DNA of 64,000 nucleotides, taken from assembly GCF_002751875.1 (NCBI RefSeq), contig NZ_NMZM01000012.1, forward strand, positions 1 through 64,000, given 5' to 3'. Within the stretch, counting starts at the first letter, position 1. Every line of letters starts with the position of its first letter. Position numbers and translations under genes: made by a program. Below the pieces are notes generated by a model that searched no databases, was not told the origin of the DNA, and saw only the letters and a program-made list of their open reading frames with translations. This document shows positions 1-64,000 of this stretch, in pieces. Source of the DNA: Oceaniglobus indicus. Its GTDB lineage: Bacteria > Pseudomonadota > Alphaproteobacteria > Rhodobacterales > Rhodobacteraceae.

Positions 1-258
1 GCCCTGGAACTGGGTGCCGCGGCCCACCGAGACAGCCAGTCAAGCCGCATAGGCCGCGGTATCAATGGCGTGGTTACCGAATATCTCGTGGGCTTTCCGG
101 TTCAGGCCACGTGTCGCGGCTGCGGCACGCTGAACCAGGCGCAATCTCCCGCGCGCTGAGGCGCGCATCTTACCAATTTCCTGAAATCGCAGAGACGCAC
201 GACGTCCTGACCTGGCCACGACAAGGCGCTGGACGCCTGGCCGCAAGGCAGGCGTCCA
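1..258. other. Window left edge, no confident gene
   Basis: An open frame on the plus strand runs from base 1 to a TGA at 157-159. It could be the last 52 codons of a gene that begins left of the window, and it contains a CRGCG cysteine pair. An 83-codon open frame on the minus strand covers 40-291, but it overlaps the sigma-like gene and has no recognisable domain. I cannot tell which of the two, if either, is real. Confidence 0.25.
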
Positions 259-978
259 ATGTCCATCGCGTGGCACGAGATCCGTGATCACCTCATGTTG
301 TCTTCTTCAACTCTCAACTTTCAAAGGAACTTCGAAGCGCTTCGTCGCAACAGCGAACCGCTCGCGCATTTCGCTGATCCCGCCGCTTTGCTGGACACGC
401 TGCATGTCGGTTGCCGTGCGCCAGACGACAAAAACCGGTTGCTGGTTGCACTGGTCGCGGCCGCGCAGTCCGGCGGCGCGGTCTCCGATTGTGCCCTGAC
501 GCTGATGCTGCTGGCGCTCTGGCCGGGGCTGGATGCCGTTCGGCGCAGATCGATCTGGCGCAGGATCGGCACCGGCGACGAGGTTGCATCCGAAATCCTG
601 GCCCGGGCGTCCGAGGCCATTCGGGGTCTGGATATGCAGCGCGTCAATTGGATCGCGGCAACCATTCTGCGGAACATCGAGCGGGACCTGATCAGAACGC
701 GTCAACGCAAGGACAGGCACCAGAGCCTGCGCAGCGAGGCCGATCCCGACGAAATCCCAACTGACGATCAGGCGTCAGCCAACGCCAGCTCTGCACTGCT
801 CCACCGCGATCTCGTCCGCATCGTCGGCAAGGATTCTGATCTGGTGATCCGCGTGGCCGTCGACGGGTTCTCGCAGGCTGAGGTCGCATCCGAGATGGGG
901 CTATCCGAGGCGGCGACGCGCAAACGCTATCAGCGGGCAACCCGGCGTCTGCGCGACGCCCTGCAAGAATTTCGCTGA
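259..978 (+). CDS. Sigma-70-like / HTH phage regulator
   Basis: Predicted 239-residue protein. The last 50 residues carry a region-4-like helix-turn-helix (FSQAEVASEMGLSEAATRKR) followed by a basic RRLRDAL tail, as in sigma factors. The middle (around residues 130-155) is helical and basic (ILRNIERDLIRTRQRKDR), resembling a degenerate region 2. No full sigma-70 core is visible, so it may be a sigma-like regulator rather than a complete sigma factor. The ATG at 295 is an alternative start. It is the first gene seen of the phage early block and could control expression of the genes downstream, but this is inferred from position. Confidence 0.6.
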   Translation: MSIAWHEIRDHLMLSSSTLNFQRNFEALRRNSEPLAHFADPAALLDTLHVGCRAPDDKNRLLVALVAAAQSGGAVSDCALTLMLLALWPGLDAVRRRSIWRRIGTGDEVASEILARASEAIRGLDMQRVNWIAATILRNIERDLIRTRQRKDRHQSLRSEADPDEIPTDDQASANASSALLHRDLVRIVGKDSDLVIRVAVDGFSQAEVASEMGLSEAATRKRYQRATRRLRDALQEFR

Positions 979-1062
979 CCGGATGTCCCGATCCCTGCCG
1001 CGCGGTGGCTTTTCCCATTCAGACGCCACCGCGCGCCCCACTCAAACCGAAAGTCGACCAGC

Positions 1063-1323
1063 ATGATCCGCAAAGCCGACCTCCTGTCCGCAGACCTCAC
1101 GCGCATCCCCGGCCTCTACCGCCGCTGGGAGCTGCCGGAAATCCTGAAGAACCAGCGTGCATACCGCATCGAGAATGCCGGGTCCCATCAGGACGGGACG
1201 CCCCTCGTGGCGGTCTACGCCGACGCCGACACGGGTCAGCCGGACGACCTGCACAACGCATCAATCACTGACGCCGAAGCGGCCTCGGCCCCTGCTGGGA
1301 CGATGTCGCGTCGGCCTGAGTAG
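1063..1323 (+). CDS. Small phage protein of unknown function
   Basis: Predicted 86-residue soluble protein with no domain I recognise. It begins MIRKADLLSADLTRIPGLYR and has a charged C-terminus. The ATG has no clear Shine-Dalgarno sequence. The gene lies between the sigma-like regulator and a second small unknown, all in the same direction, so it probably belongs to the early operon. Other frames overlap it, but this one has the more protein-like composition and sits 18 bases before the next gene. Confidence 0.5.
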   Translation: MIRKADLLSADLTRIPGLYRRWELPEILKNQRAYRIENAGSHQDGTPLVAVYADADTGQPDDLHNASITDAEAASAPAGTMSRRPE

Positions 1324-1341
1324 AGGCGAAAGGAGGAGATC

Positions 1342-1731
1342 ATGATCATGGGAACCACACCCTTCATCACGGTCCGCGCCAGCCGACCGCTTTCCGAGAT
1401 CCAGTTCTGTGCCTGGGTGGCGCAGGCCGTTCCCGGCGACCGGCTCGAATACCATCGCGGCTTTCTGGTGCTCGACATCTTCCCTGTTTTTTCAGGGTTG
1501 TCGGATGCGGTGCGGGCCGAGTTGGGCAGGCTTGGATCGCGGGCCTTCTGGGCCGCTGAACTGGGTCTCGTGCATCTCGTGCAGGAGCGCATAGGCCCGG
1601 ATCAGTTCGCCTACATCGCCGTCGCCCGACCCAAGCCGAAGGCCGCTGCCGTCTCGCTGTCCGAGCTACTGCTCGCGGAACAGGGGCAGCCCTGCGACGC
1701 CGCCGGTTCGAGTGGCAGGGCTGCCGCGTGA
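1342..1731 (+). CDS. Conserved-looking phage protein of unknown function
   Basis: Predicted 129-residue protein with no recognised domain. A strong ribosome-binding site (AGGAGG, about 1331-1336) precedes two candidate ATG codons at 1342 and 1348. Residues 10-105 look like a small alpha/beta fold, with alternating hydrophobic stretches around FCAWVAQAVPGDRLEYHRGF. The C-terminal 20 residues are low in complexity. It belongs to the early phage block, just upstream of the genes for the ATPase and replication proteins, so a role in early infection is likely but unproven. Confidence 0.55.
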   Translation: MIMGTTPFITVRASRPLSEIQFCAWVAQAVPGDRLEYHRGFLVLDIFPVFSGLSDAVRAELGRLGSRAFWAAELGLVHLVQERIGPDQFAYIAVARPKPKAAAVSLSELLLAEQGQPCDAAGSSGRAAA

Positions 1732-1775
1732 TGCCTGCATTCCAATCCTTTTTCACCGATCACGGAGACCATTTC

Positions 1776-2264
1776 ATGCCATTCCCCGAGAACACACCTA
1801 CGCTGGACGATCTGCCGTCCCTCAGCGCCGCTGAGATCGCAGCCCTGCCGGTCGAGCTGCTGGCAATCCTGCAGCGCGAGATCGACGAGCGCCTGAAGCG
1901 CGACAAGGCCGCCAAGACCCGCTTCGATGCTGGACTGGCCGTTCGCTACGCCACTCGCGCCACCGAGGAACGCCAAGCCGCAGGCAAAGACACCGGCACC
2001 GTCCGGTTCGACGACGGCGATTTTACCGTGGTGGCTGATCTGCCGAAGCGGGTCGGTTGGGACCAGGACCGACTGGCCGACATGGTCGCGCGGATCCGCG
2101 CTGCCGGGGACGACCCGGCCGAATACGTCGATCTCGCCTACAAGGTGCCGGAGCGCAAATACGCCGCCTGGCCCGAGGCCATCCGGCAGGGTTTCGAGCA
2201 TGCGCGCACCGTCCGGCCCGGCACGCTGAAGGTCGAGATCCTCGCGCAGGAGGCCGACCAGTGA
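1776..2264 (+). CDS. Phage early protein upstream of ATPase
   Basis: Predicted 162-residue protein. I chose the ATG at 1776 because GGAG at 1763-1766 lies at good spacing; a longer frame opens at 1728/1731 and overlaps the previous gene. The N-terminal third is helical and charged (around LLAILQREIDERLKRDK), perhaps a coiled coil, and the rest is globular. No domain is recognised. Its stop overlaps the GTG start of the ATPase gene, so the two are probably translationally coupled and may act together. Confidence 0.6.
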   Translation: MPFPENTPTLDDLPSLSAAEIAALPVELLAILQREIDERLKRDKAAKTRFDAGLAVRYATRATEERQAAGKDTGTVRFDDGDFTVVADLPKRVGWDQDRLADMVARIRAAGDDPAEYVDLAYKVPERKYAAWPEAIRQGFEHARTVRPGTLKVEILAQEADQ

Positions 2265-3136
2265 GCCTCCCCATCATCAGCGCCGACCAGCGGCTGGCCG
2301 AGCCGCGCGGCATCAAGGGCTGCATCTTAGGGAAAAGTGGAATTGGGAAAACCTCCCTTCTGTGGACCCTCGATCCCAAGCTCACGCTGTTCATGGATCT
2401 CGAAGCGGGCGATCTGGCCATCGAAGGCTGGACGGGCGACAGCATCCGGCCGCGCACATGGGCGGAATGCCGGGATTTCGCGGTGTTCATCGGCGGGCCC
2501 AACCCGGCGCTGCGCGACGAGCAGCCCTATAGCCCGGCCCATTACAAGGCGGTCTGCGACCGTTTTGGCGATCCGACAGCACTGGACCGCTACGACACGA
2601 TCTTCGTGGACTCGATCACCGTCGCGGGACGGCTGTGCTTCGGGTGGTGCAAGGGCCAGCCAGAGGCGCTGTCGGAGAAGACCGGCAAGCCAGACGTCCG
2701 GGGTGCCTACGGCCTGCACGGCCGCGAGATGATCGGCTGGCTCACCCATCTGCAGCACACGCGCGCCAAGAACGTCTGGTTCGTCGGGATCCTTGACGAG
2801 AAGCTCGACGACTTCAATCGCAAGGTGTTTCAGCCGCAAATCGATGGCTCCAAGACCGGCTTAGAGCTGCCGGGGATCGTCGATGAAGTGATCACCATGG
2901 CTGAGCTGAAGGCCGACGGCGGCGATCCGTATCGCGCCTTCGTTTGCCAGACGATCAACCCCTGGAACTTTCCGGCCAAGGATCGCTCCGGTCGCCTGGC
3001 CCAAGTCGAAGAACCCCATCTCGGCCGCCTGATGGCGAAAATCCGAACGCCCACGACCCCGGCGTCGGATCGCCTGACCTATGCCCCGCCACCCGCCGAC
3101 CCGGCCGATGCCGACCAATCCCAACCGCAATCCTGA
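2261..3136 (+). CDS. Phage AAA/RecA-like nucleotide-binding protein
   Basis: Predicted 291-residue ATPase. A P-loop is visible near residues 25-34 (ILGKSGIGKTSLLW), and a Walker B-like strand (YDTIFVDSIT) lies near residue 110. The pattern matches the single-domain RecA-type ATPases common in phage recombination and replication modules, where they are usually paired with a single-strand binding protein and a nuclease; both kinds of neighbour occur here. The start is the GTG at 2261, overlapping the TGA of the previous gene. A longer frame from 2057 is open only because it reads across that gene out of frame. The C-terminus is proline-rich and probably disordered. Confidence 0.8.
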   Translation: MSLPIISADQRLAEPRGIKGCILGKSGIGKTSLLWTLDPKLTLFMDLEAGDLAIEGWTGDSIRPRTWAECRDFAVFIGGPNPALRDEQPYSPAHYKAVCDRFGDPTALDRYDTIFVDSITVAGRLCFGWCKGQPEALSEKTGKPDVRGAYGLHGREMIGWLTHLQHTRAKNVWFVGILDEKLDDFNRKVFQPQIDGSKTGLELPGIVDEVITMAELKADGGDPYRAFVCQTINPWNFPAKDRSGRLAQVEEPHLGRLMAKIRTPTTPASDRLTYAPPPADPADADQSQPQS

Positions 3137-3156
3137 TCAGAAAAAGGAGGTTCCCC

Positions 3157-3765
3157 ATGGGTTCCTGGAACGATTTCAACGACGCGCAGAGCAACACCAA
3201 CCTCATCCCCAAGGGCACTCTGGCCAAGGTGCGCCTGACCATCCGCCCGGGCGGCTTCGATGATGCCTCGCAGGGCTGGACCGGTGGCTATGCCACCCGC
3301 GGCTCCACCGGGGCTGTCTATCTCAACGGTGAGTTCACCGTGACCGAGGGGCAATATGCCCGGCGCAAGATCTTCACGCTGATCGGGCTCTACAGCCCGA
3401 AGGGGCCCGACTGGACCAACATGGGCCGCAGCCTGGTGCGCGGCATGCTGAACTCGGCGCGCGGGATTTCCGACAAGGACATGTCGGCCAAGGCGCAGGC
3501 CGCGCGGCGCATCAGCGGCTTTGCCGATCTCGACGGGATCGAGTTCATCGCCCGCATCGACATCGGCACCGACGCCAGCGGTGACGACAAGAACGAGATC
3601 CGCAGCGCCGTCACGCCTGACCATCGCGACTATGCGCAGGTCATGGGAACGGCGCCGGTGGTGACGGCACCATCGGGAGCTCCAGGCTTTGCCTCTGCTG
3701 CGCATCAAACGGCGTACGAGGCACAAGCACCGGCTCCGCATGGGCGACCTTCGTGGGCGGACTGA
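3157..3765 (+). CDS. Phage protein, possible single-strand DNA-binding type
   Basis: Predicted 202-residue protein with a clear ribosome-binding site (AAGGAGG) before the ATG at 3157. The N-terminal MGSWNDFNDAQ followed by LIPKGTLAKVRLTIRPGG resembles DUF669-like proteins that sit next to phage ATPases and act like single-strand DNA-binding proteins. That functional assignment is an inference from position and a short resemblance. The C-terminal 45 residues are low in complexity (Ala, Pro, Gly), as is common for such proteins. It follows the ATPase by 20 bases. Confidence 0.6.
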   Translation: MGSWNDFNDAQSNTNLIPKGTLAKVRLTIRPGGFDDASQGWTGGYATRGSTGAVYLNGEFTVTEGQYARRKIFTLIGLYSPKGPDWTNMGRSLVRGMLNSARGISDKDMSAKAQAARRISGFADLDGIEFIARIDIGTDASGDDKNEIRSAVTPDHRDYAQVMGTAPVVTAPSGAPGFASAAHQTAYEAQAPAPHGRPSWAD

Positions 3766-3767
3766 CT

Positions 3768-4271
3768 ATGCCGATGCCTGCGATCAACATGACAGGACAG
3801 AGGTTTGGCCTTTTGACAGTGGTGGAGCGCTTCGGCGCTTCACCGAGACCAAAATGGCTGTGCCGCTGTAAATGTGGAAGGCTGACCATCAAGGATGGCA
3901 GCCGTTTGCGCAGAGGGACCGTCAAGAGTTGTGGTTGCGCGACCCGGGTCCTCATTGCGGCTTCACGGCGGACCCACGGGATGACCGGACATCGGCTCGA
4001 GAACATTCGTCGTGGGATGTTGGCACGGTGCCACAATCCCAACAGCAAGGATTTCCCGCGCTACGGCGCGCGCGGAATTCGCGTTTGTCGACAATGGCGG
4101 GAGAAGCCGGTCCAGTTCTACGGCTGGGCTCTGGCGCACGGCTATGCGGATGATCTCAGCATAGACCGGATTGATCCGCGCGGCGGCTATTCATCTCACA
4201 ATTGCCGTTGGATTCCGCTCTCCGAAAATGTGGCGCGGGCCAATCGAGCCAGGCGGCAGAGGGCCGCGTGA
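3768..4271 (+). CDS. HNH-type homing endonuclease-like protein
   Basis: Predicted 167-residue basic protein. The N-terminal half has paired cysteines (CRCKCG and later CGC) that could bind zinc. The C-terminal half has the signature of phage HNH/AP2-like proteins: RCHNPNSKDFPRYGARGI, then DRIDPRGGYSSHNCRWI. Such genes are usually free-standing homing endonucleases. It lies 2 bases after the previous stop and has lower GC than its neighbours, which suits a selfish insertion into the operon. The start could also be the ATG at 3774 or the GTG at 3753. Confidence 0.7.
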   Translation: MPMPAINMTGQRFGLLTVVERFGASPRPKWLCRCKCGRLTIKDGSRLRRGTVKSCGCATRVLIAASRRTHGMTGHRLENIRRGMLARCHNPNSKDFPRYGARGIRVCRQWREKPVQFYGWALAHGYADDLSIDRIDPRGGYSSHNCRWIPLSENVARANRARRQRAA

Positions 4272-4696
4272 GCCATGTCGCGCAAATCCTATCCGCGCCC
4301 AAGGCGGCTTCGGATCGACCGAGCGTTGATCGCCTCTGGCATCCGCGCCCGCTGCTCTGTGCCGTCTGCACATCCCGAACACGGGGTTTCGGCTGGTTCG
4401 ATCCCAACCGGCCGCGCGCTCACCGTAACCGCCGCTGGTTCTGCTCAATGGGCTGCCAGGCGGCTTTCACACTCAAAGCTCGGAAAGGATTGAGCATGGT
4501 CGATTTTACGAAAGAGGAAACGCAGGCGCTGCCTGCCGTGATGCGCGCGCTCGGCCCAGAGATGGAGCGTATCGGTTGGGACCGGCCGCTGGCCCAGCTG
4601 ACCCAGAACGACATGCATCGTCTGATCGTGATCACCGTCGAAGCGTTCCGCGTCAAGATGGCGGAGATTGCGCTCGAAGATGAGATCCCGTTCTGA
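4268..4696 (+). CDS. Zinc-ribbon phage protein (DUF6511-like)
   Basis: Predicted 142-residue protein starting at the GTG that overlaps the TGA of the HNH gene. A CAVC pair, then RGFGWFDPNRP, then FCSMGC give four cysteines spaced as in a zinc ribbon; I associate this pattern with the phage family DUF6511. The remaining 70 residues are acidic and helical. A longer frame from 4202 reads through the end of the HNH gene and is less likely. Function unknown; its position between recombination genes suggests a role in DNA metabolism. Confidence 0.6.
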   Translation: MSHVAQILSAPKAASDRPSVDRLWHPRPLLCAVCTSRTRGFGWFDPNRPRAHRNRRWFCSMGCQAAFTLKARKGLSMVDFTKEETQALPAVMRALGPEMERIGWDRPLAQLTQNDMHRLIVITVEAFRVKMAEIALEDEIPF

Positions 4697-5505
4697 TGCT
4701 GAATTTCAACCCGCGTCCCTCCATGGCCGAGCGGATCAACACTCTGGTCGATGCAGCCCTCATCGCCGAGCGCGAGGCCACGCCGCCCCGGACCTATCTC
4801 GGCGCGTCCCGTCTGGGACACGCCTGCGAACGCGCGCTGCAATTCGAGTTTGCCGGTGCGCCGAAGGATGAGGGTGCCGATTTCAGCGGGCAGACGCTCC
4901 GGATCTTCGCGATTGGTCATCAACTCGAGGATCTGGCGATCCGCTGGCTGCGGGCCGCTGGGATCGATCTGGTCACCCAGAAACGCGATGGTGGCCAGTT
5001 CGGCTTTTCCGTCGCGGGTGGTCGCATCCGGGGCCATGTCGACGGGATCATTGCCTCAGCCCCGGCGGCGCTTGGCATGCGTGTTCCCGCGCTCTGGGAA
5101 TGCAAGACCATGAACGCGAAGAACTGGCGGGCCTGCGTCAAGGACGGCGTCACGATTTCCAAGCCTGTCTATGCCGCCCAGATCGCAATCTACCAAGCCT
5201 ACATGGAACCCTCGGTGCCGAAAATTTCGACGGCACCGGCGCTGTTCACGGCGATCAACAAGGACACCGCCGAGCTGCACCATGAGCTGGTGCCCTTCGA
5301 TGCCGACCTGGCGCAGCGCATGTCCGACCGCGCAGTGCGGATCCTGCAGGCCACCGACGCAGGTGAACTGCTGCCGCGCATCGCGGCCAATCGCGACTTC
5401 TTCGAATGCCGGTTCTGCGCCCACGCCGAGCGGTGTTGGGAGGTGAGCGGCGTCTCTGGAAACGCTCCAGTGGAGCGTTTCAGCCGCGAACGGGCGGAGC
5501 CCTGA
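4696..5505 (+). CDS. PD-(D/E)XK nuclease with Fe-S-type cysteines
   Basis: Predicted 269-residue nuclease. The core is visible as GHVDGII (around 113-119), WECKT (around 136-140) and QIAIYQAY, matching the D...ExK...Q/Y pattern of PD-(D/E)XK exonucleases. One cysteine near residue 49 (HACERALQ) and three near the end (FECRFCAHAERC) resemble the split 4Fe-4S cluster of Cas4/AddB-type nucleases. It overlaps the previous stop by one base. Next to the ATPase and the DUF669-like gene, it is probably the 5'-end-processing exonuclease of a phage recombination module. Confidence 0.8.
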   Translation: MLNFNPRPSMAERINTLVDAALIAEREATPPRTYLGASRLGHACERALQFEFAGAPKDEGADFSGQTLRIFAIGHQLEDLAIRWLRAAGIDLVTQKRDGGQFGFSVAGGRIRGHVDGIIASAPAALGMRVPALWECKTMNAKNWRACVKDGVTISKPVYAAQIAIYQAYMEPSVPKISTAPALFTAINKDTAELHHELVPFDADLAQRMSDRAVRILQATDAGELLPRIAANRDFFECRFCAHAERCWEVSGVSGNAPVERFSRERAEP

Positions 5506-5507
5506 GC

Positions 5508-7883
5508 ATGACCGACGAGCCCACCGATCCATCAGATCCCGACCAGGACACACCCATGCGCCACGACGCAACGCCAGAAACGCCAAAGGAAAACATCGTC
5601 CATTTCAACCCGTGGCGCGATTTCAACGACGCCGCGCCGCAAGCCGATCCTTTCGGCGACGAGCCCGATCCCGAACAGATCGCCCAGTTCATGCAGGTCG
5701 TCTTCGGCTATTGCGATGGCCTGATCCCGGTCCGCAGTTTCATCGACAAGGGTCAGGGCATCGATGGCCGCCCGCATAACATCTGGCTCGATGCCGACCT
5801 GGCCGCGCCGGAGAAGATGGCGACCTTCGCCACATGGGCGTCGCGGGAAGGCGCAGCGGTCTACGTGATCCCCGGCACCGTGGCCGCACCCGGTCAGGCC
5901 AAGGCCGCGGAAATCCTGCAGATGCAAACCGTCGTGGTCGATCTCGACACCGGTGACATCGCTGCCAAGCGCACCCATCTGGAGCGCCATCTCGGCGCAC
6001 CGACCATGGTGGTGGAAAGCGGTGGTATGACACCTGAGGGGCAGCGCAAAGCCCACATCTGGTGGATGCTGTCCGAGCCCGCCGAGGGCGACGACATCGC
6101 CCGTGTCTGCCGTCTGCGCGGCGACATCGCGGCCAAGGTCGGTGGCGACATGCATTTCCGCTCCGCCCACCAGCCAATCCGGGTCGCGGGTTCAGTCTAT
6201 TACAAGAATAGTCTCAAGACGCAGGTGCGGATCGTCGAGCTGAATGCCGACCGCGAACGCGATCTGGCCGAGTTCGTAGAGGCTGTGACCGACATGCCGC
6301 CCGCGCCGGGCGTGTCCCTGCAACCCGAGTTCAGCCATCCTGACAAGCCCGCCATGGACAATGTGCTGGTGACCCCGGTGCGCGAGGGCGCGCAGGACGA
6401 TTGGTCCCGCTTCGCGGGGGCATCAGCGGCAATCGGTCATTTCATCCGCATGGTCCACGAGGGCCGGATGACAAAGGACGAGGGTTGGGAAGGTATCTGC
6501 GGCTACAACGCCGCGATGTTGCGGCCCCAGTGGCCAGTGGAACGGCTCAAGCGCGAGTCCGAGCGGCTCTGGGAGCGGCATGTCGAGAAATACGGACCGC
6601 CCCTGATCCGACTGGATTCCGGCGCACCGGGCCCCGTCGAGATGCCCGCCTTCACGCTCGGCGCGCTGCTGGACGACCAAAGCCCTATGCCGGAGGACAT
6701 CATCGCACCGCGGGTGTTGACGCCGGGCGGGCTTCTGGTGCTGGGCGGCGCGCCGAAGGTCGGTAAGAGCGATCTGCTGATCTCGTGGCTCGTCCACATG
6801 GCCGCTGGCGTGCCGTTCCTCGGCTTCACGCCGCCACGGCCGCTTCGGATTTTCTATCTGCAGGCCGAGATCCAATATCACTATCTGCGCGAACGCTTGA
6901 AGCAGATCGCCCTGCCGCCAGAGGTGTTGGCCGCTGCGAGGGAAACCTTCGTAGCAACGCCGAAGCTGAAGATGCTGCTCGACAATGAGGGCAGCGTTCA
7001 GGTTGCCCGCGCCGTGCAAACCGCGTTCCCGGAGGCTCCAGTGGACATCCTCTGCGTCGACCCGATCCGGAACCTCTTTGACGGCGGTCCCGATGGTGGC
7101 GGCGAAAACGACAACACCGCCATGATGTTTTTCCTGAAGGAAAGGGTCGAGGTTCTGCGCGACCACATCGACCCCGACTGCGGGGTTATCCTGATCCATC
7201 ACACCAAGAAGCTCAGCAAGCAGCAGGTGAAGGACGATCCCTTCCTCGCGCTCTCCGGCGCCAGTGCCCTGCGCGGCTTCTACACCTCCGGCCTGATCCT
7301 GCATCGGCCCGACGAAGACTGTCCGCAACGAAAACTGGAGATCGAGCTGCGCAATGGACCCGCGCTGCCGCCCAAGGTGATCGACAAGGTCGCTGGCCAA
7401 TGGGTCGAGATCAACCCGATGAACGAACGCCTCGTCCGCCAGGAGGTCGGCGCGAAACATGATGCCGAGCGGGACCGAAAGGGCGAGGTGATCTGCGGCC
7501 TGCTGTACCATGAGGCCCTTCAGGGTCGGATGTACACGATGACCCATTTCGCGGAGACCTTCGAGAACACCGGGGGTCTTGGCGGGCAATCGATCATCCG
7601 CGAACGCCTGAACGTGCTGACCACGAAAGGCTACGTGAAGTTCGTTCGCGGGGCCGCTGCGACTGCGCTGGATCTGGCGACCGAGCGGAACAAATACGGC
7701 TATCTCTGCGTCGAGACCATGCGTCTGGCGACCAGCCTGGAGCATGTCGATCCCGACACCGGAGAGGTCACACCGGAGCTGATCGATGTCCTGCCCAGCC
7801 ACTATAAATGCCCACAGACCGGTGCCGTTCTGCCCGTCGAAAATCCGTCCGTCTGGGTCTATCGCGAGGTGGAGGACGCATGA
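5508..7883 (+). CDS. Phage primase-helicase (RepB-primase + RepA-like ATPase)
   Basis: Predicted 791-residue protein with three parts. Residues 60-260 contain VVVDLDTGD and HQPIRVAGSVYY, typical of primase-polymerase (RepB-type) domains. Residues 380-620 carry a RecA/RepA-type ATPase: GGAPKVGKSDLLISWL (P-loop), ILCVDPIRNLFDG (Walker B) and GVILIHHTKK (sensor). The C-terminal 170 residues look like a winged helix. The ATG at 5508 follows GGAG at about 5495; an upstream frame from 5406 overlaps the nuclease gene and is unlikely. It should prime and unwind phage DNA. The stop is followed at once by an array of short repeats that may be its binding site. Confidence 0.85.
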   Translation: MTDEPTDPSDPDQDTPMRHDATPETPKENIVHFNPWRDFNDAAPQADPFGDEPDPEQIAQFMQVVFGYCDGLIPVRSFIDKGQGIDGRPHNIWLDADLAAPEKMATFATWASREGAAVYVIPGTVAAPGQAKAAEILQMQTVVVDLDTGDIAAKRTHLERHLGAPTMVVESGGMTPEGQRKAHIWWMLSEPAEGDDIARVCRLRGDIAAKVGGDMHFRSAHQPIRVAGSVYYKNSLKTQVRIVELNADRERDLAEFVEAVTDMPPAPGVSLQPEFSHPDKPAMDNVLVTPVREGAQDDWSRFAGASAAIGHFIRMVHEGRMTKDEGWEGICGYNAAMLRPQWPVERLKRESERLWERHVEKYGPPLIRLDSGAPGPVEMPAFTLGALLDDQSPMPEDIIAPRVLTPGGLLVLGGAPKVGKSDLLISWLVHMAAGVPFLGFTPPRPLRIFYLQAEIQYHYLRERLKQIALPPEVLAAARETFVATPKLKMLLDNEGSVQVARAVQTAFPEAPVDILCVDPIRNLFDGGPDGGGENDNTAMMFFLKERVEVLRDHIDPDCGVILIHHTKKLSKQQVKDDPFLALSGASALRGFYTSGLILHRPDEDCPQRKLEIELRNGPALPPKVIDKVAGQWVEINPMNERLVRQEVGAKHDAERDRKGEVICGLLYHEALQGRMYTMTHFAETFENTGGLGGQSIIRERLNVLTTKGYVKFVRGAAATALDLATERNKYGYLCVETMRLATSLEHVDPDTGEVTPELIDVLPSHYKCPQTGAVLPVENPSVWVYREVEDA

Positions 7884-7904
7884 TGAAACACGCCGTTTTG
7901 TCCT

Positions 7905-8109
7905 CCGAAATCTGGGTGCAGAATTCCGAAATCTGGCCAGATTTTGCAAAATCTGAAATCCTGGCGAAATCTGGAATCTGGCTTTTTCCATTTGGTTTCA
8001 GGGGCTTGGAAGGTCCTTTCCAGATTTTGGAAGGGGGTTTCCGAAATCTGCTCCGAAATCTGGATTTGCTCAACAAAATCAGTGGCCTGTGCCAGATTTC
8101 AGATTTCAG
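7905..8109. repeat. AAATCTG repeat array, candidate replication origin
   Basis: At least eleven copies of a short motif (best form CCGAAATCTGG) occur in both orientations in about 200 bases. Plus-orientation copies: 7905-7915, 7926-7936, 7947-7956, 7965-7974, 7973-7981 (shortened), 8041-8050 and 8053-8063. Inverted copies: 7937-7946, 8020-8030, 8092-8100 and 8100-8109. Spacings such as 21, 38, 77 and 12 are not all multiples of three, so this is repetition at DNA level rather than a protein repeat. An open frame from 7880 crosses it. The array follows a primase-helicase gene, which fits iterons or an initiator-binding array. Confidence 0.6.
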
Positions 8110-8125
8110 AAAAGTCCCCCCTAAA

Positions 8126-8174
8126 GGGGTAGGTGTCCTCCCCGCTACAGGCGGGGAGAGCCACCACCTACCCC
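8126..8174. repeat. Long two-part hairpin next to repeat array
   Basis: GGGGTAGGTG at 8126-8135 pairs perfectly with CACCTACCCC at 8165-8174. Inside it, CTCCCCGC at 8138-8145 pairs with GCGGGGAG at 8151-8158 around a TACAG loop. A small asymmetric bulge separates the two stems. No run of T follows, so it is not a typical intrinsic terminator. Next to the AAATCTG array it could be part of an origin (single-strand initiation site) or an RNA regulatory structure. Confidence 0.6.
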
Positions 8175-8245
8175 TGGGCAATTCCTCGGGTCGAAGTCTG
8201 ACCCGTTCCATCCCTCGAGCAGCCAATCACAAAAGGAGAAAGCCC

Positions 8246-8782
8246 ATGGCGGACCAGACCATGACCAACCCCAATCAGAACGCCGTCCAGAACGTGCCAC
8301 CTGCGTTTACCCGCCAGCGCACCTTGCTCGCGCTCGATCTCGGCACGACAACAGGCTGGGCCCTGCATGGCGCCGATGGGCTGATCACCAGCGGCACCGC
8401 ATCCTTCCGCAATGGACGGTTCGATGGCGGTGGGATGCGATACCTGCGCTTCACGAACTGGCTGGGTGAGCTGGAGCGGTTGTCCGGTCCTATCGCCGCC
8501 ATCTGGTTCGAGGAAGTCCGCCGCCACGCGGGCACCGACGCAGCCCATGTCTTTGGCGGCCTCATGGCCAGTTTGACCAGTTGGGCTGAATTGCGGGGCA
8601 TCCCTTATCAGGGCGTCCCCGTCGGCACCATCAAGAAACACGCAACTGGAAAGGGCAATGCGCCGAAACAGGCCATGATTGACGCGGCGCGCGCCCGAGG
8701 TTTCAGCCCTGCCGACGACAATGAGGCTGACGCCATCGCCATCCTGTTCTGGGCGATTGAAACGAATGGAGGTTTGGCATGA
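8246..8782 (+). CDS. RuvC-like Holliday junction resolvase (phage)
   Basis: Predicted 178-residue protein. The pattern LLALDLGTTTGWAL near residues 26-40 is the first acidic strand of the RNase H-like fold of RuvC; IWFEEV near residue 80 supplies the second acidic residue and ADDNEADAIAI near 160 the last ones. It probably cleaves branched phage DNA before packaging. The ATG at 8246 has a strong ribosome-binding site (AAAAGGAG). The same frame is open upstream to 7808 through the repeat array, but that N-terminal part looks non-globular and I exclude it. Confidence 0.75.
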   Translation: MADQTMTNPNQNAVQNVPPAFTRQRTLLALDLGTTTGWALHGADGLITSGTASFRNGRFDGGGMRYLRFTNWLGELERLSGPIAAIWFEEVRRHAGTDAAHVFGGLMASLTSWAELRGIPYQGVPVGTIKKHATGKGNAPKQAMIDAARARGFSPADDNEADAIAILFWAIETNGGLA

Positions 8783-9303
8783 TGGATTTCAACGCAGAAT
8801 GGCGCACAATTCCAGATTGGCCGGAATATGAAATCTCCGAGGATGGTCATGTACGGCGGGCGCTTGCCGGCAAAGGCACGCGCGCTGGTCGCCCGCTCAA
8901 GCCATGGACAAACTCGCAGAACCAGTATCTCTACGTTCAGCTTTGGCGGAATAATCGAAAGAAAAGCATTCCAGTTCATCGACTTGTCGCAAAGGCATTT
9001 CTCGGACAACCACCTACGAAACGTCACGTGGTTGCCCATTGCGACGGCAGTCGTGACGGCAACCAACCTTGGAACCTGCGTTGGGCAACGCAACGTGAGA
9101 ACATGGCGGACACAGTCCTACATGGCACGCACAATCGTGGTTCAAGGAATGGCCAGTCGAAGCTCGATGAAGTCTGCGTACTCGCCATCCGCAAGATGCA
9201 TGCCTTGGGCATTCCAAGACGGGAAGCAGCCAGCGGTTTCGGTGTCTCTCGCCAGACAGTTGATGACATCATCAACGGCAAGCGGTGGGGGCATTTCCAA
9301 TGA
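8779..9303 (+). CDS. NUMOD4 + HNH homing endonuclease-like protein
   Basis: Predicted 174-residue protein. Residues 8-60 match NUMOD4 (WRTIPDWPEYEISEDGHVRR). Residues 60-110 match HNH_3 (VHRLVAKAFLG, VVAHCDGSRDGNQPWNLRWA). A small helix-turn-helix (GIPRREAASGFGVSRQTVDD) closes the protein and probably binds target DNA. It starts in an ATGA overlap with the resolvase gene. Base composition is visibly lower in GC than the flanks, as expected for a mobile homing gene. Together with 3768-4271 it is the second such gene in the operon. Confidence 0.8.
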   Translation: MMDFNAEWRTIPDWPEYEISEDGHVRRALAGKGTRAGRPLKPWTNSQNQYLYVQLWRNNRKKSIPVHRLVAKAFLGQPPTKRHVVAHCDGSRDGNQPWNLRWATQRENMADTVLHGTHNRGSRNGQSKLDEVCVLAIRKMHALGIPRREAASGFGVSRQTVDDIINGKRWGHFQ

Positions 9304-9503
9304 CCGGAATGCGCTTCACGCCCAAGGGTTATGGCGGCCATCGCCGTCAGCCCGATGAGGTCAAACGCGACGGCTGGAAAGAGCAAGGCCTGCTGGCCGT
9401 CGCCATCGACGATGACCGGTTGACCTGGCCCGAACGCGAACTGGTGCGGCAGCTTGGCGAACGCCTGTACGGCAAACAAAACCGGGAGGTGCGCCATGAC
9501 TGA
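9300..9503 (+). CDS. Small phage protein of unknown function
   Basis: Predicted 67-residue protein starting at the ATG at 9300, which overlaps the TGA of the HNH gene. It is basic at the N-terminus (KGYGGHRRQPDEVKRDGW) and ends in a short amphipathic helix (ERELVRQLGERLYGKQ). No domain is recognised. Its stop overlaps the next gene by 8 bases. It keeps the frame-coupled style of the early operon, so it is probably translated. Confidence 0.5.
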   Translation: MTGMRFTPKGYGGHRRQPDEVKRDGWKEQGLLAVAIDDDRLTWPERELVRQLGERLYGKQNREVRHD

Positions 9504-9942
9504 GTGGACCACAGCGCGCGTGGAGGACCGGCTGGAGAGTGCGGCCGACGTCTTCCGCACCTTGCCCGGCGTCATGCCGCAGGGCTTCTTCAACGCATGG
9601 CCCGAGTATTTCCACAGCTTCGCGGACAAGGTTGGTCAGGAGCCGCAGATGCGGCGGCCCCGGCCGGGACCGCGCCAGATCTCTGAGGCCGAGGAGGCAT
9701 TGCTCTGGTTGCGCTGGCTGGAACGGGATGATGCCCGGATCGTCTGGCTGCGGGCCGAACGCACGCCGTGGAAGCGGATCTGCTGGGAGATGGGGATCAG
9801 CCGCCCGGCGGCCAACCGCCATTGGCAATACGGCCTGGCGCTGATCACTTGGCGGCTCAATGGTCGCGTGCCGCCTTCAAAGCGGTCACGGCGTTTCGTG
9901 GTCGAGAACGCGAACAACCTGTCAAGAAAAATCGTCCTGTGA
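9496..9942 (+). CDS. Phage HTH-like protein (DUF6362-like)
   Basis: Predicted 148-residue protein with ribosome-binding site GGGAGG before the ATG at 9496. The N-terminal MTEWTTARVEDRLESAADVF and the later PQGFFNAWPEY recall the phage family DUF6362. Near residue 95 a helix-turn-helix-like stretch (WKRICWEMGISRPAANRHW) could bind DNA. It ends the early operon before a 400-base gap, a place where phages often put a late-gene regulator; that role is a guess. Confidence 0.6.
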   Translation: MTEWTTARVEDRLESAADVFRTLPGVMPQGFFNAWPEYFHSFADKVGQEPQMRRPRPGPRQISEAEEALLWLRWLERDDARIVWLRAERTPWKRICWEMGISRPAANRHWQYGLALITWRLNGRVPPSKRSRRFVVENANNLSRKIVL

Positions 9943-10344
9943 CAGAATTTTCAGTGAGACATCGCAACGGGTTACAGTTTCCGGCTGAGAGGCTACAAAT
10001 TGGATATACTCGGGAGAGGAGCGCGCAGGCAGAGGCCTCGCAGCTGGCTTCCGGGGTCCGGCGAAGGGTCCAGCCGGGGTCCAATCGGCTAACGCATTGA
10101 ATTCTTGGTTCCTTCTGGGCCACTTTCGTATGCTGGCGGGCGAAGCGCGCAATATCGCCAGCGACAGGGCCGGTTTTTTGGGAAGCCACCCCGGCGGGCA
10201 TCCACCCGCAATCTTCTGAAAACCACAACAAAACAAACTCTTGGAACCGGACACCCCGGCGGCCGCTGGACCCTTTGCGGAGTCCAGGCTGGCTCCCGGT
10301 GTCCGGAGTCCAGGGTATCCACCCCATTGAGGCGAACCGACATC
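9943..10344. other. Intergenic region with inverted repeats
   Basis: No convincing gene. Near the right end CCGGACACC (10247-10255) is repeated as its inverse GGTGTCCGG (10298-10306), with GGAGTCCAG-type repeats around it, so the leader of the methyltransferase gene can fold. A weak promoter-like pair, TTGGTT (10105-10110) and TATGCT (10129-10134) with 18-base spacing, may drive the downstream genes. The open frame from 10105 continues into the methyltransferase, but its first 80 codons look like read-through. Confidence 0.4.
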
Positions 10345-11520
10345 ATGACGCTCAGCTTTGCCCCGGACGCGATCGAGACCTGGCCGCTGGCCAAGCTCCA
10401 GCCTTATGCAAAAAACGCAAAGGCGCATGGCGCGGACCAGGTCGCGAAGATCGCGGCGAGCATGGCCGAGTTCGGCTGGACGGTGCCGTGCCTCGTCGCG
10501 GACGACGGCGAGTTGATCGCGGGCCATGGCCGGGTGCTGGCGGCGGCGCAACTCGGGCTAACCGAAGCGCCGGTGATCGTTCTTGGCCATCTGACCGAGG
10601 CGCAGCGGCGCGCTTATCGGATCGCGGATAATAAGCTCACGGAACTCGGCACTTGGGATGAAGCTCTGCTGTCGGCCGAGCTCAACGACCTGCTCGCCGA
10701 GGATTACGACCTGTCGCTGGTCGGCTTCTCAGATGGCGAGCGGGCGATCCTGTTTGCGACCGATCCGCCGTATCTTGTCGATTACGATGGCTCGAACCAT
10801 CCGACGCGGAACAAGGACTGGTCGGCATCCTACGGCACGACCTGGGACGACAGTTCGCAGGGCGCGGAACTCTACGACGGCTTCATCGCGGCGGCAGTGG
10901 CGGAAGCCATCGCCGAGAATGCCGCCTGGTATTGCTGGCACGCCTCGCGGCGTCAGGCGATGCTGGAAGCCTGCTGGGAGAAGGCTGGGGCCTTCGTCCA
11001 CCAGCAGATCATCTGGGTGAAGGACCGCGGGGTCCTAACCCGGTCGCACTACCTCTGGAAACACGAACCCTGCTTCATGGGTTGGCGCCGCCCCAACCGC
11101 CCGCCGAAGGTGGCCGAGGAAACGCTGCCGTCCACATGGGCGCTGCCGAGCTTTGCCAAGGAGGACCGGCCCGATCATCCGACGCCGAAACCGCTCGACG
11201 CGTTCGGCATTCCGATGCGGCAGCACGTGGCGCGCGGCGGTCTCTGCTACGAGCCGTTCTGCGGCTCCGGCTCGCAGATCATGGCCGGTGAAGCCAATGG
11301 TCGCCGCGTCTTCGCGATGGAAATCAGTCCGGCCTACATCGACGTTGCCGTCGAACGCTGGCAGGCCGACACGGGGCGCGAGGTGATCCTGGACGGTGAT
11401 GGCCGGACCTTCGCTCAGGTTAGAACTGAGCGGTTGGGTGAAAACGCTAACGTCCCCGCCGATGTCCCGGCCGCAAACGGCGAACCCGGGTCCGCCCGCG
11501 ACCGCAAATCCGCAGCCTGA
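10345..11520 (+). CDS. ParB-like nuclease domain fused to DNA methyltransferase
   Basis: Predicted 391-residue protein. Residues 5-125 form a ParB/sulfiredoxin-like domain (LQPYAKNAKAH, LIAGHGRVLAA, YRIADNKLTE). Residues 130-360 form an N4/N6 adenine or cytosine methyltransferase: DPPY at 140-143 precedes the S-adenosylmethionine-binding FCGSGS near 306, which is the beta-class order. HPTPKP is also present. Such fusions are frequent in prophages and probably protect phage DNA from host restriction; no partner restriction enzyme is seen. The start at 10345 was chosen over 10105 because the homology-like region begins there. Confidence 0.85.
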   Translation: MTLSFAPDAIETWPLAKLQPYAKNAKAHGADQVAKIAASMAEFGWTVPCLVADDGELIAGHGRVLAAAQLGLTEAPVIVLGHLTEAQRRAYRIADNKLTELGTWDEALLSAELNDLLAEDYDLSLVGFSDGERAILFATDPPYLVDYDGSNHPTRNKDWSASYGTTWDDSSQGAELYDGFIAAAVAEAIAENAAWYCWHASRRQAMLEACWEKAGAFVHQQIIWVKDRGVLTRSHYLWKHEPCFMGWRRPNRPPKVAEETLPSTWALPSFAKEDRPDHPTPKPLDAFGIPMRQHVARGGLCYEPFCGSGSQIMAGEANGRRVFAMEISPAYIDVAVERWQADTGREVILDGDGRTFAQVRTERLGENANVPADVPAANGEPGSARDRKSAA

Positions 11521-11524
11521 GGCA

Positions 11525-12706
11525 ATGCATGACCTGGCTCTACCTTCCTCCGGGCGCACTTCCGGAACTGAAGACGCATGCCTGTTCGGCCTCTCTCTGT
11601 GTTCCGGCGCAGGCGGCATCGACCTCGGGCTCACCATTGCCATCCCCGGATATCGAACTGTGGGCCATGTCGAACGGGAAACCTTCGCCGCAGCCACTCT
11701 CGTGGCGCGGATGGAAGACGCGGCCCTGGATCCGGCACCTGTCTGGGACGACGTTGCCAGCTTCGACGGCCGCCCTTGGCGCGGCGCGGTGGACATCGTC
11801 ACTGCGGGATATCCGTGCCAGCCGTTTTCGGTTGCGGGCAAACGCCTTGGTACCGAAGATCCACGCCACCTCTGGCCGCACGTCGCCCGGATCATCGGTG
11901 AATGCGAGCCGCCCTTCGTCTTCCTCGAGAATGTCGCCCATCATCTGCGCCTCGGCTTCCCCGAAGTCGCCAGCGGACTGGTCGGCATGGGCTACCGCCT
12001 TGCGGCGGGCCTCTTTACAGCGGCGGAAGTCGGTGCGCCCCACAAACGCGAGCGGCTGTTCATCCTCGCCATCCGCGAAGGCTGCGAGCTGGCCGACCCC
12101 GCGCGCTTGCTCTGGAACCCGCTCGAGTGGCGGCAACCGGACGGAGATGCTGCGAATGTGGCCGACGCCGAGGGCAAGTGCGAACGAGAACCGGCAGACG
12201 AAACCAACGCCCTCGCAAGAAGCAGGCAAGCATGGGATGAACCTGGCAACGAGTGCAGCGATGTGGCCGACGCCGCAGTCCGACAGCTTCCGGAGCCGGG
12301 GCGGAGACCGGAAACACGAGAAGGGTCTGGACGGCATGGCGCGGGACTGGCCGACGCCGATGGCGAACGATGGCTGCAAACCGAGCGCGGGCAACCGCAA
12401 GACGGCCGATCTGACCTATGCCAGCCGCATCTGGATGACGCCGACGGCGCGCGATCACAAGGACGGGGCGACAACATTGGCGAACACGCCAGTGAACGGC
12501 CTGCTTGGCCGCCAGGTCCTGGCGACGCAGGTGGCTGGGAGCGATATCTCCGAGCAGCGCCGGACCTTGAACCCGCTGTTCGTCGAGGCGCTGATGGGTT
12601 GGCCCACCGGGTGGACAGGCTTCGCCTCTGTGGCAACGGCGTGGTCCCCTTGGTTGCGGCGTATGCGCTGCGAACTCTCGCGGCTGAACTGCTGGCCGAT
12701 GGATAA
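11525..12706 (+). CDS. DNA (cytosine-5-)-methyltransferase
   Basis: Predicted 393-residue enzyme with the ordered C5-methyltransferase motifs: LCSGAGGIDLGL (motif I), PCQPFSVAG with the catalytic cysteine at about residue 98 (motif IV), ENV (motif VI), KRERLF (motif VIII) and RLCGNGVVP at the end (motif X). Residues 210-330 are an unusual target-recognition stretch rich in VADA/LADAD repeats. It follows the ParB-methyltransferase by 4 bases; an earlier ATG at 11462 is possible. It probably gives anti-restriction modification. From about 12150 on, the same DNA also encodes a second plausible protein in another frame. Confidence 0.85.
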   Translation: MHDLALPSSGRTSGTEDACLFGLSLCSGAGGIDLGLTIAIPGYRTVGHVERETFAAATLVARMEDAALDPAPVWDDVASFDGRPWRGAVDIVTAGYPCQPFSVAGKRLGTEDPRHLWPHVARIIGECEPPFVFLENVAHHLRLGFPEVASGLVGMGYRLAAGLFTAAEVGAPHKRERLFILAIREGCELADPARLLWNPLEWRQPDGDAANVADAEGKCEREPADETNALARSRQAWDEPGNECSDVADAAVRQLPEPGRRPETREGSGRHGAGLADADGERWLQTERGQPQDGRSDLCQPHLDDADGARSQGRGDNIGEHASERPAWPPGPGDAGGWERYLRAAPDLEPAVRRGADGLAHRVDRLRLCGNGVVPLVAAYALRTLAAELLADG

Positions 12707-12719
12707 GGCGGCGGGATGA
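12156..12719 (+). CDS. Overlapping frame with methyltransferase-associated motifs
   Basis: In the frame one base ahead of the C5-methyltransferase, an open frame gives MWPTPRASANENR and repeated WPTP units, then LNPLFVEALMGWPTGWT and a tryptophan-rich end. That block resembles the C-terminal part of many phage DNA-methyltransferase-associated proteins. The unit GTGGCCGACGCC reads VADA in one frame and WPTP in the other. GGAG at 12143-12146 sits 9 bases before the ATG at 12156. The stop overlaps the next gene as ATGA, the coupling used throughout this operon, whereas the main methyltransferase frame stops 13 bases earlier. The upstream part of this frame (11529-12155) looks like a shadow. Confidence 0.4.
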   Translation: MWPTPRASANENRQTKPTPSQEAGKHGMNLATSAAMWPTPQSDSFRSRGGDRKHEKGLDGMARDWPTPMANDGCKPSAGNRKTADLTYASRIWMTPTARDHKDGATTLANTPVNGLLGRQVLATQVAGSDISEQRRTLNPLFVEALMGWPTGWTGFASVATAWSPWLRRMRCELSRLNCWPMDKAAG

Positions 12720-12940
12720 AGCAGTCGCGCCTCATGTCGCTGTTCGAGTCCGTCGCCAACGTATTTGTCGGCTACGGCGTGGCAGTCGTGACGCAGATCC
12801 TGATCTTCCCGATCTTCGGGCTGCACACGACGCTGGCGCAGAACCTGAAAATGGGCGCGATCTTCACCGTGGTAGCGATAGCGCGGTCCTTCGCGCTGCG
12901 CCGCTTGTTCGAGGCGATCCGGATGCGAAACGCCAAATGA
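12716..12940 (+). CDS. Small membrane protein (DUF7220-like)
   Basis: Predicted 74-residue protein with two hydrophobic segments (about 17-33 and 44-57). The core SLFESVANVFVGYGVAVVTQ is a pattern I associate with the phage family DUF7220. The ATG is in an ATGA overlap with the alternative frame that ends at 12719. Role unknown. It closes the rightward early operon; a hairpin follows. Confidence 0.65.
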   Translation: MKQSRLMSLFESVANVFVGYGVAVVTQILIFPIFGLHTTLAQNLKMGAIFTVVAIARSFALRRLFEAIRMRNAK

Positions 12941-12943
12941 GAA

Positions 12944-12968
12944 ACCGCCGCCCCTAGGAGACGGCGGT
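12944..12968. terminator. Hairpin between convergent genes
   Basis: ACCGCCG (12944-12950) pairs with CGGCGGT (12962-12968) around an 11-base loop. It lies between the end of the rightward operon (12940) and the end of the leftward gene (12993), so it could end transcription from both sides. No long T run follows on either strand, which lowers confidence. Confidence 0.45.
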
Positions 12969-12992
12969 CATCTGTGAATTGGACCGTGTGCG

Positions 12993-13511
12993 TCAGTCGC
13001 GGATAGCGTAGACGCGGCCTCGTCCATCAATCTTTTCCGAGGTGATCGTCAGGCCGAGCTTCTTTTTCAGCGCGCCGGACATTGCCCCCCTCGCGGTGTG
13101 AGCTTGCCAATCGAGTGCGGCCACGATTTCCTCGATGGTCGCGCCACTCTCGGCGCGCAGCATGGCGATCAGCTTGGCCTGCTTCGTACCCTCGCGCGGT
13201 GTGCGCATCTTGGGTGCGGAGTCCTCGGCCGGAGTGGTCTCCGCGCTGTCAGTCTCGATGCCAATGGCGGCAAGCCCTGCGTCGGTGGCAATCAGCGTGA
13301 CGCCGTGACCGTCGCCCGTCTCGCGCCAGACGGGTTCACCGTTGCGCATGTCGGCGTCGACCTCTTCGAGGAAGCCTTTTGCGAGCATCGCGCTGACCAC
13401 TTTGGCGGCGGCCCCGCCGCGCAGGTTGTCAGGCAGCGGCAGGGCAATGCGGTCCTCGGTCTGGGCCGCGCGGGACAGGATGATTGTCTGGGTGTCGGAA
13501 AGCTTGGTCAT
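12993..13511 (-). CDS. DUF3489-type HTH protein
   Basis: Predicted 172-residue protein. The C-terminal half (REGTKQAKLIAMLRAESGAT, EEIVAALDWQAHTARGAMSG, GRGRVYAI) is the winged-helix-like DUF3489 domain common in alphaproteobacterial phages and islands. The N-terminal half (MTKLSDTQTIILSRAAQ) is also typical of the family. I chose the ATG at 13511; the longer frame to 13604 adds a basic, unlikely N-terminus. It is probably a DNA-binding protein of the reverse-strand block, with unknown targets. Confidence 0.75.
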   Translation of the reverse strand: MTKLSDTQTIILSRAAQTEDRIALPLPDNLRGGAAAKVVSAMLAKGFLEEVDADMRNGEPVWRETGDGHGVTLIATDAGLAAIGIETDSAETTPAEDSAPKMRTPREGTKQAKLIAMLRAESGATIEEIVAALDWQAHTARGAMSGALKKKLGLTITSEKIDGRGRVYAIRD

Positions 13512-13606
13512 GGGGTCGTCTCCGTGTTCGGACCGCGACCGTCGCGGTCTTCTACGACCCCAAGCCGCGCAACGGCGCGGCCGGAGTTCGGGGTGGGTTC
13601 CCAAGG

Positions 13607-13834
13607 TCAGATCAAGGCGAGGTCCTTCAGGCAGGCGGCCGCATCAATCAGCTGATTGGTCGGCACCTCGATGGTGATGGTCATGCTGTCAGCGTAGGCG
13701 CGGACATAAACGCCGCCGTCGTCCATCAGGGCGCTTTCGATTTCGTCGAGGACAGTGGTGATACGGCTTCGGTCGAAGTGATCGGGTAGCTTGCGGATCG
13801 GCATTCGGATGGTGCTGGTTTCCATGGTGCTCAC
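13607..13834 (-). CDS. Small phage protein of unknown function
   Basis: Predicted 75-residue protein without a recognised domain; alternating strands around GGVYVRAYADSMTITIEVP suggest a small beta-rich fold. Its ATG overlaps the TGA of the upstream reverse-strand gene, so the two are translationally coupled. Internal methionines at 13825 and 13804 are alternative starts. The gene lies 95 bases before the DUF3489 gene on the same strand. Confidence 0.5.
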   Translation of the reverse strand: MSTMETSTIRMPIRKLPDHFDRSRITTVLDEIESALMDDGGVYVRAYADSMTITIEVPTNQLIDAAACLKDLALI

Positions 13835-14100
13835 TCCGCGTGCTCGCCTTCGCTGAAGGCGCTGTCGGTGATGCGCTTCAGGAGGCTGGCGTAATGCTCA
13901 AGGGTGCCGACCATCGCCCAGCCCGCCTCGTCGGGGTGGCAGTTGAAATGGTCGTCGCTGAGGCTCTGGAGCCGGGCGAGCATCTCGTCGATCTCGGCCT
14001 TCTTGCCGATGAAGGCGTTGAGCGCTGCTTCCTTGTTCCGCGCAGCCTTCTCGGCGCGAAGTTGGTGGCGGGGCGTTGTCTGGGGGTTCAGGCGGGTCAT
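13831..14100 (-). CDS. Small phage protein of unknown function
   Basis: Predicted 89-residue, mostly helical protein (basic N-terminus RHQLRAEKAARNKEAAL, then a charged helix). It contains DHFNCHPDEAGWAMVGTLEH, a pattern I have no name for. It is the first gene of the reverse-strand block and is divergent from the terminase operon across about 110 bases, where promoters for both directions are expected (GATAAT at 14195-14200 on the plus side is a weak -10 candidate). Confidence 0.5.
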   Translation of the reverse strand: MTRLNPQTTPRHQLRAEKAARNKEAALNAFIGKKAEIDEMLARLQSLSDDHFNCHPDEAGWAMVGTLEHYASLLKRITDSAFSEGEHAE

Positions 14101-14211
14101 AGTGGCGGCTCCGTGGTGAGTTGCATCGTTTTCGTGGAACCAAGTTCGCTCTGGTGCGGAGGCTTATCAACTACATAAGCACATGATTTTGAATGATAAT
14201 CGGAGCTTTTC

Positions 14212-14772
14212 ATGGAGGGTCTGAGCGAGCGCCAATACGCCGCCCGCGTCGGTCTCTCACGCGGAGCTATCCAGAAGGCCAAGGCAACGGGACGCGTGGT
14301 TCTGCATTCCGATGGCAGTATCGACGCGGAGGCGAGCGATGCGCTGCGAGCGCAGGCAACCGACCCGTCGAAAACCCGCAAGGCACCGACGCCGAAGCTC
14401 AAACCCGTCCCGGAGGCGGCGGTCTCAGCTGTCGGCGAAACGCTGCGCGAACAGGGAATGTCTGCCCCGCCAGTGGGGGGCGGGACCACCTTCCTGCAGG
14501 CCAAGACGGCCAACGAGGTGCTGAAGGCGCAGGAACGCCGCCTCCGCCTGCAGAAGCTGAAAGGCGAACTGATCGACCGCGCCCGCGCGCTGTCGCTGGT
14601 GTTTCGGCTGGCGCGGCAGGAGCGCGACATCTGGGTCAACTGGCCCGCTCGCGCGGCAGCGCTGATGGCGGCCGATTTAGGCGTCGAGCCCGCCGCGATG
14701 CAGAAGGTTCTGGAGAAACATGTCCGCGCCCAACTCGACGACCTTGCCGAGGTCAAACCTGATCTCAGATGA
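14212..14772 (+). CDS. Phage terminase small subunit (Nu1-like)
   Basis: Predicted 186-residue protein. The first 30 residues (LSERQYAARVGLSRGAIQKA) form a winged helix-turn-helix like that of lambda Nu1, which recognises the packaging site. The C-terminal half is helical with ERRLRLQKLKGELIDRARA. CGGAG at 14201-14205 is the ribosome-binding site. It overlaps the large-terminase gene by 53 bases. It should bind phage DNA and load the GpA motor. Confidence 0.8.
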   Translation: MEGLSERQYAARVGLSRGAIQKAKATGRVVLHSDGSIDAEASDALRAQATDPSKTRKAPTPKLKPVPEAAVSAVGETLREQGMSAPPVGGGTTFLQAKTANEVLKAQERRLRLQKLKGELIDRARALSLVFRLARQERDIWVNWPARAAALMAADLGVEPAAMQKVLEKHVRAQLDDLAEVKPDLR

Positions 14773-16708
14773 GGATTTCGAGGGCGCGACCGAAATCCTG
14801 CGCGCCTGGGGCGCTGGCCTCACGCCCGATCCGGACCTGACGGTCTCGGAATGGGCGGATCGGCACCGCATGCTGTCGGGCCGGGCTTCGGCCGAACCGG
14901 GCCGGTATCGCACGGCCCGCACACCCTACATGGGCGAGATCATGGATCGGCTGAGCCCGGGTGATCCGACACAGCGGATCGTCTTCATGAAGGCCGCGCA
15001 GGTCGGTGCCACCGAGGCCGGGAACAACTGGATCGGCTTTGCCATCCACCAGGCGCCGGGGCCAATGCTCGCGGTCCAGCCAACGGTGGAACTGGCCAAG
15101 CGCAACTCGCGCCAGCGGATCGACCCGCTGATCGACGAAAGCCCGGAGCTGCGGGAGCGGGTCAAACCGGCGCGCTCGCGGGACGCGGGCAATACGATGC
15201 TGTCGAAGGAATTCGCAGGCGGCATCCTGATCATGACCGGTGCGAACTCGGCGGTAGGTCTCCGCTCGACCCCGGCGCGGTACATCTTCCTCGATGAGGT
15301 CGATGCCTATCCGGCCTCGGCCGACGAGGAAGGCGATCCGGTCACCCTGGCCGAAGCACGATCATTGACCTTTGCCCATAGGCGCAAGGTGTTCCTGGTC
15401 TCGACGCCGACCATTCGGGGGATGAGTCGGATCGAACGTGACTACGAGGCCAGTGACCAACGCCGGTTCTTCGTACCATGTCCGCATTGTCAGCAGATGC
15501 AGTGGCTGAAGTTCGAACGGCTCCGCTGGGAAAAGGGACAGCCGGAAACGGCAGAATACCACTGTGAGGGTTGTGAGACACCCATCGCCGAACACCACAA
15601 GACGGCAATGCTGGAAGCGGGCGAATGGCGCGCAACCGCCACGGCGGCCGATCCCAATACCGTGGGCTATCACCTTTCGGCGCTTTACTCGCCGATTGGC
15701 TGGCTCAGTTGGGAGCGGATCGTGCGGGCCTGGGACGCGGCGCAAGGCTCGGACGAGGCGATCAAGGCGTTCCGCAACACGATCCTCGGCGAGACATGGG
15801 TCGAGACGGGGGAAGCGCCGGACTGGCAGAGGCTCTACGACCGGCGCGAACGCTGGAAACCGGGCAATGTCCCCGCGGGCGGGCTGTTCCTGACCGCCGG
15901 GGCCGACGTGCAGAAGGATCGGATCGAGGTCGATGTCTGGGCCTGGGGCCGAGGTCTGGAAAGCTGGCTCGTCGATCACATCGTCATCGAAGGTGGGCCC
16001 GACCGGCATGAGGCTTGGGGCGAGTTGACCGACCTGCTCGGTCGAACGTGGCCGCATGAACGCGGCGCGCATCTGAAGATTGCGAGGCTCGCGATCGACA
16101 CCGGCTACGAGGCCCCCGCCGTCTATGGCTGGTCCCGGGCGCAAGGGTTCGCGCAGGTCGCGCCGGTAAAAGGCGTCGAAGGCTTCAACCGCGCGAGCCC
16201 GGTGTCAGGGCCGACCTATGTGGACGCGACCGAAGGTGGCAAGCGGCTGCGCCGCGGCGCTCGCCTCTGGACCGTGGCGGTGTCCACCTTCAAAGCCGAG
16301 ACCTATCGGTTTCTGCGGCTGGAACGACCGACCGACGAAGAACGCGCCGACGGCGCGGCATTCTCACCCGGCACGGTCCACCTGCCGCATTGGGTTGAGA
16401 ATGAATGGCTGAAGCAGTTCGTGGCCGAGCAGCTGGTCACCGTGCGCACGAAACGCGGCTTCGCCCGGCTGGAATGGCAGAAGCTGCGCGAGCGCAACGA
16501 GGCGCTGGATTGCCGGGTCTATGCCCGCGCCGCTGCATGGATCGCGGGGGCCGATCGCTGGACCGACGAGAAATGGCGCGATCTCGAGGATCAACTTGGG
16601 GTCGCCGACAGCTCTGCGGATCCCGCCGGGCAGATCAACAGGCAAACGCAGACGTCGCAAGGCAAGCGCCGCTCCGACTGGCTTGGACGGCGTGGAGGAT
16701 GGTTTTGA
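14720..16708 (+). CDS. Phage terminase large subunit, GpA family
   Basis: Predicted 662-residue packaging motor of the lambda gpA type. The ATPase half shows KAAQVGATE (deviant Walker A, about 90) and YIFLDEVDAY (Walker B, about 190), followed by a zinc-binding stretch (CPHC and CEGC, about 250-285). The nuclease half includes TAGADVQKDRIEVDVW (about 393) and AIDTGYEA (about 458). GGAG at 14711-14714 precedes the ATG, which lies inside the small-subunit gene. It cuts concatemers and pumps DNA into proheads. Confidence 0.92.
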   Translation: MSAPNSTTLPRSNLISDEDFEGATEILRAWGAGLTPDPDLTVSEWADRHRMLSGRASAEPGRYRTARTPYMGEIMDRLSPGDPTQRIVFMKAAQVGATEAGNNWIGFAIHQAPGPMLAVQPTVELAKRNSRQRIDPLIDESPELRERVKPARSRDAGNTMLSKEFAGGILIMTGANSAVGLRSTPARYIFLDEVDAYPASADEEGDPVTLAEARSLTFAHRRKVFLVSTPTIRGMSRIERDYEASDQRRFFVPCPHCQQMQWLKFERLRWEKGQPETAEYHCEGCETPIAEHHKTAMLEAGEWRATATAADPNTVGYHLSALYSPIGWLSWERIVRAWDAAQGSDEAIKAFRNTILGETWVETGEAPDWQRLYDRRERWKPGNVPAGGLFLTAGADVQKDRIEVDVWAWGRGLESWLVDHIVIEGGPDRHEAWGELTDLLGRTWPHERGAHLKIARLAIDTGYEAPAVYGWSRAQGFAQVAPVKGVEGFNRASPVSGPTYVDATEGGKRLRRGARLWTVAVSTFKAETYRFLRLERPTDEERADGAAFSPGTVHLPHWVENEWLKQFVAEQLVTVRTKRGFARLEWQKLRERNEALDCRVYARAAAWIAGADRWTDEKWRDLEDQLGVADSSADPAGQINRQTQTSQGKRRSDWLGRRGGWF

Positions 16709-16709
16709 C

Positions 16710-16919
16710 ATGACCCACTGGACGGAAGCCGAGCTTTCGGCGCTGCGCCGTGCCTATGCCAGCGGCACGACGCGCGTCAGCTATGACGGCAAGTCGGTCG
16801 ATTACGGCTCGGCCGAGGATCTGCTCGCCCGTATCCGCACCATCGAGCGCGCGATCGCGGGCGTCGGCCGACCGCTGCCGGTGGCTGGGCTCGCGGGCTT
16901 CTCGCGTGGGGATCGCTGA
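16710..16919 (+). CDS. gpW-like head-tail joining protein
   Basis: Predicted 69-residue protein (MTHWTEAELSALRRAYASGT, then VSYDGKSVDYGSAEDLLARI). Size, sequence style and position between terminase and portal match gpW, which closes the capsid after packaging. The ATG follows the terminase stop by one base; its stop overlaps the portal ATG. A longer frame from 16521 reads through the terminase gene and is not credible. Confidence 0.8.
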   Translation: MTHWTEAELSALRRAYASGTTRVSYDGKSVDYGSAEDLLARIRTIERAIAGVGRPLPVAGLAGFSRGDR

Positions 16920-18490
16920 TGTCGGCGAACTGGTTTGACCATGCGATTGCCTCGGTGGCACCGCGCACGGCGGCCCGCCGCGTGCTGGCCCGGCAGGCGT
17001 TCGAGACCCTGACGCGGGGTTATGATGGCGCGGCCAAAGGGCGGCGGACGGAGGGGTGGCGTGCGCCGGGAACTTCCGCCGACACCGAAGTCGGCATCGC
17101 CGGGGCGCTCCTGCGGGACAGGATGCGCGATCTGGTGCGCAACAACCCGCATGCGGCCAAGGCCGTGGCGGTGCTGGTGAACAACATCGTCGGCGCGGGC
17201 ATCATGCCGCGCGCCGCCAGCGGCAATGACACGCTGGACCGCAAGGTAGATGCACTCTTCGCCCGGTGGTCGGACGCCGCTGACGCGGACGGCCAGCTCG
17301 ACTTCTATGGTCTGCAAACCCTGATCTGCCGCGAAATGGTAGAAGCGGGTGAAGTCCTGGTGCGCCGGCGTCTGCGCCGGGCGAGCGACGGTCTGCCCGT
17401 CCCGCTTCAACTACAGGCGCTGGAGGCCGACTTCCTCGACGCCACGAAATCCGGCGCCATGGGCGCGGGACGTCTGGTCCAAGGCATCGAGTTCGACCCG
17501 GTCGGCAAGCGCCGGGCCTATTGGCTGCACGCCGAACATCCGGGCGATGCCTATGGCGCGATGCAGAACGGTCTGCAGAGCCGCCCGGTGCCGGCCAGCG
17601 AGATCGCCCATGTGTATGAGAAGCAGCGCACACAGGCGCGCGGCGTGCCCTGGGGCGCGCCGGTGATCCGCAGCTTGCGCGATCTTGACGACTATGAGGT
17701 TGCCGAACTGGTCCGAAAGAAAACTGAGGCCTGCGTGACCGCCATCGTCTTCGGCGATGACGAGGCGCAGCAGGGCATCGCGCCCTCTGTGGTCGATGCC
17801 GATGGCAACCGGGTCGAGCAGTTCGAACCGGGCCTTATCGCCTATGCGCGCGGGGGCAAGGATATCCGGTTCAACCAGCCGTCGGCCACCGGCGGCTATG
17901 GCGAATACAAGCGGGCCAGCCTGCACACCATCTCGGCCGGGTTCCGGGTGCCTTACGAGCTGCTCACTGGGGATCTCAGCCAGGTCAACTATTCCTCGAT
18001 CCGGGCGGGGCTCGTCGAGTTCCGCCGCCAGATCGACGCGGTGCAGTGGCAGCTGTTCATCCCGATGTTCTGCGCGCCGGTCTGGCGCTGGTTCACCGAG
18101 GCCGCATGGGCGGCGGGTCAGATCCCGTCGCCGGATGTGCCGGTCGAATGGTCGCCGCCGAAGTTCGAGGCGGTCGATCCGCAGAAGGATGCGATGGCGA
18201 ACCTGCTGTCGATCCGGTCCGGCACCATGACGCTGGCCGAGGTGATCGCCCGGCAGGGCCGGAACCCCGACGCGGTGCTGGCCGAAATCGCCGCCACAAA
18301 CGCCAAGCTCGATGCCCTCGGGCTGGTGCTCGACAGTGATCCGCGCCGCGTCACCAAGACCGGAAGCGCCCAAACAAGCGATCCGGCGAACGATCCCGCC
18401 GACGACGACACGGCCAATGACCTCGCGAGCGATCCGGCTGACGATTCCGATACGGACGCGGCGCGGCCCGACGCCGACCAACAGGACTGA
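16919..18490 (+). CDS. Phage portal protein, lambda family
   Basis: Predicted 523-residue portal. DLVRNNPHAAKAVAVLVNNI near residue 65, IPYELLTGD-like VPYELLTGDLSQVNYSSIRA near 345 and the preceding HTISAGFR are hallmarks of lambda-type portals, which form the dodecameric DNA gate. The last 50 residues are acidic and low in complexity (DPANDPADDDT), probably disordered. It overlaps the gpW-like gene by one base and precedes the protease-capsid gene by 5 bases. Confidence 0.92.
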   Translation: MSANWFDHAIASVAPRTAARRVLARQAFETLTRGYDGAAKGRRTEGWRAPGTSADTEVGIAGALLRDRMRDLVRNNPHAAKAVAVLVNNIVGAGIMPRAASGNDTLDRKVDALFARWSDAADADGQLDFYGLQTLICREMVEAGEVLVRRRLRRASDGLPVPLQLQALEADFLDATKSGAMGAGRLVQGIEFDPVGKRRAYWLHAEHPGDAYGAMQNGLQSRPVPASEIAHVYEKQRTQARGVPWGAPVIRSLRDLDDYEVAELVRKKTEACVTAIVFGDDEAQQGIAPSVVDADGNRVEQFEPGLIAYARGGKDIRFNQPSATGGYGEYKRASLHTISAGFRVPYELLTGDLSQVNYSSIRAGLVEFRRQIDAVQWQLFIPMFCAPVWRWFTEAAWAAGQIPSPDVPVEWSPPKFEAVDPQKDAMANLLSIRSGTMTLAEVIARQGRNPDAVLAEIAATNAKLDALGLVLDSDPRRVTKTGSAQTSDPANDPADDDTANDLASDPADDSDTDAARPDADQQD

Positions 18491-18495
18491 AACAC

Positions 18496-20550
18496 ATGGA
18501 CACGATGATCGAACTGCCGGCCCTGCGCCGGTCGGCGGAGCTTGCGCCGAACTCAGCCGATACCGACGCCCGCACCGTCGAGGTGATCTGGTCGGCGGGG
18601 GCGCGCGTTCGTCGGTCGACCCTGTTCGGCGAGCCTTATGACGAGGAACTCAGCCTAGATCCAACCCATGTGCGGCTTGACCGGCTAAACGCAGGCGCAC
18701 CGTTCCTGAAGGTGCACGAGGTCGACACGCTCGACGCCGTGATAGGCTCGGTCGTGCCGGGCTCGGCCCGCGTCGAAAACGGCCGCGGTATCGCGCAGGT
18801 CCGCATCTCTGAACGCGCAGATGTCGAACCGATCTGGCGGGACATTCAGGCAGGGCACATCCGCGCAGTGTCCATCGGCTATCAGGTCCACCGCTTCGAG
18901 GTCTCGAAACCCGAAGCCGCCCGCGAGCTTTGGCGCGCCGTCGACTGGACGCCCTTCGAGGTGTCCGCCGTGCCGGTCGGGGCAGATCCCGCCGCAGGGT
19001 TTCGCGCCCAATCCGACCTTGCAACTTGCGTCCTTCATCGCCGGGACGTCCCACCAATTAACACAGGAGCCATCCCGATGACGGACAAATCCAGCGCCCC
19101 GGCCGCAGAGGCCAAAGACCAGCCCAGCGACACCAATGCTGCCGAGGACACCACCATGCTTGAGCCGAAAACGCCTGCACCCGATCCGAAGGTCGCAGCA
19201 AACGAAACCCGCACCCAACCGAAGGTGCAGAAGCCCGACACCCCGGTCGCACCTGATACCGAAGCTGTCGCGACCCGGGCCCGTGAGGGCGAGCGCGACC
19301 GCGTGTCCACGATCTACGATCTGGCGGGCCGTCTGAACCTCGAGCGCAGCTTTGCCGAGGATCTGGTCAAGCGCGGTACCGATATCGGTGAGGCCCGCCG
19401 CCTGATCCTCGATCAGGTCGCCGCAAAATCCGAGGAAACTCGCACCTTCAGCCAGGTGTCGATCCCGCTGGGCGGCCGTGACGAGCAGATCACCCGCCGT
19501 GACGCCGTGGCCAACGCACTCCTGCACCGCTACAGCCCGACACTGTTCCAGCTTGAAGACGCCGCCCGCCAGTATCGCGGCATGACGCTGATGGAGCTGG
19601 CCCGCGAAAGCCTCGGCAATGTGGGTGTGAACACCCGCGGCCTGTCGCGTGATGAGGTGGCGACGCGTGCCCTGCATTCGACGTCGGACTTCCCCGAGAT
19701 CCTCTCGGCCGTCACCAACAAGACGCTGCGGCAAGCCTACGAGGCTTATCCCCGGACCTTCATGCTGTTCTGCCGCCAGGTGCTCGCGACCGACTTCAAG
19801 GCCATGCACCGGGTCCAGCTCGGCGAAGCCCCGCAGCTTCTGGAAGTCGGCGAAAGTGGTGAGTTCAAGCGCGGCACGCTCGGCGAGAGCAAGGAGAGCT
19901 ACAAGGTCAAGACCTATGGCCGGGTTGTCGCGATTACCCGCCAGACGCTGATCAACGACGATCTCGACGCCTTCACCCGGATCCCTGCGATGTACGGCAA
20001 TTCCATCGCACAGCTGGAATCCGACGTCGTCTGGGGCGTCATCACCGCCAACCCGGCGATGGCCGACGGCAACGCGCTGTTCCACACCACCCACAAGAAC
20101 CTCGCAGGGACCGGCGCGGCGCTGGCGGTCGATGCTGTGGGCGCGGCGCGAGCGGCGTTGGCCAAGCAGACCGGGCTCGACAAGAAAACGGTGCTGAACG
20201 TGCGGCCCGCGTTCCTGATTGTGCCTGCTTCGTTGGAACTGAAGGCGGAGCAGATGGTCGCCCAGAACCTCGTGCCCGCCGCGACCGCAAACGTCGTGCC
20301 ACAATCGATCCGGACCCTCGCGCCGATCAGCGAGCCCCGGCTTGACGCCGCCAGCGAGACCGCCTGGTATCTGGCGGCCAGCCCGAACCAGATCGACACC
20401 ATCGAATACGCCTATCTCGAGGGTCAGCAGGGCGCATACATCGAGACGCGCAACGGCTTTGACGTCGACGGCGTCGAGATCAAGTGCCGCCTCGACTTCG
20501 GTGCCAAGGCCATCGACTGGCGCGGCCTTTACAAGAACCCGGGGGCATAA
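18496..20550 (+). CDS. Prohead protease-major capsid protein fusion
   Basis: Predicted 684-residue polyprotein. Residues 1-180 are a serine prohead protease: a histidine in FLKVHEVD (about 75) and a serine in IRAVSIGY (about 123) fit the S78/HK97 catalytic pair. Residues 195-290 are a charged, Pro/Ala-rich linker like a scaffold. Residues 310-684 are the capsid (QVSIPLGGRDEQITRRDAVA, ITRQTLINDDLDAFTRIPAM) of the Mu gpT/GTA-like type. Self-cleavage should free scaffold and capsid. Such natural fusions are known; a second start at ATG 19078 in the linker could yield extra capsid without protease. Confidence 0.88.
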   Translation: MDTMIELPALRRSAELAPNSADTDARTVEVIWSAGARVRRSTLFGEPYDEELSLDPTHVRLDRLNAGAPFLKVHEVDTLDAVIGSVVPGSARVENGRGIAQVRISERADVEPIWRDIQAGHIRAVSIGYQVHRFEVSKPEAARELWRAVDWTPFEVSAVPVGADPAAGFRAQSDLATCVLHRRDVPPINTGAIPMTDKSSAPAAEAKDQPSDTNAAEDTTMLEPKTPAPDPKVAANETRTQPKVQKPDTPVAPDTEAVATRAREGERDRVSTIYDLAGRLNLERSFAEDLVKRGTDIGEARRLILDQVAAKSEETRTFSQVSIPLGGRDEQITRRDAVANALLHRYSPTLFQLEDAARQYRGMTLMELARESLGNVGVNTRGLSRDEVATRALHSTSDFPEILSAVTNKTLRQAYEAYPRTFMLFCRQVLATDFKAMHRVQLGEAPQLLEVGESGEFKRGTLGESKESYKVKTYGRVVAITRQTLINDDLDAFTRIPAMYGNSIAQLESDVVWGVITANPAMADGNALFHTTHKNLAGTGAALAVDAVGAARAALAKQTGLDKKTVLNVRPAFLIVPASLELKAEQMVAQNLVPAATANVVPQSIRTLAPISEPRLDAASETAWYLAASPNQIDTIEYAYLEGQQGAYIETRNGFDVDGVEIKCRLDFGAKAIDWRGLYKNPGA

Positions 20551-20582
20551 ACCGGGCAATCCCTGACATTTCACCTCTGACG

Positions 20583-20613
20583 GGCGGTCCAATCGGGCCG
20601 CCTGTTCTTGTTT
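20583..20613 (+). terminator. Hairpin after capsid gene
   Basis: GGCGGTCC (20583-20590) pairs with GGGCCGCC (20595-20602) with one G-T pair and a four-base loop, followed by a T-rich stretch (TGTTCTTGTTT). It may partly stop transcription after the capsid gene, so that capsid is made in excess over the genes downstream. The T run is broken, so read-through is expected. Confidence 0.45.
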
Positions 20614-20628
20614 GCAAAGGATCCCGCA

Positions 20629-20964
20629 ATGAAGAACTACGTCCAGCCCGGCAACATCATCACCCTGACCGCGCCCTATGCCGTGACCTCCGGCGACGGC
20701 CTGCTCGTCGGCTCCATCTTCGGCATCGCATCCGCAGACGCAGCCCTGAACGATCCCGTGGAGGCCGCGCTGACCGGCGTGTTCGACCTCACCAAGGTTG
20801 GCTCGCAGGCCTGGACCGTCGGCGCGAAGGTCTATTGGGACGACACCAACAAGCGCACCACAAGCGTGGCCACATCGAACACGTTGATCGGCGTTGCCAC
20901 CGAAGCCGTTGCTGGCGGAGCCGGTGACACTGTGGGGCGCGTCCGTTTGAACGCCGCGTTCTGA
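20629..20964 (+). CDS. DUF2190 capsid decoration-like protein
   Basis: Predicted 111-residue protein. The pattern VQPGNIITLTAPYAVTSGDG, then VGSIFGIASADA and GAKVYWDDTNKRTT, is typical of the DUF2190 family, small beta-rich proteins next to phage capsid genes thought to decorate or stabilise the head. The start at 20629 follows AAAGGA; the frame is open to 20608. Its stop overlaps the next ATG. Confidence 0.8.
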   Translation: MKNYVQPGNIITLTAPYAVTSGDGLLVGSIFGIASADAALNDPVEAALTGVFDLTKVGSQAWTVGAKVYWDDTNKRTTSVATSNTLIGVATEAVAGGAGDTVGRVRLNAAF

Positions 20965-21275
20965 TGACAGCGTTGGCCGCCGTGGTTGATGCGCTGTTCG
21001 CCGATCCAAATATCGGGCGAGAAGCGGTTTATACCTCCGATGGCGGCGCACCCGTGCTGGTGCGCGTCGTGTCCCGGCAGGCGGATGCGATCACAGACTT
21101 CGGCGATGCACGGCTCTGGTCCGAGACCACTCGTATCGACCTGCGCGTGGCTGATATCGCGAACCCGCGCCCCGGCGACCGCTTGGAGATCGACGGGGAC
21201 GCGTTCCTTATCCAAGGTGAGCCCGTCCGCGACCGCGAGCGGCTCGTTTGGACTGTGGACTTGCGCCCAGCATGA
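20964..21275 (+). CDS. Head-tail connector protein (gpFII-like)
   Basis: Predicted 103-residue protein, beta-rich (RIDLRVADIANPRPGDRLEI, DGDAFLIQGEPVRDRERLVW). This size and style match head-tail completion proteins such as lambda gpFII and the short proteins misnamed ATP-binding sugar transporter-like. Its position after the capsid and decoration genes supports this. It overlaps both neighbours by 1-4 bases. Confidence 0.7.
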   Translation: MTALAAVVDALFADPNIGREAVYTSDGGAPVLVRVVSRQADAITDFGDARLWSETTRIDLRVADIANPRPGDRLEIDGDAFLIQGEPVRDRERLVWTVDLRPA

Positions 21276-21904
21276 AACTGATGGTCGACATCACGCCCGA
21301 TCTCGTCGCCGCCATGGCCGCCGAGGTGAAGGCAGGCGAAAAGGCCGTCACAGCAGCCATGCGCGAAGCCGGGACCGAGTTGATGTCTTCGTGGCGTATG
21401 CAGATCACTGGCGCGGGGCTCGGGCGACGGCTCGCGGGCTCGATCCGCAACCAGACCTTCCCGCACGCTGGCGAAAGCCTCGATGCCGCCGCGCTGGTCT
21501 GGTCCAAAGCCCCGGTCATCGTGGGCGCCCATGACACTGGCCCGCTGATCCGCTCGAAAGAAGGGTTCTACCTAGCGATCCCGACCGAAGCTGCGGGCCG
21601 AGGCCTGCGCGGTCGTCGGATCACCCCGGGCGAATGGGAGCGGCGGCGCGGTTTGCGCCTGCGCTTCGTCTATCGCCGCCGAGGTCCGAGCCTGCTCGTC
21701 GCTGACACCGCTCGCATCAACAAACGCGGCCAGGCGGTGGCATCGCGCTCGAAAACCGGCCGCAACCAGGTCACCGCTCCTATCTTCCTGTTGGTGCCGC
21801 AGGTGAAATTGCCGAAACGGCTGAACCTTGGTCGTGATGCAGACCGGGCGCTCGACAGTGTGCCGGGGTTGATCGTGGCGAACTGGGTTGAACCCCGGAT
21901 CTGA
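21272..21904 (+). CDS. Tail completion-type protein (DUF6441-like)
   Basis: Predicted 210-residue protein starting at the ATG at 21272, inside the end of the connector gene. It begins MKLMVDITPDLVAAMAAEVK, has a helical N-terminal third, then a basic middle (RRRGLRLRFVYRRRGPSL). I associate the pattern with DUF6441, found between head-tail connector and tail terminator genes. Lambda gpZ has the same position, so a role in tail completion is plausible. Confidence 0.65.
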   Translation: MKLMVDITPDLVAAMAAEVKAGEKAVTAAMREAGTELMSSWRMQITGAGLGRRLAGSIRNQTFPHAGESLDAAALVWSKAPVIVGAHDTGPLIRSKEGFYLAIPTEAAGRGLRGRRITPGEWERRRGLRLRFVYRRRGPSLLVADTARINKRGQAVASRSKTGRNQVTAPIFLLVPQVKLPKRLNLGRDADRALDSVPGLIVANWVEPRI

Positions 21905-21913
21905 CGACGGTGG

Positions 21914-21948
21914 TCGACATGCGTCCTGCGTTGGCATATATTGCCAAC
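21914..21948 (+). promoter_or_regulatory. Promoter and palindromic operator of ParD-ParE
   Basis: TCGACA (21914-21919) and TATATT (21937-21942) have a 17-base spacer, a good sigma-70-like pair. A perfect 19-base palindrome, GTTGGCATATATTGCCAAC (21930-21948), covers the -10 element, and the antitoxin ATG lies 20 bases further. Operators of this type bind the ribbon-helix-helix antitoxin, giving autoregulation independent of the phage late promoter. Confidence 0.75.
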
Positions 21949-21967
21949 ATCAAGCATGGAGGCGCAT

Positions 21968-22225
21968 ATGGCCACGCGAAATGTTGTTCTGACCGACACC
22001 CAATCCGACCTGGTCGACCGGCTGGTCGCGTCGGGGCGCTATCAGAATGCCTCCGAGGCTTTGCGGGCAGGCCTGCGGCTGCTCGAACGCGAGGAGACCG
22101 AGCTGGGAGAATTGCGTGCACGCCTGACGTCCGGCCTTGAGGACGCGCGACGGGGTGATCTGGCCGAAGGGTCTGGCGAGGACGCCGTGCGTCGCGCATT
22201 CGCTGGTGCTCGGAAAAAGTCCTGA
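21968..22225 (+). CDS. parD: Type II antitoxin, ParD/CopG family
   Basis: Predicted 85-residue antitoxin. The start MATRNVVLTDTQSDLVDRLV gives the ribbon and first helix, and VASGRYQNASEALRAGLRLL is the conserved ParD ribbon-helix-helix core. The C-terminal third is flexible and charged, as expected for the part that wraps the toxin. GGAGG precedes the ATG at 21968. It has its own promoter with a palindromic operator and overlaps the toxin gene by one base. It lies between tail-completion genes, so it is a moron gene of the prophage. Confidence 0.85.
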   Translation: MATRNVVLTDTQSDLVDRLVASGRYQNASEALRAGLRLLEREETELGELRARLTSGLEDARRGDLAEGSGEDAVRRAFAGARKKS

Positions 22226-22569
22226 TGCCGAGGCCATGGCGGCTGACGCGGGCGGCGGAAACTTCTCTGATCGACATCGCGCGCTGGACCTTTGAGACCT
22301 TCGGGCTGCGACAAGCTGATGCCTATGAAGAAGACCTGATCGCCAAATGTCGTGATATCGCGGCCGGCACTGCCTTGTCGCAGGATTGCCGCCGTCTGAT
22401 CGATCCGGATCTGGCCGAGGATCTGCGGTTTGCGCGCTGCGGTCAGCACTTCATCGTGTTTATCGAGGATCCAGATCAGGTGATCATCATCGACTTCCTG
22501 CACAGCCGGTCCGACCTGCCGGGAAAGCTGGCGGCGCTGCAGGGTCCAAAACCCGACCGCAACCGCTGA
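22225..22569 (+). CDS. parE: Type II toxin, ParE/RelE family
   Basis: Predicted 114-residue toxin. LTRAAETSLIDIARWTFETF at the start, DLRFARCGQHFIVFIE and VIIIDFLHSRSDLPGKL at the end match the ParE fold, in which the C-terminal HSR..DLP element is typical. Canonical ParE inhibits DNA gyrase, though relatives cleave mRNA at the ribosome; the target here is unknown. It directly follows its ParD-like antitoxin and precedes tail genes. In a prophage it may stabilise the lysogen or act against other phages. Confidence 0.85.
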   Translation: MPRPWRLTRAAETSLIDIARWTFETFGLRQADAYEEDLIAKCRDIAAGTALSQDCRRLIDPDLAEDLRFARCGQHFIVFIEDPDQVIIIDFLHSRSDLPGKLAALQGPKPDRNR

Positions 22570-22603
22570 GGCCTTCGGGGCCTTGGTGAAACTGGAAACA
22601 CCA

Positions 22604-23023
22604 ATGCCCAGCCCTCGCGAAACCATCCTCGCCGCGCTGCACGCGCGGCTTTCAGTGTTGCACGCCACTGCCTTGCGCGGCGAAGTGCTACCCGAACGCA
22701 TCCCCGCCGATGGTCTGCTAATCCTGCGCGATGGCGAACCGGGGGAGCCTGAAGTCACGCTCTCGCCGTTGCGCTACCACTATGAGCACCGCGCCGAGAT
22801 TGAAGCGGTTGTTCAGAGCACTGACCGTGACGCCGCCTTCGACACGCTGATCGCAAGCATCGGCGCTGCGATTACCGCCGACCGCACCCTTGGTGGGCTT
22901 TGCGACTGGGCCGAGGCCGAAGCGCCGCAGCCGGTCGATCTACCCGTGGAAGGCGCGGCGGCCCTGAAGGCAGCCGTCATTCCGGTGGTGCTGCATTATT
23001 CAACGGCCGATCCGCTGGCCTGA
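22604..23023 (+). CDS. Tail terminator-like protein
   Basis: Predicted 139-residue protein. PRETILAALHARLSVLH at the start and a beta-rich centre resemble lambda gpU-like tail terminators (relatives are often mislabelled acyl-CoA transferase). I chose the ATG at 22604, with GGA at 22594-22596; a GTG at 22583 is possible. It sits 24 bases before the tail-tube gene, the usual place for a terminator that stops tube growth. Confidence 0.6.
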   Translation: MPSPRETILAALHARLSVLHATALRGEVLPERIPADGLLILRDGEPGEPEVTLSPLRYHYEHRAEIEAVVQSTDRDAAFDTLIASIGAAITADRTLGGLCDWAEAEAPQPVDLPVEGAAALKAAVIPVVLHYSTADPLA

Positions 23024-23047
23024 CACCCCAACACTCAGGAGAACGAC

Positions 23048-23989
23048 ATGGCACGAGCCCAAGGGGCGCGGGCGCAGATGGCGCTTGCGTTCGAGACGAC
23101 CTATGGAACACCGCCCGTCGGCGGTTTCACCAAAATGCCCTTTGCCAGCACGTCGCTGGGATCGGAACAGCCGCTGCTGAACAGCGAACTGCTGGGCTAC
23201 GGTCGCGATCCGCTGGCGCCCATCAAGGATGCGGTGACGGCGGATGGTGATGTCGTGGTGCCAATCGACGCCGAGGCCTTCGGCTTCTGGCTCAAGGCGG
23301 CCTTCGGTGATCCCACGACCACCGGTGCGGCGGCACCCTATACCCATGAATTCCAGTCCGGATCGTGGACGCTGCCATCAATGTCCATCGAGACTGCCAT
23401 GCCCGAGGTGCCGCGCTTTGCCATGTATTCCGGCTGCGTGCTGGATCAGCTGACCTGGCAGGTGCAGCGCTCTGGCCTGCTGACGGCAACCGCCCGGTTG
23501 GTGGCGCAAGGCGAGACCATCGCCACGGCCACCAGCGCAGGCACACCCGCCGGTCTGGCTCTGCAGCGCTTCGGCCATTTCAACGGGGCGATCAGCCGGA
23601 ATGGCAGCGCGCTGGGCAATGTGGTCTCAGCGGAAATCACCTATGCCAACAATCTCGACCGGATCGAGACCATCCGCAGCGATGGCAAGATCGACGGGGC
23701 TGACCCGTCCATTGCCGCGCTGACCGGCCGGATCGAGGTGCGCTTTGCAGACCAGACGCTGGTGGATCAGGCGATCAACGGTGACCCGTGCGAGATCAGC
23801 TTTGCCTATGTCCTGCCCTCGGGCGAGAGTTTCACCTTCACCGTGCACGCCGTCTATCTACCGCGTCCCCGGATCGAGATTTCTGGGCCGCAGGGCGTGC
23901 AGGCCACCTTCGACTGGCAAGCGGCGAAGGCCGTCAGCCCCGCCCGCATGTGCACCGCAACCCTGATCAACGACATCGAGGTCTATTGA
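23048..23989 (+). CDS. Major tail tube protein
   Basis: Predicted 313-residue protein. The start MARAQGARAQMALAFETTYG followed by TPPVGGFTKMPFAS is typical of long-tail tube proteins of GTA-like and lambda-like phages (gpV type). It is almost entirely beta-rich, with a second Ig-like part after residue 160. AGGAG precedes the ATG. It is followed without a gap by the tail chaperone genes, the order seen in siphoviruses. Confidence 0.8.
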   Translation: MARAQGARAQMALAFETTYGTPPVGGFTKMPFASTSLGSEQPLLNSELLGYGRDPLAPIKDAVTADGDVVVPIDAEAFGFWLKAAFGDPTTTGAAAPYTHEFQSGSWTLPSMSIETAMPEVPRFAMYSGCVLDQLTWQVQRSGLLTATARLVAQGETIATATSAGTPAGLALQRFGHFNGAISRNGSALGNVVSAEITYANNLDRIETIRSDGKIDGADPSIAALTGRIEVRFADQTLVDQAINGDPCEISFAYVLPSGESFTFTVHAVYLPRPRIEISGPQGVQATFDWQAAKAVSPARMCTATLINDIEVY

Positions 23990-24426
23990 TGCTCCGACTG
24001 AACCTGACCGCCGCTCCTGAATGGCTGGAGCTTGCCCCCGGCCTGCGCTTGCAGGTGGCACCCCTGACCACCGCGCTGATGGTCTCCGCCCGCGCCGATC
24101 CCGCCATCGAGGCCATGCCCGAGGAGGCCTCCCAGGAGGAGCTGGCGCTGGCCATGGCCAAATCCGTCGCCCGCCGTGCGGTGCTGGCCTGGGAGGGTGT
24201 GGGCGACGATGCGGGTGAAGCCGTGCCTGTCACGCCTGACAACATCGACGCCTTGCTGGAGGTCTGGCCGGTCTTTGAAGCCTTCCAGACCCAATATGTC
24301 GCGAGGGGTCTGCTGCTGGAACAGGAAAAAAACGTCTCCGCGCCCGCGCCGAATGGTCCTTCGACGGGGGCGACAGCTACTGCGCGGCCTGTAAAGCGAC
24401 GTGCGAAACCTGCCCCGCGCGGCTGA
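23989..24426 (+). CDS. Tail assembly chaperone, short form (G-like)
   Basis: Predicted 145-residue protein. Its ATG overlaps the stop of the tail-tube gene. The sequence LNLTAAPEWLELAPGLRLQV, then LAMAKSVARRAVLAWEGVG, resembles short chaperone proteins that sit between tail tube and tape measure. A slippery heptamer at 24327-24333, near codon 115, lets some ribosomes slip back and make a longer product. The last 30 residues of this form are low in complexity, as expected for an unconserved tail after the slip site. Confidence 0.75.
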   Translation: MLRLNLTAAPEWLELAPGLRLQVAPLTTALMVSARADPAIEAMPEEASQEELALAMAKSVARRAVLAWEGVGDDAGEAVPVTPDNIDALLEVWPVFEAFQTQYVARGLLLEQEKNVSAPAPNGPSTGATATARPVKRRAKPAPRG

Positions 24427-24656
24427 ACCAGCCCCTGACCTTTGAGGGCTGGCAGGTCTGGGATCTGGTCGGTCGTCTTGGTGGGCAGTTGCGCGTCGTG
24501 CCTGGCGCAGTGCTGGGCTGGGACATGGGCGCAGCCATGGCTTTGGCCCGCGCGTTGGGCATCGACACTCTGATCGCCGCCGAACTGCTGCCCGAGATCG
24601 AGGCGGTGATGGTGCGTAAGCTCAACGAACAGATGGAAGGACGCCGTGATGGCTGA
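23989..24656 (+). CDS. Tail assembly chaperone, -1 frameshift product (GT-like)
   Basis: A slip at A AAA AAC (24327-24333) moves ribosomes into a second frame that is open from 24279 to 24656 but has no ATG, GTG or TTG for well over 100 bases after the site. It adds a cysteine-rich patch (YCAACKATCETC) and then LTFEGWQVWDLVGRLGGQLR, giving about 222 residues in all. The added part resembles short proteins (DUF7697-like) placed before tape-measure genes in related phages. In lambda the equivalent GT product recruits tail tube to the tape measure. The frame ends inside the tape-measure start region. Confidence 0.75.
24327..24333 (+). promoter_or_regulatory. Programmed -1 frameshift site (A AAA AAC)
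   Basis: In the chaperone frame the codons are GAA AAA AAC, giving the heptamer A AAA AAC, one of the classic bacterial -1 slippery sequences. It lies between the tail-tube and tape-measure genes, where almost all long-tailed phages have such a site. The -1 frame downstream encodes a plausible domain and lacks its own start codon. Confidence 0.8.
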
Positions 24657-27039
24657 AAAACGGGTCTCCGTCCGCCTTGTGGCGACGGGTGGACGCCAAG
24701 TGCGCGCCGAGCTGGAAGGTGTCGGAGAAGCCGGAGCGCGCGGGTTTGGCCGTCTGTCGCGCGAGATGGATCTGGCCAATGCCCGCGTGGCGGCCTTTGC
24801 CCGTCGCGCCACGCTGGCGGCCGCTGCAGCCACGGCGGCCCTGGCCGCTGCCGGGGCTGCGATGATCCGCTCCGGGTTGCAGAATGTCGATGCGCAGGCG
24901 AAGCTCGCGCAATCGCTCGGGACGACCGTTGCCTCGATCCAGCCACTAGAGCGCGCGGGCGAGTTGGCAGGCGTGTCGATGTCCGGGATCGAGCAGGCGA
25001 CCAAGGACCTGACGCGGCGGTTGAGCCAGGCGGCCGCCGGGACCGGACCTGCTGCTGATGCACTGGACAGGCTGGGGCTATCGGCCAATGAGCTGATCGC
25101 CCTGCCATTGGACCAGCGTGTTGGGGCGATCAACGCGGCCATTGAGGATTTCGTGCCAGTGGCTGAGCGCGCCGCTATCGCCGGGCAGCTGTTTGGCGAA
25201 GAAGGCTCCATCGCAATGTCGCGCATCGACACCGCGACGCTACGCCAGGCGACCGAGGATGTGCTGGCCTTTGGCGTCGTGGTCTCCGAACAGGACGCCG
25301 ACCAGATCGAGCGGACGAACGATGCGATCTCCCGTCTTGGCCTGATCTGGCGCAGCGTCTCGAACCAGCTGGCGGTGGCCGCCGCCCCGGCGCTGGAGGC
25401 GGTGGCAAATGCACTGGCCAGCGTCGCGCGGACCACCGGGCCGCTGGGCATCGCCATTCGCGGGCTCTTTGACAATATCGGGCGTCTGACCACCTATGCC
25501 GCGACCTTCGCGGGTCTCATGGCAGGCCGTTGGGTGGCGGGCATGGCGGCAGCTGCGTTGTCCGTGCGCGGGGTCGCCACGGCGCTGGTCATGTTGCGCG
25601 GGGCGCTGATCCGCACCGGCATCGGCGCATTGATCGTCGGCGCGGGCGAGCTGGTGTTCCAGTTCACGCGTCTCATGTCGGGCGCAGGTGGCTTCGGCGA
25701 GGCTATGGGCTTGCTCAAAGACGTCGCCGTCGAGGTCTGGAACCGGATATCGCTCAGCGCGGTCGCTGCATGGGCACGGGTGGAAAGCAGCTGGGCCACA
25801 GCACAGGCCGGTATTTATGACGGGTTACAAACGGCGACGGACGCCGTGACCCGCTGGGCCAACGCCACGATCAACACCTTCGAGGGCGCGTTTCTGGCGG
25901 TACAGGCCATCTGGGGCGCGCTGCCGGAGGTGTTCGACCGGATTGGGACGCTCGCGATCAATGGCCTCGTCGAGGTGATGGAAACCGGGATTGCCGGGGT
26001 CACCGAGGCGATCAACACCGTGCTGACCCTTGGCGGGCGGCGGCCCGATTGGGCCATCGCAGCGCCGGATCTGTCGGCGTGGAAATCCGTCGTGCCCGAG
26101 GCCGTCGATCTGGGCGACCGAGCCCGCGCGGCCTACGACTGCGCCTTCGCGGATGATCCTTTCGAAGCGCCAGACCTCTTTGGCGGCATGGCCGAGGGCG
26201 CGCGCGGTCGGGCAGCGGGGTATTCCGAGGCGGCGGGGATGCTCTCGGACGCAGCCGCACGGCCCATGACCGCTTGGCAGGCCCTGCGCGACGCGATGCG
26301 CGGCAGCGATGAGGACGGTGCGGATGCGCTGACCGAAGCGACAGCCGCCGCCGACCGTCTGGAGGCCGCCCTTGGTGAGGCCGGAAGCGCTGCTACAGAT
26401 GCGGGAGCTGCGGCCGGAGCTGCGGCGGCGGCCGCGACACCTGACACCAATGCCGCCGCCACTGGCTGGCAAGCGATCACGGCGGCGCTGTCGGATTACG
26501 CCAGCAAGGCCCGTGAGATTGGCGGCGATATCGGCCAGAGCCTGGTCGGGGCGTTCCAGTCGGCTGAGAACGCGGTGGGCCAGTTCGTGAAGACCGGAAA
26601 GCTGGATTTCCGCGATCTCACCACTTCGCTGCTGGCTGATCTCGCCAAGCTGGCGGCGCGGCGGTTCATCTTGGGACCAATCGCCAATGCGCTTTCTGGC
26701 GCGCTTGGCGGCATTGGCGGCGGGATCTTCGCTGACATCCTGCATGCGGGTGGCATGGTCGGGGCTGCAGGGCAAAGCCGCATGGTTCCGGCGATGGCCT
26801 TTGCCGCTGCGCCCCGGATGCATTCCGGCGGCGTCGCCGGTCTGCGTCACGATGAAGTCCCGGCCATCTTGCAGCGGGGTGAGCGGGTGCTGTCGCGTCG
26901 TGAGGCCCAGAGCTATGGCGGGGGTGGCGGTGTCAACGTCACCATCATGGCCCGCGACGCCGAGAGCTTCCGCCAATCGCGCACCCAAGTCGCCGCTGAC
27001 ATTGCCCGCGCGGTCTCGCTGGGCCGGAGGGGCATGTGA
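24649..27039 (+). CDS. Tail tape measure protein
   Basis: Predicted 796-residue protein. The N-terminal 250 residues are helical (coiled coil around LAQSLGTTVASIQPLERAGE). Hydrophobic stretches near 280-340 could cross the host membrane on infection. Ala-rich helices fill 550-620, and the C-terminal part (DLTTSLLADLAKLAARRFIL, GGVAGLRHDEVPAILQRGE) matches the lambda-type tape-measure C-terminus. I chose the ATG at 24649; a GTG lies directly before it. It sets tail length, and this length is modest. Confidence 0.85.
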   Translation: MAEKRVSVRLVATGGRQVRAELEGVGEAGARGFGRLSREMDLANARVAAFARRATLAAAAATAALAAAGAAMIRSGLQNVDAQAKLAQSLGTTVASIQPLERAGELAGVSMSGIEQATKDLTRRLSQAAAGTGPAADALDRLGLSANELIALPLDQRVGAINAAIEDFVPVAERAAIAGQLFGEEGSIAMSRIDTATLRQATEDVLAFGVVVSEQDADQIERTNDAISRLGLIWRSVSNQLAVAAAPALEAVANALASVARTTGPLGIAIRGLFDNIGRLTTYAATFAGLMAGRWVAGMAAAALSVRGVATALVMLRGALIRTGIGALIVGAGELVFQFTRLMSGAGGFGEAMGLLKDVAVEVWNRISLSAVAAWARVESSWATAQAGIYDGLQTATDAVTRWANATINTFEGAFLAVQAIWGALPEVFDRIGTLAINGLVEVMETGIAGVTEAINTVLTLGGRRPDWAIAAPDLSAWKSVVPEAVDLGDRARAAYDCAFADDPFEAPDLFGGMAEGARGRAAGYSEAAGMLSDAAARPMTAWQALRDAMRGSDEDGADALTEATAAADRLEAALGEAGSAATDAGAAAGAAAAAATPDTNAAATGWQAITAALSDYASKAREIGGDIGQSLVGAFQSAENAVGQFVKTGKLDFRDLTTSLLADLAKLAARRFILGPIANALSGALGGIGGGIFADILHAGGMVGAAGQSRMVPAMAFAAAPRMHSGGVAGLRHDEVPAILQRGERVLSRREAQSYGGGGGVNVTIMARDAESFRQSRTQVAADIARAVSLGRRGM

Positions 27040-27100
27040 GTGCGACACCGCAAGTGGAAACCGGTTGTGGGGACCAGAGCACGAACGAAGGAGAGACTTG

Positions 27101-27727
27101 ATGGCGTTCCACGAGATCCGGTTTCCCGACAACATCAGCCGGGGCGCGCGCGGCGGGCCGGAGCGGCGGACGCAGATCGTCGAGCTCGCTTCCGGCGATG
27201 AGGAACGCAACGCCAGCTGGGCGAACAGCCGCCGCCGCTATGATGTCGCCTACGGCATTCGCCGCGCAGACGATTTGGCGGCGGTCGTGGCCTTCTTTGA
27301 GGCCCGCAACGGTCGGCTGCATGGATTTCGCTTCAAGGACTGGGGTGACCACAAGTCCTGCCTGCCCTCGGGAACGCCATCAGCCACGGATCAGGTAATT
27401 GGCACCGGCGATGGGACGATGACCGCCTTCCAGCTGGTCAAACACTACGCTTCGGGCACTCAGACCTGGACCCGGACGATCACCAAGCCGGTGGCGGGAA
27501 CCGTGCGCATCGCGCTTGACGGCAACGCGCAGTCCTCCGGTTGGTCCGTCGACACCACGACTGGCGTTATCACCTTCGGCACCGCACTGGGCTCCGGCGT
27601 CGTTATCACCGCAGGCTTCGAATTTGACGTGCCCGTCCGCTTCGACAGTGACGCCCTCGATGTGACGCTCGACCTCGAGCGGCTCGGCTCCTTCACCTCC
27701 ATTCCACTGCTGGAGATCCGCAGATGA
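27101..27727 (+). CDS. GTA-like distal tail protein, DUF2460
   Basis: Predicted 208-residue protein starting with AFHEIRFPDNISRGARGGPE, followed by RRYDVAYGIRRADDL and a repeat-rich beta end; this is the DUF2460 family of Rhodobacter GTA gene 12-type distal tail proteins. GAAGGAG precedes the ATG at 27101. A longer frame from 26687 overlaps the tape measure. The stop overlaps the next gene in an ATGA. Confidence 0.85.
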   Translation: MAFHEIRFPDNISRGARGGPERRTQIVELASGDEERNASWANSRRRYDVAYGIRRADDLAAVVAFFEARNGRLHGFRFKDWGDHKSCLPSGTPSATDQVIGTGDGTMTAFQLVKHYASGTQTWTRTITKPVAGTVRIALDGNAQSSGWSVDTTTGVITFGTALGSGVVITAGFEFDVPVRFDSDALDVTLDLERLGSFTSIPLLEIRR

Positions 27728-28608
27728 AGACCCTCACCCCTGATCTTCAGGCCCATCTCGACGAGGGCACAACCACGCTGGCCTGGTGTTGGCGGATCAC
27801 GCGGGCCGATGGCGTCACCTTCGGCTTCACCGATCACGACCGGACGCTCCGCTTCGATGGCACCGATTTTGAACCCGAGAGCGGCCTGACGGCGTCCGAG
27901 GTGCGTTCCGGCTCGGACCTGTCCGTCGATGCGCAGGACGCAGAGGGCGTGCTGACTTCGGACCGCATCACCGAGACCGACATTCTCGACGGCCGCTGGG
28001 ACAACGCCGAGGTTGAGGTCTGGCGGGTGAACTGGGCGGACACCGGCCAGCGCGTCCTGCTGCGGCGCGGCGCCATCGGCCAGATCCGGCGCGGGCGGTT
28101 GGCCTTTGTGGCCGAGGTCCGGAGCCTTGCCCATGTGCTGGGGCAGACAGTCGGGCGGACGTTTCAGGCGACCTGCGATGCGGCGCTCGGGGATGCGCGC
28201 TGCGGGGTTGATCTGAGCAACCCGGTCTACAGGGGCCTCGGGACAGTGACCAATCTCCAGCGCGACCGGGCATTTTTGGCAGCGGGGCTGGGCGGTTTCA
28301 CCTTTGGTTGGTTCGCGTTTGGCACGGTGGAGTGGACCAGCGGGGCGAATGCCGGGCGGCGCGCTGAAGTGATCGCCCATGATGTCATCGATGGCGACGC
28401 GGTTCTGACGCTGCTGGAAGCGCCGGTGCGGCCCATTGCTGAGGGCGACGGCTTCGTTGTCCGCGCGGGCTGCGACAAGCGGATCGAAACCTGCGGCGCG
28501 AAGTTCGCCAATACCGCCAACTTCCGGGGCTTCCCGCACATCCCCGGCCAGGACACGATCCTGCGCTATGCCAACAAGGACGGTGGGCATGAAGGCGGTG
28601 TGTTGTGA
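27724..28608 (+). CDS. GTA-like tail protein, DUF2163 with Phage_BR0599 C-terminus
   Basis: Predicted 294-residue protein. The N-terminal 160 residues fit DUF2163 (HLDEGTTTLAWCWRITRADG). The C-terminal 80 residues fit the Phage_BR0599 module, with CDKRIETCGAKFANTANFRG followed by FPHIPG. This is the equivalent of GTA gene 13, a hub protein at the tail tip. Four cysteines, including CGA and the ALGDARC segment, may bind an iron-sulfur cluster as proposed for GTA hubs. ATGA and GTGA overlaps couple it to both neighbours. Confidence 0.88.
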   Translation: MKTLTPDLQAHLDEGTTTLAWCWRITRADGVTFGFTDHDRTLRFDGTDFEPESGLTASEVRSGSDLSVDAQDAEGVLTSDRITETDILDGRWDNAEVEVWRVNWADTGQRVLLRRGAIGQIRRGRLAFVAEVRSLAHVLGQTVGRTFQATCDAALGDARCGVDLSNPVYRGLGTVTNLQRDRAFLAAGLGGFTFGWFAFGTVEWTSGANAGRRAEVIAHDVIDGDAVLTLLEAPVRPIAEGDGFVVRAGCDKRIETCGAKFANTANFRGFPHIPGQDTILRYANKDGGHEGGVL

Positions 28609-29036
28609 ACGCAAATCCCGAGCGCGTCATCACCGCTGCCCGCAAATGGCTGGGCACGCCATACCACGACCAGGCCAGCCTGCGCGGCGTTGGCTGCGAC
28701 TGTCTCGGGCTCGCCCGGGGCGTCTGGCGCGAGGTCGTCGGCCCCGAGCCATTCCCGATCCCACCCTATAGCCGCGATTGGGGCGAGACCGGCCCGCGCG
28801 AAGTGTTGGCAGAAGGGGCGCGCGCCATGATGATCGAAGTTTCGCCTGCAGAGGTCAGTCCCGGCGCGCTGATTCTTTTCCGCATGGCCCCTCGCGCCAT
28901 TGCCAAGCATGTGGGCATCCTCACGGGGCCTGGCACCTTCCTCCACGCCTATGAGCGCCTTGGCGTGATCGAGGAACCGCTCACTCCCGCTTGGCGGCGG
29001 CGCATTGCCTTCGCCTTTCTGTTCCCGCAACCCTGA
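28605..29036 (+). CDS. NlpC/P60 tail peptidoglycan peptidase
   Basis: Predicted 143-residue enzyme of the GTA gene 14 type. GVGCDCLGLARGVWRE holds the catalytic cysteine (about residue 26-28) and AKHVGILTGPG the catalytic histidine (about 104). It should cut peptidoglycan stem peptides during DNA entry. The start is the GTG at 28605, overlapping the stop of the DUF2163 gene. Confidence 0.88.
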   Translation: MNANPERVITAARKWLGTPYHDQASLRGVGCDCLGLARGVWREVVGPEPFPIPPYSRDWGETGPREVLAEGARAMMIEVSPAEVSPGALILFRMAPRAIAKHVGILTGPGTFLHAYERLGVIEEPLTPAWRRRIAFAFLFPQP

Positions 29037-29045
29037 GGGTCTGAC

Positions 29046-32000
29046 ATGGCCAGTCTTGTTCTCGGTGCCGCTGGCGCTGCCATCGGCGGCAGCATTGGCG
29101 GTGCGATCCTCGGCGTCAGTGCCTTTACCATCGGCGGCTTTGTCGGCTCCACCATCGGCTCGGTCGTGGACAGCTGGATCATCTCCTCGCTCGCCCCCAC
29201 CCAGCGGATCGAGGGCGCGCGGATGGACAATCTGCGCATCACCTCAGCCACTGAAGGGGCTGTGATCCCGCGCCTTTACGGGCGCATGCGGATCGGTGGC
29301 AATATCATCTGGGCGACGGATTTCCGCGAGGAAACCAAGACCACTACGCAAGGCGGCGGCAAGGGCGGCGGCGGAGGTGGCAAGGTTCAAAGCTCCGAGT
29401 ATTTCTATTTTGCCTCCTTCGCGGTGGCGCTCTGCGAAGGCCCGATTACCGGCATCGGCCGCATCTGGGCCGACGGTAAATTGTTGGACACCGCCGGTGT
29501 CACATGGCGCTGGTATCCGGGCGATGAAGCGCAGATCGTCGATCCGTTCATGTCGGCCAAGATGGGCGCGTCGGGCACACCCGCCTATCGCGGCACCGCC
29601 TATGTCGTCTTCGAGGATCTGCCGCTGGGCGATTACGGCAACCGCATCCCGCAGATGAGCTTCGAGGTGTTCCGCCCGCTGGCGGACCCAGACACGGCGG
29701 AGGGGCTGACCCGCGCCGTCACCATGATACCCGCATCGGGCGAGTTTAGCTATGCAACCGAAGGCATCCGCAGGGGCAGTGGCGGCGCGCAAACGCCCGA
29801 AAACCTCAACGCGGTATCTGACACCGCCGACATGGTGGTGGCGCTGGACCGGCTGCAGGCCATGGCGCCGAAGGTCGAAAGCGTCAGCCTCGTGGTTGCC
29901 TGGTTCGGCGACGATCTGCGGGCAGGCACTTGCAAGGTGCGGCCCGGCGTCGAGGTCTTGGAGAAGACCACCACACCCGAGGATTGGTCGGTCAACGGCG
30001 TCAGCCGCGCCAACGCTTTCCTCGTGAGTCGCGATGATCAGGAGCGCCCGGTCTATGGCGGCACGCCTGCTGATTTCGCCGTGGTCCAGGCGATCAAGGA
30101 GATGAAAGCGCGCGGGCTGCGCGTGACGCTCTACCCGTTTATCCTGATGGATGTGCCTGCGGATAACACGCTGCCAAACCCATATTCCGACAATGCCGCC
30201 GAGACCGGCCAGCCTGCGTTTCCATGGCGCGGGCGGATTACATGCTCGCCTGCTGCAGGCTACGCGGGCACCGTGGACAAGACCCCCACCGCTGCAAGTC
30301 AGGTCGCGGCGCTGTTCGGCACGGCCACACCGGCAAACTTCAGCGTCTCGGGTCAGTCGGTTTCGTGGACCGGGCCCTCCGGCAACTGGGGCCTGCGGCG
30401 CATGGTGCTGCATTACGCCCATCTCTGCGCGGCGGCGGGCGGGGTCGACGCCTTCCTGATTGGCACCGAGATGCCGGGGCTGACGACGATCCGCTCGGGT
30501 GCCAGCACCTATCCTGCAGTGCAGGCCTATCGGGATCTTCTCGCCGATGTCCGCTCGATCCTCGGGTCCAGCACAAAGATCGGCTATGCGGCGGACTGGT
30601 CGGAATACTTCGGGCACCAGCCGGGCGATACCTCTGGCGACGTATTCTTCCACCTCGATCCGCTCTGGGCTGATCCGGAGATCGATTTCGTCGCGATCGA
30701 CAACTACATGCCGCTGTCGGACTGGCGCGACGGGTTCGGGCACGCGGATGGTGAGGGGGCAAGCGCCATCGGTTCGAGCGAGCCCCCGAACGAAGGCTGG
30801 CCTGCGATCTACGACCGGGCCTATCTGCAGAGCAACATCGCGGGCGGAGAAGGCTTCGATTGGTTCTACGTCTCAGAGGCGGATCGCGCAGGCCAGATCC
30901 GCACCCAGATCAGTGATGGAGCGTTCGGAAAGCCTTGGGTCTTTCGCTACAAGGATCTGCGCAATTGGTGGTCCAACCCGCATTATAACCGTCCGGGCGG
31001 TGTGGAGAGCGCGACACCCACAGCGTGGGTGCCGCAATCAAAACCGATCTGGTTCACCGAGCTGGGCTGTCCCGCCATCGACCGGGGCACCAACCGGCCC
31101 AACGTGTTTTTCGACCCGAAGTCGTCCGAGAGCATAACGCCCTATTTCTCGCGCGGCTGGCGCGATGATACGATCCAGCGGGCCTATCTTGAGGCCACCT
31201 ATCTGTTCTGGGGCGATGCCGCGAACAACCCGGTGTCACCGGTCTATGGCGGGCCCATGGTGCATGTCCCCGAATGCGCCGCCTGGACATGGGACGCGCG
31301 GCCCTATCCGTTCTTTCCCGAACTCACAGACGTCTGGACCGATGGCGCGAACTGGCGGCTGGGGCATTGGCTGAACGGTCGTCTCGGAGCCGTCGCGCTG
31401 GCCGCCCTCGTGCGCCACCTATGCCTGCGCGCCGGTATGTCGGAAAGCCGGATCGACGTCACAGGTCTCTGGGGCGCGGTGGAGGGCTACGCCATCGGTG
31501 CGCTGGAGTCCCCGCGTGCCTCGATCACCACCTTGTCGCGCCACTTCGGCTTTGATGCGGTGGAAACCGAAGGCGTGATCCGCTTTGTGATGCGCGGCCG
31601 CGCTGCGGTGGCAAACGTGGCTCATGACGATCTGGTCGCCGCCCGAGAGGGGGATGTGCTGGAACTGACCCGCGCGCAGGAAACCGAACTGCCACAGGCC
31701 TTGAAGTGGCAGGTGGCCCGCGCCGATGAGGATTACGACGCCGCCCTCGTCGAGGCGCGGCGCATCACCGTGGACACGACGCGCATTGCCTCAGAGTCCT
31801 TCCCGATGGCGGTGCCACCGGAGGAGGCCGAGCGCCGCTGCCGCCGGGCCCTGATGGAAGCGTGGACCGGGCGGGAGACCGCAGCGTTTCGCTTGCCACC
31901 ATCACGCTTGGCGCTTGATCCGGCAGATGTCGTGACGCTGGCCCATGACGGACGGGATATCCCGCTGCGGCTGGTCTCCATCGCCGATGCAGAGGCTCGC

Positions 32001-33038
32001 GGCATCGAGGCCGTCCGTCAGGACCGCGAAGCCCATGATCTGCCACCCGGATCGCCCCGACCGTCGTCCGTCGTGTTCGGAGCGCCCGAAGTGGTGCTCA
32101 TGGATCTGCCGCAACTGACCGAAGGCCAACCGCCGCACTGCCCTCTGATCGCCACACACGCGGTCCCGTGGCCTGGCGAGATGGCGGTGTTCCGCAGCCC
32201 GTCGATGGATGGGTTTGAGCTGTTGACCACGTTCGGCAGCCGCGCCCGCATCGGGACATTGGTCTCGGATTTCTTCGCGGGTCCGACCTCACGCTTTGAT
32301 CTCGGCAATGCGCTGGTGGTCGATCTGCTGACTGGCACGCTGGAGGGCGTCACCGACCTCACGCTGTTCGGCGGTGCCAATGCGCTGGCCATCGAGAGCG
32401 CGCCGGGTGTCTGGGAGGTCGTGCAGGCGGGCGCTCCCGAATTGATCGCGCCGGGGCGCTACCGGCTGAGGCGCTTGCTGCGCGGACAGCGCGGTACGGA
32501 AGGTGCAATGGCCAATCCGGCACCGGCGGGTGCCCGGGTTGTGGTGCTGGATGAGGCTCTGACAACCTTGCCCATCGCGGAGGCCGATCTCGGGCTGCCG
32601 TGGAACTGGCGCATCGGCCCCGCGAGCCGCCCAGTCAGCGATGAGACCTATGTTGCCCGGAGCTTTGCGCCCGCAGGCGTTGGGCTAAGGCCCTTTTCCG
32701 TGGCCCATGTGGAGCAGCCATGGCGCAGACCGCGCACGCGCGGCGATCTGACGATCCGCTGGACGCGACGGTCCCGCGCTCTTTCCGCCGACAGCTGGGG
32801 CGCTGTGGAGGTGCCGCTGGCTGAAGAACTGGAAGCCTACGAGATCGAGATCCTTGATGGTGCAGAGGTCAAACGCACGCTGAGCGCGACTACGACGAGC
32901 GTCATCTACACTGCCGCCCAGCAAACCGCCGATTGGGGTGCGCCGCTCGGGCTCGGTTCTACGCTCCGCATCAGCATCTATCAGCTCTCTGCCCTGATCG
33001 GGCGGGGGGCGGCCAAAACCATCACACTCCAACTCTGA
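29046..33038 (+). CDS. GTA-like tail tip / host-specificity megatron protein
   Basis: Predicted 1330-residue protein of the GTA gene 15 type. The N-terminus has a glycine-zipper-like hydrophobic stretch (GAAIGGSIGGAILG). Residues 430-750 are a TIM-barrel, glycoside hydrolase-like domain (RRMVLHYAHLCAAAGGVDAF, IWFTELGCPAID). Residues 800-960 match the phage-tail_3 domain and the end is beta-rich. It should form the tail-tip spike and bind or degrade surface sugars. It begins 9 bases after the peptidase. Confidence 0.9.
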   Translation: MASLVLGAAGAAIGGSIGGAILGVSAFTIGGFVGSTIGSVVDSWIISSLAPTQRIEGARMDNLRITSATEGAVIPRLYGRMRIGGNIIWATDFREETKTTTQGGGKGGGGGGKVQSSEYFYFASFAVALCEGPITGIGRIWADGKLLDTAGVTWRWYPGDEAQIVDPFMSAKMGASGTPAYRGTAYVVFEDLPLGDYGNRIPQMSFEVFRPLADPDTAEGLTRAVTMIPASGEFSYATEGIRRGSGGAQTPENLNAVSDTADMVVALDRLQAMAPKVESVSLVVAWFGDDLRAGTCKVRPGVEVLEKTTTPEDWSVNGVSRANAFLVSRDDQERPVYGGTPADFAVVQAIKEMKARGLRVTLYPFILMDVPADNTLPNPYSDNAAETGQPAFPWRGRITCSPAAGYAGTVDKTPTAASQVAALFGTATPANFSVSGQSVSWTGPSGNWGLRRMVLHYAHLCAAAGGVDAFLIGTEMPGLTTIRSGASTYPAVQAYRDLLADVRSILGSSTKIGYAADWSEYFGHQPGDTSGDVFFHLDPLWADPEIDFVAIDNYMPLSDWRDGFGHADGEGASAIGSSEPPNEGWPAIYDRAYLQSNIAGGEGFDWFYVSEADRAGQIRTQISDGAFGKPWVFRYKDLRNWWSNPHYNRPGGVESATPTAWVPQSKPIWFTELGCPAIDRGTNRPNVFFDPKSSESITPYFSRGWRDDTIQRAYLEATYLFWGDAANNPVSPVYGGPMVHVPECAAWTWDARPYPFFPELTDVWTDGANWRLGHWLNGRLGAVALAALVRHLCLRAGMSESRIDVTGLWGAVEGYAIGALESPRASITTLSRHFGFDAVETEGVIRFVMRGRAAVANVAHDDLVAAREGDVLELTRAQETELPQALKWQVARADEDYDAALVEARRITVDTTRIASESFPMAVPPEEAERRCRRALMEAWTGRETAAFRLPPSRLALDPADVVTLAHDGRDIPLRLVSIADAEARGIEAVRQDREAHDLPPGSPRPSSVVFGAPEVVLMDLPQLTEGQPPHCPLIATHAVPWPGEMAVFRSPSMDGFELLTTFGSRARIGTLVSDFFAGPTSRFDLGNALVVDLLTGTLEGVTDLTLFGGANALAIESAPGVWEVVQAGAPELIAPGRYRLRRLLRGQRGTEGAMANPAPAGARVVVLDEALTTLPIAEADLGLPWNWRIGPASRPVSDETYVARSFAPAGVGLRPFSVAHVEQPWRRPRTRGDLTIRWTRRSRALSADSWGAVEVPLAEELEAYEIEILDGAEVKRTLSATTTSVIYTAAQQTADWGAPLGLGSTLRISIYQLSALIGRGAAKTITLQL

Positions 33039-33048
33039 GGGCAATTTC

Positions 33049-34125
33049 ATGTCTGATACGACCACCAATCTGCTGCTCCCGTACATCCTGGCGGCGCAGG
33101 CCCAGAAGCATGTCACCCACAACGAGGCCCTGCGACTGCTCGACGGGCTCGTGCAGCTTTCTGCCCTCGACCGCGATCTGACAGCGCCACCGGGAAGTCC
33201 TGCCGATGGCGACCGCCATATCGTGGCCAGCGGTGCGACGGGCGATTGGGCGGGCTGGGACCTGAACGTGGCGCTGTTCACCGATGGGGCCTGGCTGCGC
33301 CTGCCGCCCCGGACCGGCTGGCGTGCATGGATCGAGGACGAAGGGCTGCTGTTGGTATACGACGGCTTAGAGTGGATCAGCACGACGCCTGCGTCGCTGC
33401 AGAACATGGCGCTCCTCGGGATTGGCACGACGGCGGATGCGTCGAATCCGTTCTCGGCCAAGCTGAACGCCGCGCTCTGGACGGCAAAGACCGTGGCCGA
33501 GGGTGGGACCGGCGATCTGTTCTACACCATGAACAAGGAGGCTGCGGGCGACGATCTCGGTTTGACGCTGCAGAGCGGCTTCGTGACGAAAGCGCTGGTG
33601 GGGCTGTTCGGCTCGGACAGGTTCCGCGTGGCGGTCTCCGCCGACGGCAGCGCCTTCTTCGACGGCCTTAGTGTGGACAACGCCACCGGCATCGTCCACC
33701 AGCCCCGCCTGCCGCGCTTCAAGGCCTGGACGAATTACGACAATTACGTGGGCGTCGGCACCTGGACGAAAATCGGGCTGAACAACACCGACTACAACGA
33801 TCAGGGCGCGTTCGACGCCGGGACAAACCTGTTCACCGCCCCAGCGGACGGGACCTACCTCTTCGGGGCGACGCTGCTCTACAAGGTCAATTCCAGCACT
33901 GCAGCCCGCATGCGCGGACGGCTGGTGCTGAACGGCGCGACCGACGTCCGGGGCTCCTACGGCGAGATTAGCGGCGCGCATGTCTCAGGCGCGACCGCGC
34001 TCTGGCTGCAGACGATGGTGCCGTTAACGGCAGGCGATACCGTCGAACTGCAGGGCACCTTCCGCGCGCAGGAGGGGTACTTTGCCGCCGATCAGACCTC
34101 CCTTTGGGGCTGCAAGATCGGCTGA
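33049..34125 (+). CDS. DUF2793 tail fibre with C1q-like C-terminal domain
   Basis: Predicted 358-residue protein. Residues 1-110 are DUF2793 (LLLPYILAAQAQKHVTHNEA), an adaptor that usually follows the GTA-like tip protein. Residues 220-358 form a jelly-roll pattern (YDNYVGVGTWTKIGLNNTDY, then FTAPADGTYLFGATLLYKV) like C1q/TNF-type trimeric heads of fibres. It is probably the receptor-binding protein, and the C-terminal head is the part expected to vary among related phages. Confidence 0.8.
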   Translation: MSDTTTNLLLPYILAAQAQKHVTHNEALRLLDGLVQLSALDRDLTAPPGSPADGDRHIVASGATGDWAGWDLNVALFTDGAWLRLPPRTGWRAWIEDEGLLLVYDGLEWISTTPASLQNMALLGIGTTADASNPFSAKLNAALWTAKTVAEGGTGDLFYTMNKEAAGDDLGLTLQSGFVTKALVGLFGSDRFRVAVSADGSAFFDGLSVDNATGIVHQPRLPRFKAWTNYDNYVGVGTWTKIGLNNTDYNDQGAFDAGTNLFTAPADGTYLFGATLLYKVNSSTAARMRGRLVLNGATDVRGSYGEISGAHVSGATALWLQTMVPLTAGDTVELQGTFRAQEGYFAADQTSLWGCKIG

Positions 34126-34157
34126 AATCTTACCGCAGATCATCGAAAGAAATTTCC

Positions 34158-34466
34158 ATGACAGACCGAAACTCCCTCGCGCAGGAGGTCGGCACGGCCT
34201 TCCGCGACCATGGCCTGACCGCCGCGATCACAGCCCTGATCGGCGGCACCATCGCCCTGTTGGCCTCCGTGGCGCGCAAGGCCTTCACCAACGACGCCAT
34301 GCTCGCCCGGCTTGACCGCGAACTGTTGGCCGAGCGCAACCGCATCGAGCGTCAGCGCGCCGAGGACCGCAAGACCGACGCCGAACGGCTGGCACGGATT
34401 GAAGCCGACATCCGCGCCATGCGCGCCCTGATGTTCGAGGCGTTCCAGCGCGGTGGCGGCGACTGA
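34158..34466 (+). CDS. Small membrane-anchored coiled-coil lysis-module protein
   Basis: Predicted 102-residue protein. One hydrophobic segment (AAITALIGGTIALLASVA, about 21-38) is followed by a charged coiled coil (DRELLAERNRIERQRAEDRK). Its place between the tail fibre and the endolysin suggests a holin-like or inner-spanin-like protein, but I cannot assign a class. The frame is open to 34104; the ATG at 34158 follows AAAGAAA. A terminator-like hairpin follows it. Confidence 0.6.
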   Translation: MTDRNSLAQEVGTAFRDHGLTAAITALIGGTIALLASVARKAFTNDAMLARLDRELLAERNRIERQRAEDRKTDAERLARIEADIRAMRALMFEAFQRGGGD

Positions 34467-34497
34467 CAATCCGCGCTCATCATCGACCCTTACCCCG

Positions 34498-34519
34498 ACC
34501 GCCTCTGTGGCGGTTTTTT
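34498..34519 (+). terminator. Intrinsic terminator before endolysin gene
   Basis: ACCGCC (34498-34503) pairs with GGCGGT (34509-34514) around TCTGT, followed by six T. It is a short but classic intrinsic terminator only 18 bases before the endolysin ATG, so it may act as an attenuator that limits endolysin expression or its timing. Confidence 0.7.
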
Positions 34520-34536
34520 CGTTTCCGGAGGACACC

Positions 34537-35211
34537 ATGACCACAACATTCTACGACCATTGGCGCGACGTGCCGGAGAAAGCCTGGCGCTGGCCCAATT
34601 TCTCGCCCGCCGAAATTGCCTGTCGCGGCACCGGCAAGCTGCTAATCAACGAACCGGCGCTGGACAAGTTGCAGGCGCTGCGGGATCGGCTCGGCAAACC
34701 TCTGATTGTGCGGTCCGCCTATCGCAGCCAGGAACACAACCGCGCTGTCAGGGGTGCCACCCGGTCGAAGCACATAGACGGCGCGGCTTTCGACATCGCA
34801 ATGTCGAACCACGACCCGGTAGCTTTCGAGGCTGCGGCGCGCGAGGTCGAATTCCTCGGCTTCGGCTTCTACCCGCGATCGGGGTTCATCCATGTCGATC
34901 TTGGCCCGTCGCGCCAATGGGGCGACCGCTTCCCGGTGCGGGCGACTGCCTTCGCCGAGGACACGCCGCCTGTGCGCGAGGTGCTGGCGCAAAGCCGCAC
35001 CATGAAAGGTGGCGGGGCAGCCGGTGTGGCGACACTGGGCGCGGCCGGGGTGGAGGTCGCGCAGTCGGTGCTGACCGAGACGCAGACCGCCATCCTGCCG
35101 CTGGTCCCGTATCTCGACACGTTGCGCTGGGTGTTCATCGCGGTGGCTCTCGTGGGCGTCGCGGTCACGATCTATGCTCGCCTCGACGACTGGAAGCAGT
35201 GGCGGCGGTGA
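34537..35211 (+). CDS. Endolysin, peptidase M15_3 type, with C-terminal membrane segment
   Basis: Predicted 224-residue enzyme. Zinc ligands are visible in RSKHIDGAAFDI (about 86-97) and GFIHVDLG (about 121-128), as in D-Ala-D-Ala/L-Ala-D-Glu M15 peptidases. Residues 150-224 are a linker plus a hydrophobic segment (WVFIAVALVGVAVTIYARL). The enzyme could be membrane-tethered after holin action. CGGAGG precedes the ATG at 34537. A decayed copy of its 3' end lies at 54301-54515. It is the last gene of the phage block seen here. Confidence 0.82.
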   Translation: MTTTFYDHWRDVPEKAWRWPNFSPAEIACRGTGKLLINEPALDKLQALRDRLGKPLIVRSAYRSQEHNRAVRGATRSKHIDGAAFDIAMSNHDPVAFEAAAREVEFLGFGFYPRSGFIHVDLGPSRQWGDRFPVRATAFAEDTPPVREVLAQSRTMKGGGAAGVATLGAAGVEVAQSVLTETQTAILPLVPYLDTLRWVFIAVALVGVAVTIYARLDDWKQWRR

Positions 35212-35271
35212 CTTTAGTGTGGCAACCGCCCCATCCCGAGATTTGCGAGGACACCTTGCGCCTGGCCCCGA

Positions 35272-35781
35272 TCAGTCGAGCGCCTCCAGCGTGACGTTGA
35301 AGCTGCCCGATACCGGAACGCCGTCAGACATGTCGATAGTCTCTCCCCTGTTTTCCGAGGGCCCCAGCATGCCCATAAGACTACCGGTCATGCGCAGTGT
35401 GGCACCCTCGACCTCGTGGCTGTCGAGTGTGACTTGCAATCCGCCCCGGTTCGATTCCTCGAATGCCCAGAGCCGTTTCATCAGCGTGCCATCCTCGAAG
35501 CGCCACAGGGTCATCTCCGGGGCGCTGGCGGTCCAGTCCAGCGCGTCGAAACTCAGTCCCACCACAACGTTTTCTCTGCCATCTTCGTCGAGGCTGCGGG
35601 CATCGATCCAGATATAAGGTCGGCGTTCGCTGCCATTCCAGTCACTTTCCTCTGATAGCGGCACGATCCACGCTTCGCCGGCGATTGTCAGGGTGATCTC
35701 GCCCGAGCTTTGCGCTAAGCTCGGCGTGCTCAGGCCCATGGTGATCACGAGGCCGAGCAATGGTGCCGTTCTGAGAGTCAT
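35272..35781 (-). CDS. Exported protein of unknown function
   Basis: Predicted 169-residue protein with a signal peptide (PLLGLVITMGLSTPSLAQ, cut after AQ). The mature part is beta-rich and tryptophan-containing, with no recognised domain. Its end (GSFNVTLEALD) resembles the end of the exported protein at 39651-40124, so the two may be distant paralogues. It is the last gene of the leftward exported-protein block and abuts the prophage. Confidence 0.65.
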   Translation of the reverse strand: MTLRTAPLLGLVITMGLSTPSLAQSSGEITLTIAGEAWIVPLSEESDWNGSERRPYIWIDARSLDEDGRENVVVGLSFDALDWTASAPEMTLWRFEDGTLMKRLWAFEESNRGGLQVTLDSHEVEGATLRMTGSLMGMLGPSENRGETIDMSDGVPVSGSFNVTLEALD

Positions 35782-35803
35782 TTTGGGTCTACTCCTATGC
35801 AGA

Positions 35804-36301
35804 TTACCTTGATGGTGTCATATTGTGCCGCAGCCAGTCGTTGATCTCGTCGGCGATCCGCCCCGGCCCGTCACCCGACACCCCCCAGCCCGACAGCGGA
35901 ATGCGCGTCGCCGGGCGGGTGTTGCGGAAAACCAGCAGCACCTTGGATGTGCTGCGGCTTTCGCCAGAAGTATGGCTGCGGTCCAGCTCGGCGCTGTCGA
36001 GCGCATCGAGCGGATAGTCGTCGGAACGGGCGCGGAACTTTGACTCGCGGGCTACAGTGGCCCGCCCGGAGGTCTTGTCGAGCGTCAGGACCGTGCGTTC
36101 GGATATCGCGGCGTAGCCCAGCAGGAACGCCCCGTTGAGGCCCAGCAGCAGGATCAGTGCCGTCATGATCTCACCGCCAAGCAGGTTCACCAGCCCGAAA
36201 AGCGTGACCGGAATGACCGGAAACATCATGAACCACAGGATGAAGCGTGGGATTGCCAGTTCGACCTCGAAGCGGGCGGGGGTGTTGGTTCGGGCCATCA
36301 T
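35804..36301 (-). CDS. Membrane protein with two hydrophobic segments
   Basis: Predicted 165-residue protein. Two closely spaced membrane segments (about 20-35 and 45-62) are followed by a hydrophilic part with beta strands, LTLDKTSGRATVARESKFRA, similar to bacterial PH-like membrane proteins. The gene upstream encodes the same architecture. It starts at ATG 36301 (or 36298), overlapping the stop of that gene. Function unknown. Confidence 0.6.
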   Translation of the reverse strand: MMARTNTPARFEVELAIPRFILWFMMFPVIPVTLFGLVNLLGGEIMTALILLLGLNGAFLLGYAAISERTVLTLDKTSGRATVARESKFRARSDDYPLDALDSAELDRSHTSGESRSTSKVLLVFRNTRPATRIPLSGWGVSGDGPGRIADEINDWLRHNMTPSR

Positions 36302-36825
36302 GGCCGGCCGCCTGTCGGTGCCCGCCCGAGCCATGTGCTGATCAGGGTCGCCATGCGGATCACGTCCTGGGGGTCGGCGCGACCCATCGGGATCCGCGTG
36401 TCGCCAATGCCGCCGCCTGCCGGTCCGACAAGGTAAAGCTCCACCACCTCCCGGCTGGCGTGCTTGCCATAGCGGGTGCGTGGTTCAGCCCGTTCGAGGT
36501 GGGACAGTTGCAGTTTCTGCTCGGTGCGACCCTTCAGGCCAGTCACGCGCAGGCGGGCCTGATCAGCGGCGCGGTCAAGGCGCAACTGCGTAAGCTGCAC
36601 TGTCTCGCCAAGGATCATCCACCCGATCAGCGCCGTCACGGCCAGCACCATGACTCCGGTTCCGATTGCCCCGTCAGCAATCGCCGCAAGCGCCATTGCG
36701 ACGGCAAGCAGAATGGCACCCACCGTAATCGCAGCGCGGCGCATCGGGCGGTTCTCGATCTCGAGCACCGTGTCGCTGTCCTGCGTCACGCGCAGCGGAT
36801 CGGCAAGGAGGTTCGCAAGTGTCAT
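36298..36825 (-). CDS. Membrane protein with two hydrophobic segments
   Basis: Predicted 175-residue protein. Membrane segments occur near residues 30-47 and 55-72, and the cytoplasmic or periplasmic part begins TVQLTQLRLDRAADQARLRV. The layout equals that of the next gene on the strand, so the pair may be paralogues forming a heteromer. ATGA overlaps couple it to the genes on both sides. Confidence 0.6.
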   Translation of the reverse strand: MTLANLLADPLRVTQDSDTVLEIENRPMRRAAITVGAILLAVAMALAAIADGAIGTGVMVLAVTALIGWMILGETVQLTQLRLDRAADQARLRVTGLKGRTEQKLQLSHLERAEPRTRYGKHASREVVELYLVGPAGGGIGDTRIPMGRADPQDVIRMATLISTWLGRAPTGGRP

Positions 36826-37295
36826 GGTTCACTCAGTTCGGTGTCGAAGCGACCTTCCACCGTTTCACACGTCTCGGTCGCATCGCCCCGACATAGAATG
36901 GCAGAAAAGCTGGCCTCCATGCGACCCGCGCCGTCAAGGTCCAGCCGCTCGAACCGCATGATCGGTGGGGACGGCGCGCCGTTGCTGGTCCAGAGCGGGC
37001 CGTCCCCACCTTCGGGCCACATCTCGACCGTGATGCCGGTGAGTGGCACATCCGTGGAAGGCTGTCCCTGAAAGACAAGCCCGAAACTTACGTTGCCGTC
37101 GCCCGTCGCGTGCAGATTGACCATCGTCAGCGGGCCGATCGCGTTGACCTGCACCATCGCCGCGCCATCGTCAGTGCGCAGAACGTTCCAGGACAGGTCG
37201 GCCTCTTGCAGCCGCGCGGTAACGGTTCCGATGGGCTCCAGCGCGAGGGCCGGGGCGGCGATCAGGCAAAGGGCAAGGGAAAGGCGGTTCAGCAT
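36822..37295 (-). CDS. Exported protein, paralogue of 43616-44134
   Basis: Predicted 157-residue protein with a signal peptide (RLSLALCLIAAPALALEPIG). It shares order and motifs with the protein encoded at 43616-44134: GTVTARL versus GTITATF, HATGDGNVSF versus MTGDGNFVIE, W..NGAP versus W.SDGAP, and CETVEGRFDTEL versus CRAIEGTFDTPF. It has two cysteines near the end that could form a disulfide. Starting at ATG 37295 (not 37301) it overlaps the membrane-protein gene by ATGA. Function unknown. Confidence 0.65.
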   Translation of the reverse strand: MLNRLSLALCLIAAPALALEPIGTVTARLQEADLSWNVLRTDDGAAMVQVNAIGPLTMVNLHATGDGNVSFGLVFQGQPSTDVPLTGITVEMWPEGGDGPLWTSNGAPSPPIMRFERLDLDGAGRMEASFSAILCRGDATETCETVEGRFDTELSEP

Positions 37296-37431
37296 GACCA
37301 CCGCCCGCCGGAGCTGACCTTGCGGTGGCCTCCCAAGCTTTCAGACCGGATTTCACCGGGTGTTGCAGGGCCCTGCTGCGCCTCGTCTGACGCTGCGTGT
37401 GGGTCGTGCAGGCCGAAGACGGCAAGGCGGA

Positions 37432-37890
37432 TCATTCGCGAACCCTTCCCGTCACGCCAAGAGATGCCAGCGATGCGTCCGGCGCAAACCGCGCCGGGGC
37501 GCATTGGCCCTGCGTGCAAGGGCCAACGGTGAGGATTCGCCGGGTCAATTCGGGGGTGCAGTCGACGACGGTGGCTTCGCCCAACATGGAAAAGGTCTCC
37601 GTGCCACCCGTCCGTGTGAAGGCGCTTGGCGGGCCGAGGGGTGGGATCGGCAGATCGTAGCTGTTGCTGGCACCGATGGCCGGTTCCTCCACGGTGATGC
37701 GGCGCGCATGGGGCGCGATCCCTTCGGGGTAGCTGACCGTATAACCGACGATGCAAGAGCCGGGGCGATCGTCGCGCAGCGGGGCGAAACTGACCGTTCC
37801 CGGAGATGGGGCGATGGATCGGGTCTGTTCTTGCGGGACGCAGGCGGCAAGTAGGGCAGTGACGCTCAGGATTGTGACGATGCGGATCAT
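37432..37890 (-). CDS. Lipoprotein of unknown function
   Basis: Predicted 152-residue lipoprotein: MIRIVTILSVTALLAAC carries a lipobox (LAAC) and the mature chain begins at the cysteine. Four more cysteines occur in the mature part. No domain is recognised. Its start overlaps the stop of the von Willebrand A gene, so it may be co-translated with it and could anchor a complex at the outer membrane. Confidence 0.65.
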   Translation of the reverse strand: MIRIVTILSVTALLAACVPQEQTRSIAPSPGTVSFAPLRDDRPGSCIVGYTVSYPEGIAPHARRITVEEPAIGASNSYDLPIPPLGPPSAFTRTGGTETFSMLGEATVVDCTPELTRRILTVGPCTQGQCAPARFAPDASLASLGVTGRVRE

Positions 37891-39302
37891 TTGGTGTCTC
37901 CTACCGTGATTTGCGCGCGTGCGATGATCTGGCCCGACGCGCCGACGCGGTAGCGCAGTTCGTATGTTCCGGCCGCGTCAGGCGCTCTCAGGCCCGCGGG
38001 CGATCCCCATCGTGTTTGTGTGGCCGTGATGCGGGCATTGTCGGCGGACCCAAGCGCGGCAAGGATGATTTCGTCGCGTGGCCCCGAAGGGCCGGTCCAA
38101 ACGACCTCGAAGCGTTCTCCGATCGGCACAGGGCCGGGCGGCGTGATGCTGGCCTCGGTCGCGGTCAGGGTGATCGGAACCGTGGCGAGGATGCGTTGCG
38201 GTCTGTTCTGTTCATACCGCAGTTCGAAAACGCCAATTTCATCGGGCAGGCGAAGCGTCGCGGGGGAGCCGTTCCGGGTCAGCGTCACCGCCAGTGGTTC
38301 TCCCGCACCCGCGCCGGGACGGGCCAGTGTGATGCGGTCGCCATCGGCATCCGGGCCTGTCCAGCCGACCTCCAGCGCGCCGCCCGCAGGGGCCCCTTCG
38401 GGCGCGACGAGAGAGGCCTCGGGGCGCTCCTCGGTCAGCGGCACGGCAACGCGTTGAACGATATCGGATCTGACGGTCAAGGCCATCTCGCCCGCATGGC
38501 CCGGGGCGGTTGCGGCCACGGTGTAGTCGCCGGGCGGCAGGGCGATGTCGAAGGGATCTCGCCGCGCGCCTTGTGCGACAAGTGCGCCATCGGCATCGAT
38601 AATCTGCCAATCGGCGGCGCCCAGTGGTGCGGAGGTTTCGGCGGAGATCGCGAAAAGTGACATGACGACCGTAACGGCTACAGGCTCGGAGTCGGTGACC
38701 TGCCGCAACGCTGTGGCCAGTTCCGCGCCGGTCGAAGCCTCCAGCAGTAAACCGCCTGTCTGTTCGGGCAAGCAGGACAGCGCGTTGACCTCACCCGGGG
38801 CCATCCCGAAGCCGACAACATGTGCGCGCAGGGCGATCCCTTCGCTGGCAAACTGCGCGGCCAACGCGCAGGGATCGCCGCCGCAATTCTCAAGCCCGTC
38901 GGTAATAAGCACGATATCTGCGGCCTCGGCAGTCGGCGGGATCTGGTCGCGCGCCACCCGCAGCGCGTCGGTCAGCGGCGTCATGCCCTGCGGGATCAGC
39001 CCGACGATCCTGTTGGCCTGCCCTGCGCCGATATGGCGGCCCATGGGCGTGACCACTTCGATATCACCGCAATCGCCCCGTCGAGTGTGCCCATAGGCCA
39101 CGATTGCATAGGGTGCGTCCGGATCACGGTCGACGAAATAGCTGCCGATGACATTTCGTGCCACCTCGATCCGACTCAGATCACCCTCCAGTCGGTTCCA
39201 CATCGACCCGGAGGCATCGAAGACGATCACCGTAGCGATATCTTCGGCCCAGACGGGGGTGGCGATGCTGATCGCAAGGGCGAGGGCCGCGGCGCGCATC
39301 AA
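37887..39302 (-). CDS. Exported von Willebrand A domain protein
   Basis: Predicted 471-residue protein. A signal peptide (ALALAISIATPVWAED) precedes a VWA domain (about 20-200) with an intact metal site: DASGSMW (about 29), the threonine in GMTPLTDAL and the aspartate in ITDGLENCGG. Four cysteines in this part are probably disulfides. Residues 210-471 contain PEGA-like or Ig-like repeats (PPGDYTVAATAPGHAGEM, then two units ending in YELRYRVG / FELRYEQN). VWA domains mediate adhesion or complex assembly. It overlaps its neighbours by ATGA. Confidence 0.8.
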   Translation of the reverse strand: MMRAAALALAISIATPVWAEDIATVIVFDASGSMWNRLEGDLSRIEVARNVIGSYFVDRDPDAPYAIVAYGHTRRGDCGDIEVVTPMGRHIGAGQANRIVGLIPQGMTPLTDALRVARDQIPPTAEAADIVLITDGLENCGGDPCALAAQFASEGIALRAHVVGFGMAPGEVNALSCLPEQTGGLLLEASTGAELATALRQVTDSEPVAVTVVMSLFAISAETSAPLGAADWQIIDADGALVAQGARRDPFDIALPPGDYTVAATAPGHAGEMALTVRSDIVQRVAVPLTEERPEASLVAPEGAPAGGALEVGWTGPDADGDRITLARPGAGAGEPLAVTLTRNGSPATLRLPDEIGVFELRYEQNRPQRILATVPITLTATEASITPPGPVPIGERFEVVWTGPSGPRDEIILAALGSADNARITATQTRWGSPAGLRAPDAAGTYELRYRVGASGQIIARAQITVGDTK

Positions 39303-39649
39303 TCAAGCTCCGGCTTGCGGTTCGGGCAGGGAGCGTAGCGCTCCGACCAACCATTGCCGACGACGATCAGATCGCCGCCCATGCGCGTCATCAGCATTGT
39401 GCGTGTGCGCCAGTCCTGCCCTTCGCCGCGGCAATTGGCCCAGTAAAGCGTGGCGTTGTCCCAGCCCTCGACAATTTGCGGATCGGTCAGGCGGCAACTC
39501 GATTCATAGTAGACAATCCGGTCGCCCAGCAGCGTGACGCGTTGATCGCTGACCGGGACGGTGCAGTCGAACGCGTCATAGACCCCATCGGCGGGGTTCG
39601 CGCCTGCGGGGGCGGCAAGGATCATCATGGCCAGTACGATATTTCGCAT
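39299..39649 (-). CDS. Small exported protein of unknown function
   Basis: Predicted 116-residue protein with a signal peptide (IVLAMMILAAPAGANPADG). The mature 98 residues have four cysteines (likely two disulfides: FDC, SSC, ANC, APC) and many tryptophans. Overlaps the VWA gene by ATGA and lies one base after the end of the upstream gene, so it belongs to the same operon. No domain is recognised. Confidence 0.6.
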   Translation of the reverse strand: MRNIVLAMMILAAPAGANPADGVYDAFDCTVPVSDQRVTLLGDRIVYYESSCRLTDPQIVEGWDNATLYWANCRGEGQDWRTRTMLMTRMGGDLIVVGNGWSERYAPCPNRKPELD

Positions 39650-39650
39650 G

Positions 39651-40124
39651 TCAGTTCACCGTTTCCAGTTGCGCGTTGAAGCTGAAAGTGACGGGTAGGG
39701 TCCCGGATGCCGGGCCGCCGCTGACCTCGCCGGTGATCGTGCCTGACAGGGTGACGGCCCCGTCAGTGGCGGCCATCTCTTCAAGCTCCAGGTCCAGAGT
39801 GTCCTGATCGCCCTGCCAGTTGCGCCCCATGTCCCGCGCAAAGGCGATATCGAGAACGACCTCGCCGGGATCGGGCAACTCGCCGCTGAGCCTCAGCGTC
39901 AGGATGACTGGCCCCAGGTCACCCTCTGTCTGTGCTGCCAGGAACCCGGCATCGACGAAACTGCCGATGATCGTGGCATCGGACAGATCGGCGGAGACTG
40001 CCAGTTCCAAGGGCTGGTCCCCGAAGCTACCGGTCACAAGCCCGCCCATGTCTTGCGCCGCGACAGCCGCCGCCAGCAGGCAGGACATGGCATAGATCAG
40101 ACTTCTGAGACACCGCATGTTCAA
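39651..40124 (-). CDS. Exported protein of unknown function
   Basis: Predicted 157-residue protein, first gene of the leftward block. A signal peptide (SLIYAMSCLLAAAVAAQDMG) is followed by a beta-rich mature chain; the end (LPVTFSFNAQLETVN) resembles that of 35272-35781. Acidic segment DTLDLELEEM in the middle. It is divergent from the 40259 gene over 134 bases that hold likely regulatory sites. Confidence 0.6.
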   Translation of the reverse strand: MNMRCLRSLIYAMSCLLAAAVAAQDMGGLVTGSFGDQPLELAVSADLSDATIIGSFVDAGFLAAQTEGDLGPVILTLRLSGELPDPGEVVLDIAFARDMGRNWQGDQDTLDLELEEMAATDGAVTLSGTITGEVSGGPASGTLPVTFSFNAQLETVN

Positions 40125-40181
40125 TACTCGCTGCTTTTATCATCCCTCAGACACCTGAGTGTAGCCGCGCAAGCAAAGCCT

Positions 40182-40256
40182 CGCCCCGTTCATTTGGATG
40201 GGGCGCAGAGGATTATTGCGTGGTAGATTGGATTTGTTTTTATTGCGGATTGCGGG
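40182..40256. promoter_or_regulatory. Divergent control region with inverted and direct repeats
   Basis: CGCCCC (40182-40187) and GGGGCG (40200-40205) form an inverted repeat. ATTGCG occurs three times, at 40215-40220, 40242-40247 and 40249-40254, the last two as a tandem ATTGCGG pair just before the ATG at 40259. The repeats could bind the response regulator encoded downstream, whose genes lie in the adjacent operon. This is an inference from position and repetition. Confidence 0.35.
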
Positions 40257-40258
40257 TC

Positions 40259-40744
40259 ATGACAGTCACGGATCGCCTCTTGCGATGTCTTCTTGCGCCG
40301 GCGATGCTTGTGCTCGCCGCCACTGGGGCGATGGCGGATGGCCCCGTGCTGAGGCTGACGGGTGCGGTTAACGGTGGTCTGGTGGAGATCACCCGTGCCG
40401 ACCTTGACGGAATGATGTGGCACGAGATCGCGACCTCGACCACGGTCACCGACGGCCAGCCGCTGTTCCGGGGTGTTTTGATGCGCGACATCCTGGCCCA
40501 TGCCGGGGCGGATGGCGAGGTGGTGACCGCGCAGGCGCTGAACGATTACGTCATCGACATTCCGATCAGCGATTTTCAGGACTTCGACGTGATCGCGGCG
40601 CTTTACATGGACGGCGTCGCCCTGACACCGCGGGACAAGGGGCCCATCTGGATAATCTATCCGCGTGACGATCACGGTGTCCTGGCCGATATCCGCTATG
40701 ACATGCGATGGGTCTGGCAACTTGTCGCGCTGCATGTGCAATGA
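40259..40744 (+). CDS. Exported molybdopterin oxidoreductase-fold protein lacking the Mo cysteine
   Basis: Predicted 161-residue protein. A signal peptide (APAMLVLAATGAMADG) precedes a stand-alone domain with VLRLTGAVNGGLVEITRADL and DYVIDIPISDFQDFDVIAAL, the pattern of small oxidoreductase molybdopterin-binding (sulfite oxidase-like) domains. The mature chain has no cysteine, so the usual molybdenum ligand is missing and catalysis is unlikely. It overlaps the histidine kinase gene, which suggests a periplasmic sensor or partner role. The frame is open to 40220. Confidence 0.7.
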   Translation: MTVTDRLLRCLLAPAMLVLAATGAMADGPVLRLTGAVNGGLVEITRADLDGMMWHEIATSTTVTDGQPLFRGVLMRDILAHAGADGEVVTAQALNDYVIDIPISDFQDFDVIAALYMDGVALTPRDKGPIWIIYPRDDHGVLADIRYDMRWVWQLVALHVQ

Positions 40745-42075
40745 GGCGGGCGGGCGGTTCCCTTGGGTATGGCGGGCTGGCAGCGCTGATCGTGATCTGC
40801 CTTGGACTTCTGGTGCTGGCAGCCGCCAACATCGCCCGGCTGGAACGCCAGATGCAGATTTCAGCGACCGAAAACATGACCTGGATCTTCGGTCAGACCC
40901 AGATCGAGGCGCTGAATCTGGCCGCCGCCTTGTCTGATGGCGCAGAGGACGACCTGATTCAGCTTCGCTTCGATCTTCTTGTGTCGCGCCTGAACCTGCT
41001 GCGGGACGGTCCGCAATGGCGCTTTCTGCAAGAGGCCGGGCTGGCCGAAGGGTTGATGGGCTGGCGCGCGGGATTGCTCGCGCTCGATCCGGCGCGGGGC
41101 GGCGACCGTGGGGCGCTCGCGGCGCATGTCACCGCGTTGTCGACTGCCCTGCGCGCCAAGGCCAGCCGGGTGATGGCGCGCGAATGGCAGATACAGTCCG
41201 AACGGCTGGACCGCCTCGGGCAAATGCATCTGCTGGCCCTCGCGGCCATCCTCGGCGCGCTGCTGGCAGGGGCCACGCTGGCTGCCCTGCTCATCGACCG
41301 CGAACGCCGCCTGGTGCGGGCGGAGCTGGACCGTGCACGGGCCGAGCGGCTGGAGCGTGATCTGAACGTCGAGCGCACCGTGTCCGACGGATATCGGCGC
41401 CTCACCGATCTGATCGCGCATCAGGTGCGCACGCCGCTCGCGGTGATCGACAGCGCCATGCACCGGCTGACCCGGCCGGGCAAACCGCCCACCCTCGAGG
41501 TGATCCGCGCCAAGGCGGAGGTGTCGCGCGACGCGGTGGCGCGGCTGGTCCGTCTGACAGACACCGCTCTGTTGATGGCGCGCGCCGATCGCGGTGCCAT
41601 CGCGCCCGAACTGGCCCGCCACGATCTCGCGGGAATCGCGGCGATGGCCATAGAGGACGTGCAATCCCTGCGAGGGTCACAGCAAGGCGGGCATCTGCGC
41701 TTCCAGGCCTCGAACCAGCCGGTGCACGCGCATTGCGATCCGTTGCTGACGCAGGAAATCCTGTTCAACCTGCTCACCAACGCGTTGCTCTACGCGGCCC
41801 CCGGTGGCGATATCGAGGTCATTCCGGCTTTTGTTGACGAGGCCGCCGTATGTGACATCTGCGACCGTGGTCCCGGCATGACGCAACCAGAGCGGGACAG
41901 CGCCTTCGACAATTTTGCACGCGGTGCGGCACATCGCGACCTGCCGGGATCCGGCCTCGGGCTGCCGCTTGCGCGCCATCTGGCGCGACTTCAGGGCGGT
42001 GACGTGACACTGCTGCCGCGTGAGCAAGGCGGGCTGATCGCGCGCCTGATCCTGCCGGCTGGGGTGGCTGCATGA
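40741..42075 (+). CDS. Membrane sensor histidine kinase
   Basis: Predicted 444-residue kinase. Two membrane segments (about 13-30 and 163-183) enclose a helical periplasmic part of 130 residues; no HAMP domain is evident. The H box is LIAHQVRTPL with His227. The ATPase part shows NLLTNAL (N box), CDRGPGM (G1) and GSGLGLPLARH (G2). It overlaps the response regulator by ATGA and follows the molybdopterin-fold protein, which may supply its signal. Confidence 0.88.
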   Translation: MRRAGGSLGYGGLAALIVICLGLLVLAAANIARLERQMQISATENMTWIFGQTQIEALNLAAALSDGAEDDLIQLRFDLLVSRLNLLRDGPQWRFLQEAGLAEGLMGWRAGLLALDPARGGDRGALAAHVTALSTALRAKASRVMAREWQIQSERLDRLGQMHLLALAAILGALLAGATLAALLIDRERRLVRAELDRARAERLERDLNVERTVSDGYRRLTDLIAHQVRTPLAVIDSAMHRLTRPGKPPTLEVIRAKAEVSRDAVARLVRLTDTALLMARADRGAIAPELARHDLAGIAAMAIEDVQSLRGSQQGGHLRFQASNQPVHAHCDPLLTQEILFNLLTNALLYAAPGGDIEVIPAFVDEAAVCDICDRGPGMTQPERDSAFDNFARGAAHRDLPGSGLGLPLARHLARLQGGDVTLLPREQGGLIARLILPAGVAA

Positions 42076-43100
42076 GCAGGCCGCTGATCCTCTGCGTCGA
42101 GGACGAACCATCCCTGCGCGACGATATCGCCGCAGATCTGCGCGAGGCGGGATATGACGTTTCGACCGCCCGCGATGCCTCCGAGGCGCTTGTGCGGCTG
42201 AACGAGCGTCGACCGGAGCTTGTGCTTTGCGACATCGTGATGCCGGGCATGGACGGCCGCGCGCTGCTGGCCCACCTGCGGGCTACCCGGCCCGACCTTG
42301 ACGATATTCCGTTCGTTTTCCTGACGGCCTTGTCCTCGCGCGAACAGATGATCGAAGGGCGACAGGCGGGGGCCGATGATTATCTGACGAAACCAATCGA
42401 CTATGACCTTCTGCGCGCGATGATCGCAGCGCGGCTCGACCAGGTGCACCGGTTGCGCTCTGCCCGCAGCGAGGGCTTTCAGATCGCCGCGCTGGACCGG
42501 CTGGCGATCGGGATCGTTCTTCTGGATAGCGATGGCGGCGTTGTCCATACGAATTTCGCCGCGAAAAATCTTGCACAACAGGCCCAAAGCAGCCTTGGGT
42601 CGCGTCTGACCGCGCAGGGCGAAGACGGACGCAGGCTCTGCGCGCTTGTCGCAGAGGTGACATCGGATACGCGGAGTGGCGCTGCGCTTTTGCTCAATCC
42701 CGATGACCGCCGTGTGATGGTGATTGGCCGATCGCTTGGGTCGAGCCGGGCGCAGAACGGAGCAACCGCCATGCTGACGCTGTGCGATCCGATGCGCCGG
42801 GAGGCTCTTGATGCCGCAGCACTTCGTCAGTTGTTCGACCTGACCCCAACGGAGGCCTGCGTCGCACGCCTTGTGGCCGACGGGCTGCGCCGGGATCAGG
42901 TGGCGGAGCGCCTTGGGGTGTCCGCAACAACCGTCGCCTTCCACTTGCGCAACATCTTCGACAAGACCGGAACCCACCGCCAGGCCGATCTGGTGGCGCT
43001 GATCCTGTCGATGCCGATGGCAAGCGTCGACCCGCTAGATCCGCCTGCTGCGGAAAACACCCCCACCATCCATCACTTCCGAGGGAGAAAGAGACCATGA
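42072..43100 (+). CDS. Response regulator with PAS-like middle and LuxR HTH
   Basis: Predicted 342-residue regulator. The receiver (1-120) has the acidic pair in VEDEPS, Asp54 in LVLCDIVMPG, and the lysine in YLTKPID. Residues 130-235 resemble a PAS domain (ALDRLAIGIVLLDSDGGVVH). The C-terminal LuxR-type helix-turn-helix reads LTPTEACVARLVADGLRRDQ and ...TVAFHLRNIFDKTGTHRQAD. It probably activates the exported-protein genes next to it. ATGA overlap with both neighbours. Confidence 0.88.
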   Translation: MSRPLILCVEDEPSLRDDIAADLREAGYDVSTARDASEALVRLNERRPELVLCDIVMPGMDGRALLAHLRATRPDLDDIPFVFLTALSSREQMIEGRQAGADDYLTKPIDYDLLRAMIAARLDQVHRLRSARSEGFQIAALDRLAIGIVLLDSDGGVVHTNFAAKNLAQQAQSSLGSRLTAQGEDGRRLCALVAEVTSDTRSGAALLLNPDDRRVMVIGRSLGSSRAQNGATAMLTLCDPMRREALDAAALRQLFDLTPTEACVARLVADGLRRDQVAERLGVSATTVAFHLRNIFDKTGTHRQADLVALILSMPMASVDPLDPPAAENTPTIHHFRGRKRP

Positions 43101-43567
43101 CCCGTTCATTACTTCTTCTTGCCGCGTGCCTGTGTGCATCGGTCACGACCGCCAATGCCGACACGCCCAGGGATCGCACGGTCGCCGCCATCGAGGCCGC
43201 AGGCTGCGTCGTCGACGGTACGAACGTCAATGACGTCCTCGACGGGCTCGCCCTGAGCGATGATGAATTTCGCGTCATCGGCGAAGGACTTGTTGCAGAG
43301 GGGCTCGCGGATGTGTCGCAAATGGGTGTGTTCCGGCTGACAACCCCCGGATGCACAGCGACAGCCCAAACACCCAAAGAGCGGACGATCACCGCGATCG
43401 AGGCCGCAGGCTGCACCGTTGACAGGTCGAACATCAACGAGATCCGCGACGGGCTCGCCCTGAGCGACGACGACTTCCGCGTCATCGGCGAAGAGCTGAT
43501 GGCCGAGGGGCTGGCAAGCGTTTCGGAGGCCGGCGCATTCATGCTCAACACCCCCAATTGCAATTGA
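43097..43567 (+). CDS. Exported protein with two tandem repeats
   Basis: Predicted 156-residue protein. A signal peptide (LLLLAACLCASVTTANAD) is followed by two repeats of about 60 residues: DRTVAAIEAAGCVVDGTNVN / ERTITAIEAAGCTVDRSNIN, then DGLALSDDEFRVIGEGL / DGLALSDDDFRVIGEEL. Each repeat has a cysteine early and one at the end (TTPGC / NTPNC), likely one disulfide per repeat. It overlaps the regulator gene and is the first target candidate. No family is recognised. Confidence 0.7.
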   Translation: MTRSLLLLAACLCASVTTANADTPRDRTVAAIEAAGCVVDGTNVNDVLDGLALSDDEFRVIGEGLVAEGLADVSQMGVFRLTTPGCTATAQTPKERTITAIEAAGCTVDRSNINEIRDGLALSDDDFRVIGEELMAEGLASVSEAGAFMLNTPNCN

Positions 43568-43615
43568 CCCCGGCGCGCCGCGCGGACGCTGCCTGACAGA
43601 TAGATTGGAGATGAC

Positions 43616-44134
43616 ATGAGAAAACTCGCATTACAGATGGCCCTTGCCATTGCCGTCACCACCCCGGCCGCCGCTTGGGAGGTCGAGGAAATCGGCACCA
43701 TCACGGCCACCTTCGGCGACGAAACCATGCAACAACCGACCGTGATCGTGACGAGTGGTGACGAGGTTTCACCGACGGCCTACATGATCCGGACAATCGG
43801 CAACTTCTCCAGTCTCAACCTGATGACCGGCGACGGCAATTTCGTGATCGAAGCCGATTACATGACCCATGCGCCGGGGCCGGACACCGCGCCGATTTCG
43901 GCCGCCGTGACCTATGCACCCGCAGGGTGGACGCAGATGTGGTTGTCGGACGGCGCGCCGGAGCCGCTGGAGGTGACATTCACGACATTGGAGATCGAGG
44001 GCGACGCAGGCCACGCGACAGGCACGTTCCGCGGCGTTTTGTGTTTCGCCGACGGGATGGGCGCGGAGGCGGACCCCGGCAACTGCCGCGCGATCGAAGG
44101 CACGTTCGACACGCCATTCTTCATCGAGGAATAG
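43616..44134 (+). CDS. Exported protein, paralogue of 36822-37295
   Basis: Predicted 172-residue protein with signal peptide (ALQMALAIAVTTPAAAWEV). It shares motif order with 36822-37295 (GTITATF, MTGDGNF, LWLSDGAP-like MWLSDGAPEPL, GVLCF, CRAIEGTFDT). GGAGA precedes the ATG. The two paralogues lie on opposite sides of the kinase genes, one in each divergent operon, so the cluster grew by duplication. Confidence 0.65.
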   Translation: MRKLALQMALAIAVTTPAAAWEVEEIGTITATFGDETMQQPTVIVTSGDEVSPTAYMIRTIGNFSSLNLMTGDGNFVIEADYMTHAPGPDTAPISAAVTYAPAGWTQMWLSDGAPEPLEVTFTTLEIEGDAGHATGTFRGVLCFADGMGAEADPGNCRAIEGTFDTPFFIEE

Positions 44135-44165
44135 CGGCATTGAAACGGTTATCTTGGAGGCTGAC

Positions 44166-44741
44166 ATGAAGCGACTTCTGTGGACCCTGACCCTGATGTT
44201 CGGCGGATCAGGCCTGCCTGCACTTGCCGAAAACCCGCCTCTGTGCGGGACGGCGGGGCAAGGCGATTGGCCGCGCATTCAGGAAATCTTTACAGGTGAC
44301 TGGCTGATCGAACATCAGGCGGGCTATGCCGCAATCGGAGGCATGATCCTGCCGTTTCCCGGCGCTGACGAGGTCGACACGATTACTATCTGGCAGTTGG
44401 GCGAGACGTTGCAGGCAACCCACCCCGAAATGCAGGCGCCGCTGGTCCTGCGGCTGGCGGACGAGCCGCGCTGGACCGTCGAGACCGACAACCCCGAGAT
44501 CCCGGAGCCGCTGCTCAGCCCCGATGACGTCGCCCTTGTGGCGGATTGTTCACAGCTTGAGCTGCCACGGTTGATCGGAACCTCCACTGCGGTTGTCGAC
44601 GGAACGAGAATGGATTTCACCTACCGGATGATGGCGCTGGACTGGTCCACGCTTTACGGGATCATGGAGATCACTTCGGTCGTCCAAGGCACCCCGATCG
44701 AGGCCCGCCGCACGGTCTGGATGCGCGCGACAGGCGGCTGA
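44166..44741 (+). CDS. Exported protein of unknown function
   Basis: Predicted 191-residue protein. GGAGG precedes the ATG at 44166 and a signal peptide (LTLMFGGSGLPALAENPP) follows. The mature chain has two cysteines (PPLCGTAG and ADCSQLEL) and a glycine/tryptophan-rich centre; motifs GDWLIEHQAGYAAIG and GTRMDFTYRMMALDW are unfamiliar. It is the last gene of the rightward operon, closed by the hairpin at 44772. Confidence 0.6.
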   Translation: MKRLLWTLTLMFGGSGLPALAENPPLCGTAGQGDWPRIQEIFTGDWLIEHQAGYAAIGGMILPFPGADEVDTITIWQLGETLQATHPEMQAPLVLRLADEPRWTVETDNPEIPEPLLSPDDVALVADCSQLELPRLIGTSTAVVDGTRMDFTYRMMALDWSTLYGIMEITSVVQGTPIEARRTVWMRATGG

Positions 44742-44771
44742 TCGGTGAGAACCGCGTTGCTGAAGTTTGAC

Positions 44772-44802
44772 ATGACTGGCGGCTTGGAAAGCCGCCAGTC
44801 AT
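44772..44802 (+). terminator. Perfect 14-base hairpin after exported-protein operon
   Basis: ATGACTGGCGGCTT (44772-44785) pairs perfectly with AAGCCGCCAGTCAT (44789-44802) around GGA. It lies 30 bases after the last stop codon of the rightward operon and probably ends its transcript or protects its 3' end. No T run follows on either side. Confidence 0.6.
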
Positions 44803-45142
44803 ACAAAAGCGTGAAGGACTCATGCGCGTTTTACCATCGCCCTCGAAAAAAAAATGGTAAAGGATAGCCAATTTATCCCGAGAACTGTATTTGGCCGATG
44901 CCACTCTCCAGTTTTCGGCAGGTATTTAGACCACTTCAAATGCGCACATAATGGAGGAATCAAGCCGAGCGGTGCCTTTACCAGCATGGGACATTTCAGT
45001 TGGACGTCAGCCCTGTCTGTGTAGGTGTCGGTAAAAAATTAAAAAATCGGTATTTAAATATTCGGAGAAGGTTCGACGTCAGTCGCGTTCCCTCCGCCAC
45101 TTGACTTTGTTTCCATTGAGTTTTTCGGGGTCTTTGCGGCAG

Positions 45143-45165
45143 TACCCCACATAACGCCCCACATA
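45143..45165. repeat. CCCCACATA direct repeats, candidate integrase arm sites
   Basis: CCCCACATA occurs at 45145-45153 and 45157-45165, 12 bases apart. The 11-base form TACCCCACATA at 45143-45153 recurs exactly at 51282-51292, next to the integrase start. Short direct repeats near both ends of a tyrosine-recombinase element are typical of arm-type integrase or excisionase sites. Assignment is by pattern only. Confidence 0.4.
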
Positions 45166-45518
45166 GAAAAAACGCTTAGAATCGCTGTTGCGGTCCATTC
45201 GTCACGCGCACGCGCACGCGCGGGGAAAAACTGTGTTAACAGGTGGGCGAAGCATTCACCCCGGTTTTCTTCCCGAAAGGTGCAGAGTTCGGGATGCCCC
45301 CCGACTTGCGTCAGTTTCTCTGAATTGTGGAAACGGGCAAACGACAATCCCGCCCGGTCCTTGCCACGATGCCTAGTGTTCTGCACATGACTGGAGATCC
45401 CCTATTGACGCAGAGCGTCGGGCGCGGGTCCAGCATCCCAGAGCGAAACTGTCAGATTTCGGCTCTGAGCCCAATTTGAACGCTTTTCCATTCTGACAGT
45501 TAGCGAAATCTATAAAGG

Positions 45519-45535
45519 CCTTACCACCAACCTTG
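45519..45535. repeat. Candidate left attachment core
   Basis: CCTTACCACCAACCTTG here matches 51500-51516 (CCTTGCCACCAACCTTG) at 16 of 17 bases in direct orientation, and a TGACAGT lies 5-25 bases before each copy. If this is the core, the element is about 6.0 kb. The arm-like repeats at 45143 would then lie outside it, which argues for a different boundary. Low confidence. Confidence 0.3.
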
Positions 45536-45614
45536 GCATGCAGATCATAAGAGCTTGACTAACAGGTCAAGCTCTGCTCGCTTAGAATTATAGAAACTCC
45601 GCAAGAGGTTCGCT

Positions 45615-46037
45615 ATGGCCCATTCTTATCTTCGCTTTTGCGCGATGATCTGCGCTGTGCCGATGATCCTGTCAACGCCAGTATCGGCTGATTCCACGAC
45701 CGTTTTGGAGTCGAAATGCGCTGAAGGTCAGGCCGCGAATGAGCATGAGTATTGGGAATACATCAAAAACAACGCGATACGGACAGCCGACAACTACGCA
45801 GCGGAAAACAATCCCCGAGCAGTTTTCATCTTCGCAGATGTCGAGGTCTACTTCCAGATTGACGGTGAATACGTTGGTGAGTATCTGGTCAAGCTTTTGT
45901 CTTCTGCACATACGGGGACAGCCCTTGCGATGCTGCGTCCGAATTTCGAATTTTGTGGGGACCTATCTAGGCTCGACGATGAGCGCGAGGATCTCTTTAC
46001 GGTCGTGGTCGCAAAGCTGGATGGAGTAGATTTCTAA
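45615..46037 (+). CDS. Exported protein of unknown function
   Basis: Predicted 140-residue protein with a signal peptide (RFCAMICAVPMILSTPVSAD) and a small acidic mature domain with two cysteines (ESKCAEG and FEFCGDL). AGAGG precedes the ATG. Composition is clearly lower in GC than the chromosome-like flanks, which suggests transfer. It lies next to, and on the other strand from, the satellite genes; it may be cargo of that element or a host gene at its edge. Confidence 0.6.
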   Translation: MAHSYLRFCAMICAVPMILSTPVSADSTTVLESKCAEGQAANEHEYWEYIKNNAIRTADNYAAENNPRAVFIFADVEVYFQIDGEYVGEYLVKLLSSAHTGTALAMLRPNFEFCGDLSRLDDEREDLFTVVVAKLDGVDF

Positions 46038-46175
46038 GACTGCACCGTCGCCAACGTTCGCTAAGTCAGCATAGCTGACCCTAGGAGCGACGTACGAACG
46101 ACTAGGACGCACCATATACTGACTGGGCATCTTATGTCAGGTGCAGAACACTAGCGCGCTTAAGCCCGCCCCCGG

Positions 46176-46445
46176 TCAGTTGGGTAGGGAATCGACGCTA
46201 TCTCGCGCCAGCTTCACTAATGCCATCAGCGCGCGACGGTTTCGCTCCATGGCCTTCGACCTGTCGCCATGCACCCAAGCCCCATTGCCGGGACCAGATG
46301 GCGCGCCGCCGCCCGCGCCATGCATCCGGCAGACTTGCCAGCCGCGCCGCGCCGGGGCGTTGCACCGTTCGCCTGTTGTCTTGGCCTTGGCATGGCATCT
46401 GGGCGCGCTGTGCGCCTTTTGCATGGGGTTGGCGTCACTTTCCAT
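46176..46445 (-). CDS. Small HGA-motif protein of mobile elements
   Basis: Predicted 89-residue protein. CHAKAKTTGERCNAPARRGW followed by CRMHGAGGGAPSG is a widespread pattern in phages and genomic islands (two Cys-x-His pairs that could bind zinc), often near terminase-like or recombination genes; its function is not known to me. I chose the ATG at 46445, overlapping the upstream stop; 46469 and 46424 are alternatives. It is the last gene of the satellite operon. Confidence 0.6.
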   Translation of the reverse strand: MESDANPMQKAHSAPRCHAKAKTTGERCNAPARRGWQVCRMHGAGGGAPSGPGNGAWVHGDRSKAMERNRRALMALVKLARDSVDSLPN

Positions 46446-47049
46446 TGCTACCCCGCCCCCCGTGCGCAACGGCCCCGACGATGGCTTGTCCGCCTTTGTT
46501 CACTGTCACATGCTCGACCGTGACCTTTTGCTGCCCGCCTGTTCGATAGCGTTTCAACGCCTCCATCTGGGTGACATAGGTGCGAGCCAGTTTGTTCAAC
46601 GCGCGTTCGGCGGCGTCTTGCTGGCGAATGGTCTCCACAAGGTTCATCCGCCGCGCCATCATCATCGTGGCTTGATGGATTGCCCCCATCTGCACTGCCA
46701 GCATGGTCTCCAATTCATCACGCGGCTGCACACCGCGCACCACTGACAGCAAAAAATTGCTGGCCCCTTCATCTACCTTACGGCCATGCGATCCAATGGC
46801 TGCCACCTGACCTTGAACCCCTGCCATAAAACTTGGATCACAGGTGGCAAGGTCTGCCATCATCAGGATGTTCGCCAAGTCAGGGTCCGCATGAGTGAAC
46901 GTGATTTGCAGCACATCATCTTTCAATCTGAGTGTCATCGGCGGGCCAGCCGCTCTTGCAGCCTGCTTTTCTGCCACTGCTTTGATGCGGTCCTGTTGCG
47001 CCCTGGTTAACGGCAACGGCGCAGTCTGTTTTTTGTTTTTGGTGTTCAT
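46435..47049 (-). CDS. Satellite protein of unknown function
   Basis: Predicted 204-residue protein. The start is very basic (MNTKNKKQTAPLPLTRAQQD), followed by a mostly helical body with PDLANILMMADLATCDPSFM and NLVETIRQQDAAERALNKLA. No domain is recognised. It follows the primase gene on the same strand and overlaps the HGA-motif gene by 11 bases. The charge and position would suit a DNA-binding packaging or copy-control protein, but nothing shows this. Confidence 0.55.
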   Translation of the reverse strand: MNTKNKKQTAPLPLTRAQQDRIKAVAEKQAARAAGPPMTLRLKDDVLQITFTHADPDLANILMMADLATCDPSFMAGVQGQVAAIGSHGRKVDEGASNFLLSVVRGVQPRDELETMLAVQMGAIHQATMMMARRMNLVETIRQQDAAERALNKLARTYVTQMEALKRYRTGGQQKVTVEHVTVNKGGQAIVGAVAHGGRGSNGK

Positions 47050-47107
47050 CGTGGCGTTTCTCCTGCCCGCTGATTTGTAGGTCTGAAATCGCGCGTCATA
47101 AGTAATA

Positions 47108-48211
47108 CTAGACCCTTCCCCCTGACTTAGATGCCTCTGTGCTGCGCCGCGTACCGGACAGCGATTGAACGTTGCCCCCGACGCCGATGCCCGAATGCGA
47201 CCTCGTCAGGGCAAAGGTCTGTGGTCTTGAGCCTGCCCGATGCCGACCCACCAGCCGCAACAGACCTGCACCTTCCAGCGTGCGACGTGCGGCGCGCAGA
47301 CGGGGTTTGGACAGGTTCAGCAGTCCAGCCGCCCGCATGGCGTCAAAGTCCAAGGGAAAGCGTTTGCCGGGACTGTGACCGTGCTGATCTTCCAACAGCA
47401 CCAGCAGCGCGATGGCATCCGCCCCGTTGGCTGCACCGCGTAGGGCATCCAGCGCCAACCGTCGCACGGGAAAGGCGCTGTCACGGCCTCGATAGATGCG
47501 GTTTTCCAAACGACACTTCCAAGCCCAATCTGCAATGTCGCGCAATTCATCGTCTGGCATGGTTCCGGGATCGACGCACCAATCGTCACGGATGCCCGCA
47601 AGGTTGGCTTGCAACTCTGCCGCGCTGTCCACCAGTTCCACCATACGCATGGCCTCTTTCACAAGTTCAACGTGCCGATGCCCGGTCAGGATCGGCGCAG
47701 GCATAAGGCTGGCAGCGCAACGCAAGAGTGGCAGGGCGTCTTTCCCCAGCAATCCTTTGGCCGGATCATAGAACCCACCATCGGGGCGAAGCGACAACGG
47801 CCCCACCACATAGCTGCGCGCACCCGTCTTGATATCGACCGGCAAACCTTCGCCGCGCAGGTTCGGCACGGCCCCGGCAGCGCGATAGTACAGGTGCCGC
47901 CCGCGCGGCGTTTTGATATGGACAGGGCTTGTGCCAAACCGCGCTTCCATCTGAGCGACAAGGGCGCTGTCGTCACTGTCACAGTCGATCACGGCCAAAC
48001 CATCCAGCCGCACACCATAGACTTGTGAGCCTGTCCGATGCATCGGGGCCAGGATCCGCGCCAAAGTCACGTCAGGGCCAGCCCAAACGCGCATCAGTGG
48101 CGATTTGCCATCGGCACCGCCCAAGGGCAGCAAGGGGAAGCCCGCCCTTTTCAGGCGGGCAACCTCGTTGCGGATTGCATCGGGCAAAGTGTCCACCCGA
48201 AAGGCTGTCAT
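47108..48211 (-). CDS. Bifunctional DNA primase-polymerase
   Basis: Predicted 367-residue protein. The PrimPol domain spans residues 5-180: LKRAGFPLLPLGGADGKSPL, LAVIDCDSDDS (catalytic acids) and HIKTPRGRHLYYRA (the basic His motif). The C-terminal half looks like winged helices (FDAMRAAGLLNLSKPRLRAA). No helicase motif is present, so replication would need a host or helper helicase. I chose ATG 48211, overlapping the micro-gene; the frame is open to 48496 but the extra part is unlikely. Confidence 0.8.
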   Translation of the reverse strand: MTAFRVDTLPDAIRNEVARLKRAGFPLLPLGGADGKSPLMRVWAGPDVTLARILAPMHRTGSQVYGVRLDGLAVIDCDSDDSALVAQMEARFGTSPVHIKTPRGRHLYYRAAGAVPNLRGEGLPVDIKTGARSYVVGPLSLRPDGGFYDPAKGLLGKDALPLLRCAASLMPAPILTGHRHVELVKEAMRMVELVDSAAELQANLAGIRDDWCVDPGTMPDDELRDIADWAWKCRLENRIYRGRDSAFPVRRLALDALRGAANGADAIALLVLLEDQHGHSPGKRFPLDFDAMRAAGLLNLSKPRLRAARRTLEGAGLLRLVGRHRAGSRPQTFALTRSHSGIGVGGNVQSLSGTRRSTEASKSGGRV

Positions 48212-48309
48212 TCTTTGCCCTCCCCATAGGCAAGGGCGGCAATGGATCTTGCAACAGATGGCGAAACGCCAAGCTGGCGACATATGCGGGCAATGCGCAG
48301 GGCCATCAT
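48208..48309 (-). CDS. 33-residue HTH-like micro-gene
   Basis: A 33-codon frame, too short for usual gene finders, links two satellite genes by ATGA overlaps on both sides. It translates as MMALRIARICRQLGVSPSVA then RSIAALAYGEGKE. The stretch RQLGVSPSVARS resembles a short helix-turn-helix. Double coupling and intact frame argue that it is translated. Function unknown; the second ATG at 48306 is possible. Confidence 0.5.
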   Translation of the reverse strand: MMALRIARICRQLGVSPSVARSIAALAYGEGKE

Positions 48310-48674
48310 GCAGCACCTCCGCCACCGGAAACGCGCTCGACCTTGGCGTTGAGAAAGTAGACGCCGAATTTTGCGCGGTCCGTCGCCGCGTCGTTTTCGT
48401 ACATTTCCTTGATGATCGGCACGCCGTATTCATGGCGCAGAATGCAAACCCGGTCAGAAATGCGCACCGGGCTGGCACAATAGACCGGCTGTTCAATCAA
48501 GGCGTCCAAGATGATCCGGTTGCCTTTCGCAACGCTGATCTGATGAGTATCGCCACTATCGGCAGTGATCTTGTAGCGCGCCGGGGTACGGTTTGCTGGC
48601 AGGTCGCGCCACGCTTTGACGCGCAGGGCATTGGGTGGTGGGCGGTCGCCCCTTGTCTGTGAGTTGAATGTCAT
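48306..48674 (-). CDS. Satellite protein of unknown function
   Basis: Predicted 122-residue protein. I prefer ATG 48674, which has AAGGA at good spacing; 48716 adds 14 residues. Residues 25-110 include PARYKITADSGDTHQISVAK and DRVCILRHEYGVPI, a pattern that looks like a helix-turn-helix domain of the type found in mobile-element regulators. The end is glycine-rich. It is coupled to the micro-gene and lies downstream of the AlpA-like regulator. Confidence 0.55.
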   Translation of the reverse strand: MTFNSQTRGDRPPPNALRVKAWRDLPANRTPARYKITADSGDTHQISVAKGNRIILDALIEQPVYCASPVRISDRVCILRHEYGVPIIKEMYENDAATDRAKFGVYFLNAKVERVSGGGGAA

Positions 48675-48776
48675 TGTCTGATTTCCTTGAAACCAGAACG
48701 GGACGGGGGTATTCATATGCCTGTCAAAGCCGAAACGAATAAAGCCGCTGCCCGTTCAATGGGTGGCGGTTTTCCG

Positions 48777-48962
48777 TTAAGCGGCGTCGGCTTTTGCTGC
48801 TTCCCAAGCCTCGATATCTGACAGCTTCCAGCGCGTGCAGCCGGGGGTCAGGCGGATCGGTTTGGGAAAAGTTGGATCGGTCTTGATCCAGCGGCGCGGG
48901 GTCAGGTGATGGACACCGTAGCGCGCGCCGATTTGGCGGTCTGAGAGATAGGTAGTTGGCAT
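48777..48962 (-). CDS. AlpA-like excisionase / regulator
   Basis: Predicted 61-residue winged helix-turn-helix protein: YLSDRQIGARYGVHHLTPRR, then FPKPIRLTPGCTRWKLSDIE. This is the AlpA/MerR-like pattern of P4-type elements, where such proteins drive integrase expression or excision. It is the first gene of the leftward replication operon. A gap of about 227 bases separates it from the next gene upstream and should contain its promoter. Confidence 0.8.
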   Translation of the reverse strand: MPTTYLSDRQIGARYGVHHLTPRRWIKTDPTFPKPIRLTPGCTRWKLSDIEAWEAAKADAA

Positions 48963-49189
48963 GTGATGCGCTCCAACTGGTTGCGTTGGATTGCATCATG
49001 CCGTGAAGAATACAGGGTGAAATAGCTAGGCAGGTTTCGAAAACCGACTTAGGTAGACCGCCGAACCTATCCACCCAGCTTGCGCGGTTTGGGACAGATG
49101 GCGCTCTCCATTCCAGGTAGACGCTCCTCCCACGCAATAGAAATAAGCGGCTTTATTGGGGGGGTAGGTTCCTGAAACGGGTAGGTAGG

Positions 49190-49990
49190 TTAACCGCCTG
49201 TCTTTGGTGCGCCGCCGCCTTTGTTCCAGTTTACTAGTGTTGCGATTCGATCCCTTGCTGCTCCTGAAATTGGCTCATCCCCTTGCCACGCTGCGGGATT
49301 GGCAGCAATCCATGCCTCAATAGCGGCTTTGACACCGCCTTTAAATTTTCGTTCGGGGAGGAGTGCTTGCCAGACTGTGACCGCGTAATCTAACTCAGCC
49401 GAGAAATGTTCATGAGCTGGATTACGGAAGGCATCGTTTTCCACCTCAGTATCGGGGAAGAAAAAAGTAGGCTTTTGACCCAGCCGCCGCATCCAGTCGC
49501 GAAGCTCGTTCACCTTTATCGAGCTTCGATCCCAGCTCGGCTCCTTAACAAAATACAAACTCGGCAATGGTTGATCGTCTGGCATGTCGAAGTTTGTCGA
49601 AACAGGAACGCCAGATTGAATCAGTATGTCGTATGCGATGGTATCTTCATTTATTTCTGGATCAACATCAAATTCCATATCGCCAAATCTTTGAGTCGGA
49701 ACATGCCGTGTATCGTGCACGAAGCTGCACGGCAGTGTTCCGCGCATCGCGGCGCCCGAAATCGCACGGAAAACTGGCACAAATTCGGGGGAGTGCAGGT
49801 AATTTTGAGTTTTGTTTGATGAGCCTATTCGGTGGAATTGCCCTTCTTTAAGTCCTGCCATAGAAGATGGCTCATAGTTGCTGGGGTTTAGTCCGACTGC
49901 CAGCATTGATGCCTCTATGACCGACAGATGCTCGCACCACCGCCAATGCTCCAATTCAAATTGATAATTTTCTAAATCTTCGTAGCTCAT
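49190..49990 (-). CDS. Unknown protein coupled to the integrase
   Basis: Predicted 266-residue protein. Its start overlaps the integrase stop (ATGA), so it is the second gene of the integrase transcript. N-terminal YEDLENYQFELEHWRWCEHL and the end AAIEAWIAANPAAWQGDEPI are unfamiliar; the centre is acidic. Composition is low in GC compared with the neighbours, so it may be recent cargo. Position behind an integrase is a common slot for defence or accessory functions, but I see no catalytic motif. Confidence 0.6.
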   Translation of the reverse strand: MSYEDLENYQFELEHWRWCEHLSVIEASMLAVGLNPSNYEPSSMAGLKEGQFHRIGSSNKTQNYLHSPEFVPVFRAISGAAMRGTLPCSFVHDTRHVPTQRFGDMEFDVDPEINEDTIAYDILIQSGVPVSTNFDMPDDQPLPSLYFVKEPSWDRSSIKVNELRDWMRRLGQKPTFFFPDTEVENDAFRNPAHEHFSAELDYAVTVWQALLPERKFKGGVKAAIEAWIAANPAAWQGDEPISGAARDRIATLVNWNKGGGAPKTGG

Positions 49991-51276
49991 CCTATCCTCA
50001 CAACATTGCCTGACCGCTCAACACCAACAACGAACCGCGCCCAATCGCCCATCATCTTGCGGCGCTTCTCCACCATGTCACCGCGCCGATAGGATGCCTC
50101 GACCGCGTTGCTGATCTTATGGGCCAGCGCCACCTCTGCCATATCGCCGGGATAAGTCGTGCGCTCTGCCACCCAATCACGGAACGTGCTGCGCAGGCCA
50201 TGCGGCACCGCAGGGCGCTTTGACGTGCGATCCACAAAGCCCGCGCCACCCGCTTCAACATCTGCGCGATGCATCCGCTTCATGGCAGCGGACAGCGTCA
50301 TGTCCGACATTTGCCCGCCCCGTGCGGCCGGAAACACCAGCGGGTTGTCTTGCAGCCTTGGCAGGGCTTTCAGCAAGGCCACAGCCTCGCCAGACAGCGG
50401 AATGCGGTGTTCCCGCTCTTTCTTCATGCGCACCGCCGGGATGATCCACAACGCCTTGTCCATGTCGATTTCATCCCATTGCGCGCCGCGTATTTCTTGC
50501 GACCGGGTTGCTGTCAGGGTCAGAAACTCCAAAGCCCGCGCACCAAAGCCCTCACGCGTCCGAAGGGCAGCAAACCAGCGCGGCGCATCATCAAGGGTCA
50601 CGGCAGGCTGATTGTCCTCTTTCGCGACCTTGGAAGGTGCTGGCATCAGTTCTTTCAGGTTGCCCGACCAGCGCGCCGGGTTGTCGCCCGTGCGATGCCC
50701 CGCAACCGTTGCCCACGACAGCACCGCCTCGATCCGGCCCCGAACGCGCGATGCCGTTTCCGTCTTGTCCTTCCAGATGGGTTGCAGCACGCGAAACACG
50801 TCTTGCACCGCGATATCCTGCACCAGCATTTCACCCAGTTCAGGTTTCGCGTAGGTTTCCAGCGTGTTTGTCCACTGCTGGCGATGCTTGGCGTTCTTGA
50901 ACGCGTCCAGCTTGGCGGCAAGATACCGTTCTGTGGCCTCGGCAAAGGTCAGACCACGGCGCTGGGCGGCTGTCAGCGCGGCCTTGGCGGCTTTGCGTTC
51001 CTCTATCGGATCAATGCCCCGCTCAATCTTGTCGCGCGCCTCACGCGCCTTGTCGCGGGCCTGTGACAGCGTGACAGCCGGGAAGCCACCCAAGCCGATA
51101 TCCCGCCGCACCGTGCCAACCTTGGCACGCAACACCCAAGAGCGGCCATCTTTGGGAGTCAGTTGCAGGTGAAGGCCAGGAACGCCACCGACCGAATACA
51201 GGACGTTCCGCTTGCCGCCGGGATGCGCCAACCGCTTCACGTCTATCGCGGACAACTCACTTGCAACCCTTGGCAT
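49987..51276 (-). CDS. P4-type tyrosine integrase
   Basis: Predicted 429-residue recombinase. The N-terminal part (LSAIDVKRLAHPGGKRNVLY, then GGFPAVTLSQARDKAREA) is the DUF4102 arm-binding domain of P4-like integrases. The catalytic part shows TATRSQEIRGAQW (first Arg), HGLRSTFRDWVAE (His-x-x-Arg) and NAVEASYRRGD (Tyr). It should catalyse integration and excision of the satellite. I chose ATG 51276; the frame is open to 51336. Direct repeats lie just upstream. Confidence 0.9.
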   Translation of the reverse strand: MPRVASELSAIDVKRLAHPGGKRNVLYSVGGVPGLHLQLTPKDGRSWVLRAKVGTVRRDIGLGGFPAVTLSQARDKAREARDKIERGIDPIEERKAAKAALTAAQRRGLTFAEATERYLAAKLDAFKNAKHRQQWTNTLETYAKPELGEMLVQDIAVQDVFRVLQPIWKDKTETASRVRGRIEAVLSWATVAGHRTGDNPARWSGNLKELMPAPSKVAKEDNQPAVTLDDAPRWFAALRTREGFGARALEFLTLTATRSQEIRGAQWDEIDMDKALWIIPAVRMKKEREHRIPLSGEAVALLKALPRLQDNPLVFPAARGGQMSDMTLSAAMKRMHRADVEAGGAGFVDRTSKRPAVPHGLRSTFRDWVAERTTYPGDMAEVALAHKISNAVEASYRRGDMVEKRRKMMGDWARFVVGVERSGNVVRIG

Positions 51277-51281
51277 CGACC

Positions 51282-51455
51282 TACCCCACATATCACCCAA
51301 CAAAGGAAAGGTAATCGGATGCATATCATCGCGCAAGGTTGCTTACTGCGCGTAGTGGGGTAGCCTCGGATTTACGCACACTTACAGTGCTTTAAGCTAT
51401 TGGCTGCACGGTATTACTTAGCCTTTATGGCGGGCTGTCTGTCCGCCACATATCA
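51282..51455. repeat. Candidate integrase arm repeats next to int
   Basis: TACCCCACATA (51282-51292) is identical to 45143-45153. CCACATATCA occurs at 51286-51295 and again at 51446-51455, and an inverted relative TAGTGGGGTA lies at 51353-51362. These cluster between the integrase start and the right attachment candidate, the usual place for arm-type sites. Confidence 0.4.
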
Positions 51456-51499
51456 GTGCATGTATTTGATATCATTTATAATAAATTTTGACAGTGGTT

Positions 51500-51516
51500 C
51501 CTTGCCACCAACCTTG
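51500..51516. repeat. Candidate right attachment core
   Basis: CCTTGCCACCAACCTTG matches 45519-45535 at 16 of 17 bases in direct orientation. TGACAGT at 51489-51495 precedes it, as at the left copy. It lies about 220 bases upstream of the integrase start. Low confidence because the arm-like repeats at 45143 do not fit inside this pair. Confidence 0.3.
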
Positions 51517-51748
51517 CCCCCAATGAAAACGCGCTAGGCCCGGCGCGGGTCTCCGACCTGGACATGACAGTCGTGGCGCAACAACAACACATTCGTCGGT
51601 TCGCGCAGCGCCCATGAGAATCCTGGATACTTTCCATGTCGGATGTGGTCTAAATAGGCATAACGCTCCGACGCACGCCTACCCATCCCGACGCCCATCA
51701 GGGCTTCGGGAAAATTATGCGTGCGCAGACCATGCAGAGTGCACGTCC

Positions 51749-51973
51749 ATGAATGCAGTTCCCATGAACACCTACCTGGCCGTCGAGCAAGTCGCGGTTC
51801 GCTTCTCTGTCTCCAAGGACACGATCTGGCGGTGGCGTCGCGAAGGCGACTTTCCCAAGCCGGTCAAGCTCGGCGGTCGGACGACCCGATGGCGGCTGAG
51901 CGACATCGAAGACTGGGAAGCGCAGTGCCCCTGCGGCTTCATCACCAGCCTGCCGCTCTCCGCGGCGATCTGA
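51749..51973 (+). CDS. AlpA-family regulator
   Basis: Predicted 74-residue winged helix-turn-helix protein: YLAVEQVAVRFSVSKDTIWR then FPKPVKLGGRTTRWRLSDIE. The frame is open to 51614; I chose ATG 51749, with 51764 as an alternative. It is not in the satellite operon and points the other way, so it is probably the surviving regulator of a second, decayed element whose other pieces (integrase and DUF927-like fragments) follow. Confidence 0.7.
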   Translation: MNAVPMNTYLAVEQVAVRFSVSKDTIWRWRREGDFPKPVKLGGRTTRWRLSDIEDWEAQCPCGFITSLPLSAAI

Positions 51974-52103
51974 CCAGCTGTCCAGCCCCCTGATTGGGGG
52001 TTCGGCATCTCCATCATCTTCAGCCGGCCTGATCGGCGCCCCCTGTCCCGGCGCACCGGAGGCTGTTCGCATTCATAGGATCGAGCATGCCAGCCGATTC
52101 TTC

Positions 52104-52379
52104 GTGGAAAGACTCATCAGCAACGACGATTACCACGACAGCATGGAAGGATTCATCAAACGCTTCGTTGAAGCTGCGATCAGCGCCCAAGACATCGAAC
52201 AGGACGGACAGGTGCGTCGGGTTCTGAAGCGGTTTGCGCTGGCCGCGCTGGCGGGAGAGTTGGCGACGAAGTTCGACGTGACGGGCTGTAAAAGCGGCGC
52301 GGCGCTGAATGGCACCCAGGAGATCGCGCGAACGTGGATCAGCGAGCGTGACGTTACACGCGCAAGTGTGGTGTTATAG
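52104..52379 (+). pseudogene. Remnant of a DUF927/primase-helicase C-terminus
   Basis: A 91-codon frame containing DGQVRRVLKRFALAALAGEL followed by ATKFDVTG. This pattern is found near the C-terminus of large DUF927 helicase-like proteins of mobile elements, which are several hundred residues longer. The N-terminal part is absent here, so this is a fragment. The weak GTG start at 52104 has no clear ribosome-binding site. Confidence 0.5.
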
Positions 52380-52401
52380 GCGCTGCACAAGACACAGGCC
52401 T

Positions 52402-52542
52402 ATGGGTCGTGAAACCGAAGCAGAAGCCGCCCGCTACCGCAAGTTGGCAGACTTGCGAAAGACCATACAGGAACGAAAAGTTTCACCACGACGGAAACAG
52501 GTTCCGACTTTCCCCGTCGAACCGCTGATAAAAAACGCTTAA
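52402..52542 (+). pseudogene. Remnant of a tyrosine integrase C-terminus
   Basis: A 46-codon frame reads MGRETEAEAARYRKLADLRK and then TIQERKVSPRRK. HETEAEARRYSKSADLRK-like ends are typical of one family of tyrosine integrases, with the nucleophilic tyrosine in the ARY motif. The rest of the enzyme is missing upstream. A different integrase remnant lies on the opposite strand directly to the right. Confidence 0.45.
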
Positions 52543-53262
52543 TTATGAATTATGGCGGAGCGACAGGGAAAAAGTTTGAACACATTCTTTACTGAATTGG
52601 AGGCGTTGGCACACATAATTTCGGGTCTACTGAGCCGGCATCCCTCGAGTGGGCGGTCGATTGACGACCAGATTACCTGATATTGCTTAGGGTCAGGACT
52701 CATAATCGCCATCCTCTGGTCGGCGCTGGCACCATTTTCCTTGAAGACCGCGCCGCGGTGTTTGCGAATCCCGTGGGACGTCAGGTGTGGAAACCCGCGT
52801 CCGTGCAGGCACGGCTGGGACCGGGCCAGCATATCGCATGGTTCAAACCACGCGGGTGCATCCATTGTCATGGGGCATGCCGCAGTGCTGCCGGATTTCT
52901 GACCACGATAAAGCAGCCACCCGTCACGGACCATTCCGGGGCAAAGCTTGGTGGCATCGCCGATCGAAGCGCAGGTCGTATGGAGCAGTTCGAATGCGAG
53001 GCGTTGCGCAGACAGGATCGGCCAGACATCACGGAAGGTCTTTATGTCAGCACGGGTCCATGGGGTGTGGCCTTCGGTTCGTGGTGTCAGCCTAAGGCGG
53101 ACGGTGACAGCCGGGTCGGTTTCAACCAGTCCTGTATCAAGACACCAACGCCCGAAGGATGGCCATGTTTTCAGGCGGTTGTTGGCGGGGTGTGGATTGT
53201 ATCGTGCCAGGTCGCGGCGGATGTGACGAGGTTCCAGATCGCAGAGCATCGCGCGGCCGCAA
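52539..53262 (-). pseudogene. Tyrosine integrase remnant
   Basis: Reading leftward from about 53262, the frame gives LEPRHIRRDLARYNPHPANN, then TEGHTPWTRADIKTFRDVWP and LTSHGIRKHRGAVFKENGAS, the body of an integrase related to those carrying the ETEAEARRY end. It has lost its start, which is replaced by an IS3-type fragment at 53262, and the end is scrambled. The catalytic His-x-x-Arg region reads HGIRKHR. It is inactive. Confidence 0.6.
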
Positions 53263-53800
53263 GAGTCGCCGCAGTTTCCCCGCCCGCTCATTGAGATCAG
53301 GATGCCGCGTTTGCGGAGCAGCGCCTGATCGTCAACAACGCAGTATTGCGACCCGCGGTCTGAATGAAGGACCAGCCCCCGGCTCGGGGTTGCGAGCCAC
53401 CAAAGCACGGCGCAGGGCTTCGAGCGCGAGATTGCGCTTCAGGTGGTCACACGTCGCCCGGCCGACGACGCGGCGCAAGAAGAGGTCCGGAACGACCGTG
53501 AGGTAGAGCCACCCCTGCACCGTCCGGATGCAGGAGATGTCCGCACCTCCGGTCAACCCGCCGTGCAGTCCGGCGCCACGAGGTTCGGGGCGACAGGCCA
53601 GGCATGTTCGCTGTCCGTGGTGCGCTTGAACCGCCGTTTTCGTTGCGCGATCAACGGGGTCTCGCGCATCAGGCGTGCCGTGTGCGATGCCGCCCGGTCT
53701 CATGGCCCTCATCGACACGGACGCGGTGCATGAGCGGGCTGCCACAGGCGCCGCTCGACAGCGAAAAGGCCGTGCGAATATGGGCCAGATAGACCATTTG
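53262..53800 (-). mobile_element. Broken IS3-family transposase (OrfB part)
   Basis: In reverse frames the region encodes IS3 OrfB pieces: HIRTAFSLSSGACGSPLMHR, RKRRFKRTTDSEHAWP-like segments, ADISCIRTVQGWLYLTVVPD with the first acidic residue, and GLVLHSDRGSQYC with the second. At least two frame changes separate the pieces, and the end is cut at GRGNCGD, where an integrase remnant begins. The catalytic domain is therefore split and inactive. Confidence 0.7.
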
Positions 53801-53864
53801 ATCTGCTGCCCGTTGCCTCCACCTTTTCAAGGTAGGGTCCGTCCCAGCGAATTAAACGGACAGA

Positions 53865-54193
53865 ATGAAGAGATCACGGTTCAGCGAAGAGCAGATCATC
53901 GCGCTCCTGAAGCAAAAGGAAAGCGGCGTGGCAACGGCGGATGTGTGCCGCGAGCATGGGCGGCACGACATCGCGCCGGGCAAGCCGATGCAGAACGCCT
54001 TCGTCAAAAGCTTCAACGGCAGCTTCAGAGACAAGCTCTTGAACGAAACTCTGTTCCATCACTGGCCGAGGCGCGGGGGAAGATCGCCGCATGGAAGGAC
54101 GACTACAACGGAAACAGACCCCATTCTTCCCGCAGCAATCTCACGCCGTATGAATTTGCAATGAAATCGAGACTGGAAACCAAGGCCGCATGA
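53865..54193 (+). mobile_element. Internally deleted IS3-family element
   Basis: The frame begins [20 protein letters not shown], the OrfA helix-turn-helix start of IS3-type elements, then jumps near residue 35 to the OrfB end ([20 protein letters not shown]). A frameshift follows, and the true end ([20 protein letters not shown]) is in the other frame to 54193. Thus most of OrfA and OrfB is missing. It cannot move by itself. Confidence 0.7.
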
Positions 54194-54300
54194 TGCCAGA
54201 AATCAACCGACGGATTCTCCCAAAAGTCGGAGGGAAGTCGGGTCTGAGGCCAGTGCGGATGCCCCGTTTCGCGAACTCGCGCGCCAGTTCTTTGCCTGAG

Positions 54301-54515
54301 CCGCACCATAAAAGGCGGCCGCGCCGCGAGGCCGGCGACGCTGGGCGCCGCCAGTGTTGAAGTAGCGCAGTCGGTGCTGACTGACAGGCAGACCGCGATC
54401 CTGCCGCTGGTAACGTATCTCGACCGTTGCGCTGAGTGTTCATCGCGGTGGCTCCCGTGGGTGTCGCGGTCACGTCTTCGGTCGGCTCGATGACTGGAAG
54501 CGGGGGCGGCGATGA
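54301..54515 (+). pseudogene. Decayed copy of prophage endolysin 3' end
   Basis: The DNA aligns base for base, with small indels, to 34995-35211 of the intact endolysin gene. Identical runs include GCGCAGTCGGTGCTGAC and GTGTTCATCGCGGTGGCTC. Frameshifts and a TAA in place of the ATG-like codon near 54308 destroy the frame, and only the membrane-anchor part remains. A 39-codon frame (54512-54631) starts at its end and is of unknown meaning. It marks an older, related prophage at this spot. Confidence 0.75.
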
Positions 54516-54746
54516 TCGATGCTCTTGTTGCTTCGCTCGTCGGATCAGAATGGGCATGCGCAACGCTCCGGTGCGTCGTCACTGCCTTCACCGTGGAATG
54601 CGCCAAATCGCTATTTGTTTCAGACCGATAGCCGGGCTGGCGCGATCCTGAAAACCCACAGGATCCTTCCGTGACACCACAAACGCGTATATTTTTGCGG
54701 AACTCTTGCCACTTCTCCCCGTTTCAAAAATTGGGAGGTGTGTTTC

Positions 54747-57560
54747 ATGGTCAAGCTCTCACGCCGTGGTTTTCTGCGAACGGCCGGCTCGGCTGCGGTG
54801 GCCGTTCAGGTTGTTCCCCTGCACAAGGCGCTGGCAGAGTTGCAGTCCGCGCCGAAACATCAGCCGCCGAACTGGATCCGTGACGGCAAGATCCGGTTTC
54901 GCCAGGACGGCATTCCAAAGGTCACGGGCAACAAGGTGTTTGCCATCGACATCCGTGCCCGTGACATGCCGGGCTGGCCGGATACGCAGTCGCACGCCTT
55001 GATGTTGCGGGCGGATCGCGCCGATCAGCGGTTTGGCGGTGTGAACGAGACGTTGTTGCCCGACGATCTGCAGCCCGATGTCCTGATCGACGATGCACGG
55101 GTGCGTCGCGATGGCTTGCGCATGACGCAGGAGGCGTTCTACGGCCGTCTTCTGTTGCCCGTCGGAGAGCCGGCCCGCTATCTCGGTCAGCCCGCGGCGG
55201 TTCTGATCTATCATGACTACACCCGGTTCCGTCGCGCCCGGCGCCTTTTGCAATTCAACGCCGACGCACTGATCTGGGGCGCGCAAACCGAGCTGCCCGA
55301 TCTCACACCCTATGGTGGCGCGCGGTTCGTGCGGATCGGCGGCGCCACGCCCGGTGCACCGGACCGGTATTCGCCCTTGGCCGATACCATCATCTTTGCC
55401 GATTTTGAGGCCGGCGGTTCGCCTTGGCCCGCGCCCGATCGTCAAGGGGATGCGCCGTCGCGCGGTATGGCCCACGCCGGCGATCTGCGTGACGAACTGG
55501 CTGATCCACCCGATACATGGGCCGTCTATCAGGGGCACTATACCTCGCAATACGTGGATCCCGCTGCGCTGGAACCGGACAACGGCAACGCCTGGTATGA
55601 TCCTGAAAGGGGTGCTTTGCATGTCGTTGTGGGCACCCAATCGCCCTATACCAATGCCGATCATATCGAAACCATGGTGAAGGGCAGCCGGTTTGATCTG
55701 AACGAGCTGCGTCTTCATCCCGGTTATACCGTGGGCTACGGCCAGAAGGAGCACCACGTCTTTCCGTACTACGTTGCCCTGGCCGCGCTGTATGGCGAGG
55801 GGCGGCCCGTGCGCTTTGCCCTGGATCGGTATTCGCACTTCCAGGGGGCGATCAAGCGGCACCCGTTCGACACCCGGATGACCCTCGCCGTGGATCGCGA
55901 GACGGGCCTGTTCCAGTCACTGGCCGCCGATCTGCGGGCCAACGGCGGCGGGACGAAGAACTTCAGCCCGTCGGTCGGGCAGGTGGCGGCCAGTGCGTTG
56001 CAGGGCATCCACTATTTCCCGAAGTCCGACATCTCGGTCCAGGTCGACGCATCCCGTGCGCCCACGGCCGGGTCGATGCGGGGCTATGGCACGCTGCAGT
56101 CAATGGTCGCCTTCGAACTTCTGGTCGATGAGGCCGCGACGGATCTGGGGATCGACCCGATCGAGCTGCGGCGGCGCAACCTGATGCACAGCGGGATGAA
56201 GAACACCCAGGGCGCCATCCCCGCAGGCACCATGCGCGCGGGTGAACTGCTGGATGCGGCGGGGGCCGATCCGCTGTGGACCACGCGCGCCGAACGCAAG
56301 GCCGCGTTCGAGGCGGAACACCCCGGCTATCGTTACGGCGTGGGGGTGTCTTGTGTCCAGAAGGATTACGGCACCGGGGCCGAAGCGGCGCTGGTCCGCC
56401 TTGAGGTCACGCCGGAGGGCGAATTGCACATGCGCCACGTCGCGTCGGAAATCGGTTGTGGATCGACCACGTCGCAGATGCTGATGACCGAGGCGCACCT
56501 GGGGCGCTATTGCGATCGCGTGGATTTTGCCGTCATCGATTGGCCCGAACTGCCCCTGCACAGCAACAACGAACCCTATACGATGTCGCAGGACGATCAG
56601 GACGAGGCGGCGCAGGATCCCCATTGGGTGCCGCGCATCACGTCGCCGCGCAGCGCATCGAACTCGGCCTATTACTTCAGTCACGCCACCGGTGAAGCCG
56701 CGCGCCTGCTGTTCGATCTCGGCCTGTGGCAGGCGGCACAAAGCATCTGGCACGAGGGCATCGGCGGCGGTCAGGCCGCACCCCTTGCCGTTCGCCGCGA
56801 TCAGGCCGAATGGCGTGATGGCCATCTTGTGGCAGGCGGCCTGCAACCGCTGTCGTTCGGCGATCTGGCCCGCCGCGCCCATGCGCAGGGGCTGATCACC
56901 GGCGTCACGGTACACACGTTCAACCGCTGGGCCTGGGCGAGTGCCGAGTTCGATGTCGACGGCACGCCGGTCAGCGGCGCCATCGATGCGCTGTCGGTGA
57001 AATGGGGCGAAGGCGCGGATGCGGCGAAACGCGCCCGGATGCGCGATGCCGGATTCGCGTTTCAGCCGCGCACCCGGGTCGATTATCCGCCGGTTCAGCG
57101 CAACAATGCGTCGGTCGTGTATTACGCCCCGCAGGCGACGATGGTCGAACTTTCGGTGAATACCGGTTCGGGCGAGGTGCAGATACTGTCGCACAAGTCG
57201 TGGATGGAGTGCGGCAACATGATCGTGCCCGAACTGGTGTCGGGCCAGTTGCAGGGCGGCATCGCCATGGGCATCGGTCACGCCCTCTACGAGGAACTGC
57301 TGCTTTACGAGGACGGCCCCGGCAACGGCACCTGGAACTTCAACCGCTACCGTCTGCCGCGTGCCCGCGATGTCGCGGTCTGGTCGCAGCAGGGCGATGT
57401 CGCACCGCCCCTGTCCGCCACCGACCCGCCGAAGGGCATCGCCGAGGTGGTGATGATCCCCGTCGTTTCGGCCATCTGCAACGCGGTGCATGACGCCATC
57501 GGGGTCAGGTTCCACGAGACGCCGCTGTCGCCGGAAAGGATCAAGGAGGCATTGTCATGA
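54747..57560 (+). CDS. Exported molybdenum hydroxylase large subunit (IorB/xanthine dehydrogenase-like)
   Basis: Predicted 937-residue subunit. A twin-arginine signal (SRRGFLRTAGSAAVAVQ) sends the folded enzyme to the periplasm. IPKVTGNKVFAIDI, then GSMRGYGTLQSMVAFELLVD (cofactor loop) and PKGIAEVVMIPVVSAICNAV with the catalytic glutamate, are typical of the isoquinoline 1-oxidoreductase/aldehyde dehydrogenase branch. The substrate (aldehyde or N-heterocycle) cannot be told. GGGAGG lies 8 bases before the ATG. ATGA overlap with the 2Fe-2S subunit gene. Confidence 0.85.
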   Translation: MVKLSRRGFLRTAGSAAVAVQVVPLHKALAELQSAPKHQPPNWIRDGKIRFRQDGIPKVTGNKVFAIDIRARDMPGWPDTQSHALMLRADRADQRFGGVNETLLPDDLQPDVLIDDARVRRDGLRMTQEAFYGRLLLPVGEPARYLGQPAAVLIYHDYTRFRRARRLLQFNADALIWGAQTELPDLTPYGGARFVRIGGATPGAPDRYSPLADTIIFADFEAGGSPWPAPDRQGDAPSRGMAHAGDLRDELADPPDTWAVYQGHYTSQYVDPAALEPDNGNAWYDPERGALHVVVGTQSPYTNADHIETMVKGSRFDLNELRLHPGYTVGYGQKEHHVFPYYVALAALYGEGRPVRFALDRYSHFQGAIKRHPFDTRMTLAVDRETGLFQSLAADLRANGGGTKNFSPSVGQVAASALQGIHYFPKSDISVQVDASRAPTAGSMRGYGTLQSMVAFELLVDEAATDLGIDPIELRRRNLMHSGMKNTQGAIPAGTMRAGELLDAAGADPLWTTRAERKAAFEAEHPGYRYGVGVSCVQKDYGTGAEAALVRLEVTPEGELHMRHVASEIGCGSTTSQMLMTEAHLGRYCDRVDFAVIDWPELPLHSNNEPYTMSQDDQDEAAQDPHWVPRITSPRSASNSAYYFSHATGEAARLLFDLGLWQAAQSIWHEGIGGGQAAPLAVRRDQAEWRDGHLVAGGLQPLSFGDLARRAHAQGLITGVTVHTFNRWAWASAEFDVDGTPVSGAIDALSVKWGEGADAAKRARMRDAGFAFQPRTRVDYPPVQRNNASVVYYAPQATMVELSVNTGSGEVQILSHKSWMECGNMIVPELVSGQLQGGIAMGIGHALYEELLLYEDGPGNGTWNFNRYRLPRARDVAVWSQQGDVAPPLSATDPPKGIAEVVMIPVVSAICNAVHDAIGVRFHETPLSPERIKEALS

Positions 57561-58126
57561 CCGAACGGATGCTGACCGTCAGGATGCAGATCAACGGCAA
57601 ACAGACCCAGCCGATGGACCTGCCCGAAGATCTGATGTTGCTGGAGTATCTTCAGGAATACCTGAACCTGACCGGCACGCGCTATGGCTGCGGGCAGGGG
57701 GTGTGCCGGGCCTGCGCGGTGATCCACGATGCGGCCGACGGCCCCCGGGTCGTGCCGGCCTGCATCACGGGCGTCGCCTGGGCCAACGGACGCAGCTTTC
57801 GCACCGTCGAGGGGCATGCGACGCGCGATGATCAGGGCGCGGTGACGCAGCTGTCGGCAATCCAGCAGGCGTTTCTCGATCATTTCTCGTTTCAGTGCAG
57901 CTATTGCACCCCGGGATTCGTCGCCGCGGCCACCACGCTGGTCGAACGGCTGCAAACCGCGCCGGTGGCACGGGACGACGTGGAAGACGTCGTGCTGGAG
58001 GCGCTGAACGAAAACATCTGCCGCTGCACGGGCTATGTGCGCTATCTGCAGGCGACGCGCGACGTCATCCTGAATACGCCCGGCCTCACCACCGACGAGG
58101 TCGCGACCCGCGACACGGCATCATGA
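57557..58126 (+). CDS. 2Fe-2S subunit of the molybdenum hydroxylase
   Basis: Predicted 189-residue protein. The plant-type ferredoxin cluster is formed by GCGQGVCRACAVIHD with a further Cys near 73, and the second [2Fe-2S] domain by QCSYCTPGF and ENICRCTGYV. This is the usual two-cluster small subunit. It has no signal and is carried out by the twin-arginine signal of the large subunit. ATGA overlaps tie it to both neighbours. Confidence 0.9.
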   Translation: MTERMLTVRMQINGKQTQPMDLPEDLMLLEYLQEYLNLTGTRYGCGQGVCRACAVIHDAADGPRVVPACITGVAWANGRSFRTVEGHATRDDQGAVTQLSAIQQAFLDHFSFQCSYCTPGFVAAATTLVERLQTAPVARDDVEDVVLEALNENICRCTGYVRYLQATRDVILNTPGLTTDEVATRDTAS

Positions 58127-59406
58127 AGCGCGTCCTGCTGATCCTTGCCGGTCTGCTGGCAGCGGCCGTGATCGGGGCGGTTGTCGTCTATGTCGCGTTC
58201 ACCGGCCCGGGCGAGATACCCCCGGCAAGCCGTGATCTGAGTTCGCTGTCGGAAGGGGACCGCGAACAGATGGTGCAGGCGGGCGCCTATGTCGCGCGCA
58301 CCGGCGACTGTGTGGCGTGCCATGAATCGCCCGACGGTCTGTCGCTGGCCGGTGGGACGCCGATGGAGACGCCCTTCGGCACGATCTATGGCAGCAACAT
58401 CACCCCGTCGCGCGACCACGGCATCGCCGGCTACAGCGCCGACGATCTGTATCGGGTGATGGTTTACGGCATCGCGCCCGGGGGCAAACACCTGTATCCG
58501 GCCATGCCCTATACCTCGTATCACGCGATTTCACGGGCCGACAACGATGCGCTGTGGGTGTGGCTGATGGCGCAGAACCCGGTCGACCGGCCTAACCGCC
58601 CCGCGGAACTGGCGTTTCCGTTCAACCTGCGCCCGCTGCTGGCGTTCTGGAACCTGATCTATCGGCCCGAACCGCCGGAGTTGCCGGATCCGGGGGCAGG
58701 CGCGACAGACCCTGCCGCGCCGATGGCGCGGGGCCGCTATCTGGTCGAGGTGCTGGGCCATTGCAGCGAATGCCATACCCCCCGCAACCTCGCCTATGCC
58801 CGCAAGACGGATGAGCATCTGCAAGGCACGGTGATCGAGGATGCGCTGGCGCCGGATATCACCCCCGCGGGCCTGGCACGGCGCGGCTGGACCACCGATG
58901 ACCTGGAACACTTCCTTGCGAACGGGTTGTCGCCGCAGGGCGTCATGACGTTCCGCATGTTCCCGGTGCTCAGCCATTCGACGAAATACATGACGTCCGA
59001 AGACATCGCGGCCGTGGCCGCCTATCTGACCGACGGCGCGCCGCCACCTTCGCCGCCGGATCCGCGCCCTGATGCGATCGCGCAAAACCCCGAAGGCCAC
59101 CGTTTGTACCTGGGCCTGTGCGCCGGCTGTCACGGCAGTGACGGCGCCGGTCAGCCGTTCGGCTCGGTCCCGCTGGCCAGCAACACCAGCGCGATGTTCG
59201 ACAACCCGATCAACCTGGTGCGCGTCATCCGCGAAGGCATCCCCGCACGGCACCTGGCAGGCTATCAGCGGATGCAGGAGATGCCGGCGTTCGCCGACCG
59301 GCTGAACGACGACGAAATGGCGGCGCTGGTCAACTATCTGCGGCAACGCTGGGGCGGTCACGACGCCACGCTTGCCGTCTCTGCGGTGGCGGACACACCG
59401 GGATGA
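58123..59406 (+). CDS. Membrane-bound tri-heme cytochrome c subunit
   Basis: Predicted 427-residue cytochrome. An N-terminal membrane anchor (VLLILAGLLAAAVIGAVVVY) is followed by three CxxCH sites: CVACH at 63, CSECH at 214 and CAGCH at 333. It resembles the tri-heme subunits of membrane aldehyde or alcohol dehydrogenases, which pass electrons to quinone or terminal oxidase. A longer frame from 57895 overlaps the Fe-S gene and is not used. Confidence 0.9.
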   Translation: MKRVLLILAGLLAAAVIGAVVVYVAFTGPGEIPPASRDLSSLSEGDREQMVQAGAYVARTGDCVACHESPDGLSLAGGTPMETPFGTIYGSNITPSRDHGIAGYSADDLYRVMVYGIAPGGKHLYPAMPYTSYHAISRADNDALWVWLMAQNPVDRPNRPAELAFPFNLRPLLAFWNLIYRPEPPELPDPGAGATDPAAPMARGRYLVEVLGHCSECHTPRNLAYARKTDEHLQGTVIEDALAPDITPAGLARRGWTTDDLEHFLANGLSPQGVMTFRMFPVLSHSTKYMTSEDIAAVAAYLTDGAPPPSPPDPRPDAIAQNPEGHRLYLGLCAGCHGSDGAGQPFGSVPLASNTSAMFDNPINLVRVIREGIPARHLAGYQRMQEMPAFADRLNDDEMAALVNYLRQRWGGHDATLAVSAVADTPG

Positions 59407-59448
59407 CCGACCCATGCCATCCCGCGACCCAAGCAATGACGAGGTTCA

Positions 59449-60471
59449 ATGACCGCAAACACCACTGACACCGGTCGGCGTGGCGGGGCGGACAGGGGCA
59501 GAACCGGCCTGCTGCTACTGACGTCGGTAATCCTTGCCGGCTGCGAAGGTCAGCAATCCGCGCTTGCGCCCTCGGGCGAGGATGCGCGCGTTCTTGGCAA
59601 CCTCTTCTGGGTCATGCTGGGCGGCGCGGTCATTCTGTGGTTGTTGGTCAACGGGTTGTTCTTCTATGTCACCCGGATCAACCGCGCGGCCCTGTCCCGC
59701 CGGTTCGCCAACGGCCTGATCGTGGGGGGCGGTGTGATCTTTCCCACGATCGTGCTGGGCGGATTGCTGACCTATGGTCTGTCGATCATGCCCGACCAGC
59801 GCGCGCCCGGCGACGGTCTGACCCTGCGCGTGACCGGCGAGCAATGGTGGTGGCGGGTCGAATACTGGCCCGAGGGCGCCGAGACACCCATCGTCGCGGC
59901 CAACGAGATCCGGCTGCCAGCAGGCGAGCGCAGCGAGATCCGGCTGGACTCGGCCCGCGTCATCCATTCCTTCTGGATTCCGTCGTTGGGCGGCAAGATG
60001 GACATGTTCCCGGGCCGCGAGACGCGCATGTCGCTGAAGCCCGAAGTCGCCGGCCGCTGGCGCGGGCAATGCGCCGAATTCTGCGGCGCAAGCCATGCGC
60101 TGATGGCGTTCGAGGTGGTCGCGATGCCGCCCGATGATTTCAACGCATGGCTGCAGGCGCAGGCCGCCCCCGCCACATCGCCGACGACCGACGCCGCCCG
60201 GCGGGGCGCCCGCATCTTCGCGCGCGAAGGGTGCGGCGCCTGTCACGCCGTGCGCGGCACCGGGGCGCGCGGCGCGGTGGGCCCGGACCTGACCCATGTC
60301 GGCAGTCGTCTCAGCCTCGGGGCGGGCACCCTGACCACCACGCTCGCCGATTTCGAACGGTGGATCGCCCACACCGGCGCCATCAAGCCCGAGGTCGAAA
60401 TGCCCGGCTATGGTCACTTGGGCGCAGCGGAACTGGCCGATCTGGCGCAATATCTGAAAGGACTGGAATGA
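59449..60471 (+). CDS. coxB: Cytochrome c oxidase subunit II with fused cytochrome c (caa3 type)
   Basis: Predicted 340-residue subunit. A lipobox (ILAGC, about 29-33) suggests a lipoprotein. Two membrane segments follow (about 50-70 and 90-110). The CuA site is complete: IHSFW histidine, then CAEFCGASHALM at 208-219. The C-terminal cytochrome c domain has CGACH at 262 and the axial methionine in EVEMPGY. It delivers electrons to subunit I. Overlaps the subunit I-III gene by ATGA. Confidence 0.92.
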   Translation: MTANTTDTGRRGGADRGRTGLLLLTSVILAGCEGQQSALAPSGEDARVLGNLFWVMLGGAVILWLLVNGLFFYVTRINRAALSRRFANGLIVGGGVIFPTIVLGGLLTYGLSIMPDQRAPGDGLTLRVTGEQWWWRVEYWPEGAETPIVAANEIRLPAGERSEIRLDSARVIHSFWIPSLGGKMDMFPGRETRMSLKPEVAGRWRGQCAEFCGASHALMAFEVVAMPPDDFNAWLQAQAAPATSPTTDAARRGARIFAREGCGACHAVRGTGARGAVGPDLTHVGSRLSLGAGTLTTTLADFERWIAHTGAIKPEVEMPGYGHLGAAELADLAQYLKGLE

Positions 60472-63026
60472 GCGATACCGATCAAACCGGTCCCACGGGG
60501 CCATATCCGCCGACCGCCGACATGCTGGCCGAACCCGTGCCGCAGGGCGAACAGGACCGCACCGCGGCCGAGTTGCGCGCGGCATGGGCGCCGCCCACCG
60601 GTTGGCGTTATTTCACCGCCGTCAACAATTCCGAGGTCGGGTTGTGGTATGCGCTGACCGCCTTCGGCTTCATGCTTTTGGCGGGTGTGCTAGCGCTGGT
60701 GATGCGGCTGCAACTGGCGCTGCCCGACAACGATCTTATTTCGGCCGACCGGTTCAACCAGTTCTTCACGATGCACGGATCGGCGATGATGTTCCTGTTC
60801 GCCGTGCCGATGTTCGAGGCGATCGCGATCCTGATCCTGCCCGCCTTCCTAGGCGGACGCGACATGCCGTTCCCGCGCCTGTCGGCCTTCGGCTTCTGGT
60901 GCTTCGTCATTGGCGGCGTGTTCGTGATGGGTTCGCTGCTGTTCGATGCTGCGCCCACCGCCGGGTGGTTCATGTATCCGCCCCTCGCCACCCAGGACGA
61001 AGGACCGGGCAGCGACATCTGGCTGCTGGGCCTTTCGTTCATCGAGATCGCGTCGATCGCCGCCGCCGTGGAACTGATCGTCGGCGCGCTGAAGTGCCGC
61101 CCGCCGGGGATGCGCGTCAACATCATGCCGCTTTATGCCTGGTATGTGCTGGTGGTCGGCGGCATGATCCTGTTCGCCTTTCCACCCCTGATCGCGGGTG
61201 ATTTCCTGTTCGAGCTTGAACGCAGTTTCGACTGGCCGTTCTTCGACCCCACCCGCGGCGGCGATCCGATGCTGTGGCAGCACCTGTTCTGGATCTTCGG
61301 CCACCCCGAGGTCTACATCGTCTTCCTGCCCTCGATCGCCATTGCCGCCATGGTGATCCCCACCGTCGCGCGCCGCCCCATCGTCGGCTATTCCTGGATC
61401 GTGCTGTCGGCCGTCGGCACCGGGTTCCTGTCGTTCGGGCTGTGGGTGCATCACATGTTCACCACGGGCCTGCCCAACATTTCGCTGGGGTTCTTTTCGG
61501 CGGCATCCGAGGCCGTGGTGATCCCCACTGGCATCCAGCTTTTCGCCTTTGCGGCGACGCTGATCGCGGGACGCGTGAAGATGAGCCTGCCGATGCTGTG
61601 GATCGCGGGGGCGCTGGCGATCTTTACCGCCGGCGGTCTGACGGGTGTCATGCTGGCCATCGCACCGTTCAACTGGCAGGTGCACGACAGCTATTTCATC
61701 GTCGCACACCTGCATTACACGCTGTTCGGCGGCATGGTCTTTCCGGTGATCGCCGGGGTCTATTACTTCTTTCCGTTCATCCGCAAGAAGATGCTGAGCG
61801 AACGTCTGGGCCGCTGGGCGTTCTGGCTGATCTTCACCGGGTTCAACGTGACCTTCCTGCCGATGCACCTGACCGGCTTGCTGGGCATGCCGCGGCGCAT
61901 CTTCACCTATCCCGAGGCGTCCGGCTGGGGCTGGCTGAACATGATCTCCACCCTTGGCGCCTTCGTGATCGCCGCCGGCTTCGTGGTGTTCGTCTGGGAT
62001 CTGCTGCGCTCCAAGGGCAGCCAGACCCAGGTGCCGCGCAATCCGTGGGACGCGGGCACCCTGGAATGGAGCCATGACGTGCCCGAGGAATACTGGGGCG
62101 CGCGATCGATCCCGCACATCACCTCGCGCTATCCGTTGTGGGATGATCCCGATCTGGTCGCGCGCATGGACGCCGGGCGCTATTACCTGCCCGACAGCCC
62201 CCATGGCCACCGCGAAACCCTGGTGACCAGCGTGATCGACGCCAGTCCCGAACTGGCACAGCGCGTGACCGGTCCGACGTGGATCACGCTGTGGGCGGCC
62301 GCGTTCACGGGCGGCGCGTTCATCTTCCCGACATTCCACATGTATCCGCCGGCCATCGTCTCGGGCGCCTTTGCGGTGGTCTGCATCCTTTACTGGCTGT
62401 GGACCTCGACCGCGCGCCCGCCCGAACACGGGATGCGTGATGCCGGTCTGGGCTTGCGCCTGCCGACCTATGCGTCGGGGCCAAAGGCCGTTGGCTGGTG
62501 GGCGGTCTGGATCACCATGCTGGGGGACGCCACGGCCTTTGCCAGCGTGGTGTTCGGCTTCTTCTTCTACTGGACCGCCAAGCCTGATTTCCCGCCCGAG
62601 GGTGCGATGCACGCCGCACCTGCGCTGGTGGGGCTGGCTGTGCTGGTATTGGCCCTGTCCTGGGCGCTGACGCTGGGCGCGCGGCACTGGAACGGGGCAG
62701 GGCGCGTGGGCGCGGCACGTGGCGCGCTGGTGGCCGCGCCCCTTCTGGCGGCGGGTGGCTGCGCGGCGCTGATCGCGTCGGTGCAGGCGCTTGAACCGGC
62801 AAGCCATGTCTATCCGGCGATCATCTGGGCGCTGATGATCTGGGTCGTCGCCCATGCCATGGTCGGCATCATCATGCAGCTTTACTGTCTCGCGGGCAGC
62901 GTGAGCGGCAAGCTGACGCCGCGCCATGATGCGGACCTGTGGAACGTCACGCTGTTCTGGCACTTCCTGTGCCTGACCGTGCTGGTCGCCGGAGCGGTGA
63001 TCGGACTTGCGCCGGGGGTGCTGTGA
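60468..63026 (+). CDS. ctaD: Cytochrome c oxidase subunit I-III fusion
   Basis: Predicted 852-residue protein. Subunit I (about 40-560) shows MHGSAMMF (heme ligand), the HPEVY motif, WVHHMF (CuB) and AHLHY (heme ligands). From about 600 (TWITLWAAAFTGGAFIFPTF) to the end there are seven hydrophobic segments like subunit III, with AFASVVFGFFFYW. Natural I-III fusions are known in caa3 oxidases. The frame is open to 60147, but that is read-through of the subunit II gene. Confidence 0.92.
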   Translation: MSDTDQTGPTGPYPPTADMLAEPVPQGEQDRTAAELRAAWAPPTGWRYFTAVNNSEVGLWYALTAFGFMLLAGVLALVMRLQLALPDNDLISADRFNQFFTMHGSAMMFLFAVPMFEAIAILILPAFLGGRDMPFPRLSAFGFWCFVIGGVFVMGSLLFDAAPTAGWFMYPPLATQDEGPGSDIWLLGLSFIEIASIAAAVELIVGALKCRPPGMRVNIMPLYAWYVLVVGGMILFAFPPLIAGDFLFELERSFDWPFFDPTRGGDPMLWQHLFWIFGHPEVYIVFLPSIAIAAMVIPTVARRPIVGYSWIVLSAVGTGFLSFGLWVHHMFTTGLPNISLGFFSAASEAVVIPTGIQLFAFAATLIAGRVKMSLPMLWIAGALAIFTAGGLTGVMLAIAPFNWQVHDSYFIVAHLHYTLFGGMVFPVIAGVYYFFPFIRKKMLSERLGRWAFWLIFTGFNVTFLPMHLTGLLGMPRRIFTYPEASGWGWLNMISTLGAFVIAAGFVVFVWDLLRSKGSQTQVPRNPWDAGTLEWSHDVPEEYWGARSIPHITSRYPLWDDPDLVARMDAGRYYLPDSPHGHRETLVTSVIDASPELAQRVTGPTWITLWAAAFTGGAFIFPTFHMYPPAIVSGAFAVVCILYWLWTSTARPPEHGMRDAGLGLRLPTYASGPKAVGWWAVWITMLGDATAFASVVFGFFFYWTAKPDFPPEGAMHAAPALVGLAVLVLALSWALTLGARHWNGAGRVGAARGALVAAPLLAAGGCAALIASVQALEPASHVYPAIIWALMIWVVAHAMVGIIMQLYCLAGSVSGKLTPRHDADLWNVTLFWHFLCLTVLVAGAVIGLAPGVL

Positions 63027-63433
63027 TGAGCGATGAACATCGCCCCGACCCCGACGAAGAGCGCCGCGAGTTCCGCGAGGAACGCGAGAGCCTGTGGCGG
63101 ATCACCCTTGCCCCGGCCACGTGGGTGGCGCATTTCGTCGCAAGCTACGGTGTGGTGGCGGTCACCTGTGCCAAGGCGCCCGACCTCTTGGGCGCGGCGC
63201 GCCTTGGCCTGGGGCTGTTCACGCTGGTTGCGCTGGCCATCATCCTGTGGCTGGGCTGGCGCGCGTGGCGGCAATGGGACGTGCGCAACACCGGCGATTA
63301 CACAAACGCGCTGGGCGAGGCCGAGGATCGGCATCAGTTCCTGGGCCATGCTGCGGTTCTTCTGGCGCTGATCTCGGCCATCGGCGTCGTCTACGGCACG
63401 CTGCCGGTCGTGATGCTGGAGACTTGTCGATGA
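63026..63433 (+). CDS. Small membrane protein of caa3 oxidase cluster
   Basis: Predicted 135-residue protein. An acidic, charged N-terminus (PDPDEERREFREERE) is followed by three hydrophobic segments (around 33-50, 58-76 and 107-125). Proteins of this kind accompany caa3 oxidase genes between the subunit I-III gene and CtaG; their exact role is unclear. One-base overlap with the oxidase gene and ATGA overlap with ctaG. Confidence 0.75.
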   Translation: MSDEHRPDPDEERREFREERESLWRITLAPATWVAHFVASYGVVAVTCAKAPDLLGAARLGLGLFTLVALAIILWLGWRAWRQWDVRNTGDYTNALGEAEDRHQFLGHAAVLLALISAIGVVYGTLPVVMLETCR

Positions 63434-64000
63434 GGGGTGCGGCACTGATATCCGCCGCGGCGCTGGCCGCGTTCATCTGGACCCCGCCGCTCGCGACGTG
63501 GCTGGATGCCGCGTTCCCAGCCCATATGTTGCGTCACATGATGCTGGTCGCGGTGATTCCGCCGCTGCTGGTGCTGGGCGCGCCCCACCTGGCGGATCGC
63601 GTGGCGTTGCCGCCGATGATCGCGGCGGTTGTCGAGTTCGCGGTCGTCTGGGCCTGGCATCTGCCCGGCGCCTATGGCCTGGCGTTTCTTCAGCGCGGTG
63701 GGTTCATCCTGGAACAGGGCAGCTTCCTGGTCGCCGGGATTGTGGTCTGGGCCGGGTGCTTGCGTGCCGATCAGCCGTTGCTGGGGGCGGGGGGGCTGTT
63801 GCTGACCTCGATGCACATGACGCTTCTGGGGGCGTTGATCGTGTTGTCGCCCCGTGATCTCTATGCCGAAATCTGCGGCCTTGCGCCGGATCTGACGGCC
63901 CAGCAATGGGGCGGGCTGTTGATGCTGGGGATCGGCACGCCGGTCTATCTGGTCGCCGGGCTGATCCTGACCGGCCGCGCCCTGACCCGAAGCGAGGTGC
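63430..64000 (+). CDS. ctaG: CtaG-type oxidase assembly protein, partial
   Basis: Partial gene: 190 codons are present and the frame is open at the window end. The translation is very hydrophobic, with AAFPAHMLRHMMLVAVIPPL, FAVVWAWHLPGAY and LLLTSMHMTLLGAL, the conserved histidine-bearing segments of caa3-type CtaG proteins (copper delivery for oxidase assembly, distinct from Cox11). ATGA overlap with the upstream gene. Confidence 0.88.
   Translation, partial: MRGAALISAAALAAFIWTPPLATWLDAAFPAHMLRHMMLVAVIPPLLVLGAPHLADRVALPPMIAAVVEFAVVWAWHLPGAYGLAFLQRGGFILEQGSFLVAGIVVWAGCLRADQPLLGAGGLLLTSMHMTLLGALIVLSPRDLYAEICGLAPDLTAQQWGGLLMLGIGTPVYLVAGLILTGRALTRSEV

Follow-up and report, generated by a model that had tools for sequence, protein, structure and literature searches.

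The locus occupies positions 35272–44741 of the window (the whole 64,000-nucleotide stretch of Oceaniglobus indicus DNA analysed here) and holds 14 tightly packed genes, eight on the minus strand (g1–g8) and six on the plus strand (g9–g14), with a kinase and a regulator flanked by genes mostly for exported or membrane proteins. Inspection by eye shows membrane segments in the kinase g10 and in g2 and g3, and a lipobox, LLAAC, in g5; nine other products (g1, g4, g6, g7, g8, g9, g12, g13 and g14) show signal peptides. Few-base overlaps are seen at seven gene junctions (g2/g3, g3/g4, g5/g6, g6/g7, g9/g10, g10/g11 and g11/g12, taking the downstream starts for g2 and g10). Pfam places HisKA and HATPase_c over cut-off in g10 (40741–42075, plus strand) and Response_reg and GerE in g11 (42072–43100, plus strand), a response regulator with a LuxR-type DNA-binding domain. 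The block of overlapping exported and membrane genes around a two-component system, as proposed in an initial annotation of this DNA, is therefore real.

Iterated profiles, which can drift in grouping g1 and g8 with g4 and g13, place four of the exported proteins in one family, here called EXP: g1 (35272–35781), g4 (36822–37301) and g8 (39651–40124, alternative ATG at 40088), the first gene of the minus operon, all on the minus strand, and g13 (43616–44134) on the plus strand. Only matches of the g4–g13 type are significant pairwise, and relatives of g4 and g13 are 28–32% identical. The same profiles define a second family, formed by the two-TM paralogues g2 (35804–36334, probable start 36301) and g3 (36298–36825), both on the minus strand; paralogues on both sides of the kinase had also been noted in the initial annotation. 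The predicted fold of g4 is a beta fold resembling that of LpqH, the mycobacterial 19-kDa lipoprotein (VIA Z of 9.0–9.6 in the three best rows, rmsd 2.9–3.2 over 104–106 residues), by a margin that is small because the next rows, designed barrels, reach a VIA Z of 8.2; no structure matches the g4 model with a Foldseek E below 0.001. The resemblance is one of predicted fold only, at 8–11% identity, and no canonical lipobox is visible by eye in the EXP proteins of the window. Searched against the PDB at E up to 10, the EXP profile returns three S-layer chains and no LpqH chain. For the g2/g3 family, 12 of 34 members match bPH_10 (best E 0.0024), g2 among the weak matches, at 17.8 bits against a Pfam cut-off of 27, and the family profile finds as its best PDB entry 8kei_D, cytochrome b-245 chaperone 1, over most of its length (E 0.018).

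The remaining products are a putative lipoprotein, g5 (37432–37890, minus), a 116-aa exported protein, g7 (39299–39649, minus), an exported protein with two tandem repeats recognised by eye, g12 (43097–43567, plus), and g14 (44154–44741, plus), an exported protein predicted to form a small beta barrel. Many equally good barrel matches (VIA Z up to 10.0, designed barrels) are found for g14, to which we therefore assign no family. Of 22 related loci, 16 have a 183-aa exported gene, g5b, between g4 and g5, a position from which it is absent here.

In the initial annotation, g6 (37887–39302, minus), an exported VWA protein with a DASGS motif and C-terminal repeats, had been given the role of organiser of a periplasmic or surface complex. 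It shares its VWA domain and repeat type with secreted VWA proteins of the same bacterial family whose C-terminal domains are repeated, and matches occur in 75 of 198 genomes (E 1e-10); against the PDB it gives one weak match (E 0.0096). In 15 loci around such proteins (L040–L054), PruR, kinase and regulator are adjacent only in L052, which is the host's second locus. A VWA gene is present in 40 of 80 related loci and in 18 of the closest 22, some of which are truncated at contig ends. One variant has a different VWA paralogue (32–33% identity) in place of the g6-type protein and keeps the other genes, which argues against the VWA protein as an irreplaceable organiser.

The gene before the kinase, g9 (40259–40744, plus), encodes 161 aa from a conserved ATG in an ORF that extends to 40220, with an N terminus that looks by eye like a signal peptide. 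It matches PF00174 over the Pfam cut-off, and a 12-row profile of its relatives matches 7kos/7kou in the PDB with an E of 4.8e-37, as well as 7rkb and 7kp2, which are named pterin-binding, and 7kom, named an Oxidored_molyb domain protein. The claim that no known family is represented at the locus thus fails for g9; it stands in that no Pfam family passes cut-off beyond the VWA domain, g9 and the two-component pair. The 146-aa core of g9 contains no Cys, and none occurs in the last 140 residues of 99 of 102 homologues. The Tyr of LNDY and the Trp of RWVWQ, aligned to 7kos, are kept in 78 of 80 homologues and probably correspond to Tyr104 and Trp160 as numbered in the review PMC13259868. A g9 homologue adjoins the kinase in 78 of 80 loci, with an overlap of 4 bp here and an overlap of 4 in 60 of the 78. 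Searching the first 110 aa of the 78 kinases, we find a WX7E motif in 44 (WIFGQTQIE in g10); the 34 kinases in which this search finds none include no member of the 22 closest loci.

These features are those of a described signalling pair. According to PMC13259868, PruR is a protein of about 170 aa with a secretion signal that has lost the Moco cysteine, and is paired with a DTB (DcpA-TorS-BaeS-type) kinase carrying a WX7E motif in its periplasmic domain; the review gives the DTB periplasmic region as ~190 aa and the pairs as widespread in Proteobacteria. By eye, the periplasmic part of g10, between two hydrophobic segments, spans ~130 residues and is shorter than the ~190 aa of the review. 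As in PruR–DTB pairs, we find here a two-gene unit with a SUOX-type protein without the Moco cysteine, the conserved Tyr and Trp, and WX7E. Judged by sequence, g9 and g10 are a PruR–DTB sensor pair, of an already known kind. In the possible undescribed envelope system of the initial annotation, the regulatory half is thus of a known kind. What differs here is that a LuxR-type regulator comes after the pair and that both belong to a divergent regulon, which has a defined operator and encodes many exported proteins. A periplasmic pterin receptor of the same type occurs in PruA–PruR–DcpA of Agrobacterium tumefaciens, in which, according to the review, DcpA acts on c-di-GMP, whereas g10 is a histidine kinase with a transcriptional output.

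A single palindrome, GCCCCGTTCATTTGGATGGGGC (40183–40204), separates the two divergent operons and is our candidate operator. On the minus strand, the predicted −10 element of the g8 operon, TACACT, lies at 40158–40163, and on the plus strand that of the g9 operon, TAGATT within the extended element TGGTAGATT, lies at 40224–40229; the first base of each is 30.5 bases from the operator centre. The centre is thereby placed at about −42.5 relative to the −10-like element on both sides. Class II activators sit at about −42.5. Both predicted promoters have the palindrome in their −35 region, at a constant spacing, for which reason we set aside its reading as an RNA hairpin.

The geometry is conserved beyond the window. 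On the g8 side, 21 of 24 cases have a TAnnnT element at 30.5 bases; on the g9 side, 23 of 24 have one at 29.5–31.5 bases. A further 37 distinct sites offer 74 sides, of which 20 carry a −10-like element at exactly 30.5 bases, where by our arithmetic ~1 is expected. The 80 loci contain 57 operator sites, 51 of which precede a system gene; the reversed pattern gives 0 and five shuffled patterns give 0, 0, 0, 2 and 0. Outside called genes lie 54 of the 57, and 3 fall within over-long called starts, because the simple gene caller misplaces starts. In the host genome, both of the 2 matches with ≤3 mismatches are at PruR loci (reversed control 0), and with 1 mismatch 9 of 11 sites in the 198 genomes are (reversed control 4). 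The g11 recognition helix is nearly invariant across related loci. At ≤3 mismatches, 14 of 62 loci with system genes have no site, and the recognition helix of their regulators is nearly the same as in loci with one.

At class level (385 genomes) we find 13 sites, only 3 of them known to lie at PruR loci (control 4). One genome, G355, has four sites, one at a PruR locus and the others including two near rhamnose-synthesis genes; none of the four, the PruR-locus site included, has a −10 element at the fixed distance. The same is true of the two non-PruR sites among the 198 genomes and of seven other single sites among the 385. We regard the matches away from PruR loci as unproven further targets.

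The gene set recurs in 6 of the 198 family genomes, the host included; of the 80 closest named loci, 22 have it, whether complete, varied or truncated by the end of a contig. Co-occurrence in other genomes, proposed earlier as a check, is thus observed, and the same gene order and orientation in other genera indicate more than chance. Genes in related loci were called with our own simple caller, which may miss genes, misplace starts and split frames. Family counts per locus are approximate, and contig ends truncate many of the loci. The literature searched on VWA proteins with a kinase in Paracoccus or with a prophage in Rhodobacteraceae contains nothing on this locus, and that on Oxidored_molyb with histidine kinase, on bacterial PH with envelope stress, and on pterin with response regulator yields no target set.

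The cluster adjoins phage genes in the window. Prophage modules on the plus strand (2261–35211), comprising Sak4, primase/helicase, terminase, portal, head/protease, tail terminator, tape measure and endolysin/peptidase, end 60 bp before g1, and an integrase lies on the other side (49987–51240, minus). Homologues of these prophage genes flank five of the 22 loci (L095, L097, L099, L100 and, on both sides, L096). Plasmids carry a variant of the cluster, as does Paracoccus denitrificans, a harmless laboratory species, and Mesorhizobium and Paracoccus, of different orders, share a copy that is 97.5% identical. All three kinds of evidence, phage-gene homologues, plasmid copies and the cross-order copy, support the transfer that had been suggested as possible.

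Taking the recurrent gene set, the homology of g9 and g10, the operator with its promoter geometry and the flanking phage-gene homologues, all established by computation, we read the locus as a mobile divergent regulon in which a PruR–DTB sensor makes the expression of envelope proteins responsive to pterins, with a probability of roughly 0.62. The annotated view of one regulated unit, whose products look like components of the envelope or exported proteins, is supported. In the proposed mechanism, g9 would be exported, bind a reduced pterin in the periplasm and engage the periplasmic domain of g10, which would set the phosphorylation of g11. The regulator would bind the single palindrome at 40183–40204, whose centre is at about −42.5 in both promoters, and thereby control its own operon (g9–g14) and the opposing one (g8–g1), presumably by activation rather than repression. 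The products (four EXP proteins with a predicted LpqH-like fold, the VWA protein, a small barrel, a lipoprotein and two two-TM proteins) would probably alter the cell surface or attachment, by analogy with PruR–DcpA, and the cluster would travel with prophages and plasmids. A surface or biofilm output like that of PruA–PruR–DcpA is our best guess; the worked PruR example in PMC13259868 concerns pterins and biofilm. Several observations weigh against this reading: the loci without a site, the few class-level sites known to lie at PruR loci, the kinases in which no WX7E was found, the shorter periplasmic part of g10, VWA and EXP genes found in only 40 and 27 of 80 loci, the failure to find a viral contig with the sensor, and the 17 of the 22 closest loci (several truncated by contig ends) in which no homologue of the window's prophage genes is seen. 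A search of the host for pteridine reductase with an NCBIfam model gives 39 matches, none over cut-off, and is uninformative because nothing passes the cut-off in 14 control genomes either.

Part of the evidence would also suit an envelope-stress regulon, in which the kinase itself detects envelope damage and is only modulated by g9, and in which a complex of VWA, EXP and two-TM proteins serves repair or maintenance. Except for the regulator, every product has the look of an exported or envelope protein, the relatives of g2 and g3 have the weak bacterial-PH and 8kei_D matches given above, and an SH3-like exported protein is encoded next to EXP relatives. Against this, the sensor pair shows recognised PruR–DTB features, the worked PruR example of the review concerns pterins and biofilm, and no named envelope-stress family passes the Pfam cut-off among the scanned proteins; we regard such a regulon as unlikely. 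We consider it more unlikely still that the cluster is fitness cargo of a prophage, a case of lysogenic conversion in which the products act at the cell surface to block superinfection or the adsorption of phages and the pterin sensor sets only the timing. The cluster does adjoin phage late genes in the window and prophage-gene homologues in the five loci named, but 17 of the 22 closest loci (several cut by contig ends) and the two plasmid copies tested show no homologue of the window's prophage genes, and no viral contig encoding the sensor was found, a result that does not exclude packaging or transfer by the phage.

That unrelated exported proteins gathered by chance beside a transferable two-component system is hardly credible. 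The composition does vary (EXP in 27, SH3-like in 19, TM2 in 18 and g14 in 16 of 80 loci), but order and orientation are constant across genera, four members belong to a family (EXP) present in only 26 of 198 genomes, and an operator is held in common with matched promoters; synteny and operator together largely refute this reading already.

In this host, the prophage-linked operator is nearly the same as that of a resident PruR locus (contig 21). With near-identical operators, and a recognition helix shared by the regulators of related loci, lysogeny could join a new surface programme to host pterin signalling. A temperate phage with a complete pterin-sensing circuit and its own surface-protein output, tied into the pterin signalling of its host, is a doubtful but conceivable extension; if it were true, prophage-linked and resident PruR regulators could cross-control each other.

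In the literature searched, including the excerpts of PMC13259868, we found no described targets or operator of a DTB kinase. The locus offers candidates for both: a DNA site with fixed promoter geometry, and a recurrent gene set with no covering Pfam family. With a candidate operator and target genes, pterin-dependent transcription becomes directly testable, and several exported protein families gain a first functional context.

The interval 35272-44741 is filled by 14 genes in two divergent blocks, g8-g7-g6(VWA)-g5-g4-g3-g2-g1 on the minus strand and g9-g10(kinase)-g11(regulator)-g12-g13-g14 on the plus strand, and the majority of the products appear, when judged by eye, to be exported or membrane-bound. 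The initial annotation assigned about ten of them to no known enzyme or transport family. This holds for the exported proteins without a Pfam family over cut-off, but not for g9, which matches PF00174; beyond that match, only the VWA domain and the kinase and regulator domains passed the Pfam cut-off, with none in the remaining cluster proteins. An NCBIfam scan of g1-g10 named none of the exported proteins in that range over cut-off. A strong inverted repeat, possibly a terminator, directly follows g14 (44773-44801). The 183-aa exported gene g5b of relatives is missing in the window, where only about 130 bases (37302-37431) separate g4 and g5.

A profile built from 12 g9 relatives matches the PDB chains 7kos/7kou (4.8e-37), 7rkb (1e-31), 7kom (5.5e-24) and 7kp2 (8.8e-22), and three of the four sequences matched are named pterin-binding protein. 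In a review of PruR, 7KOS is the PruR of Agrobacterium and 7KP2 that of Vibrio, PruR being SUOX-like, located in the periplasm and lacking the Moco cysteine; in the PruR-DTB variant its partner is a sensor kinase with a WX7E motif in the periplasmic domain (PMC13259868). The last 140 residues are free of cysteine in 99 of 102 g9 homologues, while the pterin tyrosine and the RWVWQ tryptophan are present in 78 of 80. The g10 kinase carries WX7E as WIFGQTQIE; the motif lies within the first 110 residues of 44 of 78 kinases and is not found there in 34, none of which belongs to the 22 closest loci. Because the cysteine is lost, the tyrosine and tryptophan are kept and WX7E is present, g9-g10 is, by homology and by these sequence features, a PruR-DTB pair (PruR with a DcpA-TorS-BaeS-type kinase). 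The sensor is of an already known kind.

The host genome measures 3.67 Mb, and its relatives belong for the most part to the Rhodobacteraceae and Roseobacter-type bacteria. Among 198 family genomes, the g6 VWA protein has five close orthologues outside the host, and g2 matches in the same five genomes, both at 70–82% identity. These loci keep gene order and orientation, with some genes absent or cut by contig ends. The set is real, and 6 of 198 genomes have it when the host is counted. The other sampled genome of the host genus has no g9 or g2 match; elsewhere it has a distant match to the exported family EXP (g1, g4, g8, g13) and to VWA.

Scanning the g9 alignment against 84,980 named species yielded 394 relatives; the 80 best were retained. 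These 80 loci contain the kinase (79), the regulator (75), the 323-aa multi-span protein MWD (43), VWA (40), EXP (27), an SH3-like exported protein (19), a g2/g3 protein (18), g5b (16) and g14 (16). We defined 22 as closest, having at least one of g2/g3, g5b, g7 and g12 together with the window arrangement, a close variant or a contig-end part of it. They include Antarcticimicrobium, Sedimentitalea, Seohaeicola, Aliiroseovarius, Roseovarius, Loktanella, Thalassorhabdomicrobium, Maritimibacter, Palleronia, Paracoccus and Mesorhizobium, and carry EXP (22/22), VWA (18), g2/g3 (18), g5b (16), g14 (14), g7 (9) and g12 (9). In a variant found at eight loci, a different VWA paralogue (32–33% identity) is accompanied by genes from the g2-g3-g4-g5b-g8 set, of which some loci lack single members, and MWD is present in seven. 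The host has a second, simpler PruR-DTB locus (contig 21, 306000-325000), in which regulator-kinase-PruR is divergent from MWD-VWA-SH3-like. Separately, long VWA proteins of the same family occur near a 950–960-aa gene in 10 of 15 loci (L041-L044 and L046-L051, among L040-L054).

The g8-g9 spacer, aligned for the window and 19 relatives, has one block kept throughout, GCCCCGTTCRTTTGRANGGGGC or near it. With up to three mismatches, the host genome contains two matches, at 40183-40204 and at the second PruR locus on contig 21 (two mismatches), and none to the reversed pattern. The 21-base form with one mismatch gives 11 sites in 10 of the 198 genomes, nine of which immediately precede a PruR gene, versus four hits for the reversed control. 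Across 385 class-level genomes, two mismatches give 13 sites in nine genomes versus four control hits; PruR loci account for three of the 13 (host two, genome G355 one), and the neighbourhoods of five others lack gene calls. The best 80 loci (1.30 Mb) hold 57 distinct sites at up to three mismatches; 40 precede PruR and 51 precede a system gene of any kind, whereas the reversed pattern gave 0 and five shuffled patterns 0, 0, 0, 2 and 0. Three of the 57 fall in the over-long start of a called gene; the other 54 are outside called genes. A site is present in 48 of 62 loci with system genes and in 2 of 18 other PruR loci; several loci without one at the PruR gene have it before MWD or VWA instead. 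The operator picture has a real gap here, namely the 14 loci that have system genes but no site.

The geometry of the flanks was compared in 24 sequences, namely the window, 22 loci and one plasmid copy, which between them have 18 distinct flank pairs. For the g8 side, 21 of 24 have the start of a -10-like TAnnnT exactly 30.5 bases away from the operator centre, with no occurrence at any other offset over the 45 bases searched; for the g9 side, 23 of 24 have its start at 29.5–31.5. At 37 distinct sites outside this set, 20 of 74 sides have TAnnnT at exactly 30.5, where about one is expected by chance (74/64) and the next commonest offset has five. A predicted -10 starting at this distance places the operator centre at about -42.5, the usual position of a class II activator of the LuxR type. 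The recognition helix of the regulator, T-V/I-A-F-H-L/M-R-N, is nearly invariant across loci, including those without a site. We infer that g11 binds the operator and activates. Genome G355 has four operator-like sites, one before MWD at its PruR locus and two near rhamnose-synthesis genes, and none of the four has a -10 at the fixed distance.

Iterated profile searches join g1, g4, g8 and g13 into the EXP family and g2 and g3 into a second one. EXP gave 43 matches in 26 of the 198 genomes; 20 of the 23 strongest lie in the six clusters of the gene set, two near a PruR gene (G094, G016) and one (G159) without PruR nearby. A g4 model (mean pLDDT 87.6, 45 sequences) resembles three mycobacterial LpqH entries (VIA Z 9.6, 9.2 and 9.0), followed by designed barrels at 8.2, and Foldseek returned probability 1.00 with no E below 0.001; for this predicted model the LpqH likeness is a fold lead only. 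The g14 model (pLDDT 82.8, 14 sequences) is a predicted small beta barrel with no specific match in structure comparison. The best PDB match of the g2/g3 profile, 8kei_D (human cytochrome b-245 chaperone 1, E 0.018, most of the length aligned), possibly hints at the fold of this two-TM family. Distant g2/g3 relatives at five other loci (L076, L079, L080, L082, L084), single or as a tandem pair, lie near a conserved gene of about 500 aa resembling ffh by eye; these are likely housekeeping members of the unnamed membrane family.

The prophage modules stop at 35211, 60 bp short of g1, and beyond the opposite end of the cluster are an integrase and a primase-polymerase. The region 45000-54000, of lower GC (mostly 0.55–0.60), contains these two genes together with a short helix-turn-helix-like ORF and is possibly a satellite. 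The siphovirus-type prophage includes a tail protein with a GTA TIM-barrel-like domain (29046-33038), and its region best matches, among phage records, Rhodobacter phage RcKemmy (71% over 5% of the query). Genes homologous to those of the window prophage (82–89% identity, with a further 80-residue piece at 61%) occur next to the cluster in 5 of the 22 closest loci: Paracoccus (L096, both sides), Aliiroseovarius (L099), Roseovarius (L100), a Rhodobacteraceae MAG (L095) and Sedimentitalea (L097). The other 17, several cut by contig ends, have none. The variant cluster is 97.5% identical over 8.5 kb between Mesorhizobium sediminum and Paracoccus denitrificans (L107 and L110), which belong to different orders; this copy points to recent transfer between orders. 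On a Pseudosulfitobacter plasmid (L216), a variant copy, operator included, is bracketed by two IS110 transposase genes; since blastn found no match between the two IS110 stretches, they do not seem to be two copies of a single element. A g2-type gene is present on 31 plasmid records (Pseudosulfitobacter 30, Paracoccus denitrificans 1). Neither of two plasmid loci tested has a homologue of the window prophage genes, megablast of the window cluster against plasmids gave no match, and the sensor was confirmed on no viral contig. The earlier suggestion that the cluster may be transferred is well supported by the prophage-gene homologues at 5 of 22 loci, the plasmid copies and the 97.5% identical copy across orders; the phage itself may be a carrier.

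The literature searched, including passages of PMC13259868, gives no description of the operator, the divergent regulon, the EXP family or a phage-linked mobile form. In the mechanism we propose, reduced pterin in the periplasm would bind g9, which would then engage g10; g10 would set the phosphorylation of g11, and g11 would work from a single site on two promoters, those of its own operon and of the exported block. The VWA protein, put forward in the initial annotation as organiser, need not be one. The main rival reading of the output is envelope stress. Because the Agrobacterium PruR pathway controls attachment and biofilm (PMC13259868), our best guess by analogy is that the output of this system may have a role at the surface or in attachment.
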